Shown: one piece after another, positions 1 through 64,000 of the stretch
Layout: the number at the start of each line of letters is the position of its first letter
Position numbering within the stretch: the first letter of the stretch is position 1
NCBI RefSeq assembly: GCF_900009135.1
Contig: NZ_LT797688.1
Location: 713,660-777,659, forward strand
Direction: 5' to 3'
Origin: Planktothrix sp. PCC 11201
GTDB taxonomy: Bacteria > Cyanobacteriota > Cyanobacteriia > Cyanobacteriales > Microcoleaceae
DNA length: 64,000 bases
Made by a program: the position numbers and the translations under genes
Notes under the pieces: generated by a model
What the model was told of the DNA's origin: nothing
Databases searched by the model: none
Seen by the model: the letters and a program-made list of their open reading frames with translations, nothing else

Positions 1-55
1 CATTAACCATTACCCATTACCTATTACCCATTCGTAATTCGTAATTCGTAATTCC
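1..55. repeat. Short tandem repeats at window edge
   Basis: The sequence shows repeated CCCATTAC-type units (bases 8-31) followed by three CGTAATT units (33-53). Related strings occur at 19514-19570, 44788-44826 and 46697-46757. These resemble the short tandemly repeated repetitive (STRR) sequences known from filamentous cyanobacteria. The block ends directly at the stop codon of the minus-strand hydrolase gene. Confidence 0.7.
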
Positions 56-787
56 CTATAGCTGCTGAAATAGTTGTTTAACCTGTGTCCAGGCGTCTTG
101 GGCGGCGGCGGAATTGTAGGTGCTGCGTTGGTCGCAGAAGAAGCCGTGATCGGTTTTGTAGCGGAATATGTGATGGGGAATTTGATGGGTTTGGAGTTCG
201 GTTTCAATTTGATCGACTTGTTCGTTAGGAATTAGGGGATCTTCTGTGCCAAAAAAGCCATAGAGAACCCCTTGAATGTCTTTTGTGCGGGTGATGGTTG
301 GTGCTCCACCCCCGGGGGTCATGGTGGCAATTCCAGCCCCATAGAAACAGGCTGTGGCTTGGATATCGGGAAGGGTGGCGGCTAAATAAACCACATGACC
401 GCCAAAACAAAACCCGATAGTACCGAATTTGGGTTTGAGGTTGGGGAGGGTTTTTAAGTAGTTGAGGGTGGCTTGAATATCGCTTAACAGGTCGGTGGCG
501 GTGGTTTGATCCTTATATTGTCGCCCTAATTTCATCGCCTCTGGAGTATAACCGACATCAAAACCGGGGGCAAAGCGTTGATAAATGGCGGGTGCGATCG
601 CGATATATCCTTCTTTGGCAATGCGTTCGGTCACATCCCGAATATGGGAATTGACCCCAAAAATTTCTTGAATCACGATCACGGCGGGAAATGTCCCTTC
701 TCCCTGGGGGTAAGCGAGATAGGCTTCAATTTGTAATTCCCCATGGGGAATCTGAACATTGGCCGTGTGTATGGGTTGATTGATCAT
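56..787 (-). CDS. Dienelactone hydrolase family protein
   Basis: A 243-residue soluble alpha/beta hydrolase of the dienelactone hydrolase family. The nucleophile elbow GFCFGG places Cys127 as nucleophile. Asp183 (in GTEDPLIP) and His214 (in TDHGFF) complete the usual Cys-Asp-His triad, and Glu41 in QEIFG matches the conserved glutamate that orients the cysteine. The family hydrolyses cyclic esters or lactones; the cyanobacterial substrate is not known, so carboxymethylenebutenolidase activity is only inferred. There is no signal peptide, so it is probably cytoplasmic. Length is normal. It is transcribed away from the GntR gene, with a shared upstream region of about 300 bp, so regulation by that neighbour is possible but unproven. 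Confidence 0.9.
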   Translation of the reverse strand: MINQPIHTANVQIPHGELQIEAYLAYPQGEGTFPAVIVIQEIFGVNSHIRDVTERIAKEGYIAIAPAIYQRFAPGFDVGYTPEAMKLGRQYKDQTTATDLLSDIQATLNYLKTLPNLKPKFGTIGFCFGGHVVYLAATLPDIQATACFYGAGIATMTPGGGAPTITRTKDIQGVLYGFFGTEDPLIPNEQVDQIETELQTHQIPHHIFRYKTDHGFFCDQRSTYNSAAAQDAWTQVKQLFQQL

Positions 788-1095
788 GATTGTTTAATAC
801 GTTATAAATAACTCCCCATACTATACCGACCTATCCCCAAATCGGGTAATATACAGACGGGTCAAATTATTTCAGTTGGTAAGGGATAAAATTAGATGAA
901 AACTTTCTTATAAAAAACAAGTATAAATTAAGAAACTGTTCATCAAAAACAACTAAAAAGCCAATCGGAAATAAAATAGTTGCAATCAAAACGTGTGAAA
1001 ATTTTCAGGAGAAAAATAGAGATTTTTCTCAAACAGTAATGTCTGGGAAATACACACTTAACCCATTTTGCTTTGATTCCCTTGGAGATTTAATC
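788..1095. other. Divergent intergenic region
   Basis: About 300 bp between the divergently transcribed hydrolase and GntR genes. It is AT-rich, with no open frame of note, and must hold both promoters. I see no convincing -35/-10 pair. A likely Shine-Dalgarno GGAG (1084-1087) sits 8 bases before the ATG at 1096. Confidence 0.5.
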
Positions 1096-2079
1096 ATGGT
1101 TCGGTTTTATATTCAACCTGATAGCGAGATTCCCGCTTCTAACCAATTATTTAATCAAATTCGATTTGCGATCGCCTCTCGACAATTTCCCCCCGGACAT
1201 CGTTTACCGAGCACTCGTCAACTGGCGATGGAAACGGGATTACACCGGAACACGATTAGCAAAGTCTATCGACAATTGGAAGATAATGGCTTAGTAGAAG
1301 CTCAGGCGGGATCGGGGATTTATGTGCGGGCCTTAGGCCATGAAGGGGGATCTCGGTTAAACTCGCCGATTTTAGAAGATTATCCCCAAGCGAATAAAAT
1401 TATTCAACGCAGTTTAGATGAATTATTATCTCAAGGATGTACCCTCAATCAAGCCCGGGAAATGTTTCTGGGTGAAATTGATTGGCGATTACGGTGTAGT
1501 GCGAGGGTCTTAGTCACGGCTCCGGCTCAAGATATTGGGATTGGAGAATTAATGGCTCAGGAATTAGAAGAAGCCCTAAAAATTCCAGTACAGTTAGTCC
1601 CCATTGAACAGTTAACTGACCTCTTAGAAAAAGTCCCTTCGGGAACGGTGGTGACCAGTCGTTATTTTATTGGACAAGCTGAAGCTATTGCCGCCCCTAA
1701 GTCCGTGCGGGTGATTCCGATTGATATTCATAACTATGCTAAGGAAATTGAGTTGGTGCGGGATGCTCCCAAGGGGACTTATTTAGGAATTGTGAGTCTG
1801 AGTTCGGGGCTATTAAGGGCGACGGAAGTGATTATTCACAGCCTGCGAGGGGATGATATTTTGGTACTGACAGCCCAATTAACCGATCCCTATAAGATTA
1901 ATTCTATTATTCGCACGGCACGGATTATTATTTGTGATCAAGCCAGTTATCCGGTGGTCAAGAATTTAGTTCATACCAATCGAGAGGAATTGATTCGTCA
2001 ACCTCAATTGGTCTGCTGTCCGAATTATATTGGTGCGGAATCGATTAACTTGCTCAAGCGGGAATTGGGTTTGAGTTAA
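1096..2079 (+). CDS. GntR family transcriptional regulator
   Basis: A DNA-binding regulator of 327 residues when started at the ATG at 1096. An in-frame upstream ATG at 1039 would add 19 residues of poor quality and lacks a ribosome site, whereas GGAG precedes 1096. The N-terminal winged helix-turn-helix spans roughly residues 8-78, with the GntR pattern PPGHRLPSTRQLA and the recognition-helix stretch LHRNTISKVYRQLEDNGLV. The remaining 250 residues are not an aminotransferase (MocR) domain and look like a cyanobacterial ligand-binding domain of unassigned type. The effector is unknown. The nitroreductase gene starts 66 bp downstream on the same strand and may be co-transcribed. Confidence 0.88.
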   Translation: MVRFYIQPDSEIPASNQLFNQIRFAIASRQFPPGHRLPSTRQLAMETGLHRNTISKVYRQLEDNGLVEAQAGSGIYVRALGHEGGSRLNSPILEDYPQANKIIQRSLDELLSQGCTLNQAREMFLGEIDWRLRCSARVLVTAPAQDIGIGELMAQELEEALKIPVQLVPIEQLTDLLEKVPSGTVVTSRYFIGQAEAIAAPKSVRVIPIDIHNYAKEIELVRDAPKGTYLGIVSLSSGLLRATEVIIHSLRGDDILVLTAQLTDPYKINSIIRTARIIICDQASYPVVKNLVHTNREELIRQPQLVCCPNYIGAESINLLKRELGLS

Positions 2080-2145
2080 AACAGTTAGCAAGATTGTGCT
2101 AATTATCAATAACAATACAAAAACAAACTTTAATCAAACAATAGA

Positions 2146-2802
2146 ATGGAACCTTCAATTAATTTGAGATATGCGATTGAGCAACGTCGGGCGGTCAGAG
2201 CCTTTCAACCCACGCCGATCCCGAAGGTGATTTTCTCGGAAATTCTGCGTTTAGGGATGCGATCGCCCTCGGGGTTTAATCTACAGCCCTGGCGGTTTAT
2301 TATCTTACAAAGTCCCGAAGGTAAGGAGAAACTCAAGACCTGTGCTTTTAATCAGCGTCAGGTCATGGAAGCCCCGGTGGTGTTAATTTGTTGTAGCGAT
2401 CGCCGTGTGGTCGAACCCGAATACATTGAGTCGGTGATTCAACTGGGTCGAGAAGAAGGTTCGATCAATGATACCTATGCCGATTATATCCGCACAGCCA
2501 TTCCCCAGACCTTTGAAAAACATCCTTCCTTTGAATCCCTAGAAACTTGGACAAACCGCCAAGCCATGTTAGCCGTTGCCCATATTATGATTGTGGCCCA
2601 GACCTATGGGGTGGATAGTTGTCCAATGGAGGGATTTATGGGAGCTCAGGTCAAAGCCCAATTTAATATTCCAGAATCAGTTGATGTTTGTTGTCTTCTG
2701 GCTTTAGGATATGCGACAGAACCTTTTAAAAAATATGGGGGAAGATTTTCCGTTGAACAACTCTGTTATGGAGAATCCTACGGGGAAGTCTGGGAAGGTT
2801 AA
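2146..2802 (+). CDS. Nitroreductase family protein
   Basis: A 218-residue FMN-dependent oxidoreductase of the nitroreductase superfamily. The N-terminal EQRRAVRAFQ (FMN phosphate-binding arginines) and the SPSGFNLQPWRFI segment (about residues 41-53) are the family signatures. The C-terminal part contains MEGF and a LALGYA motif near residue 187, where the fold re-approaches the flavin. Such enzymes reduce nitroaromatics, quinones or similar acceptors with NAD(P)H as homodimers; the physiological substrate cannot be read from sequence. It follows the GntR regulator closely, which suggests shared control. Confidence 0.9.
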   Translation: MEPSINLRYAIEQRRAVRAFQPTPIPKVIFSEILRLGMRSPSGFNLQPWRFIILQSPEGKEKLKTCAFNQRQVMEAPVVLICCSDRRVVEPEYIESVIQLGREEGSINDTYADYIRTAIPQTFEKHPSFESLETWTNRQAMLAVAHIMIVAQTYGVDSCPMEGFMGAQVKAQFNIPESVDVCCLLALGYATEPFKKYGGRFSVEQLCYGESYGEVWEG

Positions 2803-2902
2803 TCTTTAATTGTGTTTCCAGAAAACCCGGATAAAATTTATCCACCGCAGTTCAACCTCTAAAAATTCCCGGTAAAATGTATCACTGATTACAGACAAAA
2901 TT

Positions 2903-4396
2903 ATGAAAACAGCAATTTTAGAACCCAAACAAAAACAAGATATTGAAAATTCCTCCGAGGTAGAAGCTAAAAATCCTTTTTTGGAGAAAGAAGAAACGCC
3001 GGACTACAATCCTTTTGATGTTCAAGATATAGAGGCTTTAGAGGATATTAGTACATCGGTTGAGGAAGAAACTGATCCTGATCAACCGTCTCCCCAAGAA
3101 GCAGTAATTAGTAAAAGATTAAATCTAGTTTTACTGGCTAAAATTGCTGCGGTTTTAGTCGTGGTATTTGGATGTATTTATACTGTCACTCGCCCCTGTG
3201 TGATGGGAGAATGTCAGGAAATGGATACCGCCAGAGATTTTAGTCAAAAATCTAAACAAACGATTGAAACCGTCAGTTCTTCTAAGGCTCCTGCTTTGGC
3301 GTCAGAAGATTTACAATCGGGAATTAAACTCTTAGAAACCATTCCTTTTTGGTCGCCCCGTTATCCTGAAGCTAAAGCTCTTTTATCGGTTTATCGTCAA
3401 GAATATAACGAATTAAATTCAGTAGTTAAAGCTTTAAACGTGGCGGCAAAGGCTTCAGAAATGGGTCAAAATCCCCCCCATTCCGTAGCAGATTGGACGA
3501 AAATGCAATCCATGTGGGAAGAAGCGATCGCCTTTTTAGATCAAGTTCCTAATAGTAGTATTGTTTATCCCTTTGCTCAAGCCCGATGGCAACAATATCG
3601 AGCTAATTTAGGGGATGTGAGAAATCGCTTAAAATTAGAGCGAGATGGGGAACAAATTTTAGCCACGGCCAAGAAAACCGCCCAAGTGGCAGAAGCTCGT
3701 CAAGGAGTAGCTAAATATGCCGAAAGTTGGCAACAGGTGTTTGAAACTTGGCAAACCGCAGCCAATACTTTATCGACGATTCCCTATGGGACAACAGCCC
3801 ATCAATCGGCCCAGGTTTTATTAGCCCGTTATCAACCGAAATTAGAAGCCGCTCGCGATCGCAAAACCATTGAACAAGTGGGTTTAGATGCTTATAATCA
3901 AGCGATTAGTAATTCTGAACAAGCCAAACTTTTAGAACAACGTGGGGCTTGGTCTGAAGCTGTTACCTACTGGAGTCGAGCGGTTAGTTACGGAAAACAA
4001 GTTCCGGTTAGCAGTTCCTATTCTGCAAAAATTAAGCCCCTTTTAACGACATTTAATGAGTCTTGGAAACGGGCAGATATTCAAAATCAGATTGCATCTC
4101 GTTTGGAAAAAGCCCGTCAAGATTTAGGGAAACTGTGCAGTGGAAATCCCAAGGTTTGTAACTACAGTGTGACTGAAAATTTGATTACGGTTCGGTTAAC
4201 CTCCGAATATGTAAATCAAATTCAATCCACGGCGAAAAATGCAGATCAAGCAGGGGATTCTAAGAAACGTTCCGAAGCTGAAAAGCACGTTCAAACCCTG
4301 AAAGTTGCTTTAGAAACGATTAGTCAAAACGCCAAAATTTCCCTAGAAGTTTATGGGGCTAATAACGAAAAAATTGCCACCCATGTTCCGTTGTAA
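2903..4396 (+). CDS. Bitopic membrane protein with helical W-VP repeats
   Basis: A 497-residue protein of unknown function. An acidic, low-complexity N-terminal segment (1-70) precedes one clear transmembrane helix (about 73-95, LNLVLLAKIAAVLVVVFGCI). The rest is an alpha-helical region on the other side of the membrane. That region contains about four degenerate copies of a repeat with the pattern W..A...L..(I/V)P..S..Y..A..L...Y...L, for example ETIPFWSPRYPEAK and DQVPNSSIVYPFAQ. The same pattern occurs in the DUF1574 lipoprotein at 29637-31163. Cys98 and Cys103 follow the membrane helix. The TPR-like repeat suggests a scaffold or protein-binding role (inference). It has its own 100-bp upstream gap. 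Confidence 0.75.
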   Translation: MKTAILEPKQKQDIENSSEVEAKNPFLEKEETPDYNPFDVQDIEALEDISTSVEEETDPDQPSPQEAVISKRLNLVLLAKIAAVLVVVFGCIYTVTRPCVMGECQEMDTARDFSQKSKQTIETVSSSKAPALASEDLQSGIKLLETIPFWSPRYPEAKALLSVYRQEYNELNSVVKALNVAAKASEMGQNPPHSVADWTKMQSMWEEAIAFLDQVPNSSIVYPFAQARWQQYRANLGDVRNRLKLERDGEQILATAKKTAQVAEARQGVAKYAESWQQVFETWQTAANTLSTIPYGTTAHQSAQVLLARYQPKLEAARDRKTIEQVGLDAYNQAISNSEQAKLLEQRGAWSEAVTYWSRAVSYGKQVPVSSSYSAKIKPLLTTFNESWKRADIQNQIASRLEKARQDLGKLCSGNPKVCNYSVTENLITVRLTSEYVNQIQSTAKNADQAGDSKKRSEAEKHVQTLKVALETISQNAKISLEVYGANNEKIATHVPL

Positions 4397-4404
4397 AAAT
4401 TAGG

Positions 4405-4493
4405 CCCGTTGTTGCGCTTCAGCGCCCATTGTTGAACTTCAGCGCCTGTTGTTCTTCAGTGTCCCTAGAAAGAGCGCTAAAGCGCAACAACGG
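4405..4493. repeat. Tandem 20-mer plus inverted copy, terminator-like
   Basis: Three head-to-tail copies of a 17-20 base unit of the type CCCGTTGTTGCGCTTCAGCG lie at 4405-4424, 4425-4444 and 4445-4461. An inverted copy follows at about 4472-4493 (GCGCTAAAGCGCAACAACGG). Copy 1 and the inverted copy can form a long hairpin. It fills the gap between two convergent genes, so a bidirectional terminator role is likely, but there is no strong T-run. Confidence 0.7.
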
Positions 4494-4504
4494 TAACAAG
4501 GTTT

Positions 4505-6565
4505 TTATGAATCAATCTGGAGAACTCGCTTTAAAAAAGCAAATTGATCGGCAATTTCTTCAATTACTTTATCCGTGGGTTTTCCGGCGCCATGTCCGGC
4601 TTTTGTTTCAATTCGGATTAATACTGGATTTTCCCCAATATGGTGTTCCTGTAAAGCCGAAGCAAACTTAAAACTATGGGCGGGCACCACTCGATCATCA
4701 TGATCTCCTGTAGTAATTAAAGTTGCCGGATAAGCAATTCCTGGCTTCAAATTATGTAGAGGAGAATAGGCGTATAAGGCTTGAAATTCTTCGGGATTTT
4801 CCGGGGAACCATAATCGGAACACCAGGCCCAACCTATGGTAAATTTATGGAACCGGAGCATATCTAAAACCCCCACCGCAGGTAACACCGCCGCGAATAA
4901 ATCCGGGCGTTGAATCATACAAGCTCCCACTAATAACCCACCGTTACTTCCTCCCATAATTGCTAATTTTTGAGTAGAAGTATAGCGTTTTTCTATTAAC
5001 CATTCGGCGGCACTAATAAAGTCATCAAAGACATTTTGTTTCTTGAGTTTTGTTCCTGCTTGATGCCAATTTTCTCCATATTCTCCCCCGCCTCGTAAAT
5101 TGGCGATCGCATAAACACCACCCATTTCTAACCAGACTAAACGACTAATAGAAAAAGACGGGGTGAGGGAAATATTAAATCCGCCATATCCATATAAAAT
5201 AGTTGGGTTATTCCCATTCAGTTCTACGCCTTTTTTAGCCGTAATAAACATCGGAATTAAGGTTCCGTCTCTACTGGGATAAAACACCTGTTGGGTTTCG
5301 TAATCATCGGGATTAAAGTCAACATTTGCTTGACGATAAATTGTACTTTCTCCCGTAATTAGATTGTATCGATAAATGGTATTCGGAGCGGTGAAACTGG
5401 TATAACTGTAGAAGGTTTCCGTATCATATCGTTTCCCGCCAAAACCTCCCGCCGAACCAATGCCGGGTAATTCAATTTCCCGAATAAATGACCCATCTAA
5501 ATTAAATATTTTCATTTGAGTATGGGCATCTTTTAAATAATCGGCAATGAATTGATTATTTAAAATATTCACTCCCTCCAGGGTTTCGGGAGCTTCAGGA
5601 ATAATTTCGGTGAGATTTTTGGTATTAATATCAATGGCAATTACTCGACTTCGAGAAGCATCCAAATCCGTCGTAAACCAAAAGATATTCCCTTGATAAT
5701 CAATAAAACTATAACTGGCTTTAAACTCAGAAATTAGTTCGATAACCTCAGCATTTGGTTGAGTTAAATCTTGATAAAAAACCAAGTTTTTTGATTCAGT
5801 TCCCCGCCAAACAGAAATAATTAAATACTTGCCATCTTCGGTAACAAATCCATTAAATCCCCATTCCTTTTGATCAGGACGTTCATAGATTAAGGTATCT
5901 TCAGATTGGTCTGTTCCTAAACGATGGTAATAGAGTTTTTGAAAATAATTGATTTCTTCTAAAGGTTTTCCCTCCTGGGGTTGATCATAACGACTATAAT
6001 AGAATCCTTGATAATCGTGTGTCCAAGATGCTCCAGAAAATTTAACCCATTTTAAATGATCCGATAAATCTTCTTTAGTATTAATATCTCTGACTTTCCA
6101 TTCTTGCCAATCAGAACCGGAAGTTGATAAGCCATAGGCCATTAAATTTCCATCTTCACTAATTGACATTCCTGATAAAGCAATAGTTCCATCTTCAGAT
6201 AAACTATTAGGATCTAATAAAACTTGAGGTTCGGCCTCTAAAGACTCTAAAACATACAAAACACTTTGGTTTTGCAGTCCATCATTTTTAAAATAAAAAT
6301 AGCGATTTCCTTGCTTAAAAGGAATCCCATATTTTTCATAATCCCAAAGTTGAGTTAGGCGTTGTTTAATGGTTTCTTTGGCTGAAATTTGATTCAAATA
6401 ACCGAAGGTTACTGTGTTTTGAGCTTCAACCCATAAAGCGGTTTCTTCTGAGTCTAAATCCTCTAGCCATCGATAGGGATCAGCGACGGTCACGCCATGA
6501 TACTGATCAACTTGATCACATTTACGAGTTTGAGGATAGCTGAAGATTGGATTCTGTTCAGACAT
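4505..6565 (-). CDS. Prolyl oligopeptidase (S9A)
   Basis: A 686-residue cytoplasmic serine peptidase that cleaves short peptides after proline. The N-terminal part has the seven-bladed propeller typical of the family; the C-terminal alpha/beta hydrolase domain starts near residue 420. The catalytic serine is Ser540 in GGSNGG, the acid lies in DHDDRVVP (621-628), and the histidine is His658 in AGHGAGKP. RGGGEYGENW (491-500) is the conserved oxyanion and substrate region. Length and motif order match family S9A. No signal peptide is present. The gene is divergent from cofG. Confidence 0.95.
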   Translation of the reverse strand: MSEQNPIFSYPQTRKCDQVDQYHGVTVADPYRWLEDLDSEETALWVEAQNTVTFGYLNQISAKETIKQRLTQLWDYEKYGIPFKQGNRYFYFKNDGLQNQSVLYVLESLEAEPQVLLDPNSLSEDGTIALSGMSISEDGNLMAYGLSTSGSDWQEWKVRDINTKEDLSDHLKWVKFSGASWTHDYQGFYYSRYDQPQEGKPLEEINYFQKLYYHRLGTDQSEDTLIYERPDQKEWGFNGFVTEDGKYLIISVWRGTESKNLVFYQDLTQPNAEVIELISEFKASYSFIDYQGNIFWFTTDLDASRSRVIAIDINTKNLTEIIPEAPETLEGVNILNNQFIADYLKDAHTQMKIFNLDGSFIREIELPGIGSAGGFGGKRYDTETFYSYTSFTAPNTIYRYNLITGESTIYRQANVDFNPDDYETQQVFYPSRDGTLIPMFITAKKGVELNGNNPTILYGYGGFNISLTPSFSISRLVWLEMGGVYAIANLRGGGEYGENWHQAGTKLKKQNVFDDFISAAEWLIEKRYTSTQKLAIMGGSNGGLLVGACMIQRPDLFAAVLPAVGVLDMLRFHKFTIGWAWCSDYGSPENPEEFQALYAYSPLHNLKPGIAYPATLITTGDHDDRVVPAHSFKFASALQEHHIGENPVLIRIETKAGHGAGKPTDKVIEEIADQFAFLKRVLQIDS

Positions 6566-6689
6566 GGAGTTAAATAATAGGGGTTGGACTGTTTTTTATC
6601 CTGTATAAGCGTAGCGTCACACACCACAAACGGCTTAACAGTGGATGAAATTGAGCATAGGGGCAACTTTTGATCAATGATTTTTTGGG

Positions 6690-7736
6690 ATGAGCAAACT
6701 TACCTCTACGGATTCTATTATAATTCAAACTGATCATTCTGATGCTATTAAATTTATGATCAATCAACAAATTACTTATAGTCGGGCTTATACCTTAGTT
6801 CCGACCTATGATTGTTTTAATCGCTGTAGTTATTGTAACTTTAGAACCGATATCGGTACAAGTCCTTGGTTAACCTTAACAGCAGCCGAAGAAATCTTAA
6901 AAACCCTAGGAGATCAAGGAATTATTGAAATTTTAATTTTAAGTGGAGAAGTCCACCCCCATAGTTATCAACGTTTAGCCTGGTTTAAACGGATTTATGA
7001 ATTATGCGAATTAGCGATATCCCTGGAATTTTTACCCCATACCAATGTGGGGCCGTTAACTTTTGCCGAAATGAAACAATTAAAACAGGTGAATGTTTCC
7101 ATGGGGTTAATGTTAGAACAAATCAATCCAAAATTATTAGAAACCGTTCATCGTTACTCCCCTAGTAAAATCCCAGGACTGCGGTTAGAACAGTTAGAAT
7201 GGGCAGGAGAATTAAAAATACCATTTACCACGGGTTTATTATTGGGAATTGGAGAAACCTCCGCAGACTGGCGAGATACTTTAAAGGCAATTGCAAAGAT
7301 TCATAAACGATGGGGGCATATTCAAGAAGTGATTTTACAACCCCATAGTTTAGGGAGTCAACAAAGCGATCCCAGAAACAGTTTTAATTTAGAACAATTA
7401 CCCGAAGTTGTAGCGATCGCCCGTTCTATTCTACCTCCTGATATTACCTTACAAATACCCCCCAATTTAGTGACTAATCCTGATATCTTATTAGCCTGTT
7501 TGGAAGCCGGGGCGCGGGATCTTGGTGGAATCAGCCCCCGTGACGAAGTGAACCCCGACTATCCCCAGGATCATGATCAAGCCTTACAGACGATTCTAGC
7601 CCCCAAGGGCTGGGCATTAGTACGACGGTTGCCCGTTTATCCCCAGTACGATCGGTGGGTATGCCCTGACCTGCAAGGAGTTGTAGCTCAATGGCGAAAA
7701 AAACTTGCTATTTCAGAAACACCTGTGCTATATTGA
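6690..7736 (+). CDS. cofG: FO synthase subunit CofG (radical SAM)
   Basis: The 7,8-didemethyl-8-hydroxy-5-deazariboflavin synthase subunit, 348 residues. Cys42, Cys46 and Cys49 form the radical-SAM CxxxCxxC cluster motif within YDCFNRCSYCNFR, characteristic of CofG. With CofH it makes the deazaflavin FO, which in cyanobacteria serves as the antenna chromophore of DNA photolyase. CofH is not in this window. An alternative start at Met23 would still leave the whole catalytic domain. It is followed after 16 bp by tRNA-Cys, so co-transcription is possible, with a hairpin terminator just after the tRNA. Confidence 0.92.
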   Translation: MSKLTSTDSIIIQTDHSDAIKFMINQQITYSRAYTLVPTYDCFNRCSYCNFRTDIGTSPWLTLTAAEEILKTLGDQGIIEILILSGEVHPHSYQRLAWFKRIYELCELAISLEFLPHTNVGPLTFAEMKQLKQVNVSMGLMLEQINPKLLETVHRYSPSKIPGLRLEQLEWAGELKIPFTTGLLLGIGETSADWRDTLKAIAKIHKRWGHIQEVILQPHSLGSQQSDPRNSFNLEQLPEVVAIARSILPPDITLQIPPNLVTNPDILLACLEAGARDLGGISPRDEVNPDYPQDHDQALQTILAPKGWALVRRLPVYPQYDRWVCPDLQGVVAQWRKKLAISETPVLY

Positions 7737-7752
7737 GTAACTGCATGGTCAT

Positions 7753-7823
<71 letters not shown>

Positions 7824-7846
7824 TTAAAATAATTAATCTATCCTAC

Positions 7847-7869
7847 ATACTCTTTGGAGAGTATTTTTT
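7847..7869 (+). terminator. Rho-independent terminator after tRNA-Cys
   Basis: A perfect 7-bp stem ATACTCT/AGAGTAT (7847-7853 and 7858-7864) with loop TTGG, followed directly by a run of T (7864-7869). It lies 23 bp after the tRNA. Confidence 0.85.
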
Positions 7870-7872
7870 GTT

Positions 7873-8239
7873 TTGTTAATAGCTGTTTTTCAAGCAATTG
7901 GAAAAGTTAGAAAGCTAATCATTTGGAAACAGGGAAAAGCAGATTCTCATTTGGTCAAAAGGGTTCGCTTAGGTCATTTGCCCGATGATGCTACCCTTGA
8001 ACAATATAATATGATCATCACTTTTGTGGTCAACAGTCCAGACGCCAATGTCTATCTTTATGTTTATGGAGAAACGATTTATCCGACGTTGGTAGCTAAT
8101 GTGGAGAATCCAGCTATGGTTAGTAATGATTGGCTTAGATGGGGTTTTAGAAACTGCTTTTCCTCCCGATGACCCGAAAGGGTATCTATCTAATTCAGCC
8201 TTTATCTATCTGGGTTCAGTTAAGGAGTTAGAAATATGA
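7873..8239 (+). pseudogene. Frameshifted conserved cyanobacterial small protein
   Basis: The first frame (7873 to a stop at 8172) gives a 99-residue product ending in WLRWGFRNCFSSR. The neighbouring frame continues from about 8138 with DGVLETAFPPDDPKGYLSN and SAFIYLGSVKELEI and stops at 8237-8239. Removing one base, for example A8137, joins them as WLDGVLETAFPPDD, giving about 121 residues. This reads like an intact family member with a central TIYPTLVA segment. The joined frame would overlap the next gene by ATGA, as translationally coupled pairs do. So this is a one-base frameshift: a real mutation, a slippage product or a sequencing error. The function is unknown. The start (TTG at 7873) lies right behind a terminator and is uncertain. 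Confidence 0.7.
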
Positions 8240-8538
8240 ATCCTCTCTTAAAAAACTATTGCGTGAGTGTTGAGTTTCCTGATGTTAGTGGTGCGGAGCA
8301 TTTAGAAATGTTACAAATGCGCGATCGCCTTACAGAAATTGAACCTCAACTCACTGAGGAAGAAAAAATCTTATTGACAAAAGCAGACCGTCAATTAGTT
8401 GAGAATGCCAACAGTTTTTATCAGGAATTATCACGTTTTATTAATTTAACAGAGAAGCGCAAAGCTCAATTTATTTGTCCTCAACGTTGGTGGTGGTATT
8501 TAGATGTACTAGCGGTTTTGCCCATATCCTGCAAATAA
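8236..8538 (+). CDS. Hypothetical protein, coupled to frameshifted gene
   Basis: A 100-residue, acidic, mostly helical protein that I do not recognise by family name. The middle part (LTEEEKILLTKADRQLVENANSF) is helical and the C-terminal part contains a Trp-rich stretch, QRWWWYLDVL. Its ATG (8236) overlaps the restored stop of the upstream frame (8237-8239), so the two form an operon. It has a good ribosome site (AAGGAG, 8222-8227). The two-gene, small-protein, overlapping layout resembles a toxin-antitoxin module, but no known toxin or antitoxin motif is visible, so that remains a guess. Confidence 0.6.
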   Translation: MNPLLKNYCVSVEFPDVSGAEHLEMLQMRDRLTEIEPQLTEEEKILLTKADRQLVENANSFYQELSRFINLTEKRKAQFICPQRWWWYLDVLAVLPISCK

Positions 8539-8620
8539 TAGTAAGCTAAAAGATTGATAGAGATAGGTTAGTTAGTTTTAGCCATTAACATTAAGACAGA
8601 ACAACTTTAAAAATTATTTG

Positions 8621-9913
8621 TTAATCTTGGATTTGCTTAAAAATCCAATAAATCCAATTTTTAACGGTAGATTGGCGTCTTCCTGGGGTGGTCTTCTGAA
8701 TATCAGCACGAGAAGACAAGATAATTTCGCATATTTCTCCTTTTGATGGTATTTTTCCCCTAGATAAATTTAATTGAAATACTGTATAAAAAACTTGATA
8801 TTCCAAAATTTTCCTGATTAAAGAAAGATATTTATTTTTTTGTCTTTTGCTTAAAATTTCTTTAGCTTCCTGTGTCAAACGAAAGGTTATATCACCTGTA
8901 CCAATAGCTTTGTATTTTTCTACAAGTCCAAGATATTGACCTGCATTTGTATAATACCCGGTTTGTCTCTGATCAAATTGATAATTTTCTGTAATTTCCT
9001 CTCTCGTTAAATCTCTTTCTACTAAAAGGGATAGTAAGTCAATGACCCGTTCAAAGTTATTTGCTTGGGGGAATGGTATACTAGGTTCTGGAATTAAAGT
9101 GATAGTTTCAAAAATATCAGAAACATCCTGCTGTGTAATTTCTTCGGGTGCGATAATATAATTTTTTTGTTCAATTAAGCGAAGGGAGTTATAATCAGAT
9201 TTATTCTGAAACTCATAAATAAAAAAGCTGAATATGTCGTTGGAATAAGTCATCAAAACAGGAACAACTTTTTTAGTTATTTTTTCTGACCATAATCGAT
9301 AAGGATAATATAATTGCCTAATTATAAAATTATCAACTTGATATTTTTTAGCTTCGATTAAAATTAAATATTCGTCACTTTCAAAACCTGCATCTATTTC
9401 GCATTGACTATTAATGACTGAAATGGGATAACTTTGATTGTTTAAATAACTTTTAATTTTGAAATCAAAGCAACCAGAGGACATTCTTCCAGAAAGTGTA
9501 AAAGATGTTTTCTCTCCTAATAAGTCGTCGATAATTCCTGTATTAAATGCACAACTTATAGCAGATGCTTCCGAATATAGATGGGTATAGTCTATACTTT
9601 TTATATAAGAAGGAAACTCTATTTCAATGAGTTCTATATCAGTAGAATATTCAAGATTAAAGTAGGCATTAAAACAACCAATAATATATTTTGAACGAGA
9701 AATAGGCAATATGGATAAATTATGATCCTTAAAAATTTGGGGTAAATTAACTGAATGATCAAACTTAGCCATTAACCGACTTTCTCGTTCTTCATTAATT
9801 TGAGTCGCTTCTATTTCAAAATAACCTTGTTTAGCAATAATATCTAAAATGCTATATCGTTGGAATAATGTTTCCCAAGCAATATCATTTTTCCCTAGTT
9901 TTTTGTCGTTCAT
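8621..9913 (-). CDS. Type II restriction endonuclease, PD-(D/E)xK
   Basis: A 430-residue protein encoded 5 bp after the adenine methyltransferase. Residues 172-189 read EIDAG...LILIEAK, giving Asp174 and Glu187-Ala-Lys189 as a PD-(D/E)xK nuclease core. The C-terminal third (about 285-430) looks like winged-helix DNA-binding segments (LTREEITENYQFD..QTGYYTNAGQYLGL). The partnership implies cleavage at the sequence the methylase protects, probably GATC or a site containing it; this is inferred from the methylase, not from this protein. It is not recognisably a DpnII-like nuclease. The gene is very AT-rich and contains no HIP1 octamer, in contrast to its surroundings, which suggests horizontal acquisition. 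Confidence 0.75.
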   Translation of the reverse strand: MNDKKLGKNDIAWETLFQRYSILDIIAKQGYFEIEATQINEERESRLMAKFDHSVNLPQIFKDHNLSILPISRSKYIIGCFNAYFNLEYSTDIELIEIEFPSYIKSIDYTHLYSEASAISCAFNTGIIDDLLGEKTSFTLSGRMSSGCFDFKIKSYLNNQSYPISVINSQCEIDAGFESDEYLILIEAKKYQVDNFIIRQLYYPYRLWSEKITKKVVPVLMTYSNDIFSFFIYEFQNKSDYNSLRLIEQKNYIIAPEEITQQDVSDIFETITLIPEPSIPFPQANNFERVIDLLSLLVERDLTREEITENYQFDQRQTGYYTNAGQYLGLVEKYKAIGTGDITFRLTQEAKEILSKRQKNKYLSLIRKILEYQVFYTVFQLNLSRGKIPSKGEICEIILSSRADIQKTTPGRRQSTVKNWIYWIFKQIQD

Positions 9914-9918
9914 TTATT

Positions 9919-10788
9919 TTAAGGTTTGGGATCATAATTTAACACTAAAACCTCATTAATTTTACCTCGTTTAACAGCATTAGAATTGATACTGCGGGTT
10001 GCAGAAACAATTTTAGTTGTATCTTTATAATCTTTATACAAATCTGAAATAAACTCTGTTGCTGAGTTACTCAACATTACATGACATCCTTTTTCTGTTA
10101 ATTCATCAACAACTTGTTTTAAACGTCTTTGTTCATTTTGATTAAACCCATTAATATCATATCCGGTGAAAGAAGCGGTATTAGAAACCGGATCATAGGG
10201 AGGATCAAAATAGATAAAATCATCTTTTTTGGCATCTTTAACCGCTTTAGCAAAATCAGTATTTAAAAATTTTACTGTATTTTGATTCAAATAATCATTA
10301 ACTCCTCTTAATACAGCCTCGTCTAATATATTGGGATTTTTATAACGACCAAAGGGAACATTAAAATATCCTTTAGAGTTCACTCTAAATAATCCATTGT
10401 AACAAGTTTTATTTAAATAAATAATTCTAGCTGCTTTTTCGGCTTCGGAGAATTTAAGATAGTCTTTTTTAAAACGATCTCTTTCACGAAGATAATCATA
10501 GTATTCTTTTGAATTGCTGGTCTTGTGATCTTTTAAAATCTCAATCAGTTCTTCAACATTATCCTTAATCACTCGATAACAATTAATTAATTCGCCGTTA
10601 CTATCATTAACAATTGCTTTTTTAGGCTGTAACTCAAATAAAAGTGCACCTCCCCCCAAAAAGGGTTCAAAATATGTAGTCTTACCGATATTTTTAGGGA
10701 GATATTTTAGGATTTCAGGTAATAATTGCCGTTTCCCTCCTGCCCATTTCAAAAAAGGTTTAACTAGAGGATTTTTTTGCACAGTCAC
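9919..10788 (-). CDS. Dam/DpnM-like adenine-N6 DNA methyltransferase
   Basis: A 289-residue alpha-class (D12) N6-adenine methyltransferase. Motif X is FLKWAGGKRQ (12-21), motif I is FEPFLGGGA (40-48, SAM binding) and motif IV is DPPY (195-198, catalytic). The spacing and the segments YFNVPFGRY and YFDPPYDPVS match the Dam/DpnM/MboI group, which methylates GATC; GATC specificity is inferred. The start is a GTG at 10788 with GAGGA about 11 bases upstream. It is the first gene of the restriction-modification operon and has a strong promoter at 10826-10854. Codon use is AT-rich and there is no HIP1 site in the gene. Confidence 0.92.
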   Translation of the reverse strand: MTVQKNPLVKPFLKWAGGKRQLLPEILKYLPKNIGKTTYFEPFLGGGALLFELQPKKAIVNDSNGELINCYRVIKDNVEELIEILKDHKTSNSKEYYDYLRERDRFKKDYLKFSEAEKAARIIYLNKTCYNGLFRVNSKGYFNVPFGRYKNPNILDEAVLRGVNDYLNQNTVKFLNTDFAKAVKDAKKDDFIYFDPPYDPVSNTASFTGYDINGFNQNEQRRLKQVVDELTEKGCHVMLSNSATEFISDLYKDYKDTTKIVSATRSINSNAVKRGKINEVLVLNYDPKP

Positions 10789-10825
10789 AGGTCAGTAATT
10801 CCTCAAAATTTTATTAACATATTTC

Positions 10826-10854
10826 ATTTTAGCTTGAATTGAAATTCTAGTCAA
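10826..10854 (-). promoter_or_regulatory. Sigma70-type promoter of the R-M operon
   Basis: Read on the minus strand, TTGACT (10854-10849) and TAAAAT (10831-10826) are separated by exactly 17 bases, about 38 bp before the methylase GTG. This is a near-consensus housekeeping promoter. Confidence 0.7.
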
Positions 10855-10881
10855 TATTTTGATTTAAAATTAAAATATTGA
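10851..10881. promoter_or_regulatory. Perfect dyad spanning both divergent -35 boxes
   Basis: TCAATATTTT (10851-10860) and AAAATATTGA (10872-10881) form a perfect 10-bp inverted repeat with an 11-base spacer. Its left arm overlaps the -35 of the leftward R-M promoter and its right arm overlaps the -35 of the rightward kinase promoter. It is a candidate operator for a dimeric repressor acting on both transcription units. No controller (C) protein gene is adjacent. Confidence 0.5.
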
Positions 10882-10907
10882 TGTATTCTATCGATTAGAG
10901 TTATAAT
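10878..10907 (+). promoter_or_regulatory. Sigma70-type promoter of the kinase operon
   Basis: TTGATG (10878-10883) and a perfect TATAAT (10902-10907) are spaced by 18 bases. The first coding ATG is at 11034, so a leader of about 120 nt is expected. Confidence 0.6.
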
Positions 10908-11033
10908 AAGTTATGAAGCCGTTAAACATCTAAATCAAACATCTAAATCGTAAACCTCATACCGTACCAGTATCTATAGCCTTCGGCATACTAGAAATAC
11001 TGGCTAGAATATAGAAGTGCCCAAGAATAACAG

Positions 11034-14000
11034 ATGAATACCCCAATTTCTAACTATCAAATTATTGAGCAAATTTATCAAAGTGCTAATTCAGTGGTCT
11101 ATCGGGGAATTCGTTTAGAGGATTATCAACCTATAATTCTCAAAGTCCTGAAAGAAGATTATCCCACTTCCGTCGAACTAACCCGCTATAGACAGGAATA
11201 TCAAATTACCCAAAATCTGAATATAGATGGGGTGATTAAATCCTATAGTTTAGAACCCTATCAAAGAACATTTATGATCATTTTAGAGGATTTTGGGGCA
11301 TCCTCATTAACTCAATTTATTCAGAATAATTCTACCCTGGAAAAACGATATACTTTTCCTATTGATCAGTTTATTAAAAATGCCATTAAAATCACTAAAA
11401 TTTTAGGAAAAATTCATGGTGCAGGTATTATTCATAAAGACATTAATCCTTCTAATATTGTCTATAACCCCAAGGGGGAAAAACTAAAAATTATTGATTT
11501 TGGGATTTCCACAACCTTCACCCGTGAAAATCCCATCCTGAAAAATCCCAATCTCTTAGAAGGGACTTTAGCTTATATCTCCCCAGAACAAACCGGACGA
11601 ATGAACTGCTCCTTAGATTATCGCACCGATTTTTATTCTTTGGGAGTAACTTTTTACGAACTCCTGACTGGACAGTTACCTTTTGACACGCAAGATCCTT
11701 TAGAATTAGTCCATTGTCATATTGCGAAACAACCCATTCCGCCCCATGAAATTCAGCCTACAATTCCAATTTTTTTATCCAAAATTGTGATGAAATTAAT
11801 GGAAAAAACAGCTGAGAATCGATATCAAAGTACCTGGGGAATTCAAGCAGATTTAGAATACTGTTTAAACCAGTTACAAACAGATAAAATTATCCATAAT
11901 TTTCCATTAGCTACTCAAGATATTACGGATAAATTTCAAGTTTCCCAAAGACTTTACGGACGGAAAACCGAAGTCAATCAACTCCTATCTGCCTTCGCGC
12001 GGGTCACATCTTCAGAACAGTCAAAACCAGGAGAAATAGAAAACAATAAAGTTGAGGTGATGTTAATTACCGGTTATTCGGGGATTGGTAAATCATCTTT
12101 AGTCCAGGAAATTTATAAACCAGTTACTGAAAAAAGAGGTTATTTTATTTCAGGTAAATTCGATCAACTTCAGCGAAATATTCCCTATTTTGCCGTTGTT
12201 AATGCCTTTAAAGAATTGGTAAAACAACTATTAAGTGAAAGTTCAGAACAGCTTAATCAATGGCGAGAAAAATTATTAACGGTATTGGGAATTAATGGAC
12301 AGGTGATTATTGATGTAATTCCCGAGGTGGAATTAATCATTGGCAAGCAGTCTCCGGTCGCTGAAATCGGGTTACAAGAATCTCAAAATCGGTTTAATTT
12401 TGTTTTTAAAAATTTTATTCAAGCCCTTTGTACACAAGATCATCCTTTAGTGATTTTTCTGGATGATTTGCAGTGGGCAGATGGGGCAAGTCTGAAATTA
12501 ATTGAACTCATTCTAACGGATGGTAATATTCAACACTTATTAATCATTGGGGCTTATCGAGATAACGAAATCCATCCGACCCACCCGTTGATGCAGATGA
12601 TTAATCAACTGCATCAGGCGGAATTAAAAATTAATTATATTCAGTTAAAACCCTTAACTTTAGAAGCAGTAAGTCAACTGATTAAAGATACTTTATACAG
12701 TGACATTTTATCCGTAAAACCTTTAGCGGAATTAGTCATAAAAAAAACCGCAGGAAATCCTTTTTTTATTAATGAATTTCTAAAAATGCTCCACAGTGAA
12801 AATTTGTTAACTTTTAACCTCTCGCCATCTTTCCCAACTCAAGGCAGAAGTTTAAGGGGATGTTGGCAGTGGAATATTGAAAAGATTGAATATAAAAACA
12901 CTACAGATAATGTCATAGATTTGATGACTAGTAAATTTAAAAAACTTCCAGAATCTACTCAAGAAATTTTACAATTTGCTGCTTGTGTCGGAGCTTTTTT
13001 TGACTTAAATACTCTTGCTGTTATTAGTCAAAAATCTCCCACCAAAGTCTATCAAGAGTTGACTGTAGCATTACAATCTGGTTTTATACTCACAACTTCA
13101 GAATTAGATTCTCAACTCTTAATCCAAGATTATAAATTTTTGCATGACCGGGTACAACAAGCGGCTTATGCTTTAATTGACCCTACCAAAAAACAAGAAA
13201 TTCATTTACAAATGGGTTGTCTATTATTAGAAAACATTAAGCCAAAACTACTGTCTGAGGAAGTTTTTGAAATTGTTGATCACTTAAATTTTGGTTTGGT
13301 AAATAGGCAGAATATCGCAGCAGTTTTACGAGGAAAACTAGCTGAAAATGAGATCTCAAAACTAAATTTTATGGCAGGTCAAAAAGCCAAATCTGCCAAC
13401 GCCTATCAAGCCGCCGCCGAATATTTTAATCAAGGGCTAAACTTCCTCCATCAAAGCAGTTGGCAGACGGCATATCCCTTAACTTTAGCACTGCATCAAG
13501 CGGCCATAGAAGTCGCCTATCTCAAGGGTCATTTTAATGAAATGGAAACCTTGGGAAACGTTGTTTTAAATCAGGCTAAAAATGCCCTGGACACAGTAAA
13601 AGTTTATGATGCTAAAATTCAAGCCTCGGTGTCTCAAGGCAACCTAAAAGCCGCCATTAAAACTGGCTTAGAAGCACTAAAAATCTTGGGCATCAGCTTA
13701 CCGGAAAAACCCAGTCATTCAGATATTAATAATAGCTTAAAACAGACTGCTTTACTCTTGAATGAATATGAAATCAAAGATTTAATTAATCTGCCTCCGA
13801 TGGTGGATTCTCAAGCCTTAGCAGCGATGTATATTCTTTCAAGTATAACCGCTTCAACTTATATTTCCGATCCTGAGTTATTCTTGTTAGTAACCACATC
13901 ACAGGTTAATTTATCCATCCAATATGGCAATACCACCGAATCCGCAATGGGTTATGCGTGTTATGGCGCTCTTTTATGTGGAGTTGTCGAAGATATTGAG

Positions 14001-17000
14001 TCGGGTTATCAATTTGGGGTCTTAGCTTCCAATTTAGTTAAAAAACTAAACGCCCAAAAAATAAAAGCAAAAGTAGATGATGCTTTAGCTGGTCATATTA
14101 TTACTTGGAAAGACCATTGTCAGAAAATGCGACCCATTGCTATTGAAGGGTATTATAGCGGATTAGAAAATGGAGAATTAGAATTTTCTAGCTATTGTGG
14201 TTTTTGGGTTTGTGTGAGTCCCTATTTTGTTGGTCATGAATTAAGAGATCTTGAACAAGAAATGGCTACTTATAGTCAAGCAATTAGCCAAACCCGACAA
14301 GAAGCAGCCGTGAATTGGATTGCTATATTTTGGCAAGCTACACAGAACTTATTAGGAAAATCAGAAAATCCGATGCAGTTAACGGGTAATATTTACAACG
14401 AAGAACAATACCTTACCCTGGCAATTGCAGCAAGTGATCGAGTTCAAATCAACTTTTTTTATCTAAATAAACTGATATTATGTTATCTGTTTAATCATTA
14501 TGATCAAGCCCAAGATCATGCCATTCTTGCCGAACAACATTTAGATGGTGTCATGGGAATGATCGTTGTTCCTATTTTCTATTTTTATGATTCTTTGGTG
14601 CATTTAAAATTATCAACTCAGACCACAAATTATGACCCAGAAATTTGGATTAATCGAGTCACTAGGAATCAAAACAAAATGCGAAAATGGGCAACTCATG
14701 CCCCAGACAATTTCTTAAATAAGTTTTACTTAGTTGAGGCAGAAAAAGCTCGGGTTTTGGGACAAATCCTAGAAGCAGAAGACTATTATGAACAAGCTAT
14801 TTTTCAAGCATCGGAAAATAAATTTATTCAAGAAGAAGCATTGGCTTACGAATTAGCAGCTGAGTTTTATTTGAGCCGAGGTAGGTTAAAAATTGCTCAA
14901 ACTTATATGAAAGAATCCCATTACCTTTATAAACGTTGGGGAGCCAAAACGAAAGTAGAGGATTTAGAAACTAAATATCCCCAGTTAATTTCCTCTTTAT
15001 CCTCAATTAAAAGTGTTAATTATACCCTGCATCTCAATTCTCAATCCACAACAGGAACCCAATCAGATGAAGTCTTAGACTTGGCTGCGGTAATCAAGGC
15101 ATCCCAGGCAATTTCAGGTGAAATTTTAATCGATAAATTGCTGATTATTTTAATGAAAGTTTTAATCGAAAATGCCGGGGCGCAACTGGGATATTTAATT
15201 GTGAAAACTGGAAATCAATTTCTAATTGAAGCTGAAGGATCAGCCGATTCTGATAGGGTTAAGGTGTTACAGTCGATTCCGGTGGATGGGAGTCATTTAG
15301 TCGCTAATTCTATTATTAATTATGTTGTTAATACGGGAGAAACCGTTGTTTTAAAAAATGCGGGTTGCGAAGGAAAATTTATTAATGATCCTTATATTAA
15401 AGTAAAACATTCTAAATCAATTCTCTGTTTACCTTTGATTAGTCAAGGACGACTGACCAGTATTATGTATTTGGAAAATGATCGGGCAACAGGTGCATTT
15501 ACCCAAGATCGTTTAGAAATATTAAAACTTTTATCTACTCAGGCTGCGATCGCCATTGAAAATGCTAAACTCTATGCAAATTTAGCAGAATCTAATCGAA
15601 CTTTGGAAACCAAAGTGGAGGAACGCACGGCTGAGTTAGCGATCGCTAAACAAAAAGCAGAAGCCACCGCCGACTCTAAAAGTGCATTTTTGGCAAATAT
15701 GAGTCATGAATTGCGATCACCTTTGAATACTATTCTGGGTTTCACTCAAGTGCTGCTGAAAAATTCTGATTTAACCGCAGAACACCGGGAAAAAATTCAG
15801 ATCATTCATCGCGGTGCTGAACATTTGTTAGCATTAATTAGCGATGTCCTTGATATGGCTAAAATTGAATCGGGATGTACGACCCTAAATCCCATTAATT
15901 TCAACCTTCATAACTTTCTCAATGGCTTAAAAGAGATGTTTGATTTGAAGGCACAGGAAAAAAAATTGGATTTTGTTTTGGAGTATAGTTCTAATCTTCC
16001 CCAGACAGTATTTTATGATCAAGTAAAGTTACGTCAAGTCTTAATTAATTTACTCAGTAATGCCTTTAAATTTACGTCATTAGGTCGGATAAGTTTGCGG
16101 TCTAAACTAAAAAAAATAAATGACCAAAATTATCTTGATTTTGAAGTTGAAGATCAAGGATGTGGAATTTTTGCCGATGAAGTGGACAAAATTTTTCAAC
16201 CTTTTATTCAAACCAAAGCTGGACAGCAAGTGCAAGGAGGAACGGGCTTAGGATTAGCAATTAGCAACCATTTTGTTCAACTGATGGGAGGGAAAATTAG
16301 CGTGGAAAGTGAAGTAGGAAAAGGAACAATTTTTAAGTTTAATATTCCCGAGCAAGCCGTTACAGATGCTCATGCAGAAACTTCTGAAAATAAAAATCAA
16401 GTGATCCCCTTAGAACCCGATGCCAAAAATCACAAAATTTTAATTATTGACAATCATCCAGATACCCGACTTTTGCTAATTGAACTCCTCCAACCTTTGA
16501 ATTTAGACGTTAAGGAGGCAAACAACGAGACAGAGGGCATTCAAATGTGGGAAACTTGGCAACCCGATTTGATTTTAATTGATGTACAAATTCCCAGAAA
16601 AAAGGGAGATAAAATAACGCAGACAATCCGAGAAAAAGAGCGAGAAAAAGCAGAATTAGAACCCTTTAACCCCGTTAAAATTATTGCGATTAGTGCCAGT
16701 CACTTTGATTCAGACTTCGACCAAAATCAAGCAATGGGGTACGATGATCTGATCAGTAAACCTTTTACAGAAGCAGATATTTTTGAAGCTATCTATGGGC
16801 AGATTCAGGTTGAAATGGGTTATAGTAGAGGTGACTTCCCATTAGAGGAAACCTCAAGTTCTTGGAATCCTAACCCCGAAATTTCGTCAGTGTCTATATT
16901 AACCCGTTTAGTGGCTTTGACTCCTGACTTAATTGATCGCTTAGAGCAGGCTGTGATTCGCCTCAACACTAGTTTAATCGAGTCCATTTCAAAAGAGATA

Positions 17001-17105
17001 AGCACCAACGATCCCGTTTTATCTGAAGCGATACAGAGGTTTGTTGATGATTTTGACCATTCCACGCTATGGGATTTAATTCAAGCAGCTAAAGCACAAC
17101 AATAA
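11034..17105 (+). CDS. Ser/Thr kinase-AAA-GAF-histidine kinase-receiver hybrid
   Basis: A 2023-residue signalling protein of the Hstk type known from filamentous cyanobacteria. Order: Ser/Thr kinase domain (about 8-280; Lys37, HKDINPSN at 134-141, DFG at 155-157), AAA/STAND-type ATPase (about 308-590; Walker A GYSGIGKSS 347-355, Walker B LVIFLDD), and a long helical TPR-like region (about 640-1330). Then come a GAF domain (about 1360-1520), HisKA with phospho-His1558 in SHELRSP, HATPase (NLLSNAFKF; GGTGLGLAIS near 1737) and a receiver (about 1800-1920, phospho-Asp1850). The kinase retains its lysine, catalytic Asp136 and DFG, so it is probably active. The architecture suggests a cytoplasmic integrator that links Ser/Thr and His-Asp phosphorylation. 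The next hybrid kinase follows after 8 bp, so the two are co-transcribed. Confidence 0.93.
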   Translation: MNTPISNYQIIEQIYQSANSVVYRGIRLEDYQPIILKVLKEDYPTSVELTRYRQEYQITQNLNIDGVIKSYSLEPYQRTFMIILEDFGASSLTQFIQNNSTLEKRYTFPIDQFIKNAIKITKILGKIHGAGIIHKDINPSNIVYNPKGEKLKIIDFGISTTFTRENPILKNPNLLEGTLAYISPEQTGRMNCSLDYRTDFYSLGVTFYELLTGQLPFDTQDPLELVHCHIAKQPIPPHEIQPTIPIFLSKIVMKLMEKTAENRYQSTWGIQADLEYCLNQLQTDKIIHNFPLATQDITDKFQVSQRLYGRKTEVNQLLSAFARVTSSEQSKPGEIENNKVEVMLITGYSGIGKSSLVQEIYKPVTEKRGYFISGKFDQLQRNIPYFAVVNAFKELVKQLLSESSEQLNQWREKLLTVLGINGQVIIDVIPEVELIIGKQSPVAEIGLQESQNRFNFVFKNFIQALCTQDHPLVIFLDDLQWADGASLKLIELILTDGNIQHLLIIGAYRDNEIHPTHPLMQMINQLHQAELKINYIQLKPLTLEAVSQLIKDTLYSDILSVKPLAELVIKKTAGNPFFINEFLKMLHSENLLTFNLSPSFPTQGRSLRGCWQWNIEKIEYKNTTDNVIDLMTSKFKKLPESTQEILQFAACVGAFFDLNTLAVISQKSPTKVYQELTVALQSGFILTTSELDSQLLIQDYKFLHDRVQQAAYALIDPTKKQEIHLQMGCLLLENIKPKLLSEEVFEIVDHLNFGLVNRQNIAAVLRGKLAENEISKLNFMAGQKAKSANAYQAAAEYFNQGLNFLHQSSWQTAYPLTLALHQAAIEVAYLKGHFNEMETLGNVVLNQAKNALDTVKVYDAKIQASVSQGNLKAAIKTGLEALKILGISLPEKPSHSDINNSLKQTALLLNEYEIKDLINLPPMVDSQALAAMYILSSITASTYISDPELFLLVTTSQVNLSIQYGNTTESAMGYACYGALLCGVVEDIESGYQFGVLASNLVKKLNAQKIKAKVDDALAGHIITWKDHCQKMRPIAIEGYYSGLENGELEFSSYCGFWVCVSPYFVGHELRDLEQEMATYSQAISQTRQEAAVNWIAIFWQATQNLLGKSENPMQLTGNIYNEEQYLTLAIAASDRVQINFFYLNKLILCYLFNHYDQAQDHAILAEQHLDGVMGMIVVPIFYFYDSLVHLKLSTQTTNYDPEIWINRVTRNQNKMRKWATHAPDNFLNKFYLVEAEKARVLGQILEAEDYYEQAIFQASENKFIQEEALAYELAAEFYLSRGRLKIAQTYMKESHYLYKRWGAKTKVEDLETKYPQLISSLSSIKSVNYTLHLNSQSTTGTQSDEVLDLAAVIKASQAISGEILIDKLLIILMKVLIENAGAQLGYLIVKTGNQFLIEAEGSADSDRVKVLQSIPVDGSHLVANSIINYVVNTGETVVLKNAGCEGKFINDPYIKVKHSKSILCLPLISQGRLTSIMYLENDRATGAFTQDRLEILKLLSTQAAIAIENAKLYANLAESNRTLETKVEERTAELAIAKQKAEATADSKSAFLANMSHELRSPLNTILGFTQVLLKNSDLTAEHREKIQIIHRGAEHLLALISDVLDMAKIESGCTTLNPINFNLHNFLNGLKEMFDLKAQEKKLDFVLEYSSNLPQTVFYDQVKLRQVLINLLSNAFKFTSLGRISLRSKLKKINDQNYLDFEVEDQGCGIFADEVDKIFQPFIQTKAGQQVQGGTGLGLAISNHFVQLMGGKISVESEVGKGTIFKFNIPEQAVTDAHAETSENKNQVIPLEPDAKNHKILIIDNHPDTRLLLIELLQPLNLDVKEANNETEGIQMWETWQPDLILIDVQIPRKKGDKITQTIREKEREKAELEPFNPVKIIAISASHFDSDFDQNQAMGYDDLISKPFTEADIFEAIYGQIQVEMGYSRGDFPLEETSSSWNPNPEISSVSILTRLVALTPDLIDRLEQAVIRLNTSLIESISKEISTNDPVLSEAIQRFVDDFDHSTLWDLIQAAKAQQ

Positions 17106-17113
17106 ATGCAACA

Positions 17114-19513
17114 ATGAGTATTTTTAACGAGGAACAAACTGCCAATATCTTAGTAGTAGATGATACGGTCGATAATTTGCGTTTATTAGATACTTTTTTG
17201 AGTGGTTGTGGCTATAATGTTCGGCTGTCCAGGGATGGCAACTTTGCCATTCGATCTGCTTTAGAAGATCCTCCCGATCTGATTTTACTGGATATTATGA
17301 TGCCTCCACCGGATGGCTATGAGATTTGTTCCCAGTTAAAAGCCCATGAACAAACCCGTAATATCCCGATTATTTTTATTAGTGCTAAAGACCAACTTTC
17401 TGATAAAGTTCAGGCTTTTTCTGTGGGAGGAAATGACTATATTACGAAACCTTTTGAATTAGAAGAAGTAGAAATACGAGTTAAAAATCAGCTAAAAATA
17501 TCGAGACTGTCTCAAATTCTGAGTCAACAAAACTCCTTACTGAAGGCGGAGAATAAAATTCAAGAGCGTATCCGATCTTCCCTCAACCTAGAGGATATCT
17601 TGACAACGGCGGTGGAAGAAGTTCGCGAGTTTTTATCGGTGGATCGGGTGTTGATTTACCAGATTTTACCCAATGGAAATCGTAGCGCGATTACGGAATC
17701 AGTGGAACCGGGATGGCCGAGTATTAAAGGTCAAGTTTTTCCTGAAGAAATTTTTATAGGCGAGTTTCAATATTATGATTATCAAGAAAAATTCCTTTTA
17801 ATTGAAGACATTAATCAAGTAACAATGACACCGGCTTTAGAAAATATTCTACGTCAGTTAAAAGTTCAAGCTAAACTGTTAGTTCCCATTGTCAAGGATT
17901 CAAGCCTTTGGGGATTTCTGATCGCCCATAATTGCCGAGGGCCCAGAAAATGGCTTCACTCAGAAATTGAATCAATTCGACACATTAGCATTCAGTTAGC
18001 GATCGCGGTGCAACAATCCACTCTATTTGAACAGGCTAAAGCTGAAATTATCGAGCGTAAAAAAGCAGAAGCAGCCCTAAAAAAAGCCGTGAATGCCGCC
18101 GATATTGCCAACCGAGCTAAAAGTGAATTTCTGGCAAATATGAGCCATGAATTAAGAACACCCCTGAATGCAATTTTAGGTTTTGCCCAATTAATGAATC
18201 ATGATTTATCTCTCAAACCAGACTATCAACGTTATGTAGAAATTATTAACCGGGCGGGAAGTCATCTTTTAGAATTAATTAATGATATTTTAGAAATGTC
18301 TAAAATTGAAGCGGGTAGAGTCACCTTAAATAAAACCGACTTTAATCTGATTTCCTTCCTGAATAACTTACAAAATATTCTCCAAATTCAAGCCTTAAAA
18401 AAAGGATTAAACCTTGTTTTTGAAATCCCCCCTAATATTCCTCAGTTTGTCCAGACCGACGAAGGAAAACTACGTCAAGTTTTAATCAATATTTTAGGCA
18501 ATGCCCTCAAATTTACTCAAATGGGTTCTGTGACCCTGCGGGCTAAATTAAAACCCGAAAATCAGGCTGATCAATCAGTAATTATTTTTGAGATAGAAGA
18601 TACTGGTTTAGGGATTTCTTCAGAAGAAATTAGTCATTTATTTCAAGCTTTTGCCCAAACAGAAACCGGGCGCAAATATCATGAAGGAACCGGATTGGGT
18701 CTAGCCATTAGCCGTAAATTTATTCAATTAATGGGGGGAGATATTACGGTACAAAGTGTCGTTAATCAGGGAACAATTTTCACCTTTGAAATTTTAGTGC
18801 AACGGGTGGAATCTCCAATCCTTCATTCTTCAGTTTTTCACCCCCCTATCCTTCGTTTAGCACCCCAACAACCTAGCTGTAAAATTTTGGCTGTTGATGA
18901 TGTTTTAGAAAGTCGCTTGCTCCTATCAGAAATTCTCAATGGCGTAGGTTTTCAGGTCAAGGAAGCAGAAAATGGTCTACAAGCGGTCGAACTTTTCCAG
19001 ATTTGGAAACCCGATTTAATTTTTATGGATATGCGGATGCCCGTCATGAATGGATTAAAAGCCACCCAAATGATTAAAGCCGATTTACTCACTCACAAAA
19101 CTCTGATTATTGCACTTACCGCTAGTGCTTTTGAAGAAGATAGGGCGATGCTTTTGGCAGCAGGCTGTGATGATTTTATTCGCAAACCGTTCCAGAGGGA
19201 AGACCTCTTAGAAAAAGTTAAGCAACATCTCCAGGTAGAATATATTTATCAAAAGGGGAAAAATAGAGAACTTGAGAACCTGGAAAAATCAGAAACTTTA
19301 CCAACCGAAGATATCAAGTTACACCTAGCAAAAATGCCACCAAAATGGGTAGAACAACTCCATGAATATGCCTCTCAATGTAGTGATAATGGAATTATGG
19401 TTTTACTCCAACAAATCCCCCCTGAAAATGTAGCTTTAACCCAAGCTCTAACCTCTTTAGTTGATAACTTTCAGTTTGATAAAATTTTAGCCTTGCTGGT
19501 TATTGATAAATAG
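17114..19513 (+). CDS. Hybrid histidine kinase REC-GAF-HK-REC
   Basis: A 799-residue cytoplasmic hybrid kinase. An N-terminal receiver (10-130, phospho-Asp60 in LILLDIMMP) is followed by a GAF domain (about 150-310; SVDRVLIYQ, and no obvious bilin-binding Cys). Next come HisKA with His345 in SHELRTPL, HATPase (NILGNALKF, GTGLGLAIS) and a second receiver (about 588-705, Asp639 in FMDMRMP). The C-terminal tail (about 720-799) looks like the helical extension seen at the end of the preceding protein. The gene starts 8 bp after the stop of the 2023-residue kinase, without a visible Shine-Dalgarno, so translational coupling is likely. It is a natural phosphorelay partner of that protein. Confidence 0.93.
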   Translation: MSIFNEEQTANILVVDDTVDNLRLLDTFLSGCGYNVRLSRDGNFAIRSALEDPPDLILLDIMMPPPDGYEICSQLKAHEQTRNIPIIFISAKDQLSDKVQAFSVGGNDYITKPFELEEVEIRVKNQLKISRLSQILSQQNSLLKAENKIQERIRSSLNLEDILTTAVEEVREFLSVDRVLIYQILPNGNRSAITESVEPGWPSIKGQVFPEEIFIGEFQYYDYQEKFLLIEDINQVTMTPALENILRQLKVQAKLLVPIVKDSSLWGFLIAHNCRGPRKWLHSEIESIRHISIQLAIAVQQSTLFEQAKAEIIERKKAEAALKKAVNAADIANRAKSEFLANMSHELRTPLNAILGFAQLMNHDLSLKPDYQRYVEIINRAGSHLLELINDILEMSKIEAGRVTLNKTDFNLISFLNNLQNILQIQALKKGLNLVFEIPPNIPQFVQTDEGKLRQVLINILGNALKFTQMGSVTLRAKLKPENQADQSVIIFEIEDTGLGISSEEISHLFQAFAQTETGRKYHEGTGLGLAISRKFIQLMGGDITVQSVVNQGTIFTFEILVQRVESPILHSSVFHPPILRLAPQQPSCKILAVDDVLESRLLLSEILNGVGFQVKEAENGLQAVELFQIWKPDLIFMDMRMPVMNGLKATQMIKADLLTHKTLIIALTASAFEEDRAMLLAAGCDDFIRKPFQREDLLEKVKQHLQVEYIYQKGKNRELENLEKSETLPTEDIKLHLAKMPPKWVEQLHEYASQCSDNGIMVLLQQIPPENVALTQALTSLVDNFQFDKILALLVIDK

Positions 19514-19570
19514 GTGATGGGTAATTACGAATTATGAATTACGAATGGGTAATAAACTGATGACTGATTA
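19514..19570. repeat. STRR-type repeats between convergent genes
   Basis: GATGGGTAATTACGAATT, a second ATTACGAATGGGTAAT and then AACTGATGACTGATTA. The same three string types recur at 1-55, 44788-44826 and 46697-46757. The block separates the kinase operon from the convergent phosphoesterase gene. Confidence 0.7.
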
Positions 19571-19585
19571 TTTTTTACTATTGCT

Positions 19586-20527
19586 TTATAAACGAATGAT
19601 TCCTTGATCAAATACTTGATCATTCGTATCAATTGCTTGAATTACCATCCGATCTGCATAAACCTCAATTGCGGTAAATCCAAGGGTTGAGGTGGCAGTT
19701 GCTGTCCACTCTGAACTTCCTACAGGACGTATACTTGCCCCTCCATTACCATTAACTAAATAAGTTGTACCATGAATAGGTTGGGTACGTTCATAATTAT
19801 GTTCATGACCATTCATATAGAGTTGAACCCCATATTTTTTAAATAAAGGAGTTAAGCGATTGATCAATGCTGGGTTCACACCATATAACCCAGAAGAATA
19901 CATCGGAAAGTGACTATAAACAATTTTCCAAGGAGTTTGACTCCGTTGAAGTTGGTCTTCTAACCAAGGTATTTGTTTGTCCCAATCGGCATTATCATTC
20001 GCATCTAAAACGAAAAATTGTACCGGATAATATTTAAATGTATAGTAACGACCCTGCATATTAAATAAAGGATAAGTCACCTGTCGATTACCATTTTCTG
20101 TTCTAATATCATGGTTTCCTAAACAGGCATAAAATTTAACATTTTGTTCTAGTAAAGATTGATAGGGTTTTTCAAATACATCCTTGATTTTTTCAATTTC
20201 ACCATTAGTATAAATATTATCTCCGAGTAAAGTAACCACTTGAAAAGGATGATTTTGATGATAGCGAACCATTGCCTTTGCAACTTCATATTGTCCTGTT
20301 TCTCCCGTTCCCGCATCTCCAATAGTGACAAAACGAAATAGGAGTTTATCTTTCGGAATGGATGCGATAGTGTAGTCGCCACCTTGCGGCATCGCACCGT
20401 TCCCAGGAGAAATTTGTTGTTCAAGCATCTCAGGAAAGCTCAGGATTTTTCGAGTAGTTCCCAATCCGATAAAACCAGCAGCACTCAAGCTCGCTAAAAA
20501 TAGAAATTGACGTCTTTTTAAGGACAT
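19586..20527 (-). CDS. Tat-exported metallophosphoesterase
   Basis: A 313-residue calcineurin-like or purple-acid-phosphatase-like phosphoesterase. The N-terminus (KRRQFLFL, then a hydrophobic Ala/Gly stretch to about residue 25) is a twin-arginine signal, so the enzyme should act in the periplasm or on the surface. The dimetal motifs are all present in order: GDAG (70-73), GDN (102-104), GNHD (137-140), YSHFP (His206) and GHEHNYE (240-246). The substrate is unknown; phosphate scavenging from organic phosphate is a reasonable inference. It is a single gene convergent with the kinase operon and divergent from the RNase III gene. Confidence 0.9.
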   Translation of the reverse strand: MSLKRRQFLFLASLSAAGFIGLGTTRKILSFPEMLEQQISPGNGAMPQGGDYTIASIPKDKLLFRFVTIGDAGTGETGQYEVAKAMVRYHQNHPFQVVTLLGDNIYTNGEIEKIKDVFEKPYQSLLEQNVKFYACLGNHDIRTENGNRQVTYPLFNMQGRYYTFKYYPVQFFVLDANDNADWDKQIPWLEDQLQRSQTPWKIVYSHFPMYSSGLYGVNPALINRLTPLFKKYGVQLYMNGHEHNYERTQPIHGTTYLVNGNGGASIRPVGSSEWTATATSTLGFTAIEVYADRMVIQAIDTNDQVFDQGIIRL

Positions 20528-20895
20528 AGGTAAGAGTAAATCAACTAATTATAAACATACTTTTAGTATAGAGCAATCCGCGCCGGGATGCTAATATAAA
20601 ATCAGATTTAGTAATGACTTTTTTTAATAATTGGAGTTAATCGCCACCTGCTTCTGAAGTCAAATAACGTTGAATCTCCCTGGGTTGACTTTCCATTATG
20701 ATCATTATAGCGATCGCTCATTCCCCATTGTATTAAATTTTGGGATAGCAAAAAAATATCAGTTTTTCAGAAATCGAATATTGTCGAGTTGTAGTTAAGG
20801 TCTAAGTTACTCAACCTATGGTATCAAGCTGTTTACCGGTATTGATAGGTGTGGCTTTTTGTTTTGAGCTATTTTAGTAAAAGGATGAACTTAAA
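20528..20895. other. Divergent intergenic region
   Basis: 368 bp between the phosphoesterase and RNase III genes. It holds one HIP1 octamer (near 20711) and AT-rich sequence; no gene is seen. A ribosome site AAGGAT precedes the RNase III ATG by about 10 bases. Promoter boxes are not convincing. Confidence 0.5.
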
Positions 20896-22071
20896 ATGCA
20901 ACTCAGCAACCATGATAGAATAGGTCAATCTTTGACATTATTAAGTCAAGCATTATCTCCTTATGTCGAGCAAAAAATGAGGGAATTTGATGACAATAAA
21001 TGGTTTGATAAGGAGAAAAAACGCATCTCGAATAAAAACAATTCTAATCACAGCAATGAAGAAATTATTCAAGATCTTTCCGTATTATTAAATGTTATTA
21101 ATCAACGCTGGGATAAAGTTTTCAAACAATATTTATCCCCCGAAAGAGGTTTAGTGAATGAACTGATTAAAGTCCGAAACAAATGGGCACATAATAATCG
21201 CTTTTTAGCAGAAGACGCTTTTCGGGATTTAGATAGTATTCATCGGTTACTGGTGAAAATTGGTGCTGAACAGGAAAAGGTCGTTTATGATCATAAACAA
21301 ATTGTTTTACAACGTGTTTTTCAAAAACAATCTAATTTTTCTCAAGCTCAAATGTCTCAAGCAGATGAGCAAATTCGAGAGCAATTGAAAGAACTTTTAG
21401 ATATCATTCCGTTTCAAGATGCAAGATTATTATTACGAGCATTAACCCATCGCAGTTATATGTTTGAAAATCCAACTAAAACACAAGGAGATAACGAACA
21501 ACTGGAATTTTTAGGGGATTCTGTATTACAATTTTTAGCAGGAGATTATGTCTATGAAAAATATTTTGGTGAACAGGAAGGACAATTGACCCAAAAACGA
21601 GAAAAAATTGTCAGTAATGAAGCGTTAGCAATATTAGCTCAGGATTTTAATTTAGGAAAATGGATAAAATTAGGGAGAGGAGAAGAATTAACCGGAGGTC
21701 GGACAAATCCAACTTTATTAAGTAATACCTTAGAAGCGGTCATTGGAGCTTATTATAAAGATTCTGGTATTGATGCAGTTTGGGAATGGTTAAAACCGAT
21801 GTTAGAACAATTAGAAACCATCAAAATAGAGCCTAACTGTTCTCAGGTATTGAATGATGCTAAAAATACTTTTCAACATTGGGCGAAAACTAATCATCAA
21901 CAAGATCCTGAATATATTGTGATTCAAGAATCTGGAAGTGATCATGATAAAGTTTTTGGTGTGGAAGTTCGAGTCAAGGGTCGTGTTTATGGCTATGGAA
22001 AAGCTACCAAGAAAAAAGAAGCAGAAAAACAAGCTGCTAACGTGGCTTTACAAAAATTAGGATTAATATAA
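20896..22071 (+). CDS. HEPN-like domain fused to RNase III and dsRBD
   Basis: A 391-residue protein. The C-terminal 235 residues are a complete RNase III: signature NEQLEFLGDSV (200-210, with Glu201, Glu204 and Asp208 as metal and catalytic residues), LTQKREKIVSNEAL, the second acidic site LSNTLEAVIGAYY (Glu280), and a dsRNA-binding domain (about 315-390). The N-terminal 130 residues are absent from ordinary RNase III. They form an alpha-helical domain with RNKWAH (94-99), the R-x4-H motif of HEPN ribonucleases, in a context that resembles Swt1-type HEPN. The position of E. coli Asp114 is Asn277. The enzyme cleaves dsRNA; the extra domain may add a second RNase activity or RNA-binding. Alternatively it may be a divergent housekeeping rnc paralogue. 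Confidence 0.85.
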   Translation: MQLSNHDRIGQSLTLLSQALSPYVEQKMREFDDNKWFDKEKKRISNKNNSNHSNEEIIQDLSVLLNVINQRWDKVFKQYLSPERGLVNELIKVRNKWAHNNRFLAEDAFRDLDSIHRLLVKIGAEQEKVVYDHKQIVLQRVFQKQSNFSQAQMSQADEQIREQLKELLDIIPFQDARLLLRALTHRSYMFENPTKTQGDNEQLEFLGDSVLQFLAGDYVYEKYFGEQEGQLTQKREKIVSNEALAILAQDFNLGKWIKLGRGEELTGGRTNPTLLSNTLEAVIGAYYKDSGIDAVWEWLKPMLEQLETIKIEPNCSQVLNDAKNTFQHWAKTNHQQDPEYIVIQESGSDHDKVFGVEVRVKGRVYGYGKATKKKEAEKQAANVALQKLGLI

Positions 22072-22082
22072 AATGATTTGTA

Positions 22083-22137
22083 GGGGTGGGTTCACTCAGA
22101 GCCTTATAACTCACAATTGATGTTTCTAAACCCGCCC
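22083..22137. repeat. Palindromic GGGGTGGGTT...AACCCGCCC repeat
   Basis: Arms at 22083-22092 and 22129-22137 are complementary with one mismatch. A related element lies at 56881-56944. It sits just after the RNase III stop and may act as its terminator or as a REP-like element. Confidence 0.55.
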
Positions 22138-22155
22138 AGACTTTTTCAAAATCGA

Positions 22156-22341
22156 TTATTCTGCATCTCCTTCTATTTCTGGTTCTTTTACCTGAATTGA
22201 GATTTTAAACCCTAAAATATTAAGTAATTCAACAAAAGTATAAATTGCTGTACAACCGCTTACTGTTAAGCAGTCATAAATTTTTTCTTGCTTTTTAATC
22301 AGGTCTTCGGATAAAAGATGCTGACTAGAAAAAGCTCTCAT
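22156..22341 (-). pseudogene. 5'-truncated HigA-like antitoxin remnant
   Basis: 61 codons open from an ATG that lies 3 bp from the end of the adjacent IS. The C-terminal part, TFVELLNILGFKISIQVK, matches the end of HTH-type addiction-module antidotes (consensus of the kind F.TF.KVLNALG.KL...). The helix-turn-helix proper is missing or eroded. It is best read as the 3' part of a gene cut by the insertion element. No toxin gene is next to it, and the upstream half is not recognisable beyond the IS. Confidence 0.5.
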
Positions 22342-22343
22342 GA

Positions 22344-23292
22344 TATCCCTCTTCTGTCACTCTCCGAGTGTTAAAATTAAAGTGTGAAAAGATAAAAACG
22401 CTACAAATGAGGCAGAGCAATGGATGTAGAGTTACAAGTTCTAAAACATTTGGCAAGAGACGCACAATCAACAACGAGAGTAATAGATGAATATTGTGCC
22501 GAGTATAAAGACTTATTCAAAGAAGTAAGAAGTTATGAATGTTTTAAATATTTACATTTAGGAATAATTGCACCAATCAAGAGGAAATCATGGAGTCTGG
22601 CTGCCTTCTAGCCAAAAGGTTAGAGCCAATAAATGGTGTCAATTTAAAAGAGTATTTAGCGACGGAAAATCAGAAAATAGATATATTAGAGAAATAATTT
22701 ATGGTAAAAAAGGAGCGGTAACATATTGGGAGTTAACTACCGATCCAGAAACAATGCCGTCCAATTCTACTTCATTTGTTAAAACGAATCTCCAAGGTAA
22801 ACTCAAGAAAATTGTGGGCAATCTTTATGGATTAAGAACATGGGTAGAATATGGCTTTCGGCAATGTAAACAAGAATTAGGTTGGACAGACTACCGTTTT
22901 ACTAATTTTAAGGATATTGAAAAGTGGTGGTCAATTATTTTTTGTGTTTACACAATGATTAGTTTAAATTCTCCCGCTTTTTTCGGCTTGAATCAAGCTC
23001 GTCAAATTGAACCTCATGTACAAGAAAGTAATTCTGTTGATTTTTCTGAGCATCAACAATGGGATCATGAACACGGATGGAAGAATGTGCTAAATAATCT
23101 TCGCTTAATTGTCCAACCACTGTTGCTATTTTGGTTAATTTATCCCTGGCTAGATATTTTTCCCAATTCCGATTTATTGCTGGGATTCAATCGTCTCATT
23201 AGTGCCATGAATGGATTTAAACCCTTTTATTCTTCTGGATAATTTAGTTGATTTACTACTTGCTTAATTCGGAGAGTGATAGAAGAGGGATA
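22344..23292 (+). mobile_element. Internally deleted IS701-type insertion sequence
   Basis: A 949-bp element bounded by 24-bp terminal inverted repeats at 22344-22367 and 23269-23292, which differ at one position (both ends begin TATCCCTCTTCT). No target duplication is evident in the flanks. It contains the two ends of one transposase gene with the central part lost. Intact relatives are larger, with a transposase of around 400 residues (from memory of the family). Confidence 0.85.
22420..23242 (+). pseudogene. IS701-type transposase with central deletion
   Basis: The N-terminal piece (22420 to about 22590, MDVELQVLKHLARDAQ) is fused out of frame to a C-terminal piece (from about 22585, HGVWLPSSQKVRANKW, to the stop at 23242). 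The junction lies around the shared bases TCAT near 22589, as expected for a microhomology deletion. The lost middle would have carried the first two catalytic aspartates. The C-terminal piece keeps WVEYGFRQCKQELGW with the third acidic residue. No functional transposase can be made. Confidence 0.85.
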
Positions 23293-23654
23293 CAACCTAT
23301 TTAGGATTGCTCTATGAATATTTTTACCGCTAAAATTGAAAAGATGAATTCAGAAGTCAAAGTGATGGCTTCCCAGATTTTGAAATGATAGGAGAAAAGC
23401 GATTCACTGATTAATGGTAAGCGGTAAAATAAAATAAATTGCATACTGATAATGGCGATATTCTTCATGGCGCGATCGCTCCATTCAGAATGACAGTGGC
23501 AATAATTTTTTATCAGGGCTTAGTCTACCTATTTTTGTTTTTCAACCCTAAAAATTAGATCTGGAGCCTCTACCACCCTAATAGCAGGGCTTCAGACCCA
23601 ATTTAGGGGAGTGTATAGCGGTCTTGAAAGTTTCTATTTAAAAAGCAACTTTTC
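23293..23654. other. Non-coding region after the IS
   Basis: 362 bp with one HIP1 octamer (23471-23479 region) and no supported gene. A 24-codon plus-strand frame at 23314 has no family resemblance. The far end is the 3' side of thioredoxin. Confidence 0.45.
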
Positions 23655-23987
23655 CTATGCAGATAAACCAGCTTCTAGCCAATCGATTAATTTAGATTTA
23701 GGAATGGCTCCTTCATGGGACTGGACAACTTCCCCGGCTTTAAATAATTTTAAAGCGGGAACTCCTTCTACTTTATAGGATTTCACGGTAATCGGATTGA
23801 GATCGATCTCCATTTTCACCACTTTTAAGCGATCGCTATAGGTTGTGGCGATCGCTTCCATAGAAGGAGACACAAGCCGACAAGGGCCACACCAACCCGC
23901 CCAAAAATAGACCAAAACCGGTGATTCTGCTTGGAGAACTTCAGAGTCAAATTCTGAATCTTCAATGACAAGAAGGTGATTACTCAT
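23655..23987 (-). CDS. trxA: Thioredoxin
   Basis: A 110-residue thioredoxin with the classic active site WCGPC (Cys33 and Cys36), the buried acid near residue 27 replaced in VYFWAGW, and the cis-proline at Pro77 in EGVPALKLF. It is a cytoplasmic protein disulfide reductant. The sequence is closer to the divergent cyanobacterial thioredoxins than to the main m-type, judging from the N-terminus SNHLLVIEDSEFDSEVL. It is a single gene with its start 245 bp from topA in the opposite direction. Confidence 0.93.
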   Translation of the reverse strand: MSNHLLVIEDSEFDSEVLQAESPVLVYFWAGWCGPCRLVSPSMEAIATTYSDRLKVVKMEIDLNPITVKSYKVEGVPALKLFKAGEVVQSHEGAIPKSKLIDWLEAGLSA

Positions 23988-24232
23988 AGTTATTTAGGTG
24001 ATGGATTGACTAGAAATTTTTGCTATCGTTCAGATCCAGCTTCAACTGTCTTCAGTTGGGCATCTAAAATTTAATCATATCCTGAGTGTGTGGATATCCC
24101 CTCACCTAACCCTTTCAGGGTTTGTGAAAAGTTTTGTGGGTAAAGGTGGTGCTAATATTGTCAACAAAAGCAATTCCCAACGCTTTTCTTCATTCCCCAA
24201 GTCCGGTGTTTGCTGTAACCTGAGAAGGTGCT

Positions 24233-26923
24233 ATGTCAACTTTAGTCATCGTTGAATCTCCAACCAAAGCCCGTACCATTCGCAACTTCTTACCATCGAG
24301 TTATCGGGTAGAAGCCTCAATGGGTCATGTCCGTGACCTTCCACCCTCTGCTGAGGAAATCCCCGAAGAATATAAGGGAGAAACCTGGGCTAAATTGGGG
24401 GTGAATGTGGAAGGGAACTTTGAACCCATTTACGTTATCCCCAAAGATAAGCAAAAAATTGTTAAAGAACTCAAAGCCGCCCTCAAAGAAGCGGACGAAC
24501 TCGTGCTCGCTACTGACGAAGACCGCGAGGGAGAGAGTATTAGTTGGCATCTACTCCAAATTCTGAAACCGAAAGTCCCCATTAAACGGATGGTGTTTCA
24601 CGAAATTACCCAAGAGGCAATTCGTGAAGCCCTAAAAAATTGTCGCACCGTTGATGAAGAACTGGTTCATGCTCAGGAAACCCGCCGCATCCTCGACCGC
24701 CTCTATGGTTATACCCTTTCCCCCCTGTTGTGGAAAAAAATTGCCAAGGGATTATCCGCCGGCCGGGTACAGTCCGTGGCCGTGCGTTTACTGGTCAGCC
24801 GAGAACGGGAGCGTCGGGCCTTCCGGTCTGGGGGATATTGGGATTTAAAAGCCCTGCTGGAACATACCCAGAGTCGATTTGATTCTAAACTGGTGAGTCT
24901 GGCCGGGGTAAAAGTCGCAACCGGGAGCGATTTCGATGAAAGTACGGGAAAAATTGCCGCTGGCCGGAAGGTCGTTTTACTAGATGAAGCCCAAGCGGAC
25001 GCTTTAAAACAAAGGTTATCGGGTAAACCCTGGACGGTTGCCAACTTAGAGGAAAAGGCCGTTACTCGCAAACCCTCTCCTCCGTTTACCACCTCCACCT
25101 TGCAACAGGAATCCAACCGTAAACTCCGGTTAAGTGCCCGTCAAACCATGCAAACGGCCCAGAGTTTGTATGAGCGGGGTTATATAACTTATATGAGAAC
25201 GGATTCTGTGCATTTATCAGAGCAAGCGATTACCGCCGCCCGGGAATGTGTGGAACAAAAATATGGGAAAAACTACCTCAGTCCCAAACCCCGACAATAT
25301 ACGACGAAATCCAAAGGAGCGCAGGAAGCCCACGAAGCCATCCGTCCGGCGGGCAGTTCTTTCCGTACTCCCCAAGAAACAGCCCTGAGTGGGGCGGAAC
25401 TCAACCTCTATGATTTAATTTGGAAGCGTACCGTGGCTTCCCAGATGGCCGACTCCCGCCAAACCAATATTACCGTTGAGTTAAAGGTTGAGGATGCCGG
25501 ATTCCGCAGTACCGGAAAACGGATTGATTTTCCCGGGTTCCTGCGGGCCTATGTGGAGGGTTCCGACGACCCAGAAGCGGCCTTGGAAGACCAAGAGGTA
25601 TTATTACCCCCCCTGAAAGTGGGTGACCATCCCGACTGCAAAAAGTTAGATGTAGTTGGACATGAAACCCAACCCCCAGCCCGATTTACGGAAGCATCTT
25701 TAGTTAAAACCCTAGAAAGTGAAGGCATTGGTCGCCCTAGTACCTACGCCAGCGTGATTGGAACCATTATTGATCGGGGGTATGTTCAGTTAAAAAATAA
25801 CGCCCTGATTCCAACTTTTACGGCCTTTGCGGTTACCAACCTCCTAGAAACATACTTCCCGGATTTGGTGGATTTGCGATTTACCGCCCGCATGGAAGAC
25901 ACCCTGGATGATATTGCTACCGGAGAAGCTCCTTGGCTACCCTATTTGGAAAAATTCTATTTAGGGGATGCGGGACTGGAACATCAGGTTAAGGATCAAG
26001 AAAGTAAAATTGATACCAAAGTCGCCCGAACGATTGAGTTAGAACAGTTGGGGGATGAGGATGATCCGATTCAATATCGCGTCTGTATCGGTAAGTTTGG
26101 CCCCTATATTGAGGCGGGAACGGGAGAGGAGATGATTACCGCTTCCATTCCCCAGGATTTGACTCCGGCGGATTTAACCCCGGAGGTAATTCGGGAATTG
26201 GTGGGACAAAAAACCGAAGGGCCAGAAAAATTGGGGGTTCACCCCGAAACGGGGGAAACTATCTATATCTTAATCGGCCCCTATGGCCCCTATGTGCAGT
26301 TGGGGTTAGAAGCAGAAGATAGTAAAAAACCGAAACGGGTCTCTATTCCTAAAGGTGTGGAGAAAGAGAACGTCACCCTGGACATGGCCCTGGGGTTATT
26401 GGCCTTACCCCGACTGTTGGGAACCCATCCTGAAACCGAAGCTAAGATTAAAGCCGCTGTGGGGCCGTTTGGGCCATACGTGGTTCATGACCAGGGGAAA
26501 GAGGGTAAGGATTATCGGTCGGTGAAAGCCCCGGATGATATTTTAACCATTAGTTTAGAACGGGCTTTAGAACTGTTAGCCCAACCGAAAACCAGTGGTC
26601 GAGGAGGACGGGGTAAAAAAGAAGTTCCGCCTTTACGCGAGTTAGGAACCCATCCCGCAGATGATGAACCTGTGAATGTTTATGATGGCCGTTATGGGCC
26701 CTATGTTAAACATGGGAAAATCAATGCTTCCTTACCCAAGGATGCGGCGGTAGAGGCGTTTACCTTAGCCCAAGCGTTGGAATTGTTGGCGGCAAAGGCG
26801 GATTCGGGTTCGAGTTCTAGGAGTAAGTCTAAAACGACAAAAACAGCTTCTAAAACCACAGCTAAAACCACCAAAACCACCACTAAAAAATCCTCAACTA
26901 CTAGCAAAAAAACTAGCTCTTAG
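24233..26923 (+). CDS. topA: DNA topoisomerase I
   Basis: An 896-residue type IA topoisomerase that relaxes negative supercoils. The N-terminal Toprim domain has [10 protein letters not shown] and [13 protein letters not shown], with the metal-binding acidic residues. The catalytic tyrosine is Tyr320 in [10 protein letters not shown]. The C-terminal half carries repeated small domains with the motif FGPY/YGPY (four copies: [40 protein letters not shown]). These replace the zinc fingers of E. coli TopA, as is usual in cyanobacteria. The last about 40 residues are a Lys/Ser/Thr tail likely to bind DNA non-specifically. It stands alone with a 230-bp leader region. Confidence 0.97.
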
Positions 26924-27076
26924 TTTATTGTTTAGGATTACTGGCTACCGTTGTCGGGGTGCGAGAAAATACCATAATCACGCATCCCTAACTACAACAA
27001 ATCATAAAGGTTAAAGTTAAACTATTTAATTCAGGAGAAATTTATTCGTCTTGATCAGTGAATAACTTTTGTTTGA

Positions 27077-27775
27077 CTACTTACCAAGAGTAATCCGCCA
27101 AGTATTCTGTATTTTTTCTAATTTGAGTTCTGGAATAGTTTGCAGTATATCTATCAATTTAATATCGGGAAAAATATTACACCTGACTTCTCTGAGATTC
27201 TGACCATAATTGCTGTAAAATATTGTGTTTATTTCATCAATTTTGACATAATTTTCTCGGTTATTTGATAGTAAATATTTAACTATTTCTACTAAGCAAA
27301 ATTTTAAATCATCCTGAGATTGAATTTTTTTATTAGTGGGATTAAACTTTTTAGAGATTGGCTTTGAACTCTTATTTTTTGGGGAAACTTTAGCAGATTT
27401 TTTAGAATATCCTTGATTCGGCAAATCTTTGATCGTACTTTTCTCAACTTTCCAAGGACGTTTTACTGTATAAAACATGGATTGATTGCTGCTTGAAGAT
27501 TGGCGATAACCAGGAACCGTTTTTCGGAGTAAAGAAATATAAAAATTTTGAGGAATTGGTGTTTCATAAATAGCAAAAATATGGCTTTTTCTCAGAAATG
27601 TTTTCAGGTCAAAATAACCATAATCTTGTAATATATTTTCTAGGGTAGATCCATATTTTTGATGAAATAACTGCTCTAAAACTGTTCGAGTTAACCAGGG
27701 ATGGTCTGAACTTTCTGTTTCTCCTTCTACCAAGTCTTCTAATTCTTGGATTAGGTGTTGCAATCGGGTTTCCAT
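27077..27775 (-). CDS. Two-domain protein, OST-HTH/LOTUS-like (tentative)
   Basis: A 232-residue hypothetical protein from the ATG at 27775 (a TTG three codons earlier is possible). Two similar globular segments flank a Lys/Ser-rich linker (about 105-150). The first (about 25-90) reads LEQLFHQKYGSTLENILQDYGYFDLKTFLRKSHIF. The second (about 160-230) reads INTIFYSNYGQNLREV..PDIKLIDILQTIPEL. Both have the helix order and the F..YG..L......L...L pattern of OST-HTH/LOTUS RNA-binding domains. The assignment is from pattern only. It lies about 110 bp downstream of nadK on the same strand. Confidence 0.5.
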   Translation of the reverse strand: METRLQHLIQELEDLVEGETESSDHPWLTRTVLEQLFHQKYGSTLENILQDYGYFDLKTFLRKSHIFAIYETPIPQNFYISLLRKTVPGYRQSSSSNQSMFYTVKRPWKVEKSTIKDLPNQGYSKKSAKVSPKNKSSKPISKKFNPTNKKIQSQDDLKFCLVEIVKYLLSNNRENYVKIDEINTIFYSNYGQNLREVRCNIFPDIKLIDILQTIPELKLEKIQNTWRITLGK

Positions 27776-27884
27776 TGGCTTCAATTCAACCTACATAGAA
27801 GTTTTATACCTCCATCTACAAAGGTGAGCTTGAGGATTTCGGATTCTGATCGAGTTAATCCTGTATGAGAGTCTCCTATTCACT

Positions 27885-28805
27885 TCAATTCCGATGATTA
27901 TTAATATGTCTAATTCTTGCCCCAGCCCATTGTAATTTTTCTCGTAAGGTTTGATAAAACGAATAATTTTCCCGCAGAATAATAAATTTTGCCTCACAAT
28001 TTGCCATGGAAACATCCACCCGTTGACCCGGCCAAATAGAGGTGGCTAATACCCCATCCATCCAAAGTTTGGTATCATGTTCCGTATCTGCTAACGGCCA
28101 AACACTAACAACAGAACCCGCAGGTAAAACAATCGGACGACTAGATAAACTTAAAGGGCAAATGGGAGTCACACTAATCGCTGCCATTCCTGGGTGTAAA
28201 ATCGGCCCTCCGGCGGAGGTATTATAACAGGTGGAACCACTGGGAGTTCCGACAATTAAACCATCTCCTTGATATTGATCAACCACTTCTCCATCCACTT
28301 CCATCTCTAAAAATGAGGTGGGCATTCGATAGGCGGAAGCGGGTTTAATACACATTTCATTTAGGGCTAAAAAGCGATCGCTCACGGGTTCTAAATTCGT
28401 GCGATTTCCTTCATAAACCGTTGCTTGTAACATCATCCGACTTTGCACCGCATAGCGATCTTCAAATAGTCGATCAATCACTAATTCCGTATTTTCAACA
28501 TCTTCAAAAGATTCAGTTAAAAATCCTAAATGTCCCCCGACATTTGCCGCTAAAATTGGAATTCCTTCGGGAGCTAAATGTCGGGCAGCGGCTAAAGCTG
28601 TGCCATCCCCACCCAAGACAATTGCTAAATCAATGGAAACATTACTAGAAGCGAGAAAAACCGGATAGGGGTTATCTTTAGCCCCACTGGGCCCCATTAA
28701 GACATGACATCCACGCTGTTCTAAATGTTTAGCATATTGTTCCGCCCAGCGTTTGCTTAACGGATCTCGGGCTTTATGGGCGATGATCACCTGTTTAATT
28801 TCCAC
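27885..28805 (-). CDS. nadK: NAD kinase
   Basis: A 306-residue ATP- or polyphosphate-dependent NAD kinase that makes NADP. The active-site GGDGT is at 65-69 with Asp67 as catalytic base. ALNEMCI is the NE motif. GSTCYNTSAGGP and the Thr/Ser-rich substrate loop follow. Length is usual for the cyanobacterial enzyme. Cyanobacteria carry two NAD kinases; which paralogue this is cannot be decided here. It is divergent from the Uma2 gene. Confidence 0.95.
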   Translation of the reverse strand: MEIKQVIIAHKARDPLSKRWAEQYAKHLEQRGCHVLMGPSGAKDNPYPVFLASSNVSIDLAIVLGGDGTALAAARHLAPEGIPILAANVGGHLGFLTESFEDVENTELVIDRLFEDRYAVQSRMMLQATVYEGNRTNLEPVSDRFLALNEMCIKPASAYRMPTSFLEMEVDGEVVDQYQGDGLIVGTPSGSTCYNTSAGGPILHPGMAAISVTPICPLSLSSRPIVLPAGSVVSVWPLADTEHDTKLWMDGVLATSIWPGQRVDVSMANCEAKFIILRENYSFYQTLREKLQWAGARIRHINNHRN

Positions 28806-28909
28806 GATACTATCCTATTATTTCTCATCGTCTTGTTATTATTATCCCTGATCTGTTACCAAAATTGGATAAATTGGTTACACTAGACTGATAGAGCTAA
28901 AATAAAGTT

Positions 28910-29590
28910 ATGGTTCAACTACAATCTCTGCCATCTTCTGATATTATTTATCCAGAAAGTGACGGTAAACCAATGGCTGATAATACAAAACAATTCCGTT
29001 GGATTGTTATTATTAAACAGAATTTAGATCAACTTTATGCAAATGATCCGAATGTGTTTGTCGCCGGAGATTTGTTTTGGTATCCCGTGGAAGGACGCAA
29101 TACAATTGTGCAAGCACCGGATGTGATGATTGCTTTGGGCAGACCTAAAGGCGATCGCCCATCCTATAAACAATGGCAAGAAGATGGAATTCCTCCCCAA
29201 GTTGTCTTTGAAATTCTTTCTCCTTGTAATTCCCAAACGGATATGGAGAAAAAACTGTTATTTTATGACCGTTATGGAGTAGAAGAATATTATATCTATG
29301 ACCCGGACAGGAATCAATTGAAAGGGTGGTTTCGTCGGGAAATGGGTTTAGATGTAATTGAAGAAATTAACGGTTGGGTGAGTCCCCGTTTAGGCATTCG
29401 CTATGAGTTATCCGGGGAAGAATTAGAAATTTATCGTCCCGATGGTATCCCCTTTCTCTCCTATCAAGAAGTTAGCGAACAATTAGAACAGGAACGTCAA
29501 CGGGCGGACAATGCTCAACAAAAACTAGCAGAAATGGAAACCTTATTGCAACAATACCGCGATCGCTTTGGTGATTTACCCTCTCAATAA
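28910..29590 (+). CDS. Uma2 family endonuclease-like protein
   Basis: A 226-residue member of the Uma2/DUF820 family, a PD-(D/E)xK nuclease fold greatly expanded in cyanobacteria. Visible core elements are APDVMIALG (Asp71), VVFEILSP (Glu101), KLLFYDRYGVEEYYIYDP and a conserved Arg/Lys nearby. A coiled-coil tail (about 190-220, LEQERQRADNAQQ) is typical of the family. Members are proposed to come from mobile elements, and their biological role is unsettled. It ends at a bidirectional hairpin terminator. Confidence 0.9.
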   Translation: MVQLQSLPSSDIIYPESDGKPMADNTKQFRWIVIIKQNLDQLYANDPNVFVAGDLFWYPVEGRNTIVQAPDVMIALGRPKGDRPSYKQWQEDGIPPQVVFEILSPCNSQTDMEKKLLFYDRYGVEEYYIYDPDRNQLKGWFRREMGLDVIEEINGWVSPRLGIRYELSGEELEIYRPDGIPFLSYQEVSEQLEQERQRADNAQQKLAEMETLLQQYRDRFGDLPSQ

Positions 29591-29601
29591 TTTTTTGGGA
29601 A

Positions 29602-29632
29602 AACAGGGTTTATTAATACAATAAACCCTGTT
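29602..29632. terminator. Bidirectional hairpin terminator
   Basis: A perfect 13-bp stem, AACAGGGTTTATT (29602-29614) with AATAAACCCTGTT (29620-29632), and a 5-base loop. It lies between the convergent Uma2 gene and the DUF1574 gene. A run of T precedes it for the minus strand's view only weakly. Confidence 0.7.
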
Positions 29633-29636
29633 AATG

Positions 29637-31163
29637 TTATCTGACACGCGGCCAAGGAATTGTCGGGTTAGCCGCGATTTCTCGCGCCACTAAACTAGCT
29701 CCATAGCGGTTTAAATGGCTAGGATCAACAAAATATTGATATTGCCTTAAGGCTTTTTCTGATAAATTGATAAAAATAAAGCCATATTCCTGAGATAACT
29801 GTTTCATTTGTTGATTAAATTCGACTTCAGAAGACCATCGAACAGAATCTAAATAATCATCTGTGATCGGTAAATTGACAACAACTAATTGAATATTATT
29901 AGAACTAGCAAATGCCACAACTGAATCAAAGGCTCTGGCCTGTTCTCCTCCTAAATTAAATCCTCGATAATCGCCATCATAGGTTCCCGAAACATAGGGT
30001 TTTTGTTGATAATAAGTATTCGGGTTAAAGCGATCGGATAGGGGCAAAAAACCGTTGGCTTCAATGGAATTTAAGGAAACTAGAGTAGCAGAAAAATTAA
30101 ATTCTGAAGGACGATATAATAAATTTTGATAGTTAGATGGGGCATTTTCAGAAGAATTATCAGCTAAATTATAATCATTTTTTTTAATAAAATTAGAAGT
30201 TTTAAACTGAAATTTAGAGTTATCTTTATGTTTACAAGAGTTCGGCAATTGATAACATTTGGTTTGAAAATTAGGTTCGGCTTTAGCTAATTGGGGGCGA
30301 AGGCCAGCAGCTATTTTTTGATGGGCTTGGGAAGCCATAATTGCCTCAAAGGTTCGATCAATTCGACCACTATTAAATGCCCGAACTCCATCGGCCCAAA
30401 TTATTAATTTAGGCAATTGTTCTGGGGTTAAAACTTCTCTTAAAATATAATCGACAACTTGCGCCGTTGCACCATTCACCCCAAAGTTAAAAATCCTTAA
30501 ATTTTGATATCCTTTTTTAGCTAAAGCTTGCTGCATTTGTGCCGGATCAACCCCTTGTAGTGCGCGAGAACTTCCCACAATTAAAATATCTGGTCTACCA
30601 ACGGTACTTAAATAAGACAAATATAATTTTAATTGTTGATCTAAAGGTTCACTATCAAAACTAGGAAACTGGGAAACTGAACCCGAACGGGCGGCTTGCT
30701 GTTGAGAATAGGTTAAATTTCGCATATATTCAACTACTTTTTTCTCAGCAAAGATGCGTTTAGGGCTATTAGCAGGAACCGCTTGCATCCACGCCACCGC
30801 CTGTAACCAGAGGCGGGCGACTTCATCCCAATCGGATTGAGATTGGGCGGTTTGAGCTAAATTAGAGGCTTGTAGGGCAAATTTAACCGATTCATCAAAG
30901 GGATTTTCTTCGATACAAATTTGAGATTTAGTAGGATTTTGAGAGAGTAAATTTTCGTTTTTTCCCGATATTTTATTCTGATTCAACGGTTGAGAATTAG
31001 GGGTAATAGAAGCGGCGATCGCAGTTTGGGAAGCAACAGAAGGTTGAGAGGATTCCTTGAATGAACACCCAACCATTAATATCATCAGAGAAACTATCGC
31101 CATCACCCCACTATTTCTACGGGTTGATCTCATGAGTAAGCTTAATATGGACAATAGACTCAT
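29637..31163 (-). CDS. DUF1574-type SGNH-like lipoprotein
   Basis: A 508-residue envelope protein. Near the N-terminus a hydrophobic helix ends in LMVGC (a lipobox), so it is probably a lipoprotein; a start at Met11 would give a cleaner signal. Residues about 85-170 contain the helical pattern W..A..WMQAVP..SP..FAEKKVVEY...L also found in the 497-residue protein at 2903-4396. The C-terminal 300 residues are the DUF1574/SGNH-like fold: VGSSRALQGVDP (block I Ser), FNFGVNGATA and DPSHLNRYG (block V Asp/His). The family is thought to include O-acyl-modifying enzymes of exported polysaccharide, but the exact activity is unknown. Confidence 0.8.
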   Translation of the reverse strand: MSLLSILSLLMRSTRRNSGVMAIVSLMILMVGCSFKESSQPSVASQTAIAASITPNSQPLNQNKISGKNENLLSQNPTKSQICIEENPFDESVKFALQASNLAQTAQSQSDWDEVARLWLQAVAWMQAVPANSPKRIFAEKKVVEYMRNLTYSQQQAARSGSVSQFPSFDSEPLDQQLKLYLSYLSTVGRPDILIVGSSRALQGVDPAQMQQALAKKGYQNLRIFNFGVNGATAQVVDYILREVLTPEQLPKLIIWADGVRAFNSGRIDRTFEAIMASQAHQKIAAGLRPQLAKAEPNFQTKCYQLPNSCKHKDNSKFQFKTSNFIKKNDYNLADNSSENAPSNYQNLLYRPSEFNFSATLVSLNSIEANGFLPLSDRFNPNTYYQQKPYVSGTYDGDYRGFNLGGEQARAFDSVVAFASSNNIQLVVVNLPITDDYLDSVRWSSEVEFNQQMKQLSQEYGFIFINLSEKALRQYQYFVDPSHLNRYGASLVAREIAANPTIPWPRVR

Positions 31164-31240
31164 AGCAATTGTTAGCTGGAATTAGATAATTTCGGTTAAT
31201 CGGGATTTCTCTTGTCCGATTATAAATCAAAACTATCCCG

Positions 31241-34200
31241 TTAAACCTTGCCTTCAATTATTCCCTCGGCTTCATGAACAATTGCCCTTAACTGTTCGAT
31301 CATATTTTGACTCGCTGTTTGCCAGAATTGGCGTTGATGCGCTTCTAATAATCTTTCTGCCATATCGCGTAATGCCCAGGGATTTTTTTCTTGAATAAAT
31401 TGTTGGACTTTCTGATCAAAAATATAAGCATTGGCTACCCCTTCATACATAAAATCTTCAACACAATTTGCCGTCACATCATAGGCGAATAAAAAATCGA
31501 CGGTTGCTGATAGTTCAAAAGCTCCTTTATAGCCATGTCGCATAACTCCAGCTATCCATTTCGGGTTAATCACCCGGGAGCGATAGACCTTAGCAATTTC
31601 TTCTTTTAAAAGTTTAACTTTTGGGTTTTCAGGAATAGCATTATCTCCGAAATAAATCTCAGGATTTTTCCCCGTCAAAGTTCTCACCGCAACGGTCATT
31701 CCTCCTTGAAATTGATAATAGTCATCGGAATCTAATAAATCATGTTCTCGGTTATCTTGATTTTGGAGAACAATTTGCATCTTTTCTAACCGATTTTCAA
31801 AGGCTTCGGAGGCGGAAATTCCCTGTTGATAGCCAGAATTTGTACTGGTATAAGCGTAACTACTCCAGTTAATATAGGCGGTGGCTAAATCCTGATCATT
31901 TTGCCAGTTTTGGGATTCAATTAATCCTTGTAAACCCGCTCCATAGGCCCCAGGTTTAGAGCCAAAAATTCTTAACCGCGATCGCAAATTTGCCTGTTCT
32001 TTTGTTAACCCTTCTGCTATCCAAAATTGAGTTTCTTTTTGAACTTGAGCAGCTAAAGGATTTTGATCCTCAGTTTCATCTAAATTAGAAACAGCAATTA
32101 CCGCTTGATCAAATAGATCAATTAAATTGGGAAACGCATCTCTAAAAAACCCTGAAATCCTTAGTGTCACATCCACCCGGGGACGACCTAAAATCGAAAC
32201 AGGTAATATTTCAAAATCAACTACTCGCCGCGAAGGATAATCCCATACAGGTTTGACCCCTAATAATGCTAAGGCTTCAGCGATATCATCTCCCCCAGTT
32301 CGCATGGTGGAAGTTCCCCAAACTGATAACCCCAAAGTGCGGGGATATTCGCCATTTTCCTGAGTATAACGTTCAATTAATACGGATGCGGCTAATTCTC
32401 CCACTCTCCAGGCGGTTTCCGTGGGAATAGCCCGAATATCAACGGAATAAAAATTACGTCCGGTGGGTAAAACATTGGGTTTTCCTCTTGTTGGTGCTCC
32501 CGATGCACCACTTTTGATAAATCGACCTTCTAAACCTTTTAATAAATTAGTAATTTCTTCTGATGTTCTCAATAAATTGGGTAATAATTTATTCTGAATC
32601 CAGCTTAATTCTTTTTGGATTAATTCCATAGATTTGACCCTCTTAGTAATGGAGGGAACTGAAGGTTTTGGGTGGTTTTCTGGAATTGTTATTAAAAACT
32701 CCTGTCCCCACCCTTGACAAGGGGGGGCTAGGGGGGGTAATTCTTCAATTAAATTAATAGCATATTCTTCAATCACTGCCACCCCATCCCCAACGGTGCG
32801 ACAGAATTGATTATTAATAGTTTGATTAATAATTTCCCCGTAATCTGAAGTTAAGGGATCAAATTCTAACTGCCAATCTTGGGCGATCGCCCGACTCAAA
32901 CCTAATCGTTTAGTGTCAGGATGACGGGCAATGGAGATGATTAAATCCCTTAATTGTTCACCCTGGGGACATTGCCCAAAAATATGTAAACCATCCCGAA
33001 TTTGGGCCTCTTTTAATTCACATAAATATCGATCTAGTTCAGTAAAAATAGAATTTTGATCCTGTAAAACTGCTTGTTTATTCAGTTTAGGTAAACCCAA
33101 TTCTGCCTCTAAATTCTCCTGTTGAATTAACTGAATAATTCTTTCTGAAATCAACGATAACCGAGAAGGATCTAAACTTTGGGCTTGATAATATTCATCC
33201 ATTAACCCTTCTAATTGTTGTAATGATCCATAGAGTTCTGAACGGGTTAAAGGGGGTGTTAAATGGTCTAAAATTACCGCTTGGGAACGGCGTTTGGCTT
33301 GGGTTCCTTCCCCTGGATCATTAACAATAAAGGGATAAAAATTTGGTAACGCCCCTAAAGCAATTTCAGGATAACAGTTTTCTGATAATCCTACATTTTT
33401 ACCCGGCAACCATTCCAAATTTCCATGTTTTCCTAAATGAATAATAGCATCGGCTTGAAATTGCGATCGCAACCAATAATAAAACGCTAAATAATCCGGT
33501 GTGGGTTCTAAATCCGGGGCATGATAATTCAAATTTGGATCAAGATCATATCCTCTGGAGGGCTGTATTCCAATAAAAATATTCCCCCGTTGAATGCCTG
33601 AAATAGCAAAGCCTTTAGAGGTCTTTTGTTCTTCTTGAAAATGATGTTCCCATCGGTTATTAATAGCAGTTTGAATAGATAGCGGTAAGGTAGAAAAATA
33701 GTCTTGATAGTCTTTAAAAGATAAACTTTGATCCATAGATCGCAACTCCCAACCTTCCGGGTCGTTGGTAATTCCTGTTGTTAATTGATCAATTAATTCT
33801 TCTCCGGTTTCAGGCGAATTTTCCAGAAAATATCCTGCTTCTTCTAAGGCTTTTAGAACTTGAATACAACTGGCTGGCGTATCCAAACCCACCCCATTTC
33901 CTAAGCGCCCATCTCGACAGGGATAGTTCGCTAAAATAATAGCAATTCGTCGTTTTGATGCGGTTTTTTTCCCTAAATTAATCCAATTTTTTGCTAACTC
34001 AGCGACAAAATTAATCCGATTTTGTACCGCTACATATCGGACAACATTGGTTTCTAAGGTAGGATGCCAATTTTCCACCGCTTTAAAAGAAACCACTCGA
34101 CTAATAATCCGTCCATCCACTTCGGGTAAGGCGACATTCATGGCAATATCCCTCGGTGAAAGTCCCATAAAATTATTCTCCCATTGTTCTAAACTTCCCC

Positions 34201-35065
34201 CACTTAAAATAACTTGTAAAACCGGAATATCTAAGGAAAATAATGGCGGTTGACTTTCATCTTCTGAAGTTGAAGAAATGGAAAAACTGGTGGTATTAAT
34301 TAATAATTGAATACCGGAATTAAAATAGGTTAAAATTTCCGTTTGTAGATCGGGATCTCGTAAAGAAGAAACAAAAATAGGAATAGGTTTTAAGTTTAAT
34401 TTAACTAATGCTTGACAGAGGGAATCTATCGGATCTAAATTGCCAGATAGGTAATGGGCGCGATAAAATACAATTCCAACAGTCGCAATATAATCATCGG
34501 ATTTTACGGTTTGATTCCAGGGATAATAACCAACTTTTGGAATAGTTACTGCAGGAATAATCGGATAATTTTTATTAAAAATATGATTGCCAATTAATAG
34601 CATAGCATTGGCAAAATTATCAACTCCGGCTTCAGTTAAATAGCGCCAAACTTGATCAACAATTGATAACGATACGGTGGAATGACTGATTAAGTCAGGG
34701 TCGGGACGATCTTCCCCGGGAAGGATAATTAATTGAGTTTTGGTTTTAGCAAAAATGTCTTGTAAAACTTCCAACCCATACGACCAATAGGAACGTCCTC
34801 CTAACAGTCTTAAAATAATGACTTGAGCTTTTTCTAAAACAGTTTCTGCGTAGGTATCAATGGTTAATTGTTGTTGTAATTGCAATAAATTAGTGACTCG
34901 CAACGGGGGAAAATCCGCCGGAAGTTTAGAAACTACCGTGGCTAAGGTTTGAATATCCGTATCCGCCGCCGTTAAAAAAATAATCGGCGCCGGGGTTTGT
35001 TCAATAAAAATAACTACGTCTGTATCGGGGTTCCATCCCCCTGGTGTGGCTGCAATTCTGTGCAT
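31241..35065 (-). CDS. cobN: Cobaltochelatase subunit CobN
   Basis: A 1274-residue large chelatase subunit. It matches the CobN/ChlH family over its full length: N-terminal MHRIAATPGG, HLGKHGNLEWLPGK (metal-porphyrin core), GRNFYSVDIRAIPT, GVNPVWDYPSRRV-like and GRPRVDVTLRISGFFRD segments. Length, start and absence of ChlH-specific order favour CobN over magnesium chelatase H. It inserts cobalt into hydrogenobyrinate a,c-diamide (or an equivalent corrinoid) with ATPase partners, which in cyanobacteria are probably shared ChlI/ChlD proteins. No cobalamin riboswitch is seen upstream. A small cupin gene sits 47 bp upstream on the same strand. Confidence 0.93.
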   Translation of the reverse strand: MHRIAATPGGWNPDTDVVIFIEQTPAPIIFLTAADTDIQTLATVVSKLPADFPPLRVTNLLQLQQQLTIDTYAETVLEKAQVIILRLLGGRSYWSYGLEVLQDIFAKTKTQLIILPGEDRPDPDLISHSTVSLSIVDQVWRYLTEAGVDNFANAMLLIGNHIFNKNYPIIPAVTIPKVGYYPWNQTVKSDDYIATVGIVFYRAHYLSGNLDPIDSLCQALVKLNLKPIPIFVSSLRDPDLQTEILTYFNSGIQLLINTTSFSISSTSEDESQPPLFSLDIPVLQVILSGGSLEQWENNFMGLSPRDIAMNVALPEVDGRIISRVVSFKAVENWHPTLETNVVRYVAVQNRINFVAELAKNWINLGKKTASKRRIAIILANYPCRDGRLGNGVGLDTPASCIQVLKALEEAGYFLENSPETGEELIDQLTTGITNDPEGWELRSMDQSLSFKDYQDYFSTLPLSIQTAINNRWEHHFQEEQKTSKGFAISGIQRGNIFIGIQPSRGYDLDPNLNYHAPDLEPTPDYLAFYYWLRSQFQADAIIHLGKHGNLEWLPGKNVGLSENCYPEIALGALPNFYPFIVNDPGEGTQAKRRSQAVILDHLTPPLTRSELYGSLQQLEGLMDEYYQAQSLDPSRLSLISERIIQLIQQENLEAELGLPKLNKQAVLQDQNSIFTELDRYLCELKEAQIRDGLHIFGQCPQGEQLRDLIISIARHPDTKRLGLSRAIAQDWQLEFDPLTSDYGEIINQTINNQFCRTVGDGVAVIEEYAINLIEELPPLAPPCQGWGQEFLITIPENHPKPSVPSITKRVKSMELIQKELSWIQNKLLPNLLRTSEEITNLLKGLEGRFIKSGASGAPTRGKPNVLPTGRNFYSVDIRAIPTETAWRVGELAASVLIERYTQENGEYPRTLGLSVWGTSTMRTGGDDIAEALALLGVKPVWDYPSRRVVDFEILPVSILGRPRVDVTLRISGFFRDAFPNLIDLFDQAVIAVSNLDETEDQNPLAAQVQKETQFWIAEGLTKEQANLRSRLRIFGSKPGAYGAGLQGLIESQNWQNDQDLATAYINWSSYAYTSTNSGYQQGISASEAFENRLEKMQIVLQNQDNREHDLLDSDDYYQFQGGMTVAVRTLTGKNPEIYFGDNAIPENPKVKLLKEEIAKVYRSRVINPKWIAGVMRHGYKGAFELSATVDFLFAYDVTANCVEDFMYEGVANAYIFDQKVQQFIQEKNPWALRDMAERLLEAHQRQFWQTASQNMIEQLRAIVHEAEGIIEGKV

Positions 35066-35112
35066 TTTAATTTAAAAATAGAGTCAATTGTATTCTTTGA
35101 AAATTCAATATT

Positions 35113-35487
35113 CTAAGACTCAATTTCCTGATCTCGATGCACAATATTTGGAGAAAAAGCCGGAAGACAAACCGCCACATATTCCGCACCTTCTTCAGTT
35201 GGCGTACTATAACGCACCCATTCCCCTTTGTGAGTAACCACCGCTTGTCCGGCTTGAACATCAATTTGACCCCCTTCATATTCGACTCGCAATAATCCCT
35301 TGAAAACCACCGTAAATTCATCAAATTCAGGTTGTTGTCCCGGTTCAAGCCAACCCCCCGGGGAACGCATATAAGCAACACTTACCGCGTCTGTTTGACT
35401 GTTAACTCGTCCAATATATTCATCAATTAATTTGGGTTTATTTCCCGCCGCCGTAATCCGACTCGGTTGTTCAATAAAATCTGGCAT
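35113..35487 (-). CDS. Cupin-domain protein
   Basis: A 124-residue single-domain cupin. The second cupin motif is visible as GGQIDVQAGQAVVTHKGEWVRY, and the first lies around EFDEFTVVFKGLLRVEYEG. The usual His metal ligands are only partly present, so metal binding is doubtful. It shares a strand with cobN, 47 bp upstream of it, so it may be co-transcribed and could sense or bind a small ligand. No specific function can be assigned. Confidence 0.8.
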   Translation of the reverse strand: MPDFIEQPSRITAAGNKPKLIDEYIGRVNSQTDAVSVAYMRSPGGWLEPGQQPEFDEFTVVFKGLLRVEYEGGQIDVQAGQAVVTHKGEWVRYSTPTEEGAEYVAVCLPAFSPNIVHRDQEIES

Positions 35488-35577
35488 AGTGATTGTATGA
35501 TAAAAGTTTAAGGTTTCATAATTTATGCAAATTTTAACTCATTATATCATGATTTGGGGTGACGGATTAATAAAAAT

Positions 35578-35859
35578 TTGCCACAATCAAGACTAGAAAA
35601 ACGAGTTCTTAAGTTTCGTCGTGATTTGCAGCGAATGAGAACATTATGCCAAGAGTTGAATAGATTTGTAATTAAATCCACAAGGGATGGATTATCAATG
35701 TACTTTTCTAGTGCAATTCAAGCGGTTAACTGTGCAATTTAAATTCAAGAAGATTTAGCAAATTCTTGGTGGCAAAAGCCAAAAATAGGAATAGTTGACT
35801 ACCCTTTAACTTATAGTAGCCAACAGACTCCTCGACTGAAACCTAAGTCAAAATCTTAA
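35578..35859 (+). pseudogene. Remnant of class III nucleotide cyclase domain
   Basis: In one plus-strand frame the sequence reads RRDLQRMRTLCQELN, then VIKSTRDGLSMYFSSAIQAV, then NCAI, an internal stop (TAA 35740-35742) and IQEDLAN. This is the stretch around the conserved K-STGDG-LL-YF motif of class III adenylate/guanylate cyclases, with GDG mutated to RDG. After IQEDLAN the similarity stops. Only about 60 residues of the family remain, so it is a dead fragment. The call rests on motif recognition. Confidence 0.6.
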
Positions 35860-35869
35860 TATTTAATGG

Positions 35870-37345
35870 CTATTCCTGAACCCAAATCGAAACTGAACCG
35901 CCTTTACAAGAAAATTCACCCCAACCGGAATCATTAGTTTCAATGGGTTCTTTAATATTCCCCGTCAGGTCATAGAATTTAGTATTAGGTTTCCCAACTT
36001 CCATCGGTTTAATTCCCTCCGACCCATCACTTAAAATCACCGCCATTGCTTTCGGATGTTGTTCGTCTCCTAGACAAGTCCAACCAATAATATCGGGGTG
36101 ATCAAAATAGTCATATTGAAGGCCGTAAAGGAAATTTTTGCGCGCATAAAGACATTGATCAATAAACTGTTTATGGGAGGGTAAAAAAACTTTATGGGTA
36201 TTACCATCCCGTCCTTTATCTTCATATTCTGCGCCGTAATAATCACCATAAAAAATACAAGGATAACCCTGTTGACGTAATAAAATAATTGCATAAGCTA
36301 AGGGTTTAAACCATGGTTCTACCACGGATTCTAGGGCTTGTAATGGTTGGGAATCGTGATTTTCCACAAAAGTAACGGCATTCATGGCACGGTCTTTGAC
36401 TAATGTTCCATCCAGAATCGTCCTCATATCATGATATCCTCCGGCTTTACTGGCGTAGTGAAAATTGTAATGTAAGCTAACATCAAATACCGACATTCTG
36501 TCACCTACGGTGTCTAAATACCAATTCAATATGCTAGTATCAGGCGACCAATATTCCCCCACAGTAAATAGTTGCCGACCTGAATATTTTTCTATTTCAT
36601 CTAACCAATCAGGAAAAAACCAAGCCGAAATATGTTTAATCGCATCTAAGCGAAATCCATCGACACCCGTAGTATCAAGATACCATTTTGTCCAGTTGCT
36701 AATTTCTTTTCTGACTTCCTCGCTTTGAAAGTCTAAATCTGCCCCCATTAAATAGGCAAAATTGCCATTTTCTAGGGCAACATAATCATCAAAAGTCTTA
36801 CCTTCAAATAAATAAACTGTTCCCGATTCTTTGGTGAATTCATCATAATCAACGGCATCAAAATGCCACCAATGCCACTCAAATGTAGAATATTTTCCTT
36901 TCCGACCCGGAAAGTTAAAAATTGTGTAAGCCTTAATATCTCGTAAATCTCCTTTAGGGGTTTTACGATTATTATTAGGGAAGGGAGTTGCTTTGGCAAT
37001 TTCGGTTCCATCCGCCCCAATTCTATGATTTAATACCGTATCTGCATAGACTTCAATTTCTGATTTATGCAGGCTATTAATGGCATCTAAATATTGTTGA
37101 CGAGTGCCATATTTAGTTCTAATTGAGCCTTTTTGATCAAATTCTCCCAAGTCATAAATATCATAAACCCCATATCCCACATCCATCCCGCCCCCAGTTC
37201 CTTTATAAGCCGGAGGCAACCATAAAGCCGTAATTCCTGCATCAGCTAATTCCTGGGCGTTGTTTTTGACTTGATTCCACAGGCTTCCATCGGCCGGAAG
37301 ATACCAGTGGAAACATTGCATCATCACACCATTGATTTTAACCAT
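35870..37345 (-). CDS. Cytoplasmic alpha-amylase (GH13)
   Basis: A 491-residue alpha-amylase of glycoside hydrolase family 13, close to subfamily 5. Conserved regions: DTVLNHRIG (region I), GFRLDAIKHI with nucleophile Asp234, FTVGEYW with acid/base Glu264, and FVENHDSQP with Asp331. There is no signal peptide, so it acts on intracellular glycogen or maltodextrin. The start MVKINGVMMQCFHWY matches this subfamily, which begins at the first beta strand. It is a single gene with 336 bp of upstream non-coding sequence. Confidence 0.95.
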   Translation of the reverse strand: MVKINGVMMQCFHWYLPADGSLWNQVKNNAQELADAGITALWLPPAYKGTGGGMDVGYGVYDIYDLGEFDQKGSIRTKYGTRQQYLDAINSLHKSEIEVYADTVLNHRIGADGTEIAKATPFPNNNRKTPKGDLRDIKAYTIFNFPGRKGKYSTFEWHWWHFDAVDYDEFTKESGTVYLFEGKTFDDYVALENGNFAYLMGADLDFQSEEVRKEISNWTKWYLDTTGVDGFRLDAIKHISAWFFPDWLDEIEKYSGRQLFTVGEYWSPDTSILNWYLDTVGDRMSVFDVSLHYNFHYASKAGGYHDMRTILDGTLVKDRAMNAVTFVENHDSQPLQALESVVEPWFKPLAYAIILLRQQGYPCIFYGDYYGAEYEDKGRDGNTHKVFLPSHKQFIDQCLYARKNFLYGLQYDYFDHPDIIGWTCLGDEQHPKAMAVILSDGSEGIKPMEVGKPNTKFYDLTGNIKEPIETNDSGWGEFSCKGGSVSIWVQE

Positions 37346-37681
37346 GCTACCCCTTATTTTTAGATGTTGTTAAACAGAATTTAGTGAGTTTGTACTTAGG
37401 CTATCCTTACACACCCTACGGGATTTTAGTGTTGATAATCAAGGTTAACTTGCTTGAATCATTCCGTCAATATCTCTACCTATAAATTTAATCTTATCTA
37501 ATCAGGAGTTTTCCCGCCCCAAACTTTAACCGCAACGATTATATTTACTGATTTAAAAAACTTTAGCACCATTACTTAATGAATTGGTTAAATCAATCAT
37601 GTTAATGGGGGAAGCGTTATAGGTTCGGAACTTACGCACCCAACCCCCATAGTTTTTTTCACAACTGAATGTGGAATGGGT
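37346..37681. other. Intergenic region upstream of amylase
   Basis: 336 bp with no supported gene. An ATGGGGG/CCCCCAT pair near 37603 and 37650, followed by seven T residues, could form a plus-strand hairpin. Otherwise it is AT-rich and should contain the amylase promoter. Confidence 0.4.
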
Positions 37682-39472
37682 TTATTTGTCGGTTTTGGGT
37701 TTGTAAGTGGAAGTAACCTGGAGTTCCTTTAACTGTTTTTGATCAACACTTGAAGGGGCATTAGTTAATAAACAACCCGCTTGTTGGGTCTTAGGAAATG
37801 CAATCACATCTCGAATAGATTCCTCTCCCGATAATAACATAACCAATCGATCCAAACCGTAGGCAATACCGCCATGGGGAGGGGTTCCATATTCAAAAGC
37901 TTCCAATAAAAAGCCAAATTTGCTGTAGGCTTCCTCCAGGGTTAATCCAATAGTTGAAAATACCTGTTCTTGAATTTCCCGTTTATAAATCCGTAGACTA
38001 CCACCGCCGATTTCATAGCCATTTAAGACTAAATCGTAGGCCTGCGCCCGGGCTTGGGATAAATCATGAATATCCTCGGGATAGGGAGCAGTAAAGGGGT
38101 GATGTAGGGCTTCTAAACGTTTTTCTTCGTCATTCCATTCAAACATCGGAAACTCAACAATCCACAATAAATTAATTTTACTCGGATCAATCAGTTCTAA
38201 TTCTTTCCCAATAAATAGACGCAAACGGTCTAAGGTTTTATTTACCGTAGCAATATCCCCCGCCCCAAATAACAGTAAATCCCCGGCTTTAGCATTGGTT
38301 CGGGTTAATATTTCCTGTTTTTGTTCGGCGGTTAAATTATCTTTGATCGCACCAATGGTATCAATGCCATCTTCCCGTACCCGAATAAATGCTAACCCTT
38401 TAGCCCCTGCTTCACAGGCTTCTTTAAACAGATCGCCACCGGGTTTAATTCGCATATTAGAAATCGCTTCATTTCCCCCCGGAATCGGTAAAATTTTTAC
38501 CGTTCCCCCGGAAGTAACGGCCCCTGAAAATACTTTAAAACCACAATTTTTAACAATATCGGAAACATCCACTAACTCCAAACCAAAGCGGGTATCGGGT
38601 TTATCACTCCCATAACGATCTAGGGCTTCTTTATAGGTTAAACGGGGGAAAGGAAGGGGAATTTCAATGCCTTTAACGGTTTTAAAAATATGAGCAACTA
38701 AGGCTTCATTTAACGCCAGAATTCCTTCCTGGGTCATAAAGCTCATTTCCATATCTAATTGAGTGAATTCCGGTTGGCGATCAGCGCGTAAATCTTCATC
38801 TCGGAAACAGCGAGCAATTTGATAATACCGATCAAATCCTGATACCATTAATAATTGTTTGAACAGTTGGGGCGATTGGGGTAAAGCAAACCACTCTCCA
38901 GGATTAACTCGACTCGGAACTAAATAATCCCGCGCTCCTTCAGGAGTTGAACGGGTCAAAATGGGGGTTTCAACTTCGATAAAATGCTCTTGATCTTCTA
39001 AAAACCGCCGCATGGCTTTGACCACTTCATGACGCAATTGTAAGTTGCGAGTCATGCGTTCTCGACGTAAATCTAAATAGCGATATTTGAGGCGTAAATC
39101 TTCCCGAACTGTTTCGGTTTCTGAGGCGGAAATTTGAAAGGGTAATTGTTTTCCCAGTCCATTCAGCAGTTCAATGCGTTCGGCGTAAATTTCAATTTCT
39201 CCGGTGGCTAATTTGGGGTTGAGGGACTCGGGGGGACGTTGGGAGACTCGCCCGGTGATTTTAACTACATATTCATTTCGCAGACCTTCGGCGGCCTTGT
39301 AGGAGTCAGGGGTTCGTTCTGGGTCGCTGACAATTTGAACAATACCCGTGCGATCGCGTAAATCTAAAAATATTACACCCCCATGATCGCGACGCCTATC
39401 AACCCATCCGCAGAGGGTGAGAGTTTCGCCAAGATGGGTGGATCGGAGATTGCCGCAGTAGTGGGTTCGCAT
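37682..39472 (-). CDS. aspS: Aspartyl-tRNA synthetase
   Basis: A 596-residue bacterial-type class IIb synthetase. The N-terminal OB fold includes [21 protein letters not shown] (about 21-41, partly quoted). Motif 2 is [18 protein letters not shown] and motif 3 is [13 protein letters not shown] near the C-terminus, before which lies the bacterial GAD insertion domain. It charges tRNA-Asp; whether it is discriminating or also charges tRNA-Asn cannot be told by eye. It appears to be transcribed alone. Confidence 0.97.
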
Positions 39473-39553
39473 GACTCTTAATGAAAGTTAAACTAAGGTT
39501 TAAATTAGGGCAACTTATCAGTATAAGTCAAACAGACATCACTCGTCCTGTTC

Positions 39554-40726
39554 TTAACCGCCGAATTGGGGGTTAACGGGTAAACAAATTTTAAATAGAC
39601 TTCCCTGACCGATTTGGGATTTTACTTGAATCATGCCTTTGTGGGCTTCTACAATTAGTGAAATCAGGTGTAATCCTAACCCACTACCCGAACGTTTATT
39701 ATCGCCTTGACGGAATCGTTCAAAGATGAGAACTTGATCTTCGGGAGCTATACCAATTCCGCTATCTTCAACTTCCAAAATCATGACTTTTTGAGGCTGA
39801 TTGCTAATATTGAGTTGCATTTCTGTTGAATACAGACGAATTTTGACACTCCCCCGATCGGTGAATTTAATCGCATTTCCCACTAAATTGGTAACAACCC
39901 GCCGAATTTCTAAGGGGTCGCCAATAATAACCGGGGCATGGGTTAGACAATCCTGGGAAGGGGTAAATTGCAGGGATAATTCTTTATTTTGAATCAGGGG
40001 GCTGAGTTCTGCTATTACTTCTTGGACTAATTGACCTAAATCGAAATAGGAGAAAGTTAAGGTTTTTCTACCCGCTTCATACCGATAAACCTCTAGTAAG
40101 GTATTAACCATTTGCAGAAGGTTTTGGTTACTTTTAATCATGGATGCGATCGCTTCTGCCATTGGAGAAGAAATTTCCCCCAAGGCACCTTGTTGGAATA
40201 AATGTAACATTCGATCGGCTGCTACCAAAGGCGTCCGCAGATCATGGGTCAGGCGGGAAACAAAGTCTTCCCGTTGTCGAGACATCGCTTTCTGTTGATC
40301 AATGCTATGTTTAAGTCTTAGGAGCGATCGCACCCTGGCTAAAAGTTCATCAACTTCAACGGGTTTGCGAATGAAGTCATCCGCCCCGGCATCTAATCCC
40401 TCAACCACGCTAGAATGATCGTGGGCAGTAATTAATAAAATGGGGATAAAGGGAAGATCGGGATTTTTGCGAATCCGTCGAGTGACTTCATAGCCATCAA
40501 TCCCTGGCATCATTACATCTAATAATACTAAATCAGGAGGATGGGTTTTAATCAAGGCTAAGGCAGAAATGCCATCAGGTTTACAGACAACTTCATATCC
40601 TTCTTCGGCTAAAATAGCTTCTACTAAAAATAGGTTATCTGGGGAGTCGTCAACGGCTAAAATTCGATCGCTGGATTTTGGAGGTGGGGTAATAGAACGG
40701 GGCATAATTTGGGAAATTTTTTTCAA
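39554..40726 (-). CDS. Receiver-histidine kinase (REC-HisKA-HATPase)
   Basis: A 390-residue soluble kinase. The receiver domain (about 20-140) has Asp70 in LVLLDVMMP and Lys121 in FIRKP. HisKA has His161 in RLTHDLRTPL, and HATPase_c has NLVGNAIKF, DSGIGI and GSGLGLHLI. With the receiver at the N-terminus and no sensor domain, it is probably itself controlled by phosphorylation from another kinase. A NarL-type regulator starts 104 bp away on the opposite strand and an Hpt protein lies beyond it, a plausible phosphorelay set. Confidence 0.92.
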   Translation of the reverse strand: MKKISQIMPRSITPPPKSSDRILAVDDSPDNLFLVEAILAEEGYEVVCKPDGISALALIKTHPPDLVLLDVMMPGIDGYEVTRRIRKNPDLPFIPILLITAHDHSSVVEGLDAGADDFIRKPVEVDELLARVRSLLRLKHSIDQQKAMSRQREDFVSRLTHDLRTPLVAADRMLHLFQQGALGEISSPMAEAIASMIKSNQNLLQMVNTLLEVYRYEAGRKTLTFSYFDLGQLVQEVIAELSPLIQNKELSLQFTPSQDCLTHAPVIIGDPLEIRRVVTNLVGNAIKFTDRGSVKIRLYSTEMQLNISNQPQKVMILEVEDSGIGIAPEDQVLIFERFRQGDNKRSGSGLGLHLISLIVEAHKGMIQVKSQIGQGSLFKICLPVNPQFGG

Positions 40727-40830
40727 AGATACAGTGTGATGAGGTTAATATTCGCCCTGAATTTGTGATTAATTTTAACAACAAATTGGCAAATAATACA
40801 GACTTTTACAACAATTAGGAAAATTCCGTT

Positions 40831-41550
40831 ATGACTAAAATCAATATTGTTCTGGTAGAGGATCATGATTTAACCCGGGTGGGTTTGAGAACGGCATTAC
40901 AACAGGACAGTAATATTAAGATTGTTGGGGAGGCGGCTAATGGAAAAACGGGTTTGGAAATTCTCAAACAAACCCAGCCTGATATTGCCATTATTGATAT
41001 CGGTTTACCGGATATGGATGGCATTGAATTAACCCAAAAGTTTAAGCAACATATTGCCAGTAGTGGGGCGCGGGAAACCAAGGTTCTGATTCTGACCATG
41101 CACGATAATGAGGATGCGGTCATGGGAGCTTTTGCGGCGGGTGCAGATTCCTATAGTGTTAAGGATGTGAGTATTGATAAACTCAAGGATGCGATTTATA
41201 CAACCTATGAAGGCAATGCTTGGATTGATCCCGTGATTGCCCGCACAGTTCTCAAACAAGCGAAGAAAAAACAACCGGATATTCCGGCTGCGGGTGATCA
41301 GAAAACCGTGATGATTAATGCGGTAGAAGCTGAGTATCAAGAATTTTTAAAATCTTGTCCTTTAACGGACAGGGAATTGGAGGTTTTAGAATTAATTGTG
41401 GCTGGACGGAGTAATGCTGAAATTGCTGAAAAACTCTATATTACTGTGGGAACGGTTAAGACCCATGTTCGCAGTATTCTGAATAAGCTCTGTGCTGATG
41501 ATCGTACTCAAGCTGCGGTTCGGGCTTTACGTTCCGGTTGGATTGAGTAA
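40831..41550 (+). CDS. NarL/LuxR-type response regulator
   Basis: A 239-residue regulator. Residues 1-125 form the receiver with phospho-Asp56 in IAIIDIGLP and GADSYSVKDV near the end. The linker is about 50 residues, and the C-terminal LuxR-type helix-turn-helix (about 178-235) has LTDRELEVLELI and NAEIAEKLYITVGTVKTH. It should bind promoter DNA as a dimer when phosphorylated. It is divergent from the REC-HK gene, so these are a likely cognate pair. A GCGAGCG/CGCTCGC hairpin follows the gene. Confidence 0.94.
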   Translation: MTKINIVLVEDHDLTRVGLRTALQQDSNIKIVGEAANGKTGLEILKQTQPDIAIIDIGLPDMDGIELTQKFKQHIASSGARETKVLILTMHDNEDAVMGAFAAGADSYSVKDVSIDKLKDAIYTTYEGNAWIDPVIARTVLKQAKKKQPDIPAAGDQKTVMINAVEAEYQEFLKSCPLTDRELEVLELIVAGRSNAEIAEKLYITVGTVKTHVRSILNKLCADDRTQAAVRALRSGWIE

Positions 41551-41597
41551 GGTTTTTTGAGTTGATTGGAGTTAATATTATCTCCCTGAATATTAGT

Positions 41598-41615
41598 GCG
41601 AGCGTCCCCGCTCGC
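41598..41615. terminator. GC hairpin after response regulator
   Basis: A 7-bp stem, GCGAGCG (41598-41604) with CGCTCGC (41609-41615), and loop TCCC. It lies 48 bp after the regulator stop. There is no T-run, so it may be a repeat-type hairpin rather than a true terminator. Confidence 0.45.
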
Positions 41616-41690
41616 TAGGAAGATTTTAGGTACGAGTGCTGCTTAATTAATATGAAATCTAATTATAAGAGCAATTCTATTAATTAGATA

Positions 41691-42062
41691 TTAAAAATTT
41701 GATTGAGATAAAGTTTCTTCTTGGACAAAAACTCGAACCCGAATTAAACACTCTTGTAGTTTTTCAACTAACTCCATTGCTCCTTCTAAATTTTCTGCTT
41801 CGGCGAGATTTTCGAGTTGTTCCGCAATTTCTGGGATTTGTAATATGGCTGCGGTTGCACTTGATCCTCTTAAAGCATGAGCTTGTTGTTTAATACTGAT
41901 AAAATCCCGATTGATAATCCCTTGGCGCAAGCTCTGAGTTCGGATTTCAGCTTGTTTCAGGAACAGGTATAGCAATTTTTGTTGCAGGTGACAATTTCCC
42001 CTGAGTAAACGATTCAGACGTTCTAAGTTTACAGGAAGAACTGGAACGGTTAAGATATTCAT
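41691..42062 (-). CDS. Hpt-domain phosphotransfer protein
   Basis: A 123-residue stand-alone histidine phosphotransfer protein. The phospho-His is His62 in the motif QQAHALRGSSAT (HALKGSS-like), within a four-helix Hpt bundle; no other domain is present. It can shuttle phosphate between the receiver of a hybrid kinase and a response regulator. It is near the REC-HK and NarL-type regulator and convergent with the regulator, and so may belong to that relay. Confidence 0.85.
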   Translation of the reverse strand: MNILTVPVLPVNLERLNRLLRGNCHLQQKLLYLFLKQAEIRTQSLRQGIINRDFISIKQQAHALRGSSATAAILQIPEIAEQLENLAEAENLEGAMELVEKLQECLIRVRVFVQEETLSQSNF

Positions 42063-42191
42063 AGTTCATCTTTCAAACTCCGCAATAAGTAATATCCCAG
42101 TGCTTATAGGTTAACCGTCGTACGACATTTTGTCTATCATGTAGCAATTTTTAAATATATTGTAATATTTTTTGATTTGTAATATTTTATT

Positions 42192-42248
42192 GTAGGGGTT
42201 GGAATATCCAACCCAGGTGCAAAGAGGGTTTGGAGACCAAACCCCTAC
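42192..42248. repeat. Long palindromic repeat (GTAGGGGTTGG family)
   Basis: Arms GTAGGGGTTGG and CCAAACCCCTAC flank a centre containing AACCCAGGTGCAAAGAGGGT. A second copy with perfect arms lies at 45288-45344. The nested AACCC...GGGTT pair makes a branched palindrome. It is a REP/MITE-like element. Confidence 0.7.
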
Positions 42249-42368
42249 GGGATTTTTTCCACAAATCCTACACGGATAGCTATATAGCAATCTCTACCGG
42301 ACTTTTAATGATTTAAAATGTTGGTAAAATGGCTAAAAGCCCATTGAATATTGCCTTATAAAATTTGA

Positions 42369-42692
42369 TTATAAAACCATTTGTAGTTGATACCCCATCA
42401 TCGTAACTGCTATAAATCCGGCAATAATCATTAATCCAGAGGGCATAAATTTACGGGTTTTGAGTAAACGAGAAATAAAGGTAATCATCAGAAAAACCGA
42501 AAGCACAATGGAGAATATTAATCCCCAGCTTACTCCTTGGATTTGGATAATACCACCCAAAATCAGTAAAATTCCTGTGGAACAACCCGCAAATAGAGAA
42601 ATCTTACTTTTGGCTTTAGTATAACCCACAATACCACCGATAAATGCTAATAAACCGTAGGCGATCGCCGCAATTACCCCAAAATCCATCAT
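42369..42692 (-). CDS. TMEM14 family small membrane protein
   Basis: A 107-residue protein with four predicted membrane helices and Gly-rich turns (YGLLAFIGGIVGYTKAKS, AGCSTGILLILGGI), matching the TMEM14/UPF0136 family. In plant chloroplasts, members (FAX) export fatty acids, so a lipid-related role in the cyanobacterial membrane is possible by analogy. It is a single gene. Confidence 0.85.
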   Translation of the reverse strand: MMDFGVIAAIAYGLLAFIGGIVGYTKAKSKISLFAGCSTGILLILGGIIQIQGVSWGLIFSIVLSVFLMITFISRLLKTRKFMPSGLMIIAGFIAVTMMGYQLQMVL

Positions 42693-42883
42693 AACCCATG
42701 CCCAAAAAACAACTACAAAGTTTCTTTATACAACTTCTAGGAATCTATGGATTAACAATTCTTCTAAATTGTATCAAAAATTAAAATTTAACGTTATAAA
42801 AGTTTATGGTATTATCGACTCATTTTTTGCTATAATGCGAAGTTAATCATTAATTCCTATTTGTTACTTTTTAATCCTATTTT

Positions 42884-44203
42884 ATGTCTTCTCTGAATAG
42901 CCCCATTATTTCACAGGTTAGGTTCCTACAGCGTCAGGTTGCCACCCTACTACTGTATCAAGATATTTTTGATCATGAAATCGGGCAAGCATTTTTATAT
43001 CTTTTAGAAACATTTCATCATAGTGAATCGAGTATTTTAAATTGTTTAAAAGCTTATGGTAGTTGGTTTCAAGTCCAAGCCAAATATCAACAAAGTTGGC
43101 AAGAACATCTAATTACTCAAATTTTAAGGGCGGATAATCCCTTTACCCAACAAGCCCAACAAACCTCTCTTGAGCAATTGCCTCCGGTTTTAATTGAAGC
43201 GGCAAAACAAGATTTAAAAATCCTCCAAAGTCTCTATCAATATAACGGGGAAAAAATCAGCCATTGGTTAAGAACCGTCGCCCAATTATCGGAAAACCCC
43301 ATAATTTGGCAACCGCAACCGGAACCGTTAGAAAAAATCCAAGAATTACCCTTACGAAATAAATTTAAAACCTTAGAAAATTGGTCAGAAGCCTTAGAAA
43401 GTTTAGCGAATCATTATCATAAATTTGGAACGGGTTTATTTGCCCAAGCCGATGCGTTTCGTTGGCAAAATGGCAAGTTATTAACTATTAATCACCCTGA
43501 TCCAGTGCATTTGAGCCAGTTAATTGGATATGAAAATCAACGGGATCTTTTATTAAAAAATACAGAAATATTATTGGCTGGATATCCAGCTTTAAATGTT
43601 TTATTATATGGCAGTCGTGGGTCGGGTAAATCCTCCTTAATTAAATCGTTATTACATGAATATAGCGATCGCGGTTTACGTTTAATTGAAGTGGCAAAAT
43701 CTGATTTAAAAGACTTACCGTTAGTGGTAGAACAATTACGAGGAGTACCGCAGAAATTTATTATTTTTGTGGATGATTTATCCTTTGAAGAAGATGATGA
43801 TGCTTTTAAAGCCTTAAAAGTGGTATTAGAAGGAAACCTCACCGCCCGTCCGCAAAATGTGATTGTTTATGCGACTTCTAACCGTCGCCATTTAATTCGA
43901 GAATATTTTGAAGATCGACCTTCCCCGAAAGATCAAGATGAAGTTCATGTTTGGGATACGGTACAGGAAAAATTATCCTTTAGCGATCGCTTTGGTTTAA
44001 CCTTAACCTTTCCACCTGCTGACCAGAATACCTATTTGAATATGGTAAGACATTTAGCCAGTCAAGGGGGAATTAAAATCAGTCCTGAAGATTTACAGTT
44101 TCGCGCCCTACAATGGGCGACTCGTCATAATGGACGTTCGGGACGAACCGCGCGGCAATTTATTGACTTTTTGACGGCGGAATTGGCAGTTTTTGGAAAA
44201 TAA
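42884..44203 (+). CDS. DUF815 AAA-type ATPase
   Basis: A 439-residue P-loop ATPase of the DUF815 family. The N-terminal 200 residues are helical. The ATPase core begins near YENQRDLLLKNT, with Walker A YGSRGSGKSSL (about 243-253) and Walker B-like IIFVDDLSF; SNRRHL is the sensor region. The C-terminus has GRSGRTARQF. The function is not established; related proteins are considered DnaA/RuvB-like AAA+ ATPases. It is followed by a TerB-like gene in the same direction, about 83 bp apart, possibly co-transcribed. Confidence 0.88.
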   Translation: MSSLNSPIISQVRFLQRQVATLLLYQDIFDHEIGQAFLYLLETFHHSESSILNCLKAYGSWFQVQAKYQQSWQEHLITQILRADNPFTQQAQQTSLEQLPPVLIEAAKQDLKILQSLYQYNGEKISHWLRTVAQLSENPIIWQPQPEPLEKIQELPLRNKFKTLENWSEALESLANHYHKFGTGLFAQADAFRWQNGKLLTINHPDPVHLSQLIGYENQRDLLLKNTEILLAGYPALNVLLYGSRGSGKSSLIKSLLHEYSDRGLRLIEVAKSDLKDLPLVVEQLRGVPQKFIIFVDDLSFEEDDDAFKALKVVLEGNLTARPQNVIVYATSNRRHLIREYFEDRPSPKDQDEVHVWDTVQEKLSFSDRFGLTLTFPPADQNTYLNMVRHLASQGGIKISPEDLQFRALQWATRHNGRSGRTARQFIDFLTAELAVFGK

Positions 44204-44286
44204 ATTGGAAAAAAACCGCAGATAGTGTAATCATAGGCGTGGGAAAAATCTACGATAACGCGAAATCACCTCAGGAGGTTTTCACA

Positions 44287-44700
44287 ATGTCAAGCGCCAT
44301 TCAATTTAATTCTGCGGAAGCGTTTGCGGCGATCGCATTAATTGCGGTAGCGGCTGATGGTTATATTACTGGAAGTGAATCCCAAGCTATTACCACAACC
44401 TTCTCTCGAATGCAGCTTTTTAGTGATTATTCCGGGGAAAAAATGCGAGGAATGATTGATCAACTCCTAAATCAATTACAAGCACAAGGAGCGGATATAT
44501 TATTAAAAGAGGCGGTGAAAAAATTGCCCCATGAACTCAGAGAAACTGCCTTTGCTGTGGTTACTGATATTACTTTAGCCGATGGAGTCATTACCGAAGA
44601 AGAAGAAGCCTTATTGGATAAACTGTTTAATGTTTTAGAGATTTCCGAACCGATGGCTAATAACATTATTGATGTGATGTTGATCAAAAATAAAGGATAA
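44287..44700 (+). CDS. TerB-like tellurite resistance domain protein
   Basis: A 137-residue all-helical protein of the TerB/DjlA-like family, with AAIALIAVAADGYITGSE and VTDITLADGVITEEE, the two paired helical acidic motifs. The ATG at 44287 is chosen because a perfect AGGAGG (44273-44278) lies 8 bases before it; an upstream in-frame start at 44239 has no such site. The family is widespread in cyanobacteria and probably binds a metal or a membrane partner; real tellurite resistance is not implied. Confidence 0.85.
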   Translation: MSSAIQFNSAEAFAAIALIAVAADGYITGSESQAITTTFSRMQLFSDYSGEKMRGMIDQLLNQLQAQGADILLKEAVKKLPHELRETAFAVVTDITLADGVITEEEEALLDKLFNVLEISEPMANNIIDVMLIKNKG

Positions 44701-44709
44701 TAGAAGCGG

Positions 44710-44821
44710 ATCACGGATTTAAAAGGATTACGCAGATTAACACAGATTAAATCCGTGAAATCCGTGAAATCCTCTTAAATCCGTGATAGGTAATGGGTAA
44801 TAGACTAATAACTAATAACTG
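44710..44821. repeat. CACGGATTT inverted repeat and STRR block
   Basis: A 20-base inverted repeat (44710-44729 and 44768-44787, one mismatch; arms begin ATCACGGATTT) encloses GCAGATTAA, ACAGATTAA and two ATCCGTGAA units. It is followed by GGTAATGGGTAATAG and ACTAATAACTAATAACTGAT repeats that run into the next start codon. The AATCCGTG/CAGATTAA style is common in cyanobacterial intergenic DNA. Confidence 0.75.
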
Positions 44822-45247
44822 ATGACTGATTTGCGATATATCTATAAGCGAACGATTCGTTTTCAAGATACGGATGCTGCGGGGGTGGTTTATTTTGCTA
44901 ATATTTTAGCAATGGGTCATGAAGCCTATGAAGCCTCTCTAAATCAGGCAGAAATTAATCTTAAAAGTTTTTTTGTTAATCCTGATTTTGCCATGCCAAT
45001 TGTTCATGCGAGTGTGGATTTTCGGTTTCCTTTATTCTGTGGAGATCAAATTTTAATTAGATTAAATCCTGAAATTATTAATGAAAATTCTTTCAAAATT
45101 CAATATGAAATCAGATTGGATAACTCTGATCAATTAATTGCTGAAGCGATAACAAAACATATTTGTATTGCTCCTAAAACTCGTCAACGCCAACCTTTAC
45201 CTCCCGAAATTATTAACTGGTTAGAAAAAGCATCACAGGATATATAG
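44822..45247 (+). CDS. DHNA-CoA thioesterase (4HBT-type hotdog)
   Basis: A 141-residue hotdog-fold thioesterase of the 4-hydroxybenzoyl-CoA thioesterase class. The motif [17 protein letters not shown] (about 13-29) carries the catalytic Asp, and HEAYEASL follows. This cyanobacterial type hydrolyses 1,4-dihydroxy-2-naphthoyl-CoA in phylloquinone biosynthesis. No other men genes are nearby. The first codons ATG-ACT-GAT lie within an ACTGATGACTGAT repeat, so the start looks repeat-derived; no Shine-Dalgarno is visible. Confidence 0.88.
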
Positions 45248-45287
45248 CAATCCGCGACGCGCGAGACGGAGGTTGCTATATTTTAGG

Positions 45288-45344
45288 GTAGGGGTTGGGT
45301 CTCTCAACCCAGGCATAAAGAGGGTTGGGAGACCCAACCCCTAC
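45288..45344. repeat. Long palindromic repeat, second copy
   Basis: Perfect 16-bp arms, GTAGGGGTTGGGTCTC (45288-45303) and its complement at 45329-45344, around AACCCAGGCATAAAGAGGGT. Just before it, ATATAGCAATCC and GGTTGCTATAT (45242-45281) form another hairpin. Both lie between two convergent genes and can terminate transcription on both strands. It is a close relative of 42192-42248. Confidence 0.75.
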
Positions 45345-45347
45345 GGT

Positions 45348-45746
45348 TTAATCAGTAGTTTTTGATTGGTTTAAGGACTCTTGAGAATTAAAGAATTGGG
45401 GATATTTTTCTACAAAATAGCCATTGAGAAAAGCATTCACGGCGGATAAAATCACGGGGCTCAAAATAAAAGCTAATAAACCCTGTACTTGAAATCCAGG
45501 AATGAAAACCGAAGCTAACCAGAAACAAAAACCATTCACAATGAATGAAAAACCACCTAAACTTAAAATGTTTAGGGGAATGGATAATGTTGATAAAATC
45601 GGTTTAATAAAAGCATTGACTCCCCCAATAGCCGCCGCCGCAATTAAAGCTACTAAAAAGGTGGATAAATTTACCCCAGGTACAACTAAATCAACCACTA
45701 ATAAACTTAGGGCTGTTGCTACCAACGTTAATAATGATGCGATCAT
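45348..45746 (-). CDS. Holin-4 superfamily membrane protein (PF04020-like)
   Basis: A 132-residue protein with four hydrophobic helices, including ALSLLVVDLVVPGVNL, IGGVNAFIKPIL and ILSLGGFSFIVNGFCFWLAS. It matches the phage-holin-4-related family, which is chromosomal and common in cyanobacteria; no prophage genes are nearby, so it is not evidence of a phage. The function is unknown. The next gene on the same strand ends 21 bp upstream of its start region, suggesting an operon. Confidence 0.85.
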   Translation of the reverse strand: MIASLLTLVATALSLLVVDLVVPGVNLSTFLVALIAAAAIGGVNAFIKPILSTLSIPLNILSLGGFSFIVNGFCFWLASVFIPGFQVQGLLAFILSPVILSAVNAFLNGYFVEKYPQFFNSQESLNQSKTTD

Positions 45747-45766
45747 AAATTTTGCCTCAGATTATT

Positions 45767-46588
45767 TTAAAGGGTATTTTTGTTGATATCAGATGAATCC
45801 TCTTTTTTTTCATCAGGTTGGGACTGATTATTAGTAAAGGTTTCAGAAATCGATTTCCATAGATCGTTTAAACGCTGTTTAATTTCTTTTTCTTTTTGAG
45901 CGATCGCCGTTCCTGCTTCTCCTAATTTTACTTCAAAATCTTTGCGTTTCTCATCAATTTTCTCGGTATAAATTTCCGGTTCGTCTTTGGCTTTTTCATA
46001 CCAAGATTGTGCTTCTTCTAAATAATCCTTAACCTCCTCATAACGTTGTCCATAACGTCCAACTAAGTTAGCATTCACGATAGCCAATTGAGCTTTGAGT
46101 TGGGCGTAACGTTTCTGCATTAGAGTAGATTCTTCACTGTTTTTAATGGTTGTAATCGCGGATTCAATCGCCGTTTTAACCTGATCTGACTTATTGGTTC
46201 CAACTTCTTGAATATCGCTCAAAGCTAAATTAATATTATTTTGTAACTCCTGTTCATGTTGATCAATGCGAGCTTGTAGTTGTTTTACTTCCGCTTGAGT
46301 TTTAGCAATCGACTCCTGTTTCGCTTGACTAATACCATCAATTACTCCTTCAATAGAAGCAGTCACATTTTCTTGAACTTCCTCGCCTTTTCCTTTGACA
46401 GTTTCTAAAACTGTTCCTACAACCTGTTTAACTAAATCTCGAATTTCTTGAGAACCGCCTTTAAATTCCGAACCGACTTCTGAGATGGAAGATTTAACAA
46501 TTTCCCGAATTCGTTCAGCGCGTAATTTACCTTCAGATTGAGCTTTTTCTAAATCCGAGGCGAGTTTGTTTTGAGTGGGTTCTGACAT
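45767..46588 (-). CDS. Coiled-coil protein of unknown function
   Basis: A 273-residue, highly charged, almost entirely helical protein. The start at 46588 (MSEPTQNKLASDL) is chosen because GAGGA lies 7 bases upstream; a 19-residue longer frame is possible. Heptad-like helices with KSDQV, EEVQEN and QARIDQHEQEL indicate long coiled coils. It resembles cyanobacterial histidine-kinase-free, LEA/apolipoprotein-like stress proteins, but I can assign no family. It precedes the holin-like gene in the same direction. Confidence 0.65.
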   Translation of the reverse strand: MSEPTQNKLASDLEKAQSEGKLRAERIREIVKSSISEVGSEFKGGSQEIRDLVKQVVGTVLETVKGKGEEVQENVTASIEGVIDGISQAKQESIAKTQAEVKQLQARIDQHEQELQNNINLALSDIQEVGTNKSDQVKTAIESAITTIKNSEESTLMQKRYAQLKAQLAIVNANLVGRYGQRYEEVKDYLEEAQSWYEKAKDEPEIYTEKIDEKRKDFEVKLGEAGTAIAQKEKEIKQRLNDLWKSISETFTNNQSQPDEKKEDSSDINKNTL

Positions 46589-46696
46589 GGCTATATCCTC
46601 AATAATAGGCTTAAGTTCCTCTCTATGATAAACAAATTTTTCCAATTGTGTGAGTAAAGTTTTCTACACTCTGGATATGGGAATATCCGTATTTTA

Positions 46697-46757
46697 GGGA
46701 ATGGGGAATAGTAATTTGTAATTTGTAATTCGTAATTTGTAATTACCCATTACCTAT
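46697..46757. repeat. STRR repeats at gene 3' end
   Basis: Several GTAATTTGTAATTYGTAATT units followed by ACCCATTACCTATAAC. The first bases of the repeat form the stop codon (46743-46745) and the last codons of the minus-strand gene. Confidence 0.75.
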
Positions 46758-49052
46758 AACAGCAACACGGGCATAATTTAACCCACTGACCCCTGGAAGT
46801 GGATCAACCACTCCAAATTCGATTTTATCCGTTACCCAACCTTCCCGATGCAAATAGCGTAAATACTGTTCATATTCTTCTCGTTCTTCTTCGGTTGAAT
46901 AAACAATGGTTATCATTCCTGATTGAGTAATGCGGGTTTTCGTTTCTTTATCAATCCCTTTATCAATGCGTTTTTTAACAATTTCATAACGGATATCACG
47001 GGTTCCCCTAACTGAAAAAATGCCTTCGGTATTTTCATCATGAAAAATATCAATGGGTGTATGCTGGACTAAAACTAGGTGGACTAAATCCAGGGTAATT
47101 TTATGTTCTGATTTTAATTTAAACAGGGATCGGGCGCAATCACACATTGCCCGCAGTTGTTCATATCGGAGACTGCGAATATGGAAGGAAGTAAACCGAG
47201 AATCAATGGATTTTCCCGCATAGATAATATGATCCATTCCATCGCTAATTTCCATATCATAATAGTGGGGGATAATCGTCTGCATCTGCTTTTGCCAATT
47301 TGTCCAAGTTTGTTGTAAATTGTCAGTAATTTGATGTAACATTTCATCGTATTTAGATCGGGCTTTATAAATACATCCATGTTCATTATCACAGGCTTGT
47401 TCATATTGTTTTAATGCCTTTTGTACCTGGGTATTACATTGAGAAAAATAATCAAAATAAATTTCTAAATGTTTTTCCAAATAATCTGTTGCACTCATTT
47501 CTATCTCAACATTAATCTCAGCGTGCAGTTGAGTTAAATAATTTTGTAAATCCTGTTTGAGTTGTTCTCCCAAGGCTGAATCTTGGGTTTCACATAAAAC
47601 TTCGACAATATTAATTGCCAGTTGAAATTGTTCTAATAAGTCTTCTTTAATGGCGCAATTACGTTGTTCAGACGAACTCCGAATATCTGAAATTCCATAG
47701 AGGGGATAAACGGTTTCAAAGACAATAGTTTCTGGTTTAAATCCCCAACTGCGACGTTCAGCTTCTTGTAAAAATCGCCATTCCACCGAAGGATGAATAT
47801 TGCGTAATTTGGTGAATTGTTGTTGTAAAGAATGACAGAAAGCGGTGATAAAAGCCGGGATTAATTCCTGGGCATTTTTAACATCATTTAGGGTAAAATG
47901 ATTCGGGCGATCGCTGGTTAACCCCACCACCCCTAAAATTTGTTGACTGCCTTTTAAATTAACTGATTGAATGACTAAGGGAATTAATAATAAGGAACGG
48001 ACATGGAGTTTGCGTAAATGGCGTTCAAAATCCGTAGGACATTGTTGGCGAAGGTCAGGAATATTCAGCACCTGATTCTGTTGAACCGCTTGAATAATCG
48101 GGGAGTCATTCAGCGTATCCAAGGAATAAATAATAGGTGCAGTAGTGCAATTATTCAAACTCAAAGATAGTTTTGCTTCTTGACCTTGAATGCGTAATAA
48201 TAAACAGTTATTGACGCTAAATAAAGAATTTAATTGCCGTTCTATTTGTTCCCAATAGTCAGATTGAGTAGTTAAATCTCGACTAATTAATTGATAGGTG
48301 ATGCGACGCATTTTTTCGGGTCGAGTAATTTCCAACCCTTCTAATAACAATACTCCTTCTATTTGATAGTGATCTAAAGTTAACTGTTGGGCGAGTTGAT
48401 TAAAATTTTCTGGGTGTGAAAACCAAGCCTCTCGCTCAGAAACGGGGATTAATTTGAGTTTAAAGTGGGCAAATTCATCCTGTTTAGGATCTCGCCGTTT
48501 GATTTGCAGTAAATCTGAATTTAACCAAATTCTAATAAATTTTTGTTTTAAGGTTTCCGGGCAATTCAAAATTGCGATCACGGACTGATCTAATAGTTGT
48601 AAAGATTGCAGATCAATACCATAATCCTGCTTTAAAATTTTATGCAACAGATGATAACGATAGAGTTTTTCTAAGGTTAAATGATCCCAGTGTGGGAATA
48701 GGTCTTGAATTTTCAGGTTTAATCCGTTTAAGGGTCGATCTGCAACTTCAATATTTTTATAACTTCTCTGTGGATTTACGGATAACCCCGTTTCCGCCCC
48801 TAATAAGGCTGGATTCAGTTGACAAACATGACAAAAGGATTGATTCGCGTAATGCACCGTTAAGGTTTGAGGATCAATAATTGCCATCAACAGATGACTG
48901 CTGTGTTGTAAATAAAATAACTGCTCAACAGTCTGTTTCCAATCCTCCGGCGTTTCGAGTTTCTGACAGGAAGTGAATTGCTCTGTAGACTCAGGGGGGA
49001 CAGTATTTTTAGACACTTTGCTGTTGGGGAAAAGGGGCTGATAAATAGTCAT
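46743..49052 (-). CDS. PAS-GAF signalling protein with novel C-terminal domain
   Basis: A 769-residue cytoplasmic protein. A PAS-like part (about 45-200; HYANQSFCHVC) and a GAF domain (about 270-410; VRSLLLIPLVIQS, GVVGLTSDR) are recognisable. The C-terminal 350 residues (from about WRFLQEAERRSWGFKP) have no kinase, cyclase or HTH signature. They include a helical stretch and a basic, charged globular end (YDMEISDGMDHIIYAGKS, GTRDIRYEIVKKRID). It is encoded 20 bp after the double histidine kinase on the same strand and is very likely its partner. The final residues VIGNG and the stop lie in a repeat. Confidence 0.7.
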   Translation of the reverse strand: MTIYQPLFPNSKVSKNTVPPESTEQFTSCQKLETPEDWKQTVEQLFYLQHSSHLLMAIIDPQTLTVHYANQSFCHVCQLNPALLGAETGLSVNPQRSYKNIEVADRPLNGLNLKIQDLFPHWDHLTLEKLYRYHLLHKILKQDYGIDLQSLQLLDQSVIAILNCPETLKQKFIRIWLNSDLLQIKRRDPKQDEFAHFKLKLIPVSEREAWFSHPENFNQLAQQLTLDHYQIEGVLLLEGLEITRPEKMRRITYQLISRDLTTQSDYWEQIERQLNSLFSVNNCLLLRIQGQEAKLSLSLNNCTTAPIIYSLDTLNDSPIIQAVQQNQVLNIPDLRQQCPTDFERHLRKLHVRSLLLIPLVIQSVNLKGSQQILGVVGLTSDRPNHFTLNDVKNAQELIPAFITAFCHSLQQQFTKLRNIHPSVEWRFLQEAERRSWGFKPETIVFETVYPLYGISDIRSSSEQRNCAIKEDLLEQFQLAINIVEVLCETQDSALGEQLKQDLQNYLTQLHAEINVEIEMSATDYLEKHLEIYFDYFSQCNTQVQKALKQYEQACDNEHGCIYKARSKYDEMLHQITDNLQQTWTNWQKQMQTIIPHYYDMEISDGMDHIIYAGKSIDSRFTSFHIRSLRYEQLRAMCDCARSLFKLKSEHKITLDLVHLVLVQHTPIDIFHDENTEGIFSVRGTRDIRYEIVKKRIDKGIDKETKTRITQSGMITIVYSTEEEREEYEQYLRYLHREGWVTDKIEFGVVDPLPGVSGLNYARVAVIGNG

Positions 49053-49072
49053 TTGATTCTAACAGATCTTGA

Positions 49073-52000
49073 TCAAATCGCGGAGTTCCGAAGGCGATGG
49101 GTTAAAGTGGCAACACAAGCGACTAATTCATTAGCCACAATGGGTTTAGCCAAGTGGATTTGAAATCTGGTGTCCCTAGTGAGGGAGCCTTTAGTTTCTT
49201 CTGGATTTGCTGTTAATCCGATGACGGGAATTGATGATCTGTTTCTGACCTCATCCCCAAATATATAGGCCTCCATGTCCGGCATTCCCATATCTGAAAC
49301 TAAGACATCGGGGGAAAACTCCTGAATCATCAAGAGTGCTTCCTGAGCGGAGCCTGCCATTTTTACTTGGGCCCCAGCTTGGGTTAGAATCGACTCGACT
49401 AGAGCCCGGGTCTCAGCTTGATCATCAATGGCTAAAACTCGCAAGCCGGTTAAATTAATGGAGTTGATCACCGGATTTTGAGCCGGGGGCGGTTTTAGAG
49501 ACGTGCCAATATTCGGCATGGCTTCGCCCGGGCAGGTCTCTACAGATTTCATTAAGGGTAACTGCACCGAAAACGTCGCCCCTAAATTTTCGCCTAAACT
49601 GTTCGCGCTGACTGTTCCCCCATGCAATTCCGTTAGGTGTCGGACAATGGCGAGTCCCAGTCCCAAACCCCCAAATTTGCGGGTGTTTGTCCCATCCTGT
49701 TGACGAAAATAGTCAAATACATAGGGTAAAAACTGAGGATTAATACCAATTCCGGTGTCTTTGACCTGAATTTGGACTTGATCTTCCCCAGATTTTAAGT
49801 AAATCTCAACAATACCCCCGGGGGGAGTAAATTTAATGGCATTAGATAATAGATTCCAGATAATCTGTTGCAGTCGGGTTTCATCCCCCAAAACATAGAT
49901 TAAAAGGGATGAGAAACCAGAATTTTGAGCAATTTCAAATCTGACTTGAATTTCTTTGGCTTCGGCGGCTAATTTAAAAGTTTCTATCGCCGAGGTGATG
50001 ATTGTAATTAAATTAACGGGTTGTTTATGTAAGACCATATTTCCCCGCAACATTCGAGAAATATCTAATAAATCCTCAATCAGTTGGGTTTGGAGTTTCG
50101 CATTGCGTTCGATGGTTTCTAAAGCCCGGGCTGTGCCTTGGGAATCGAATTTACGAGTTTGTAGGAGTTTTGTCCAACCCAAGATCGGATTTAAGGGCGA
50201 TCGCAATTCATGGGATAAAACCGTGAGAAACTCATCCTTAATCCGGTTGGTCATTTCGGCTTGCTCCCGGGCGGCCTGTTCCCTGATTAGCAGTTGTTCC
50301 CGTTCCTGTTCGACTCGTTTACGATCGCTCACATCCAAAAACGCCCCAATCACCCCCCGAATCTCCCCCACTTCATCTCGTAAAGGAACCGCCCGACCAT
50401 AAATAAAACGAACTTCCCCATTTTCAAAAACAAACTCAAATTCCGACTCGATATTTTCTCCCGTCCGTCCCGCCTGCTGCATGGGCAAATCTTCTGGGGG
50501 AATATCTTGGCCCCGGCGTTGAATCTTGAATTCAAAGGGATAGGAGCCATCCTCGGGAGTCGCCGTCACCACCGAACCCGAGGGCAACTGCACCAATTCA
50601 TGGGCAGCCCGGTTCGCCGTCATCTGGTGGCACTGGGGGTCATGGGCAATCCAGACCGCCGCCGGAACGGTTTCCATAAAGGTTTTTAACTCCTCGGCCC
50701 TAGCTGTTGCCTGGGTTTCACTTTGGCGCAGGGCTAACTCTATTCGTTTGTAGTCCGAAATATCAACGGCTGCACAAGTGATCCCGATAATTTCATGGTT
50801 AGGGTTGTAGAGGGGTTCAATGGTTAAATCAAAATAGTATTGCTGTCCCTGGCTGAAAATCGGGACTTCCTCTCGCGTCCCGATCCCGGTTTCCAAAACC
50901 CGGCGTTTAAGTTGAGTCAGTCGAGCGGCTCCCTCCTGGGGTAACAACTCAAAATCAGTGTTACCGATAATCTCCTGATCGGATTGGTGGAGGGTGGGAT
51001 TATGAACCCAGGTATAGCGGAGGGTTTGATCCTGATTAAATAAGGTAATTGGCGCACTTTTGAGGGCGACCCGTAATCGTTCTTCGCTTTTAAGTAAGGT
51101 CAATTCTGCCTGTTTGCGCTTGGTAATATCTCGCCAATAAATCGCTAAACCCTGTTCGTAGGGGTAGACATGAACTTCATACCAGAGGTTGTCTTCAACC
51201 AAACAGGTTTCAAAATGGTCAGCCACCTGAGTTTGGATTACCTGACGTAGTTTTTCCTTGCACTTAAAGCCCAATAAGTGAGAATAAATATCCCAAAAAT
51301 TACGCCCTAATAATTCCTCTCGGGTTTTACCAGAGAGCCGTTCTGACGCTCCGTTCACATAGGTTAATTGCCACTGATGATCTAAGGACAAAAAGCCATC
51401 GGTAATACTTTCGAGAATATCAATCACCCGGGCTTTAGTATTAATTAATTCTTGCTCTCGAATTGTGGCTTCTTGGCGGAGTCGGGTCATTTCCAAAATC
51501 GACCGGACACGGGCCAGGAGTTCCCGGGCAGAAAAGGGTTTAATTAGATAGTCGTCGGCTTTGGCTTCTAGGCCTTCAATCAGGGCATTTTCCCCCGCCC
51601 GGGCGGAAAGCAGAATAATTGGAATCCGTTGAGTGTCCGGATCATGGCGCAGAATTTGTAGCAATTCAAAGCCGTTCAATTCGGGCATGATCACATCGGT
51701 AATCACTAAATCGGGTTTTTCTTCCCGAATGCTCTCTAATGCGGCTAACCCACTATTTACCGCTTTTATCTGATATTTCTTGCTCAGTAAACGCTGAACA
51801 TAGTTGCACAGATCCGGGCTATCATCCACTAATAAGATTTGGGGAAGGGGTAATTGGGGGGGGGGCATCTGTTGAACTTCAACCACAACATCGGTTTCCG
51901 CAGACCAACTCTTGACTTCATCTAAATAGGTCGTCATCGTGTTGGAGGGGGTCAGATGGGTGACACCAGGGGAATTGGGCGGACGGAGATTAACTTGCTC

Positions 52001-52789
52001 CGCCGGGAGATGACTATAGCCGGAGGGAATTGAGACTTTGAAACAACTGCCCTGTCCTGGGACACTGGTGACATTAATCGTGCCACCCTGTAATTGGATT
52101 AATTCCTTGACCAAGGATAAACCCATGCCCGATCCTTGATAGTTTCTCCCTTGTACAGACGTGCCATGGCAGGTCTCTACCGGGGCGCGGTAGAACTGTT
52201 CAAACAGACGGGGGATTTCTTTGGCTCGAATCCCAATTCCGGTGTCCTGTACTTCTAATTCAACGCCATGGGAGACCCAGCGCAGAGAAAGAATAATTTG
52301 ACCTTTAAATGTAAATTTAAAAGCATTAGATAGAAGATTTATTACTATTTTTTCCCACATTTCCCTGTCAATATAAACGGGTTCGGGTAGGGGGGGACAG
52401 TCTATAATGAACTGTATTCCCACCCGTTCGATGCCTGAACGAAACATACTCGCCAGTTCGATTGTTAAAGTGGCTAAATCCGTAGGTTCATAGACTGCTT
52501 GAATTCGTTCGGCTTCAATACTGGAAAAATCAAGGAGAGTATTAACCAATTTGAGTAATCGTAAACTATTACGTTTGGCGACTGTTAACTGTTCCCGTTG
52601 AGAGAAGTTAAGACAGTCTTGACTCTGGAGAATTTCTTCAACCGAACCCAGAATTAAGGTCAATGGAGTCCGAAATTCATGACTAATACTGCTTAAAAAC
52701 GCCATTTTTGCTGGGTTGAGTTCCCCTAGGAATTCAGCCCTTTGCCTTTCGGCTTCGTAGGTTTGAGCATTCGAGAGGTTAGTGTTCAC
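49073..52789 (-). CDS. Double histidine kinase: HK-REC-PASx3-HK-REC
   Basis: A 1238-residue hybrid kinase with two full kinase cores. HisKA-1 has His37 in SHEFRTPL, HATPase-1 NLLSNAFKF (151-159) and GMGLSLV; REC-1 spans about 318-435 with Asp365 in LVITDVIMP. Three PAS segments lie at about 455-830, with PAC-like ends (ITKRK, AVDISDYKR, VSDRKRV). HisKA-2 has His near 860 in SHELRSPL, followed by HATPase-2 (GLGLGLAIV), and REC-2 (about 1100-1215) has the acceptor in VLVSDMGMPD. The first kinase has no sensor in front of it, which is unusual. Start: GTG at 52789 without a visible ribosome site, so an upstream start in a lost region cannot be excluded. The PAS-GAF gene follows. Confidence 0.92.
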   Translation of the reverse strand: MNTNLSNAQTYEAERQRAEFLGELNPAKMAFLSSISHEFRTPLTLILGSVEEILQSQDCLNFSQREQLTVAKRNSLRLLKLVNTLLDFSSIEAERIQAVYEPTDLATLTIELASMFRSGIERVGIQFIIDCPPLPEPVYIDREMWEKIVINLLSNAFKFTFKGQIILSLRWVSHGVELEVQDTGIGIRAKEIPRLFEQFYRAPVETCHGTSVQGRNYQGSGMGLSLVKELIQLQGGTINVTSVPGQGSCFKVSIPSGYSHLPAEQVNLRPPNSPGVTHLTPSNTMTTYLDEVKSWSAETDVVVEVQQMPPPQLPLPQILLVDDSPDLCNYVQRLLSKKYQIKAVNSGLAALESIREEKPDLVITDVIMPELNGFELLQILRHDPDTQRIPIILLSARAGENALIEGLEAKADDYLIKPFSARELLARVRSILEMTRLRQEATIREQELINTKARVIDILESITDGFLSLDHQWQLTYVNGASERLSGKTREELLGRNFWDIYSHLLGFKCKEKLRQVIQTQVADHFETCLVEDNLWYEVHVYPYEQGLAIYWRDITKRKQAELTLLKSEERLRVALKSAPITLFNQDQTLRYTWVHNPTLHQSDQEIIGNTDFELLPQEGAARLTQLKRRVLETGIGTREEVPIFSQGQQYYFDLTIEPLYNPNHEIIGITCAAVDISDYKRIELALRQSETQATARAEELKTFMETVPAAVWIAHDPQCHQMTANRAAHELVQLPSGSVVTATPEDGSYPFEFKIQRRGQDIPPEDLPMQQAGRTGENIESEFEFVFENGEVRFIYGRAVPLRDEVGEIRGVIGAFLDVSDRKRVEQEREQLLIREQAAREQAEMTNRIKDEFLTVLSHELRSPLNPILGWTKLLQTRKFDSQGTARALETIERNAKLQTQLIEDLLDISRMLRGNMVLHKQPVNLITIITSAIETFKLAAEAKEIQVRFEIAQNSGFSSLLIYVLGDETRLQQIIWNLLSNAIKFTPPGGIVEIYLKSGEDQVQIQVKDTGIGINPQFLPYVFDYFRQQDGTNTRKFGGLGLGLAIVRHLTELHGGTVSANSLGENLGATFSVQLPLMKSVETCPGEAMPNIGTSLKPPPAQNPVINSINLTGLRVLAIDDQAETRALVESILTQAGAQVKMAGSAQEALLMIQEFSPDVLVSDMGMPDMEAYIFGDEVRNRSSIPVIGLTANPEETKGSLTRDTRFQIHLAKPIVANELVACVATLTHRLRNSAI

Positions 52790-53158
52790 AGGTTCAGCCC
52801 CATTTTGCTCGGTGATTCAGAAAAATATTGGATCGGAAGATCTTGAATAATTTGATGTCATCATTGCCTAATCTAATTTTATCCTAATGGAAAAGGTTCG
52901 GTTTGGCTATTTTACCCTCAATTAACACTGTATAAATGCACACCTAATTTTAAAGCCAGTTGGACTGGGAATAAATTCAAGCAATAGGGAGTTTAATCCG
53001 TTAATTGTGCTACCGCTTGTTGATCTTTAACATTGATAAAATAATGTAAAAATCATGAATCATTAGATGCAATTTACCAGATATTGTGTTAACCCTAGCA
53101 TCTACCTAAAGATAGACTTATTTTTTAAATCCAAAATTTATCAGTATCAAAAACTCAT
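52790..53158. other. Intergenic region upstream of double kinase
   Basis: About 370 bp, AT-rich, with no gene recognised. It should hold the promoter of the leftward kinase operon. Confidence 0.4.
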
Positions 53159-53160
53159 AA

Positions 53161-53204
53161 AAAATGCAGTAGAGATCAATAATTATCTATCTCTACTGCA
53201 TTTT
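53161..53204 (-). terminator. Strong terminator of the DUF1232 gene
   Basis: A perfect 16-bp inverted repeat, AAAATGCAGTAGAGAT (53161-53176) with its complement at 53189-53204, and a 12-base loop. Read on the minus strand the stem is followed by a run of T. It lies 25 bp after the stop of the DUF1232 gene. Confidence 0.85.
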
Positions 53205-53228
53205 AGATTGATATTATAAATATTCTCT

Positions 53229-53534
53229 CTAGCTAACGGAAACATCCACAACGGTTTGATCATGACCCATTGAATCAACTGGATTAACCTCTGTTGCTTT
53301 CTGGGTTTGTTTGCGACGGTTTAACCCTTCAATCAATAATTGAGATACTTCGGTCACTAAAATTGTAGCAATAATCCCATCATCTAACCATCCAACAATG
53401 GGCAGAAAGTCGGGAGAAATATCTAGGGGACTCACCAAGTAAATTAAACTTCCTAAAATTACAACCCAACGATATTTCGTATTCCGTAGCGTCACACGAT
53501 ACCAATTATAAAAAGATTGAATCAGATTTTTCAT
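53229..53534 (-). CDS. DUF1232 (YkvA-like) membrane protein
   Basis: A 101-residue protein. The core SPLDISPDFLPIVGWLDDG (about 35-53) is the DUF1232 signature, followed by a hydrophobic helix. The function is unknown; members are common in cyanobacteria. The tail (about 80-101) is hydrophilic. A strong terminator follows. Confidence 0.9.
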   Translation of the reverse strand: MKNLIQSFYNWYRVTLRNTKYRWVVILGSLIYLVSPLDISPDFLPIVGWLDDGIIATILVTEVSQLLIEGLNRRKQTQKATEVNPVDSMGHDQTVVDVSVS

Positions 53535-53673
53535 TTTACAGTTCCAATATTGCCTACCTGTATCTAAGATGACAAATCCTATGGGGATTGAGAAGTGTAG
53601 AAAACCCTGTAGGGTGGTAGGGATGTTCCACCCCTGTTATTTCCGTAATCCTTGGGTGTTCAGATGTTCTATC

Positions 53674-54591
53674 CTAGGTAAACAAGGCTTGTACCTTTGT
53701 GGCCCAATCAACCTTTAATTTTCGTTGAGCATTTCCCCCATTCAATGCAATTTCTACCCAACCATGGGAACCCACTAAGGCGACAAAGTGACCCAAGGGG
53801 ACATCGCCATAGGTTTGACCCGTACCAATCAGGTAGGACGAACCGGAAAGAATTTGCTGTTGGGAATTGAGGTTTTTTTTGAATTTCTTTTGCTTTTTTT
53901 TATTCAATTTTTTACTTTTCTTATTTTTGGCTTTACTAATCGCCACATACCAATTTTTATCAGCTACTAATTCCCTGGGAATATTGGTGACTAAATTTCC
54001 AAATCCATCAATATATTGAATACATCCCTGTATTTTTAAATCATGGACTTGACAAGGCGGTAAAGATAACCTGACTAAAGTTTTGGGATCAATTATGGTT
54101 CCCAGTTGTTCCAGGGGAACACCGGATGCTAAATGAGCGCCAACCGAAGCAAAAATATCTCGACCTTGAAAGGTTGTACTCGGTTTAGCAGTACGCCAAT
54201 ATTCGGGATGATTTAATTCAACCGCAATTAAGTTGTTGCGATTTATCTCCTCCATTTCACAAGTTAAAAAAGGTTCTAAAATTCCCGTCAATAATCCATT
54301 ATCCGGCCCCACCAAATAATTGTTATTAAATTGAATTGCGATCGCCCTTCTTTGGGTTCCCACCCCAGGATCAACAACAGCAACATGAACTGTTCCTTCC
54401 GAAAAATAGGAATAAGCATTCATTAAACAAAATCGACCATTGGCAATATTTTGAGGTGGGATTTCATGGGTTAAGTCAATGATATTAATTCGAGGATTAA
54501 TTTGACTAATCACCCCTTTCATTACCGCGACATAAACATCTTTTAAACCAAAATCTGTTAAAAGTGTTATAATTTTATTATCCTGATTCAT
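53674..54591 (-). CDS. SAM hydrolase (adenosine-forming, DUF62 family)
   Basis: A 305-residue member of the SAM hydroxide adenosyltransferase family. The start is MNQDNKIITLLTDFGLKDVY (ATG 54591), with VDPGVGTQRRAI, GPDNGLL and ALVGSHGWVEIALNGGNA being the family signatures. The family cleaves S-adenosylmethionine to adenosine and methionine with water. Near residues 220-245 there is a Lys-rich insertion rich in KK and KN, apparently an A-run expansion. The gene is divergent from the DUF3598 gene with only 30 bp between start codons. Confidence 0.9.
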   Translation of the reverse strand: MNQDNKIITLLTDFGLKDVYVAVMKGVISQINPRINIIDLTHEIPPQNIANGRFCLMNAYSYFSEGTVHVAVVDPGVGTQRRAIAIQFNNNYLVGPDNGLLTGILEPFLTCEMEEINRNNLIAVELNHPEYWRTAKPSTTFQGRDIFASVGAHLASGVPLEQLGTIIDPKTLVRLSLPPCQVHDLKIQGCIQYIDGFGNLVTNIPRELVADKNWYVAISKAKNKKSKKLNKKKQKKFKKNLNSQQQILSGSSYLIGTGQTYGDVPLGHFVALVGSHGWVEIALNGGNAQRKLKVDWATKVQALFT

Positions 54592-54621
54592 TATCAATGT
54601 TATTAATTAATTGAATTAAAA

Positions 54622-55467
54622 ATGAACAGTCAATGGCAAAATTTTCTAAAAAATATCGGAGAATGGCAAGGGTCTTTCGCTCAATTATCACCCCAAGGAG
54701 AATTGATCACTGATATTCCCAGTCATCTCACCCTAGAAAGTTTCAATGACAATCAAACGGCACGACTGACCCTAAAACGATTTTATCCTAATTCTGATCC
54801 CACTGCTCCACCGGAAGTTAAAGAATTAGTCCGAGAATATCAATCTCTGGGACGAGATCTTTTATTTTTTGAGAATGGTGCCTTTTCTCAAGGAACAATT
54901 CAACTGTCTCCCGTTTCACAATCTGGTGCAGAATTTGGATTTATTTATGAAAATCAACGGTTACGTTTAGTAGAACTATTCAACACCGATGGTCAGTTAG
55001 AAAGTTTAACATTAATTCGAGAAAAACGTCGGGGAACTGATATCGTTAAATATCCTCCCTTTACCATTGAGGCGTTATTAGGAGAATGGCGAGGAGAAGC
55101 AATGACCATTTATCCTGATTTACGTTCTCCTGAATCTTATTCAACTCGAATGCAGTTACAATTAGATAATGATCATCAACTTCAGCAAAATCTAACTTTT
55201 GGAGTTCAGGAAACTAAAATATCCTCAAAAGCAAGAATTGATGGGTCTATTCTTTATTTTGATCAAGGAAAAAACCCCGTTAAAGTAATATTATTACCCG
55301 ATGGGGCTTCCGCGACAATTCCTGAGAAAGTAGAGTTAGGGAAACCCTGCTTTTTTGAGGCGGGTTGGTTAATTAGACCGAATCTTAGACAGCGCTTAAT
55401 TCGTCAATATAATGGCAAAGGAGAATGGGTGAGTTTAACCTTAGTTACTGAACAAAAACAATCCTAG
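54622..55467 (+). CDS. DUF3598 family protein
   Basis: A 281-residue beta-rich protein of the DUF3598 family, found in cyanobacteria and plastid-bearing organisms. It consists of two calycin-like halves: W..FLKNIGEWQGSF at the start, and ALLGEWRGEAMTIYPDLRSPE (about 155-175, partly quoted). Tryptophan-based GEW motifs occur in both halves. It probably binds a hydrophobic ligand such as a pigment or lipid. The start is well placed after the divergent SAM hydrolase. Confidence 0.85.
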   Translation: MNSQWQNFLKNIGEWQGSFAQLSPQGELITDIPSHLTLESFNDNQTARLTLKRFYPNSDPTAPPEVKELVREYQSLGRDLLFFENGAFSQGTIQLSPVSQSGAEFGFIYENQRLRLVELFNTDGQLESLTLIREKRRGTDIVKYPPFTIEALLGEWRGEAMTIYPDLRSPESYSTRMQLQLDNDHQLQQNLTFGVQETKISSKARIDGSILYFDQGKNPVKVILLPDGASATIPEKVELGKPCFFEAGWLIRPNLRQRLIRQYNGKGEWVSLTLVTEQKQS

Positions 55468-55520
55468 GAGTGAGTTTTTCCCACCCTAAACCCGATTAAA
55501 TTATCGGGTTTAAAGTTAGA

Positions 55521-55539
55521 GGGCGAGAAGACCTCGCCC
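55521..55539. terminator. Hairpin between convergent DUF3598 and rtcB
   Basis: A 7-bp stem, GGGCGAG (55521-55527) with CTCGCCC (55533-55539), and loop AAGAC. It is followed by CCTACGG like other palindromic repeats here. Weak T-run. Confidence 0.55.
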
Positions 55540-55550
55540 CTACGGAATTT

Positions 55551-56732
55551 TTAGCCTTTGACACAGAGAATTTGTTTCAAAGTTGCCACAACTTCAACTA
55601 AATCTGATTGTTGTTTCATGACTTCATCAATGGATTTATAAGCACCCGGAATTTCATCAATAATTCCTGTATCTTTCCGACATTCAACTCCTTTAGTTTG
55701 TTGAACTAAATCATCTAAAGTAAAGGTTTTTTTGGCTTTAGTTCGAGACATTAAGCGCCCCGCTCCATGGGAACAGCTACAGTAACTATCATGATTTCCC
55801 TTGCCTTTCACAATAAAGGATTTTGCCCCCATTGAACCAGGAATAATCCCATAATCCTGTTCTGCTGCGCGGACAGCACCTTTACGAGTTACATAAACTT
55901 CCTCGCCAAAATGCAGTTCTTTTTCAGAATAATTATGATGACAATTAACTTCTAATAAGGCTTGAGTTGGTTTACCACCCGCCACGGCTGTTTCCACAAT
56001 TCGTTTAAACCGTGCCATCATAATATCTCGGTTAAATCGAGCGTAATGTTGCGCCCATTGTAAATCATTCCAATAGGCTGCAAATTCAGAAGTTCCTGAT
56101 ACAAAATAAGCTAAATCTGGATCGGGAAGTTTAAGTTCTGCTAATTTTGCTAGGTTTTTTGCGGTGTCAATATGATTCTGGGCTAACATATTTCCAATAT
56201 GTCGAGAACCGGAATGTAACATTAACCAAACGTTGTTTTCTTCATCTAAACACAGTTCAATAAAATGATTACCACCTCCTAAAGATCCCATTTGTTTAAT
56301 CGCTTTTGATTCTAAGTTTTGAACTTTAGAATGCAGGTCTTTAAATTCTCGCCATCCTTGCCAATTGGTGACAGCTTTTTCAATATGTTTATTTTGATCA
56401 AACCCCACCGGAATTGTTGCTTCAATTTCCTGGCGAATTTTTTTGAGTTTCCCCTCCACTTGTTCAGCAATAAAAGGTAATTTGATCGCACACATTCCGC
56501 AACCAATATCGACCCCCACAGCCGCCGGAATAATGGCTTCTTTTGTGGCAATTACAGAACCGACTAATGCCCCTTTTCCTAAGTGAACATCGGGCATTAA
56601 AGCAACGTGCTTGAAGACAAAGGGCAAAGAAGCGACGTTTTTCGCCATTTGGGTTTCTGCTGAACCTAAATCGTGATTCGCCCAAGATAGGACGGGTTTA
56701 GGGGTAGAAAGATTTAACGTTTCGTAAGGCAT
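55551..56732 (-). CDS. rtcB: RtcB family RNA ligase
   Basis: A 393-residue RtcB-type RNA ligase or ligase-like protein. The metal site is in GVDIGCGM (Asp75 and Cys78), followed by GGGNHFIEL (152-160), HSGSRHIG (173-180), EVNCHHN and SHGAGRLMSR with guanylylated His322. The family joins 2',3'-cyclic phosphate or 3'-phosphate RNA ends to 5'-OH ends. It belongs to the shorter, divergent cyanobacterial branch, so canonical activity is inferred. The archease partner is not seen. Confidence 0.9.
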   Translation of the reverse strand: MPYETLNLSTPKPVLSWANHDLGSAETQMAKNVASLPFVFKHVALMPDVHLGKGALVGSVIATKEAIIPAAVGVDIGCGMCAIKLPFIAEQVEGKLKKIRQEIEATIPVGFDQNKHIEKAVTNWQGWREFKDLHSKVQNLESKAIKQMGSLGGGNHFIELCLDEENNVWLMLHSGSRHIGNMLAQNHIDTAKNLAKLAELKLPDPDLAYFVSGTSEFAAYWNDLQWAQHYARFNRDIMMARFKRIVETAVAGGKPTQALLEVNCHHNYSEKELHFGEEVYVTRKGAVRAAEQDYGIIPGSMGAKSFIVKGKGNHDSYCSCSHGAGRLMSRTKAKKTFTLDDLVQQTKGVECRKDTGIIDEIPGAYKSIDEVMKQQSDLVEVVATLKQILCVKG

Positions 56733-56880
56733 AAGAATTTTATGGGGTATCTAAATATCAATCTATGTCAAGCATATTACATTTATACTACACTGTCAAG
56801 AGGAGTGCGGATTTATACTAGGGTTAAGCTGGGTGAACTAGAAACGAGGTTTCTAGTTTGACTTACAAGATGAATCAGAT

Positions 56881-56944
56881 TGTAGGGGCGGGTTCTGTAA
56901 TAATTTTTGTTTCCCACTAATAACTTTTATAAACCCGCCCCCTA
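56881..56944. repeat. Palindromic TAGGGGCGGGTT repeat
   Basis: Left arm TAGGGGCGGGTT (56883-56894) and right arm AACCCGCCCCCTA (56932-56944) are complementary with one extra base. It is of the same kind as 22083-22137 and lies in a 261-bp gap between divergent rtcB and the GNAT gene. Confidence 0.6.
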
Positions 56945-56993
56945 GGAGTCATAATATATTTAATCCCAAAATTAAGTTAAACTAAAATCTCCT

Positions 56994-57638
56994 ATGTATT
57001 CAACTAACCCTGAAATTGAATTTAAGCAGATTCAGAATATTGATCATCCTGATTTTGAGACTGCGATCGCACTTTATGAAGAAACATTTCTATCTCCAGA
57101 ACGAATTCCAACGCCTTGGATACGGGAAGCAATTTTAACTCAAAAAACTCAACTCTGGTTGGGTTATTTTCAACAAGAATTTGCCTTGATATCAATTTTA
57201 TATCCCCTGCCTGGTTCTAACTTTATCTTATTAGCTTATTTAGCAACAATCCCCCATTTAAGAAATATTAAAATCGGTTCTCAATTTTTGAATTATCTGA
57301 TAGATTTAGTTAAAAAAGAGTCGAAAACCTTAGTCTTAGAAGTTGAACATCCTGATTTTGGAGATCATCGAGAATTAAAGCAGCGTAGAATTGCCTTTTA
57401 TAAACGGTTGGGTGCAAAAGAATTACAAGATATTATTTATATTTTACCTGCTTTAGATGGAACTCAAACTACAGAAATGATCTTGATGATTATTGATGAT
57501 AATAATTCGGAAAAGATCCAAAAAACTGTTGTTCAACAGTTAGTTAGAGAGTTATATATAGAAATATATCATCTTGATTCTGATGAACCTATTTTTAACT
57601 GGATTGAGGATATTCAGGACGATATTGCTTTGATTTGA
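56994..57638 (+). CDS. GNAT-like N-acetyltransferase
   Basis: A 214-residue protein. A GNAT core spans about 15-150: the acetyl-CoA-binding motif appears in LRNIKIGSQFLNYL, followed by LVLEVEHPDFGDHRE and FYKRLGAKEL, the usual last strand-helix pattern. The C-terminal 60 residues are acidic and low complexity. The substrate is unknown. It is a single gene with a short leader. Confidence 0.75.
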   Translation: MYSTNPEIEFKQIQNIDHPDFETAIALYEETFLSPERIPTPWIREAILTQKTQLWLGYFQQEFALISILYPLPGSNFILLAYLATIPHLRNIKIGSQFLNYLIDLVKKESKTLVLEVEHPDFGDHRELKQRRIAFYKRLGAKELQDIIYILPALDGTQTTEMILMIIDDNNSEKIQKTVVQQLVRELYIEIYHLDSDEPIFNWIEDIQDDIALI

Positions 57639-57711
57639 AGCAACCACAAAGATACGAATAAAGCCGGAGTCAGGGGATTTGGGTATACCTGATGCCAAAT
57701 TCTACTAAAAT

Positions 57712-59037
57712 TTAACGATTCATTTGACGAGTAGCAAGATCAATTTTTTTAACAAAATAATCCTCTCGATATTTTAACTGTTGTGCTAATCCTAATCCTT
57801 GTTGGAAGGCGGCGATCGCAGATTGATAGGCTTTTTGTGATAAATAAATATCTCCTATTTGATCATAAGCATTCATCATTCCATAATAATTATAAGCCTG
57901 TTGATTGACTAAAACTTGGGCTTGGTAAATGTCTAAAGCGGTTTTAATTTGATTTTGAGACCGATAGAGTTTACCCAGTCTCCCTAATGCTTCACTAGCA
58001 TTATCAAACTGTTGAATTGAAGTAGCAATACTGTAGGCCTCTTGATAAGTTAATCCCGCTTGTTCAAATTGTTCTAATTTTTCATAATTCCAACCAATAC
58101 CTAACTTAATTTCTGGAATTGGCAATAAATTTTGCTGATTTGCATAATATCCAGCCAGTCTTTCTTTAACAGAAATAGCCTTTAAATATTCTCCTGTTTG
58201 TTCATAAATAAAAGCCAACTGTTGTAGCGATCGCACTTCACTGGGTGGGGGTGTGGGGTTGGGATTTTCCGGTGTAGCTGGTTGGGTTGGCGGCGGTAGT
58301 ACATCCCCTTTAATGGCGCGGATTTCCTGTTGTAATTCTAGCAATTTTTCATAGGTTTGGGCGGCGTTGGGATAGTCTAACCACATCATATAAATTTGAG
58401 CAATTTCATTAAAATATTGTTCTTGGGCTAAACTATCTTGACTTTGATTTGCCGTTTCTAATAATTGTTGATATAGGCTTAAAGCTGAATTTTTAGCCCT
58501 AATATTCTTAAATGCTAATCCCAAGGATTCCCATAATTGAAGATCATTAATCTTTTCCTTGTTAAGTTTTTGTGAAATTTGATCAAGACGTTCTGTGATA
58601 AATTTTATATATAATCTTTGACTATTATTCCAAGCAATTAACCCGACTCGATTTAAAGCTGCAATTTCTTGAGACAATCCAAAATAACGACGAATTCTCA
58701 ACTCTCGGTTCCATAATTCAAACGCACCTGGAATATTTCCCGCCACTAATAATCCTGTAGCTTCCGCATTGAGTTTAACTAATTCAGGTTCTAATATTTG
58801 CTGTTGACTTTGACCTAAAACTTGACCGTCAGGGGGAGGAGAAGGGAGTAAAGGATCGGATTCTTTACTGAATAATGGGTTAGGAGAAAAATCATCTAAT
58901 AAAGGTTTTTCTGGTTCGGGTTGTTTTGGCTTTTGGGCGATCGCAACTCTAGTATTTCCTAAACTAGACAAGATTACAATAACAGCTATTAAAATAATAT
59001 TTACTGTCTGCATAGTCAGTTTTTTTAGGTTGATCAT
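57712..59037 (-). CDS. Exported TPR protein
   Basis: A 441-residue protein from the ATG at 59037 (MINLKKLTMQTV). A hydrophobic signal helix with ILIAVIVILSSLG and a cleavage region near AIAQKP points to export. The rest has at least five TPR-like helical units (YFNEIAQIYMMWLDYPN, AISVKERLAGYYANQQ, ALGRLGKLYRSQNQ, YDQIGDIYLSQKAYQ). It also has a Pro-rich loop (PPPTQPATPENPN). It is a scaffold without enzyme motifs. It follows the HTH gene by 38 bp in the same direction and probably shares its transcript. Confidence 0.8.
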   Translation of the reverse strand: MINLKKLTMQTVNIILIAVIVILSSLGNTRVAIAQKPKQPEPEKPLLDDFSPNPLFSKESDPLLPSPPPDGQVLGQSQQQILEPELVKLNAEATGLLVAGNIPGAFELWNRELRIRRYFGLSQEIAALNRVGLIAWNNSQRLYIKFITERLDQISQKLNKEKINDLQLWESLGLAFKNIRAKNSALSLYQQLLETANQSQDSLAQEQYFNEIAQIYMMWLDYPNAAQTYEKLLELQQEIRAIKGDVLPPPTQPATPENPNPTPPPSEVRSLQQLAFIYEQTGEYLKAISVKERLAGYYANQQNLLPIPEIKLGIGWNYEKLEQFEQAGLTYQEAYSIATSIQQFDNASEALGRLGKLYRSQNQIKTALDIYQAQVLVNQQAYNYYGMMNAYDQIGDIYLSQKAYQSAIAAFQQGLGLAQQLKYREDYFVKKIDLATRQMNR

Positions 59038-59075
59038 AAAATTAATAGCGCAGAATTTAAAATAGAATCTATTTA

Positions 59076-59510
59076 TTATTCTATAACTATTTTCAACTGT
59101 TTGTAAACAGTCCAATCAGTTATTTTAGGATTTCGTCCTACAAATTGACCATAAGTTCTTTCTTTTTGCCAAGTTTCTTCCCGATAATTTAAGGGAGGAG
59201 AATCAGGAGGATTTGGCTTTTGATAATTTTTCCATTTACGCTCAATAGCGGCTTTAAAATCGTCTTTTTTTACTTTTTCTCCAAGGGCTTCTGAAAGTTT
59301 TTGCCAAAATTTATTACCAGCATCTCCACGAAAATAGTCTAAGGAGTAGCCTGAATCATTAGCTATTTGTTGATAAGTTTTATCCTGCCAAGAACCACGA
59401 AAAATGATCGTTTCTACATCACTCACATAACGCTGAAATTTATCATAAAAACTTTTATTTGCGACTTCTAAAGCTTCATCTTCACTTAAGTTACTGAATT
59501 GAGATTCCAT
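59076..59510 (-). CDS. Stand-alone vMAP-type N-terminal HTH protein
   Basis: A 144-residue protein from the ATG at 59510 (a GTG four codons earlier is possible). Residues about 10-100 match the N-terminal helix-turn-helix seen in cyanobacterial vWA-MoxR-associated (vMAP) proteins: SEDEALEVANKSFYDK, IIFRGSWQDKTYQQIANDSG, LDYFRGDAGNKFW and KLSEALGEKVKKDDF. In that family this part precedes an NB-ARC ATPase. Here it is followed by only about 40 residues (YGQFVGRNPKITDWTVYK), where FVGRN resembles the very start of such an ATPase. So it is either a naturally short adaptor or a truncated gene. No C-terminal ATPase remains downstream. Confidence 0.72.
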   Translation of the reverse strand: MESQFSNLSEDEALEVANKSFYDKFQRYVSDVETIIFRGSWQDKTYQQIANDSGYSLDYFRGDAGNKFWQKLSEALGEKVKKDDFKAAIERKWKNYQKPNPPDSPPLNYREETWQKERTYGQFVGRNPKITDWTVYKQLKIVIE

Positions 59511-59792
59511 AAGATTAAACACTCCTACCTGACTTAACCTGACTTGACCTGACTTCTCATTATATCAGATGTTCAAAGCCCTGACTTGAACCGTATCGAC
59601 TGTTTTAACAAGCTAAGAGAGCATAGGGTTATTGGTTTATGGGTTCAGTTTTAGTTCACTTTGTTGCACGAACAGGATTGATCTCAAACTGAGTAATTTA
59701 ACCCTAATAAATCAAGCATTCTGGAAATATACGAGTAAGCACAGTTGGCCGACGAGCTTCTCATCCCACTTAAGATTGAGAGGTAATCTGTG

Positions 59793-59966
59793 ATGAAACG
59801 TCTTTCTTTGACTAAAATCTTACTCCTTGTGAGTTTAATGCTTCATGGTGTTAACTTAATCGGTAAAATTTTGCCTTATAATCAACCTGCTTTTGCTTCT
59901 CCAGATCCTTTTGAAGTTAAGGTTAATCATAATTGTCCAGATGGTAATACAGGAGGAACAAAGTAG
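59793..59966 (+). CDS. Small secreted peptide
   Basis: 57 codons with a good ribosome site (GAGAGG at 59778-59783, 9 bases before the ATG). A Lys/Arg start followed by a hydrophobic stretch (LLLVSLMLHGVNLIG) and an AFA-S cleavage site near residue 35 is a clear signal peptide. The predicted mature part is about 22 residues with one Cys and one Pro-rich end (SPDPFEVKVNHNCPDGNTGG). It is too short for a known domain. It is convergent with the kinase gene, with a hairpin between them. Coding status is inferred from these features. Confidence 0.5.
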   Translation: MKRLSLTKILLLVSLMLHGVNLIGKILPYNQPAFASPDPFEVKVNHNCPDGNTGGTK

Positions 59967-59979
59967 TTTGTAATTCTAA

Positions 59980-60009
59980 CTAGATTTGCCTAGATTATAG
60001 GCAATCTAG
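59980..60009. terminator. Imperfect hairpin between peptide and kinase genes
   Basis: CTAGATTTGCCTA (59980-59992) and TAGGCAATCTAG (59998-60009) pair with one bulged base. It lies between two convergent genes. There is no strong T-run. Confidence 0.55.
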
Positions 60010-60027
60010 CTTAGTTTTATAAAATCA

Positions 60028-61584
60028 TTATTGTTTAACTTTCTGCTTTGCTAATTCTTGCCATTCTTTGATTTCTGGCTGATCATCTGGAGCAGAATAA
60101 GTTAAACATTTTTGCCATTTTTCCTGTGCTGATTCTTGTTCAGCTTCTAATACTTGTGCCATTAAACAGTAAGGTGGTGCTAGATTTAAGTTTAAGTTAA
60201 TTGCCTGTTTTAGAGATTGTTTCGCAGCCGATAATTGTCCTGATTTTAATTGTGACCAGCCTAAATTTTTGTAGAGATTATGTTTGGTTTTAATCTCAGA
60301 ATTAGGATTAATTTTTAAACTGGTCTCAATTAAAGTAATAGCTTGATTGTAATTACCTGTTAAAATTTCTAAACGAGCTAAATTATTGTAAGATTTGTCT
60401 AAATTCCCTATATCAATAGCTTTTTTATATTCATTTTTGGCTGAACCTAATTGTTCTTGATTGTCATAAATTAATCCTAAGTTATGATGAGCCGAAACAG
60501 ATTTATTATTGAAAAATAAGGCTAAACGATATTGCCATAAAGCACTATTATAATTGGATTGGTTAAATGCTTGTAAACCACTCTCATTAAGTTGTCTAGA
60601 AATTTGAGGTGATAATAAAGATAAAATTAGAGAGGTTACAACTAAAAAGGTAGCTATAGGAATTGTATTTAATAAAAATTTTTGTTTTTGAATTAAAAAG
60701 AAATAATGCCAATAATTTTGGTGTTTTATTAGCTCTAAAATTTGATTAATATTTTCGTTTTTTTCTTGTTCTATCGCGTCTAAGTATTGTAAAATAATTG
60801 ATGTATTCTGAGGACGTTTACCCGGATATTCTTCGATCATATAGTTAATTAATTTTGCTAAAGATTGAAATTCATCTTTAAGTGTGTTTTTGGCAAAATC
60901 TTCAGGATTATTTCCTGTTAATAAACTCACAAAAGTGCGCCCTAATGCAAAAAAATCTGATTGAGGAAAACATAAACCTGTAAATTCTTGTTCTGGTGGT
61001 GTATATAGGGGAGATACAATTTTTGTACCAGATTCATTTTTACCCATCTTAATTAAATAAGTTGTTGTCATTTGTCTAACAGCACCAAAGTCAATTAAAA
61101 CTAAAGTTCCATCAGACTTTAAGATAATATTTTCTGGTTTAATATCTCGGTGTATCAGTTTCTCTTGATGAATTATAGCAATAGTTTTTGTTAATTGCTT
61201 TAACCAATTTAGAGCTATTATTATATTAGGGATTTTTTGATTTTTTTCTAACCACTGTTGTAAATTTTCTCCAGTAACTTTTTCCATTACTAAACAATGT
61301 AATGGTGTTAAATAACCTTCTGGGGTAATGGTAAAGTAATCATAACCTTTAGGGATACCAGGATGAGCTAATTTTTGTAATACTTTTGCTTCTTGTTTAA
61401 ACAGAGAAATGATTTTATTTTGATCTTTTTCTGGATAATATTGAAATTTATGCTGCTGGAGTATTTTTAATACTTTATGTTCTTGATCTTGGAGATCATA
61501 GACTTCCCACACTTCTCCAAATCCTCCTGTTCCTAAAAGACAGATCACTTGATATCTATGATTAATTATTTGTCCTATTTCCAT
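60028..61584 (-). CDS. Ser/Thr protein kinase with TM helix and TPR tail
   Basis: A 518-residue eukaryotic-type kinase. Kinase domain about 10-270: glycine loop LGTGGFGEVWE, HRDIKPEN (145-152), DFGAVR (165-170), YTPPEQ (194-199). A transmembrane helix at about 305-327 separates it from four or more TPR units (about 332-500; YNSALWQYRLALFFN, YKKAIDIGNLDKSYNNLARLE). The kinase side is cytoplasmic and the TPR tail is therefore probably periplasmic. Its start overlaps the 3' end of the NTPase gene by 23 bp (61562-61584), so the two are translationally coupled. Targets are unknown. Confidence 0.93.
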   Translation of the reverse strand: MEIGQIINHRYQVICLLGTGGFGEVWEVYDLQDQEHKVLKILQQHKFQYYPEKDQNKIISLFKQEAKVLQKLAHPGIPKGYDYFTITPEGYLTPLHCLVMEKVTGENLQQWLEKNQKIPNIIIALNWLKQLTKTIAIIHQEKLIHRDIKPENIILKSDGTLVLIDFGAVRQMTTTYLIKMGKNESGTKIVSPLYTPPEQEFTGLCFPQSDFFALGRTFVSLLTGNNPEDFAKNTLKDEFQSLAKLINYMIEEYPGKRPQNTSIILQYLDAIEQEKNENINQILELIKHQNYWHYFFLIQKQKFLLNTIPIATFLVVTSLILSLLSPQISRQLNESGLQAFNQSNYNSALWQYRLALFFNNKSVSAHHNLGLIYDNQEQLGSAKNEYKKAIDIGNLDKSYNNLARLEILTGNYNQAITLIETSLKINPNSEIKTKHNLYKNLGWSQLKSGQLSAAKQSLKQAINLNLNLAPPYCLMAQVLEAEQESAQEKWQKCLTYSAPDDQPEIKEWQELAKQKVKQ

Positions 61585-63325
61585 GATTAATCACACCTGA
61601 TAAATAACTAATATTGATTTGGAAATATCCTAAACCAGAACTTGAATCCAGTTTGAATAATAAATCTTGTAATTGAGTATATAAATCTTCAGAACAGTTT
61701 AAATTAATAAGTTTGTCTATAATTTTGTTCGATAGTTTAGGATTAATTAAGTTGTTATTAGGATTAGGATAAACTAAAGGATGAGTCCTCAATAATCCTA
61801 TATTTTGCCAATTTTTGGTTTTGATCACTGCTATAATATTAGCGCAAAACTTTTCTACAAATAAATTACTAACATATTTCTTAATAAATGGAGGTAGGCT
61901 ATAAGTTATTTCTGTATTATTAGCATCTTGAATTAAGAGCGATCGCCGTTTGAGTGATTTCATCGTATCAAGAATATCTGTCCCTGATAAATAGTGATCA
62001 AAAACTTGTTTTAACTGTTCTTGGGACAAATTTTCAGTAACAATAGCCAGGAAATAAATAATATCTATTTCCTGTGATGATAGTTTGGTAAATGCCTGGA
62101 TAATATAGTTACTAATAACATCACTTACTAGGAGTGAACTTTGTTTAAAATATTGTAAAATATTCCCATTAAATTCTTGTTTAATATCCTGTGCTACTAG
62201 GTTAAGAACTCCAGGGTGATAACTATAACGTCTGATTAAATTAGTTAAAACTTGAGTATCTTTACCCAATCCTTGATGTTCAAAAATCTGGAGAGCAGAG
62301 GCTGGATCTAATCCCTTTAAATCCCACAAATAAACTGGGATTTGTTGAGATAATAACATTTCAAATTGTATCGGTTTTTCTTGACTTATAAATAACCCAC
62401 AACTTTGATGAGATGTTTTAGCTATTTGGCTTAATAACTCTCCATACTCTTGATATTCCTGGCGGTAATAACCTGCTAAATTTTCTGATTTTAAAAGTTC
62501 TTCCCAATTATCTAATATAAGTAAACAACGATGGTTACGAAAATAATCAATAATTGGTTTTATATCTTCAGTAAAATTTGTAGATTGTTCGGTTAAATCA
62601 TGCCAAAATAAAGAAAAAGGCTTAGGATTAGATAAAGTTTTATAAATAATACACTCAAACTGATCTGTGATTTGCTCTAAAAGATTTACGATGAAAGTTG
62701 TTTTACCAATTCCAGCCATTCCCGATAGTAGAATAACTTTTGTTTGTTTATTACTCAGCCATTCCAATAACTGATTTAACTCAGTTTTTCGCCCATAGAA
62801 TATAGACTGATGGGGAAGTTCATCTAAATTAGATTTTAAGGAAAAATTATCAGATTGTGGAGGTAGCTGCTCAGTCATTTCTTGAATTTCTTGCCAATCC
62901 AAATCCAGAATAGCACAATAAATTTTGAATGCAGTCTCATTCACAGGTTTTCTTATAGATTTTGAAGCAAATCTATTCCAAGTTCCCCAAGAAATATTCT
63001 TTACAAAAAGTTCACCAGATTCAATAAAATTTTTAATATTATCCAGTAAAGTATATTTTGATGATTTAATTATTTCTCTCTTAATTTCTGCTATTTTTGC
63101 TATTTTTTGTGCTTCGGTTTGATTTTTAGCACCTTCACAATAAAAAATCTGTTCAAAATCTTTTAACCACTCACGAGCATTGTTACCCAAATTATGGGCT
63201 GCTTGATATTGTTGAATGTACTTAAAACAAGCTGCTACTAAAGGTCTAGTATCCTTCTGACTAACATTCCATTTTTTAGTTTCAATAGCCTCTCTGATTT
63301 TTTTCTGTCCTTCTTCAGATGCCAT
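61562..63325 (-). CDS. STAND/NB-ARC NTPase with N-terminal vMAP-like domain
   Basis: A 587-residue protein from the ATG at 63325 (MASEEGQKKIREAI; an ATG at 63343 adds six residues). Residues about 1-155 (counted from 63325) are a helical, charged, probably DNA/protein-binding region with a repeated KxxxEIQxx pattern, resembling the vMAP-type N-terminus. The ATPase core starts at FYGRKTELNQLLEW; Walker A is GMAGIGKTT (about 202-210), Walker B LLILDNWEE and sensor GLFISQEKP. The C-terminal half is helical winged-helix-like and contains no TPR or WD repeats. STAND proteins oligomerise after sensing and drive conflict or death responses. It forms an operon with the kinase. Confidence 0.85.
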   Translation of the reverse strand: MASEEGQKKIREAIETKKWNVSQKDTRPLVAACFKYIQQYQAAHNLGNNAREWLKDFEQIFYCEGAKNQTEAQKIAKIAEIKREIIKSSKYTLLDNIKNFIESGELFVKNISWGTWNRFASKSIRKPVNETAFKIYCAILDLDWQEIQEMTEQLPPQSDNFSLKSNLDELPHQSIFYGRKTELNQLLEWLSNKQTKVILLSGMAGIGKTTFIVNLLEQITDQFECIIYKTLSNPKPFSLFWHDLTEQSTNFTEDIKPIIDYFRNHRCLLILDNWEELLKSENLAGYYRQEYQEYGELLSQIAKTSHQSCGLFISQEKPIQFEMLLSQQIPVYLWDLKGLDPASALQIFEHQGLGKDTQVLTNLIRRYSYHPGVLNLVAQDIKQEFNGNILQYFKQSSLLVSDVISNYIIQAFTKLSSQEIDIIYFLAIVTENLSQEQLKQVFDHYLSGTDILDTMKSLKRRSLLIQDANNTEITYSLPPFIKKYVSNLFVEKFCANIIAVIKTKNWQNIGLLRTHPLVYPNPNNNLINPKLSNKIIDKLINLNCSEDLYTQLQDLLFKLDSSSGLGYFQINISYLSGVINHGNRTNN

Positions 63326-63364
63326 CAAGGTTTGACCTGTCATGGTTAGTTTAGGTTAATTGTC

Positions 63365-63405
63365 AAGATCAGTTGAGATCAGTAATTAATTGATCTTAGC
63401 AGATC
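63365..63405. promoter_or_regulatory. GATC-rich dyad upstream of STAND operon
   Basis: Four GATC sites start at 63367, 63377, 63392 and 63402, in two pairs with 10-bp spacing. AAGATCA (63365-63371) and TGATCTT (63391-63397) form an inverted repeat. It lies in the 143-bp gap between the divergent STAND gene and the small plus-strand gene, where both promoters must be. A methylation-sensitive operator is possible. Confidence 0.4.
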
Positions 63406-63468
63406 GTGACATCCAAAGTAGCTTTTGAGATGATGGCAGTGTAGTTAAGCCAAACGAGGAACTGAGTT

Positions 63469-63762
63469 ATGGCAGCCTGGTCAAGAGCGATATACCATCG
63501 TCAAAACGGAAGATATTACAAATACAAAGAATCTGGCTCGAATAAAGGCATTTTGGATGCTGATTCGGCGGACGCACTTGAAAAAGGAAATCCCAAATAC
63601 CATGATCACTTTTTTAAAAGAAGTGGTACTTGGTATGTGCAAACGAAAGTAGAGAATCGGCATCTTTTTGAAGAAATTAGTCCCAATATTAGCGGAGTTG
63701 AGCAAGTATCATCGGGTGAATATTTAGACTATTTATTTGATGAAATAAAAAGACTTGATTAG
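63469..63762 (+). CDS. Hypothetical protein
   Basis: A 97-residue protein that I do not recognise. The N-terminal part is basic and aromatic (SRAIYHRQNGRYYKYKES), and the rest is acidic with a Phe/Tyr-rich end. Two Trp/Tyr-rich strands (HDHFFKRSGTWYVQTKVE) suggest a small beta domain. It has a ribosome site GAGGA 9 bases before its ATG and is divergent from the STAND gene. Confidence 0.6.
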   Translation: MAAWSRAIYHRQNGRYYKYKESGSNKGILDADSADALEKGNPKYHDHFFKRSGTWYVQTKVENRHLFEEISPNISGVEQVSSGEYLDYLFDEIKRLD

Positions 63763-63905
63763 TTCATAATATCTTGTCATTAGGCAAGAAGAAGCCTGGC
63801 TCCAAATTTGTCAAAATATGGGGAATTTTAAGAGATATATGATCTATCAAATTCCTGATTATTAATGAACAAAAATTATCACCTGACATAGTGAGAGGAA
63901 GAATC

Positions 63906-64000
63906 ATGGTTGACCAGATCACAAGCAATGAATCTCTGTATGTAGTTCGTGATCTTATTGCCCCCATTGCCAATATCAATTTTTTTATCAAGCTGGGTGA
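63906..64000 (+). CDS. Partial gene continuing past window edge
   Basis: The first 31 codons (MVDQITSNESLYVVRDLIAP and on) from an ATG with GAGAGGAAG just upstream. The frame is open to the window end. It is too short for a family call. Confidence 0.55.
   Translation, partial: MVDQITSNESLYVVRDLIAPIANINFFIKLG

Follow-up and report, generated by a model that had tools for sequence, protein, structure and literature searches.

A conserved gene pair of a Ser/Thr kinase and an HTH-STAND ATPase in cyanobacteria: a putative two-gene signalling module

Analysis of a 64,000-nucleotide stretch of the Planktothrix sp. PCC 11201 genome (the window) revealed a STAND NTPase gene and a Ser/Thr kinase gene that form a real two-gene unit. 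We consider it somewhat probable that the pair is a signalling module, composed of a membrane Ser/Thr sensor kinase and an HTH-STAND ATPase serving as transcription factor, and the data suggest signalling by a little-known pair instead of a suicide function. Adjacency, co-evolution, intact kinase residues, the missing STAND sensor, HTH swapping and class-linked tandem repeats were established by computation, and we infer STAND phosphorylation, binding to DNA and promoters, a signal or ligand, and target genes. A first-pass annotation of the locus, which proposed two coupled gene pairs with an immunity or programmed-death function, was mostly right in its observations and half right in its interpretation: the NTPase/kinase unit stood, the HTH/TPR pair did not, and the immunity or programmed-death function has so far found no support.

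The four same-strand genes described earlier were all recovered as minus-strand ORFs (Table 1), and the 23-bp overlap of the NTPase and kinase genes and the 38-bp gap between the HTH and TPR genes were exact. The secreted-peptide gene placed between the pairs is present as an ORF, on the plus strand and convergent with the kinase gene. The NTPase start at 63343 is preferred to the earlier 63325, because the latter Met is internal and missing in congener L231 (MVGQTFTASKEG).

Table 1. Features of the NTPase-kinase locus in window coordinates.
Feature	Coordinates	Strand	Remarks
HTH-STAND NTPase	61562..63343	-	593 aa; NB-ARC E=1.1e-8
Ser/Thr kinase	60028..61584	-	518 aa; Pkinase E=6.6e-33, TPR tail
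Exported-peptide ORF, 58 aa	59790..59966	+	Convergent with kinase; candidate third component
HTH-STAND stub, 148 aa	59076..59522	-	N-terminus of 470-aa HTH-NB-ARC STAND
Exported TPR protein, 441 aa	57712..59037	-	Core gene of genus; outside module
Tandem GATCAG half-sites, candidate operator	63367..63382		10 bp apart, 23 bp before NTPase start
AAGTCAGGT x3, candidate HTH-STAND operator	59527..59555	-	10-bp period, just upstream of stub
Deletion junction	58995..59120		126 bp in window vs 3.69 kb in congener L230

The NTPase contains an HTH region (residues 1-165), a nucleotide-binding oligomerisation domain (NOD, about 170-482) of NBD-HD-WHD structure with a Walker A motif, which identifies it as a STAND protein, and a helical arm (485-591). 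The HTH region is of a divergent KAS/XRE type, a class assigned through relatives only, and no Pfam family was found in the N-terminus. On the NBD tree the protein forms a long, divergent branch. No C-terminal repeat sensor was detected in the chain, whose best 25 Pfam matches out of 30 include no repeat family; the kinase gene would supply the sensor that the NTPase lacks. The kinase is of the Hanks type (catalytic Lys K40, HRD Asp D147, DFG Asp D165), and hydropathy predicts a single TM helix (residues 303-321) N-terminal to its TPR tail. Because one TM helix precedes the tail, the earlier placement of the tail outside the membrane is reasonable.

Comparison across cyanobacteria showed a same-strand kinase gene within 600 bp of 52 out of 94 short, sensor-less relatives of the NTPase (the best-scoring relatives, not a random draw), vs none of 46 long ones (Fisher 1.2e-12); the other 42 short STANDs lack such a neighbor. 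The two genes overlap by 1 to 32 bp in some pairs. Viewed from the kinase, a STAND gene lies just upstream at 21 of the 29 best kinase loci. Pairs are present in 10 family-level codes, all of one order, and the adjacency that the first-pass annotation proposed to check is conserved over this range. The NTPase and kinase co-evolve, with a co-phylogeny of r = 0.73 for 53 pairs (maximum of 0.18 in 5000 permutations) and r = 0.42 for 34 diverged representatives (reached in 0 of 10000 permutations). As suggested earlier, the kinase may plausibly serve the STAND protein as a membrane sensor.

The catalytic residues K40, E65, D147, N152 and D165 are invariant in all 53 paired kinases, and the N-terminal HTH and the kinase sensor tail have been swapped repeatedly among pairs. 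The N-termini of the 53 paired NTPases include GerE (18), Sigma70_r4_2 (11) and HTH_31 (10 members) in overlapping sets, and four (class 'dupl') contain no recognised HTH; the swapped part is a DNA-binding-type HTH in most classes. HTH class requires 13 changes on the NBD tree, where the minimum for 7 labels is 6. The kinase tails include TPR_2 (27), CHASE2 (10), Peripla_BP_6 (5) and WD40 (4). WD40 genes often adjoin kinases, according to the available part of an earlier study (PMC5587647). A pair-specific phosphorylation site in the NBD was rejected, because no Ser/Thr specific to kinase-paired STANDs was found there, a result compatible with phosphorylation of the STAND as well as with its absence. 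A downstream partner as a rule for short STANDs was also rejected: in the own genome, which has 25 NTPase matches and 27 vMAP-HTH matches in overlapping sets, the STANDs of ~460 aa that were inspected have unrelated or opposite-strand neighbors and no consistent partner. The NAD synthase genes next to the short STANDs L175-L177, two of which were scanned, were put down to lineage-specific synteny.

We compared the window with its congeners. An NTPase ortholog is present in 3 of 10 genus genomes, a set that includes one genome 73% complete. The window and G198 both have intact NTPase and kinase ORFs (79% and 83% identity); in the third ortholog genome, G199, a ~660 bp deletion has fused the two. 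The island carries toxin-like cargo, and its presence is patchy. Both island-bearing congeners encode a 470-aa HTH-NB-ARC protein, 65% identical to the HTH ORF of the window over 140 aa, followed by a 452-aa TPR partner, a phytase-like gene, and then the TPR gene, so that 2.7 kb and two genes separate the HTH and TPR genes. Window positions 56979-58994 are colinear with 429-2442 of L230, and 59121-63450 with 6129-10460; therefore, the window lacks ~3.6 kb. The 148-aa HTH ORF is a truncated second STAND, of which the rest was lost from the window together with the TPR partner. No library model names this HTH, which was earlier labelled 'vMAP-HTH'. The HTH-TPR pair was rejected as an operon, being a deletion junction whose adjacency is not conserved in the congeners. 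The TPR gene lies outside the NTPase-kinase module and belongs to the core of the genus: it is found in all ten genus genomes (84-91% identical in the nine others) and, with G197 left out for its short contig, also at the empty site of six congeners, where the HTH gene is absent.

Candidate operators were sought upstream of the STAND genes. The GATCAG tandem before the NTPase is the only such tandem in the window (p 0.01; 0.06-0.08 under a wider rule), and is kept in both congeners. The AAGTCAGGT repeat upstream of the stub (p 0.002) has 3-4 copies in the congeners. In a second set of vMAP-HTH-type genes, repeats with a 9-11 bp period precede 20 of 39 genes vs 20 of 214 controls, with 19 of the 39 orthologous to the first set at 60% identity. 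Genes less than 60% identical to any first-set gene have repeats in 7 of 20 cases (Fisher 0.003), and the six that are independent at a 50% cut-off in none; the claim of an independent second set was cut back after this filtering.

GATCAG tracks the KAS class, unlike GerE, vMAP or other STANDs. It occurs upstream of 17/38 KAS-class STANDs, vs 47/608 controls and 9/124 STANDs of other classes, and it had been noticed in some of these loci before counting. Regex classing put the window NTPase among the nine. The GATCAG tandem was found in four of the 608 controls; in two of them a KAS gene borders the same intergenic region, and in the other two (L083) it does not. Exact GATCAGN5GATCAG occurs at 37 places in 120 genomes, hardly commoner than its reversed control (32); six of the 37 adjoin five KAS-class genes, three of them new, and each of the five has a copy 30-52 bp ahead of its start. 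Over all 53 pairs no upstream repeat enrichment was observed (9/53 vs 27/118 controls; 10/53 under a later rule), nor repeats in the paired vMAP-HTH members (0/5), and direct repeats were rejected as a general mark of the pairs. The repeat evidence therefore comes from unpaired relatives and the KAS class, with one tandem for the window NTPase.

The STAND protein, an ATP-driven switch, probably binds DNA. We hypothesize that the TPR tail of the kinase senses something outside the cell, and that the kinase would then act on the STAND protein, itself without a repeat sensor. Phosphorylation, or direct contact, would open the NOD, and ATP-bound STAND protomers would multimerise, such that their HTH domains could bind tandem half-sites spaced by one helical turn, among them the sites in front of the module's own gene.

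A two-part immunity or programmed-death module, in which the kinase senses infection and frees the STAND protein, whose N-terminal domain kills or arrests the cell, is unlikely. A scan of the 53 paired N-termini (Pfam, E up to 0.01) turned up HTH classes with linked upstream repeats but no TIR, nuclease, protease or other killing domain, and no such domain was among the first 25 of 90 Pfam families of the 53 kinases. The window kinase matches the PADLOC model PD-T4-6 at 1e-78, but these models respond to kinase domains in general, with matches also from the kinases of several other PADLOC systems, and the NTPase matches only weak models (best 1.1e-5). The patchy presence and toxin-like cargo of the island leave some room for a conflict-related role.

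We also consider it improbable that the HTH is a protein-interaction adaptor, with the STAND scaffold clustering or regulating a kinase whose targets lie elsewhere. HTH-like adaptors occur in other conflict systems, and the four N-termini without a recognised HTH and the missing repeat enrichment over all pairs are consistent with such a role; the tandem repeats upstream of HTH-STANDs, and the GATCAG motif, which goes with the KAS class and through which further KAS genes were found, argue against it.

More doubtful is a self-sensing module, in which the peptide is the ligand of the outward TPR tail of the kinase, and the kinase drives an HTH-STAND factor that forms polymers along tandem operators. 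The peptide is short, Cys-containing and predicted to be exported; its ORF is 58 aa in all three island genomes, and good matches are confined to these among 59 genomes. Under a search rule set after examples were seen, such ORFs occur no more than 350 bp from the kinase stop for 12/44 TPR-tailed kinases, 1/27 other-tailed kinases and 6/390 control genes; two of the 12 look spurious, three are near-copies, and one (L303) has the ORF on the kinase's own strand only. Codon-position differences of the window peptide (6/4/7 and 5/2/9) are weak coding evidence. If true, this would be a peptide-receptor-kinase-STAND pathway of cyanobacteria.

It is very unlikely that the pair is an island passenger, an accessory segment in decay that at present does nothing in this strain, as the truncated neighboring STAND, the fusion in G199 and the long, divergent NTPase branch might indicate, but against which stand the ORFs intact in the window and G198, the retained candidate operator and peptide ORF, and the wide occurrence of pairs elsewhere.

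Cyanobacterial genomes contain many uncharacterised HTH-STAND proteins, and also many Ser/Thr kinases for which few substrates are known. Should the pairing of the sensor kinase with the HTH-STAND factor hold, many of these kinases would have an obvious partner in the neighboring gene, the upstream repeats would offer the STAND proteins a testable DNA target, and apoptosome-like ATPases would take a place in ordinary sensory gene regulation.

No publication on a cyanobacterial NB-ARC/kinase pair was found in the partly covered literature, and NB-ARC does not occur in the available text of two cyanobacterial kinase surveys (PMC2176072, PMC11863333). Cyanobacterial HTH-NB-ARC proteins of ~1200 aa share the NOD family and some HTH classes with the NTPase, but carry a long C-terminal part in cis, and none of the 46 examined has a kinase gene on its strand within 600 bp. 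Their C-terminal parts are presumably WD40 tails. The single-gene anti-phage system PD-T4-6 has a similar kinase domain, to which the window kinase adds a STAND partner and a TM-TPR tail. VMAP/MoxR-vWA ternary conflict systems are likewise NTP-dependent, with HTH domains among their effectors, as described in the accessible part of PMC7159879. No MoxR ATPase or vWA protein was found among the scanned genes of the window locus and island, a scan covering all but a few small island ORFs. PknK is one polypeptide, where the window has two genes. It joins kinase and STAND logic as the pair does (PMC4381067, in excerpt).

MalT, unlike the window NTPase, has its own superhelical sensor and no kinase, and its DNA-binding domain is C-terminal. 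Like HTH-STANDs it combines a DNA-binding domain with a NOD, and it multimerises and binds repeated MalT boxes cooperatively, according to the same excerpt (PMC4381067). In the AfsK-AfsR system of Streptomyces coelicolor, a Ser/Thr kinase whose repeat sensor is C-terminal acts on a transcription factor with an NB-ARC (NOD) domain, and the kinase gene lies near that of the factor; the pair would be alike in this (available parts of PMC10936776 and PMC1262709). In the part of PMC10936776 available, AfsR is phosphorylated by AfsK, its ATPase activity is higher in the phosphorylated form, and a phosphomimic form binds DNA better, which is a precedent for the proposed module; phosphorylation of AfsR hardly activates transcription, which counts against it. 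AfsR differs in its SARP N-terminus and in a TPR domain of its own, and afsK is two genes away. Window-type pairs have XRE-, GerE- or vMAP-type HTHs and no STAND sensor, and their kinase gene, with a TPR, CHASE2, PBP or WD40 tail, overlaps or adjoins that of the STAND. By adjacency and HTH families, the pairs would share with AfsK-AfsR an HTH STAND factor with a cognate kinase nearby. The SARP N-terminus (trans_reg + BTAD) is absent from the window NTPase and the 53-member tally; therefore, the pair would work like AfsK-AfsR without being a member of that system.

The NTPase, kinase, HTH and TPR ORFs of the window (Planktothrix sp. PCC 11201, genome size 5.99 Mb; G000:C6) were found as first annotated, with a 23-bp overlap between the NTPase and kinase ORFs and a 38-bp gap between the HTH and TPR ORFs. 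Pfam searches identified NB-ARC in the NTPase, Pkinase and TPR in the kinase, and TPR in the TPR protein, but matched neither the HTH ORF nor the small peptide convincingly. The peptide ORF lies on the strand opposite to the other four. The window kinase has a single predicted TM helix. The NTPase is 593 aa long counted from 63343; at the start previously proposed for it, the congener locus L231 has no Met (MVGQTFTASKEG).

The first-pass annotation described these ORFs as an island of two coupled gene pairs. The NTPase/kinase pair is real and conserved; the other part was misread, and the HTH/TPR arrangement is a scar. Relatives of the NTPase were found in 177 of 195 genomes in an order-wide search, and the titles of named loci with such relatives were cyanobacterial in 79 of 80 cases (exception, L079). 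Adjacency was examined in 30 loci from the order-wide search, 60 further short-ORF matches, 18 longer refetches and 80 named-genome loci (163 NTPases once duplicates were removed). The 60 matches and the refetches were picked by ORF length with neighbours ignored, although refetching was biased towards loci whose short ORFs were known beforehand; a few short ones were omitted. A same-strand family kinase lay within 600 bp downstream of 52 of the 94 short NTPases (up to 700 aa, next gene visible), whereas none of the 46 long NTPases had a same-strand kinase within 600 bp; the 55% for short NTPases describes the best-scoring part of the family and is not a census. Kinases farther off or on the other strand accompanied 5 more short NTPases and 1 long one. 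The order-fetched pairs span 10 family-level codes by our own count. Viewed from the kinase, the 29 best-matching kinase loci (148 genomes) include 21 with a STAND gene immediately upstream, and 7 of the remaining 8 align with the query in the kinase domain alone. In three loci of family code f28 (L175, L176, L177), short STAND genes are followed by a same-strand NAD synthase gene, identified by scan in L176 and L177 and by equal ORF length only in L175.

Within the genus, an ortholog of the NTPase is present in 3 of 10 genomes, one of the ten being 73% complete. In the congener G199, a deletion of ~660 bp has fused NTPase and kinase into one 881-aa ORF, which is without the first 56 residues of the kinase, the catalytic Lys among them.

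The best genus relatives of the HTH ORF (148 aa in the window) have open frames of 472–475 aa, and its counterparts in the congeners G198 (L230) and G199 (L231) are 470-aa HTH-NB-ARC proteins, whose genes overlap a 452-aa gene (TPR by scan in L230). Comparison of the window DNA with L230 gave two colinear blocks, spaced by 126 bp in the window vs 3.69 kb in L230. From these blocks and the congener proteins, the HTH ORF is the remaining N-terminal part of a second STAND protein, whose TPR partner is gone from the window. The stub now lies beside a different TPR gene, from which it is separated in congeners by 2.7 kb and two genes. This TPR gene is present in 10/10 genus genomes (84–91% identity in the nine others). 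In 6 congeners it stands at the empty site, with no STAND-like gene between it and the CpeT-like gene.

NTPase and kinase co-evolve, while the ends of both proteins are exchanged. Distances among NTPase cores correlated with those among kinase domains across 53 pairs (r = 0.73) and across 34 diverged representatives (r = 0.42; as high in 0 of 10000 permutations). Mapping the kinase label onto a tree of 155 NTPase cores took 12 changes (shuffled mean 43.9); among the pairs, the N-terminal HTH class required 13, the minimum being 6 for 7 labels. These classes, assigned by regular expression, comprise GerE-like (19), KAS/XRE-like (19, including the window), vMAP-HTH-like (5), a second GerE type (4), a duplicated unknown domain (4) and other (2), in partial agreement with overlapping Pfam matches (GerE 18/53, Sigma70_r4_2 11/53, HTH_31 10/53). 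Kinase tails include TPR_2 (27), CHASE2 (10), Peripla_BP_6 (5) and WD40 (4), and catalytic residues are kept in 53/53 kinases. The same kind of TPR tail is also fused directly to what, by eye, resembles a GerE-type HTH (L341, L346, L347, L351, L354; 307–355 aa). This would be a one-component form of the link from sensor to DNA, and is consistent with a sensor that feeds a DNA-binding output.

Two direct repeats beside the window genes suggested that the HTHs bind DNA. Across all 53 pairs, upstream direct repeats were not enriched (9/53 vs 27/118 controls), and none were found in the five vMAP-HTH members of the pairs, which belong to other families. Among vMAP-HTH-type genes of the genus, a first set had upstream repeats in 19/34. 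The rule was then fixed (period 9–11, 180 bp) and 40 further genes were fetched, 39 of them testable; repeats were present in 20/39 at p<0.05 and 11/39 at p<0.01, vs 20/214 and 3/214 same-genus controls (Fisher 8e-9). This second set cannot be counted as independent, many of its genes being orthologues of first-set genes with the same repeat unit. Repeats occurred in 8/23 second-set genes less than 70% identical to any first-set gene (Fisher 0.002), in 7/20 below 60% (0.003) and in 0/6 below 50%. When both sets were grouped at 60% identity, 19 of the 33 resulting groups had repeats by median. About 11 different repeat units were counted in the second set. In L357, L363, L368–L370, L372 and others, orthologous genes have a common unit, and units vary among paralogues (TATACAAAAA, AAAAAGTCATA, GTTCTAAAAT, AAAGTACG and more); the paralogue-specific units look like diverged operator specificities.

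For the KAS class, the candidate motif is GATCAG, spotted in some of these loci before counting and present upstream of 17/38 KAS-class genes vs 47/608 controls and 9/124 other STANDs, the window NTPase being among these nine because the regular expression missed its KAS class. Tandem copies 10–11 bp apart occur at L187, L172, L144, L082 and the window NTPase, where the tandem lies 23 bp before the start and is kept in both congeners. The tandem was found in 4/608 controls; for two of these four, the intergenic region is that of a neighbouring KAS gene (L082, L144). Across 120 genomes, the exact tandem occurred at 37 places, all inspected, vs 32 for the reversed control. Five KAS-class genes start 30–52 bp after a copy: L398 and L430, known beforehand, and the new candidates L410/L431, L412 and L415. 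The KAS profile matched no other of the 142 ORFs of the first 30 tandem loci, and nothing in 178 kb of sequence from loci obtained for other purposes. GATCAG was absent within 220 bp upstream of the island's other KAS-type HTH-NB-ARC gene (L230, L269).

Possible third components were sought next to the kinase. A same-strand ORF of at least 60 aa follows within 200 bp in 30 of 52 pairs; by eye, ~15 of these resemble exported DUF928-like proteins, and five of them overlap the kinase ORF by 4 bp; the protein following the second pair of the host genome (L233) matches DUF928 (E=3.8e-5). DUF928-like exported proteins were observed after paired kinases in L040, L187, L114, L130, L077, L188, L139, L141, L075, L084 and L233. 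A role as periplasmic co-sensor is possible. ORFs for short exported Cys peptides were located close to the stop of 12/44 TPR-tailed kinases, 1/27 other-tailed kinases and 6/390 control genes, by a rule shaped by the first examples; of the 12, 2 look spurious and 3 are near-copies.

Features of the accessory island and related loci
Feature	Locus	Coordinates	Remark
Island cargo, right of window	L269 (G000:C6:770000-789000)	7551-15413	
597-aa protein	L269		DUF1664 match, weak
1308-aa protein	L269		FtsK/SpoIIIE and S1 matches
WXG100-like protein	L269		weak likeness
GIY-YIG protein	L269		
Split KAS-type unit	L230	11836-14579	467-aa KAS-type HTH-NB-ARC, then 444-aa TPR protein
Split KAS-type unit	L269	15488-18231	TPR protein 98%, STAND 88% identical to L230
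Fused NTPase-kinase ORF	L231	9111-11756	
Broken STAND gene	L279 (G000:C27:109334-117272)		ORFs of 228 and 361 aa; a further decaying copy within the host genome

The pair may have a role in conflict, as it sits in an accessory island with WXG100-like, FtsK/SpoIIIE and GIY-YIG genes as cargo in its own genome, which we guess to be T7SS-like, and with M23-RTX or CHAP-RTX genes in the corresponding position in congeners; however, no killing-effector-like feature was found in the pairs. On balance, we slightly favor the reading that the pair's parts fit a sensor kinase and a multimerizing STAND transcription factor, in which the kinase would control the latter. For MalT, multimerization is described as driving cooperative binding to repeated boxes (PMC4381067). 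Unlike the AfsR family, the cyanobacterial pair has no SARP part, and is therefore not a member of that family. AfsK–AfsR is the closest precedent for the logic of the pair: according to PMC10936776, AfsR is phosphorylated by AfsK at sites within and outside the NOD, the phosphorylated protein shows higher ATPase activity, and phosphomimic AfsR oligomerizes more and has improved DNA binding, with transcription hardly increased.
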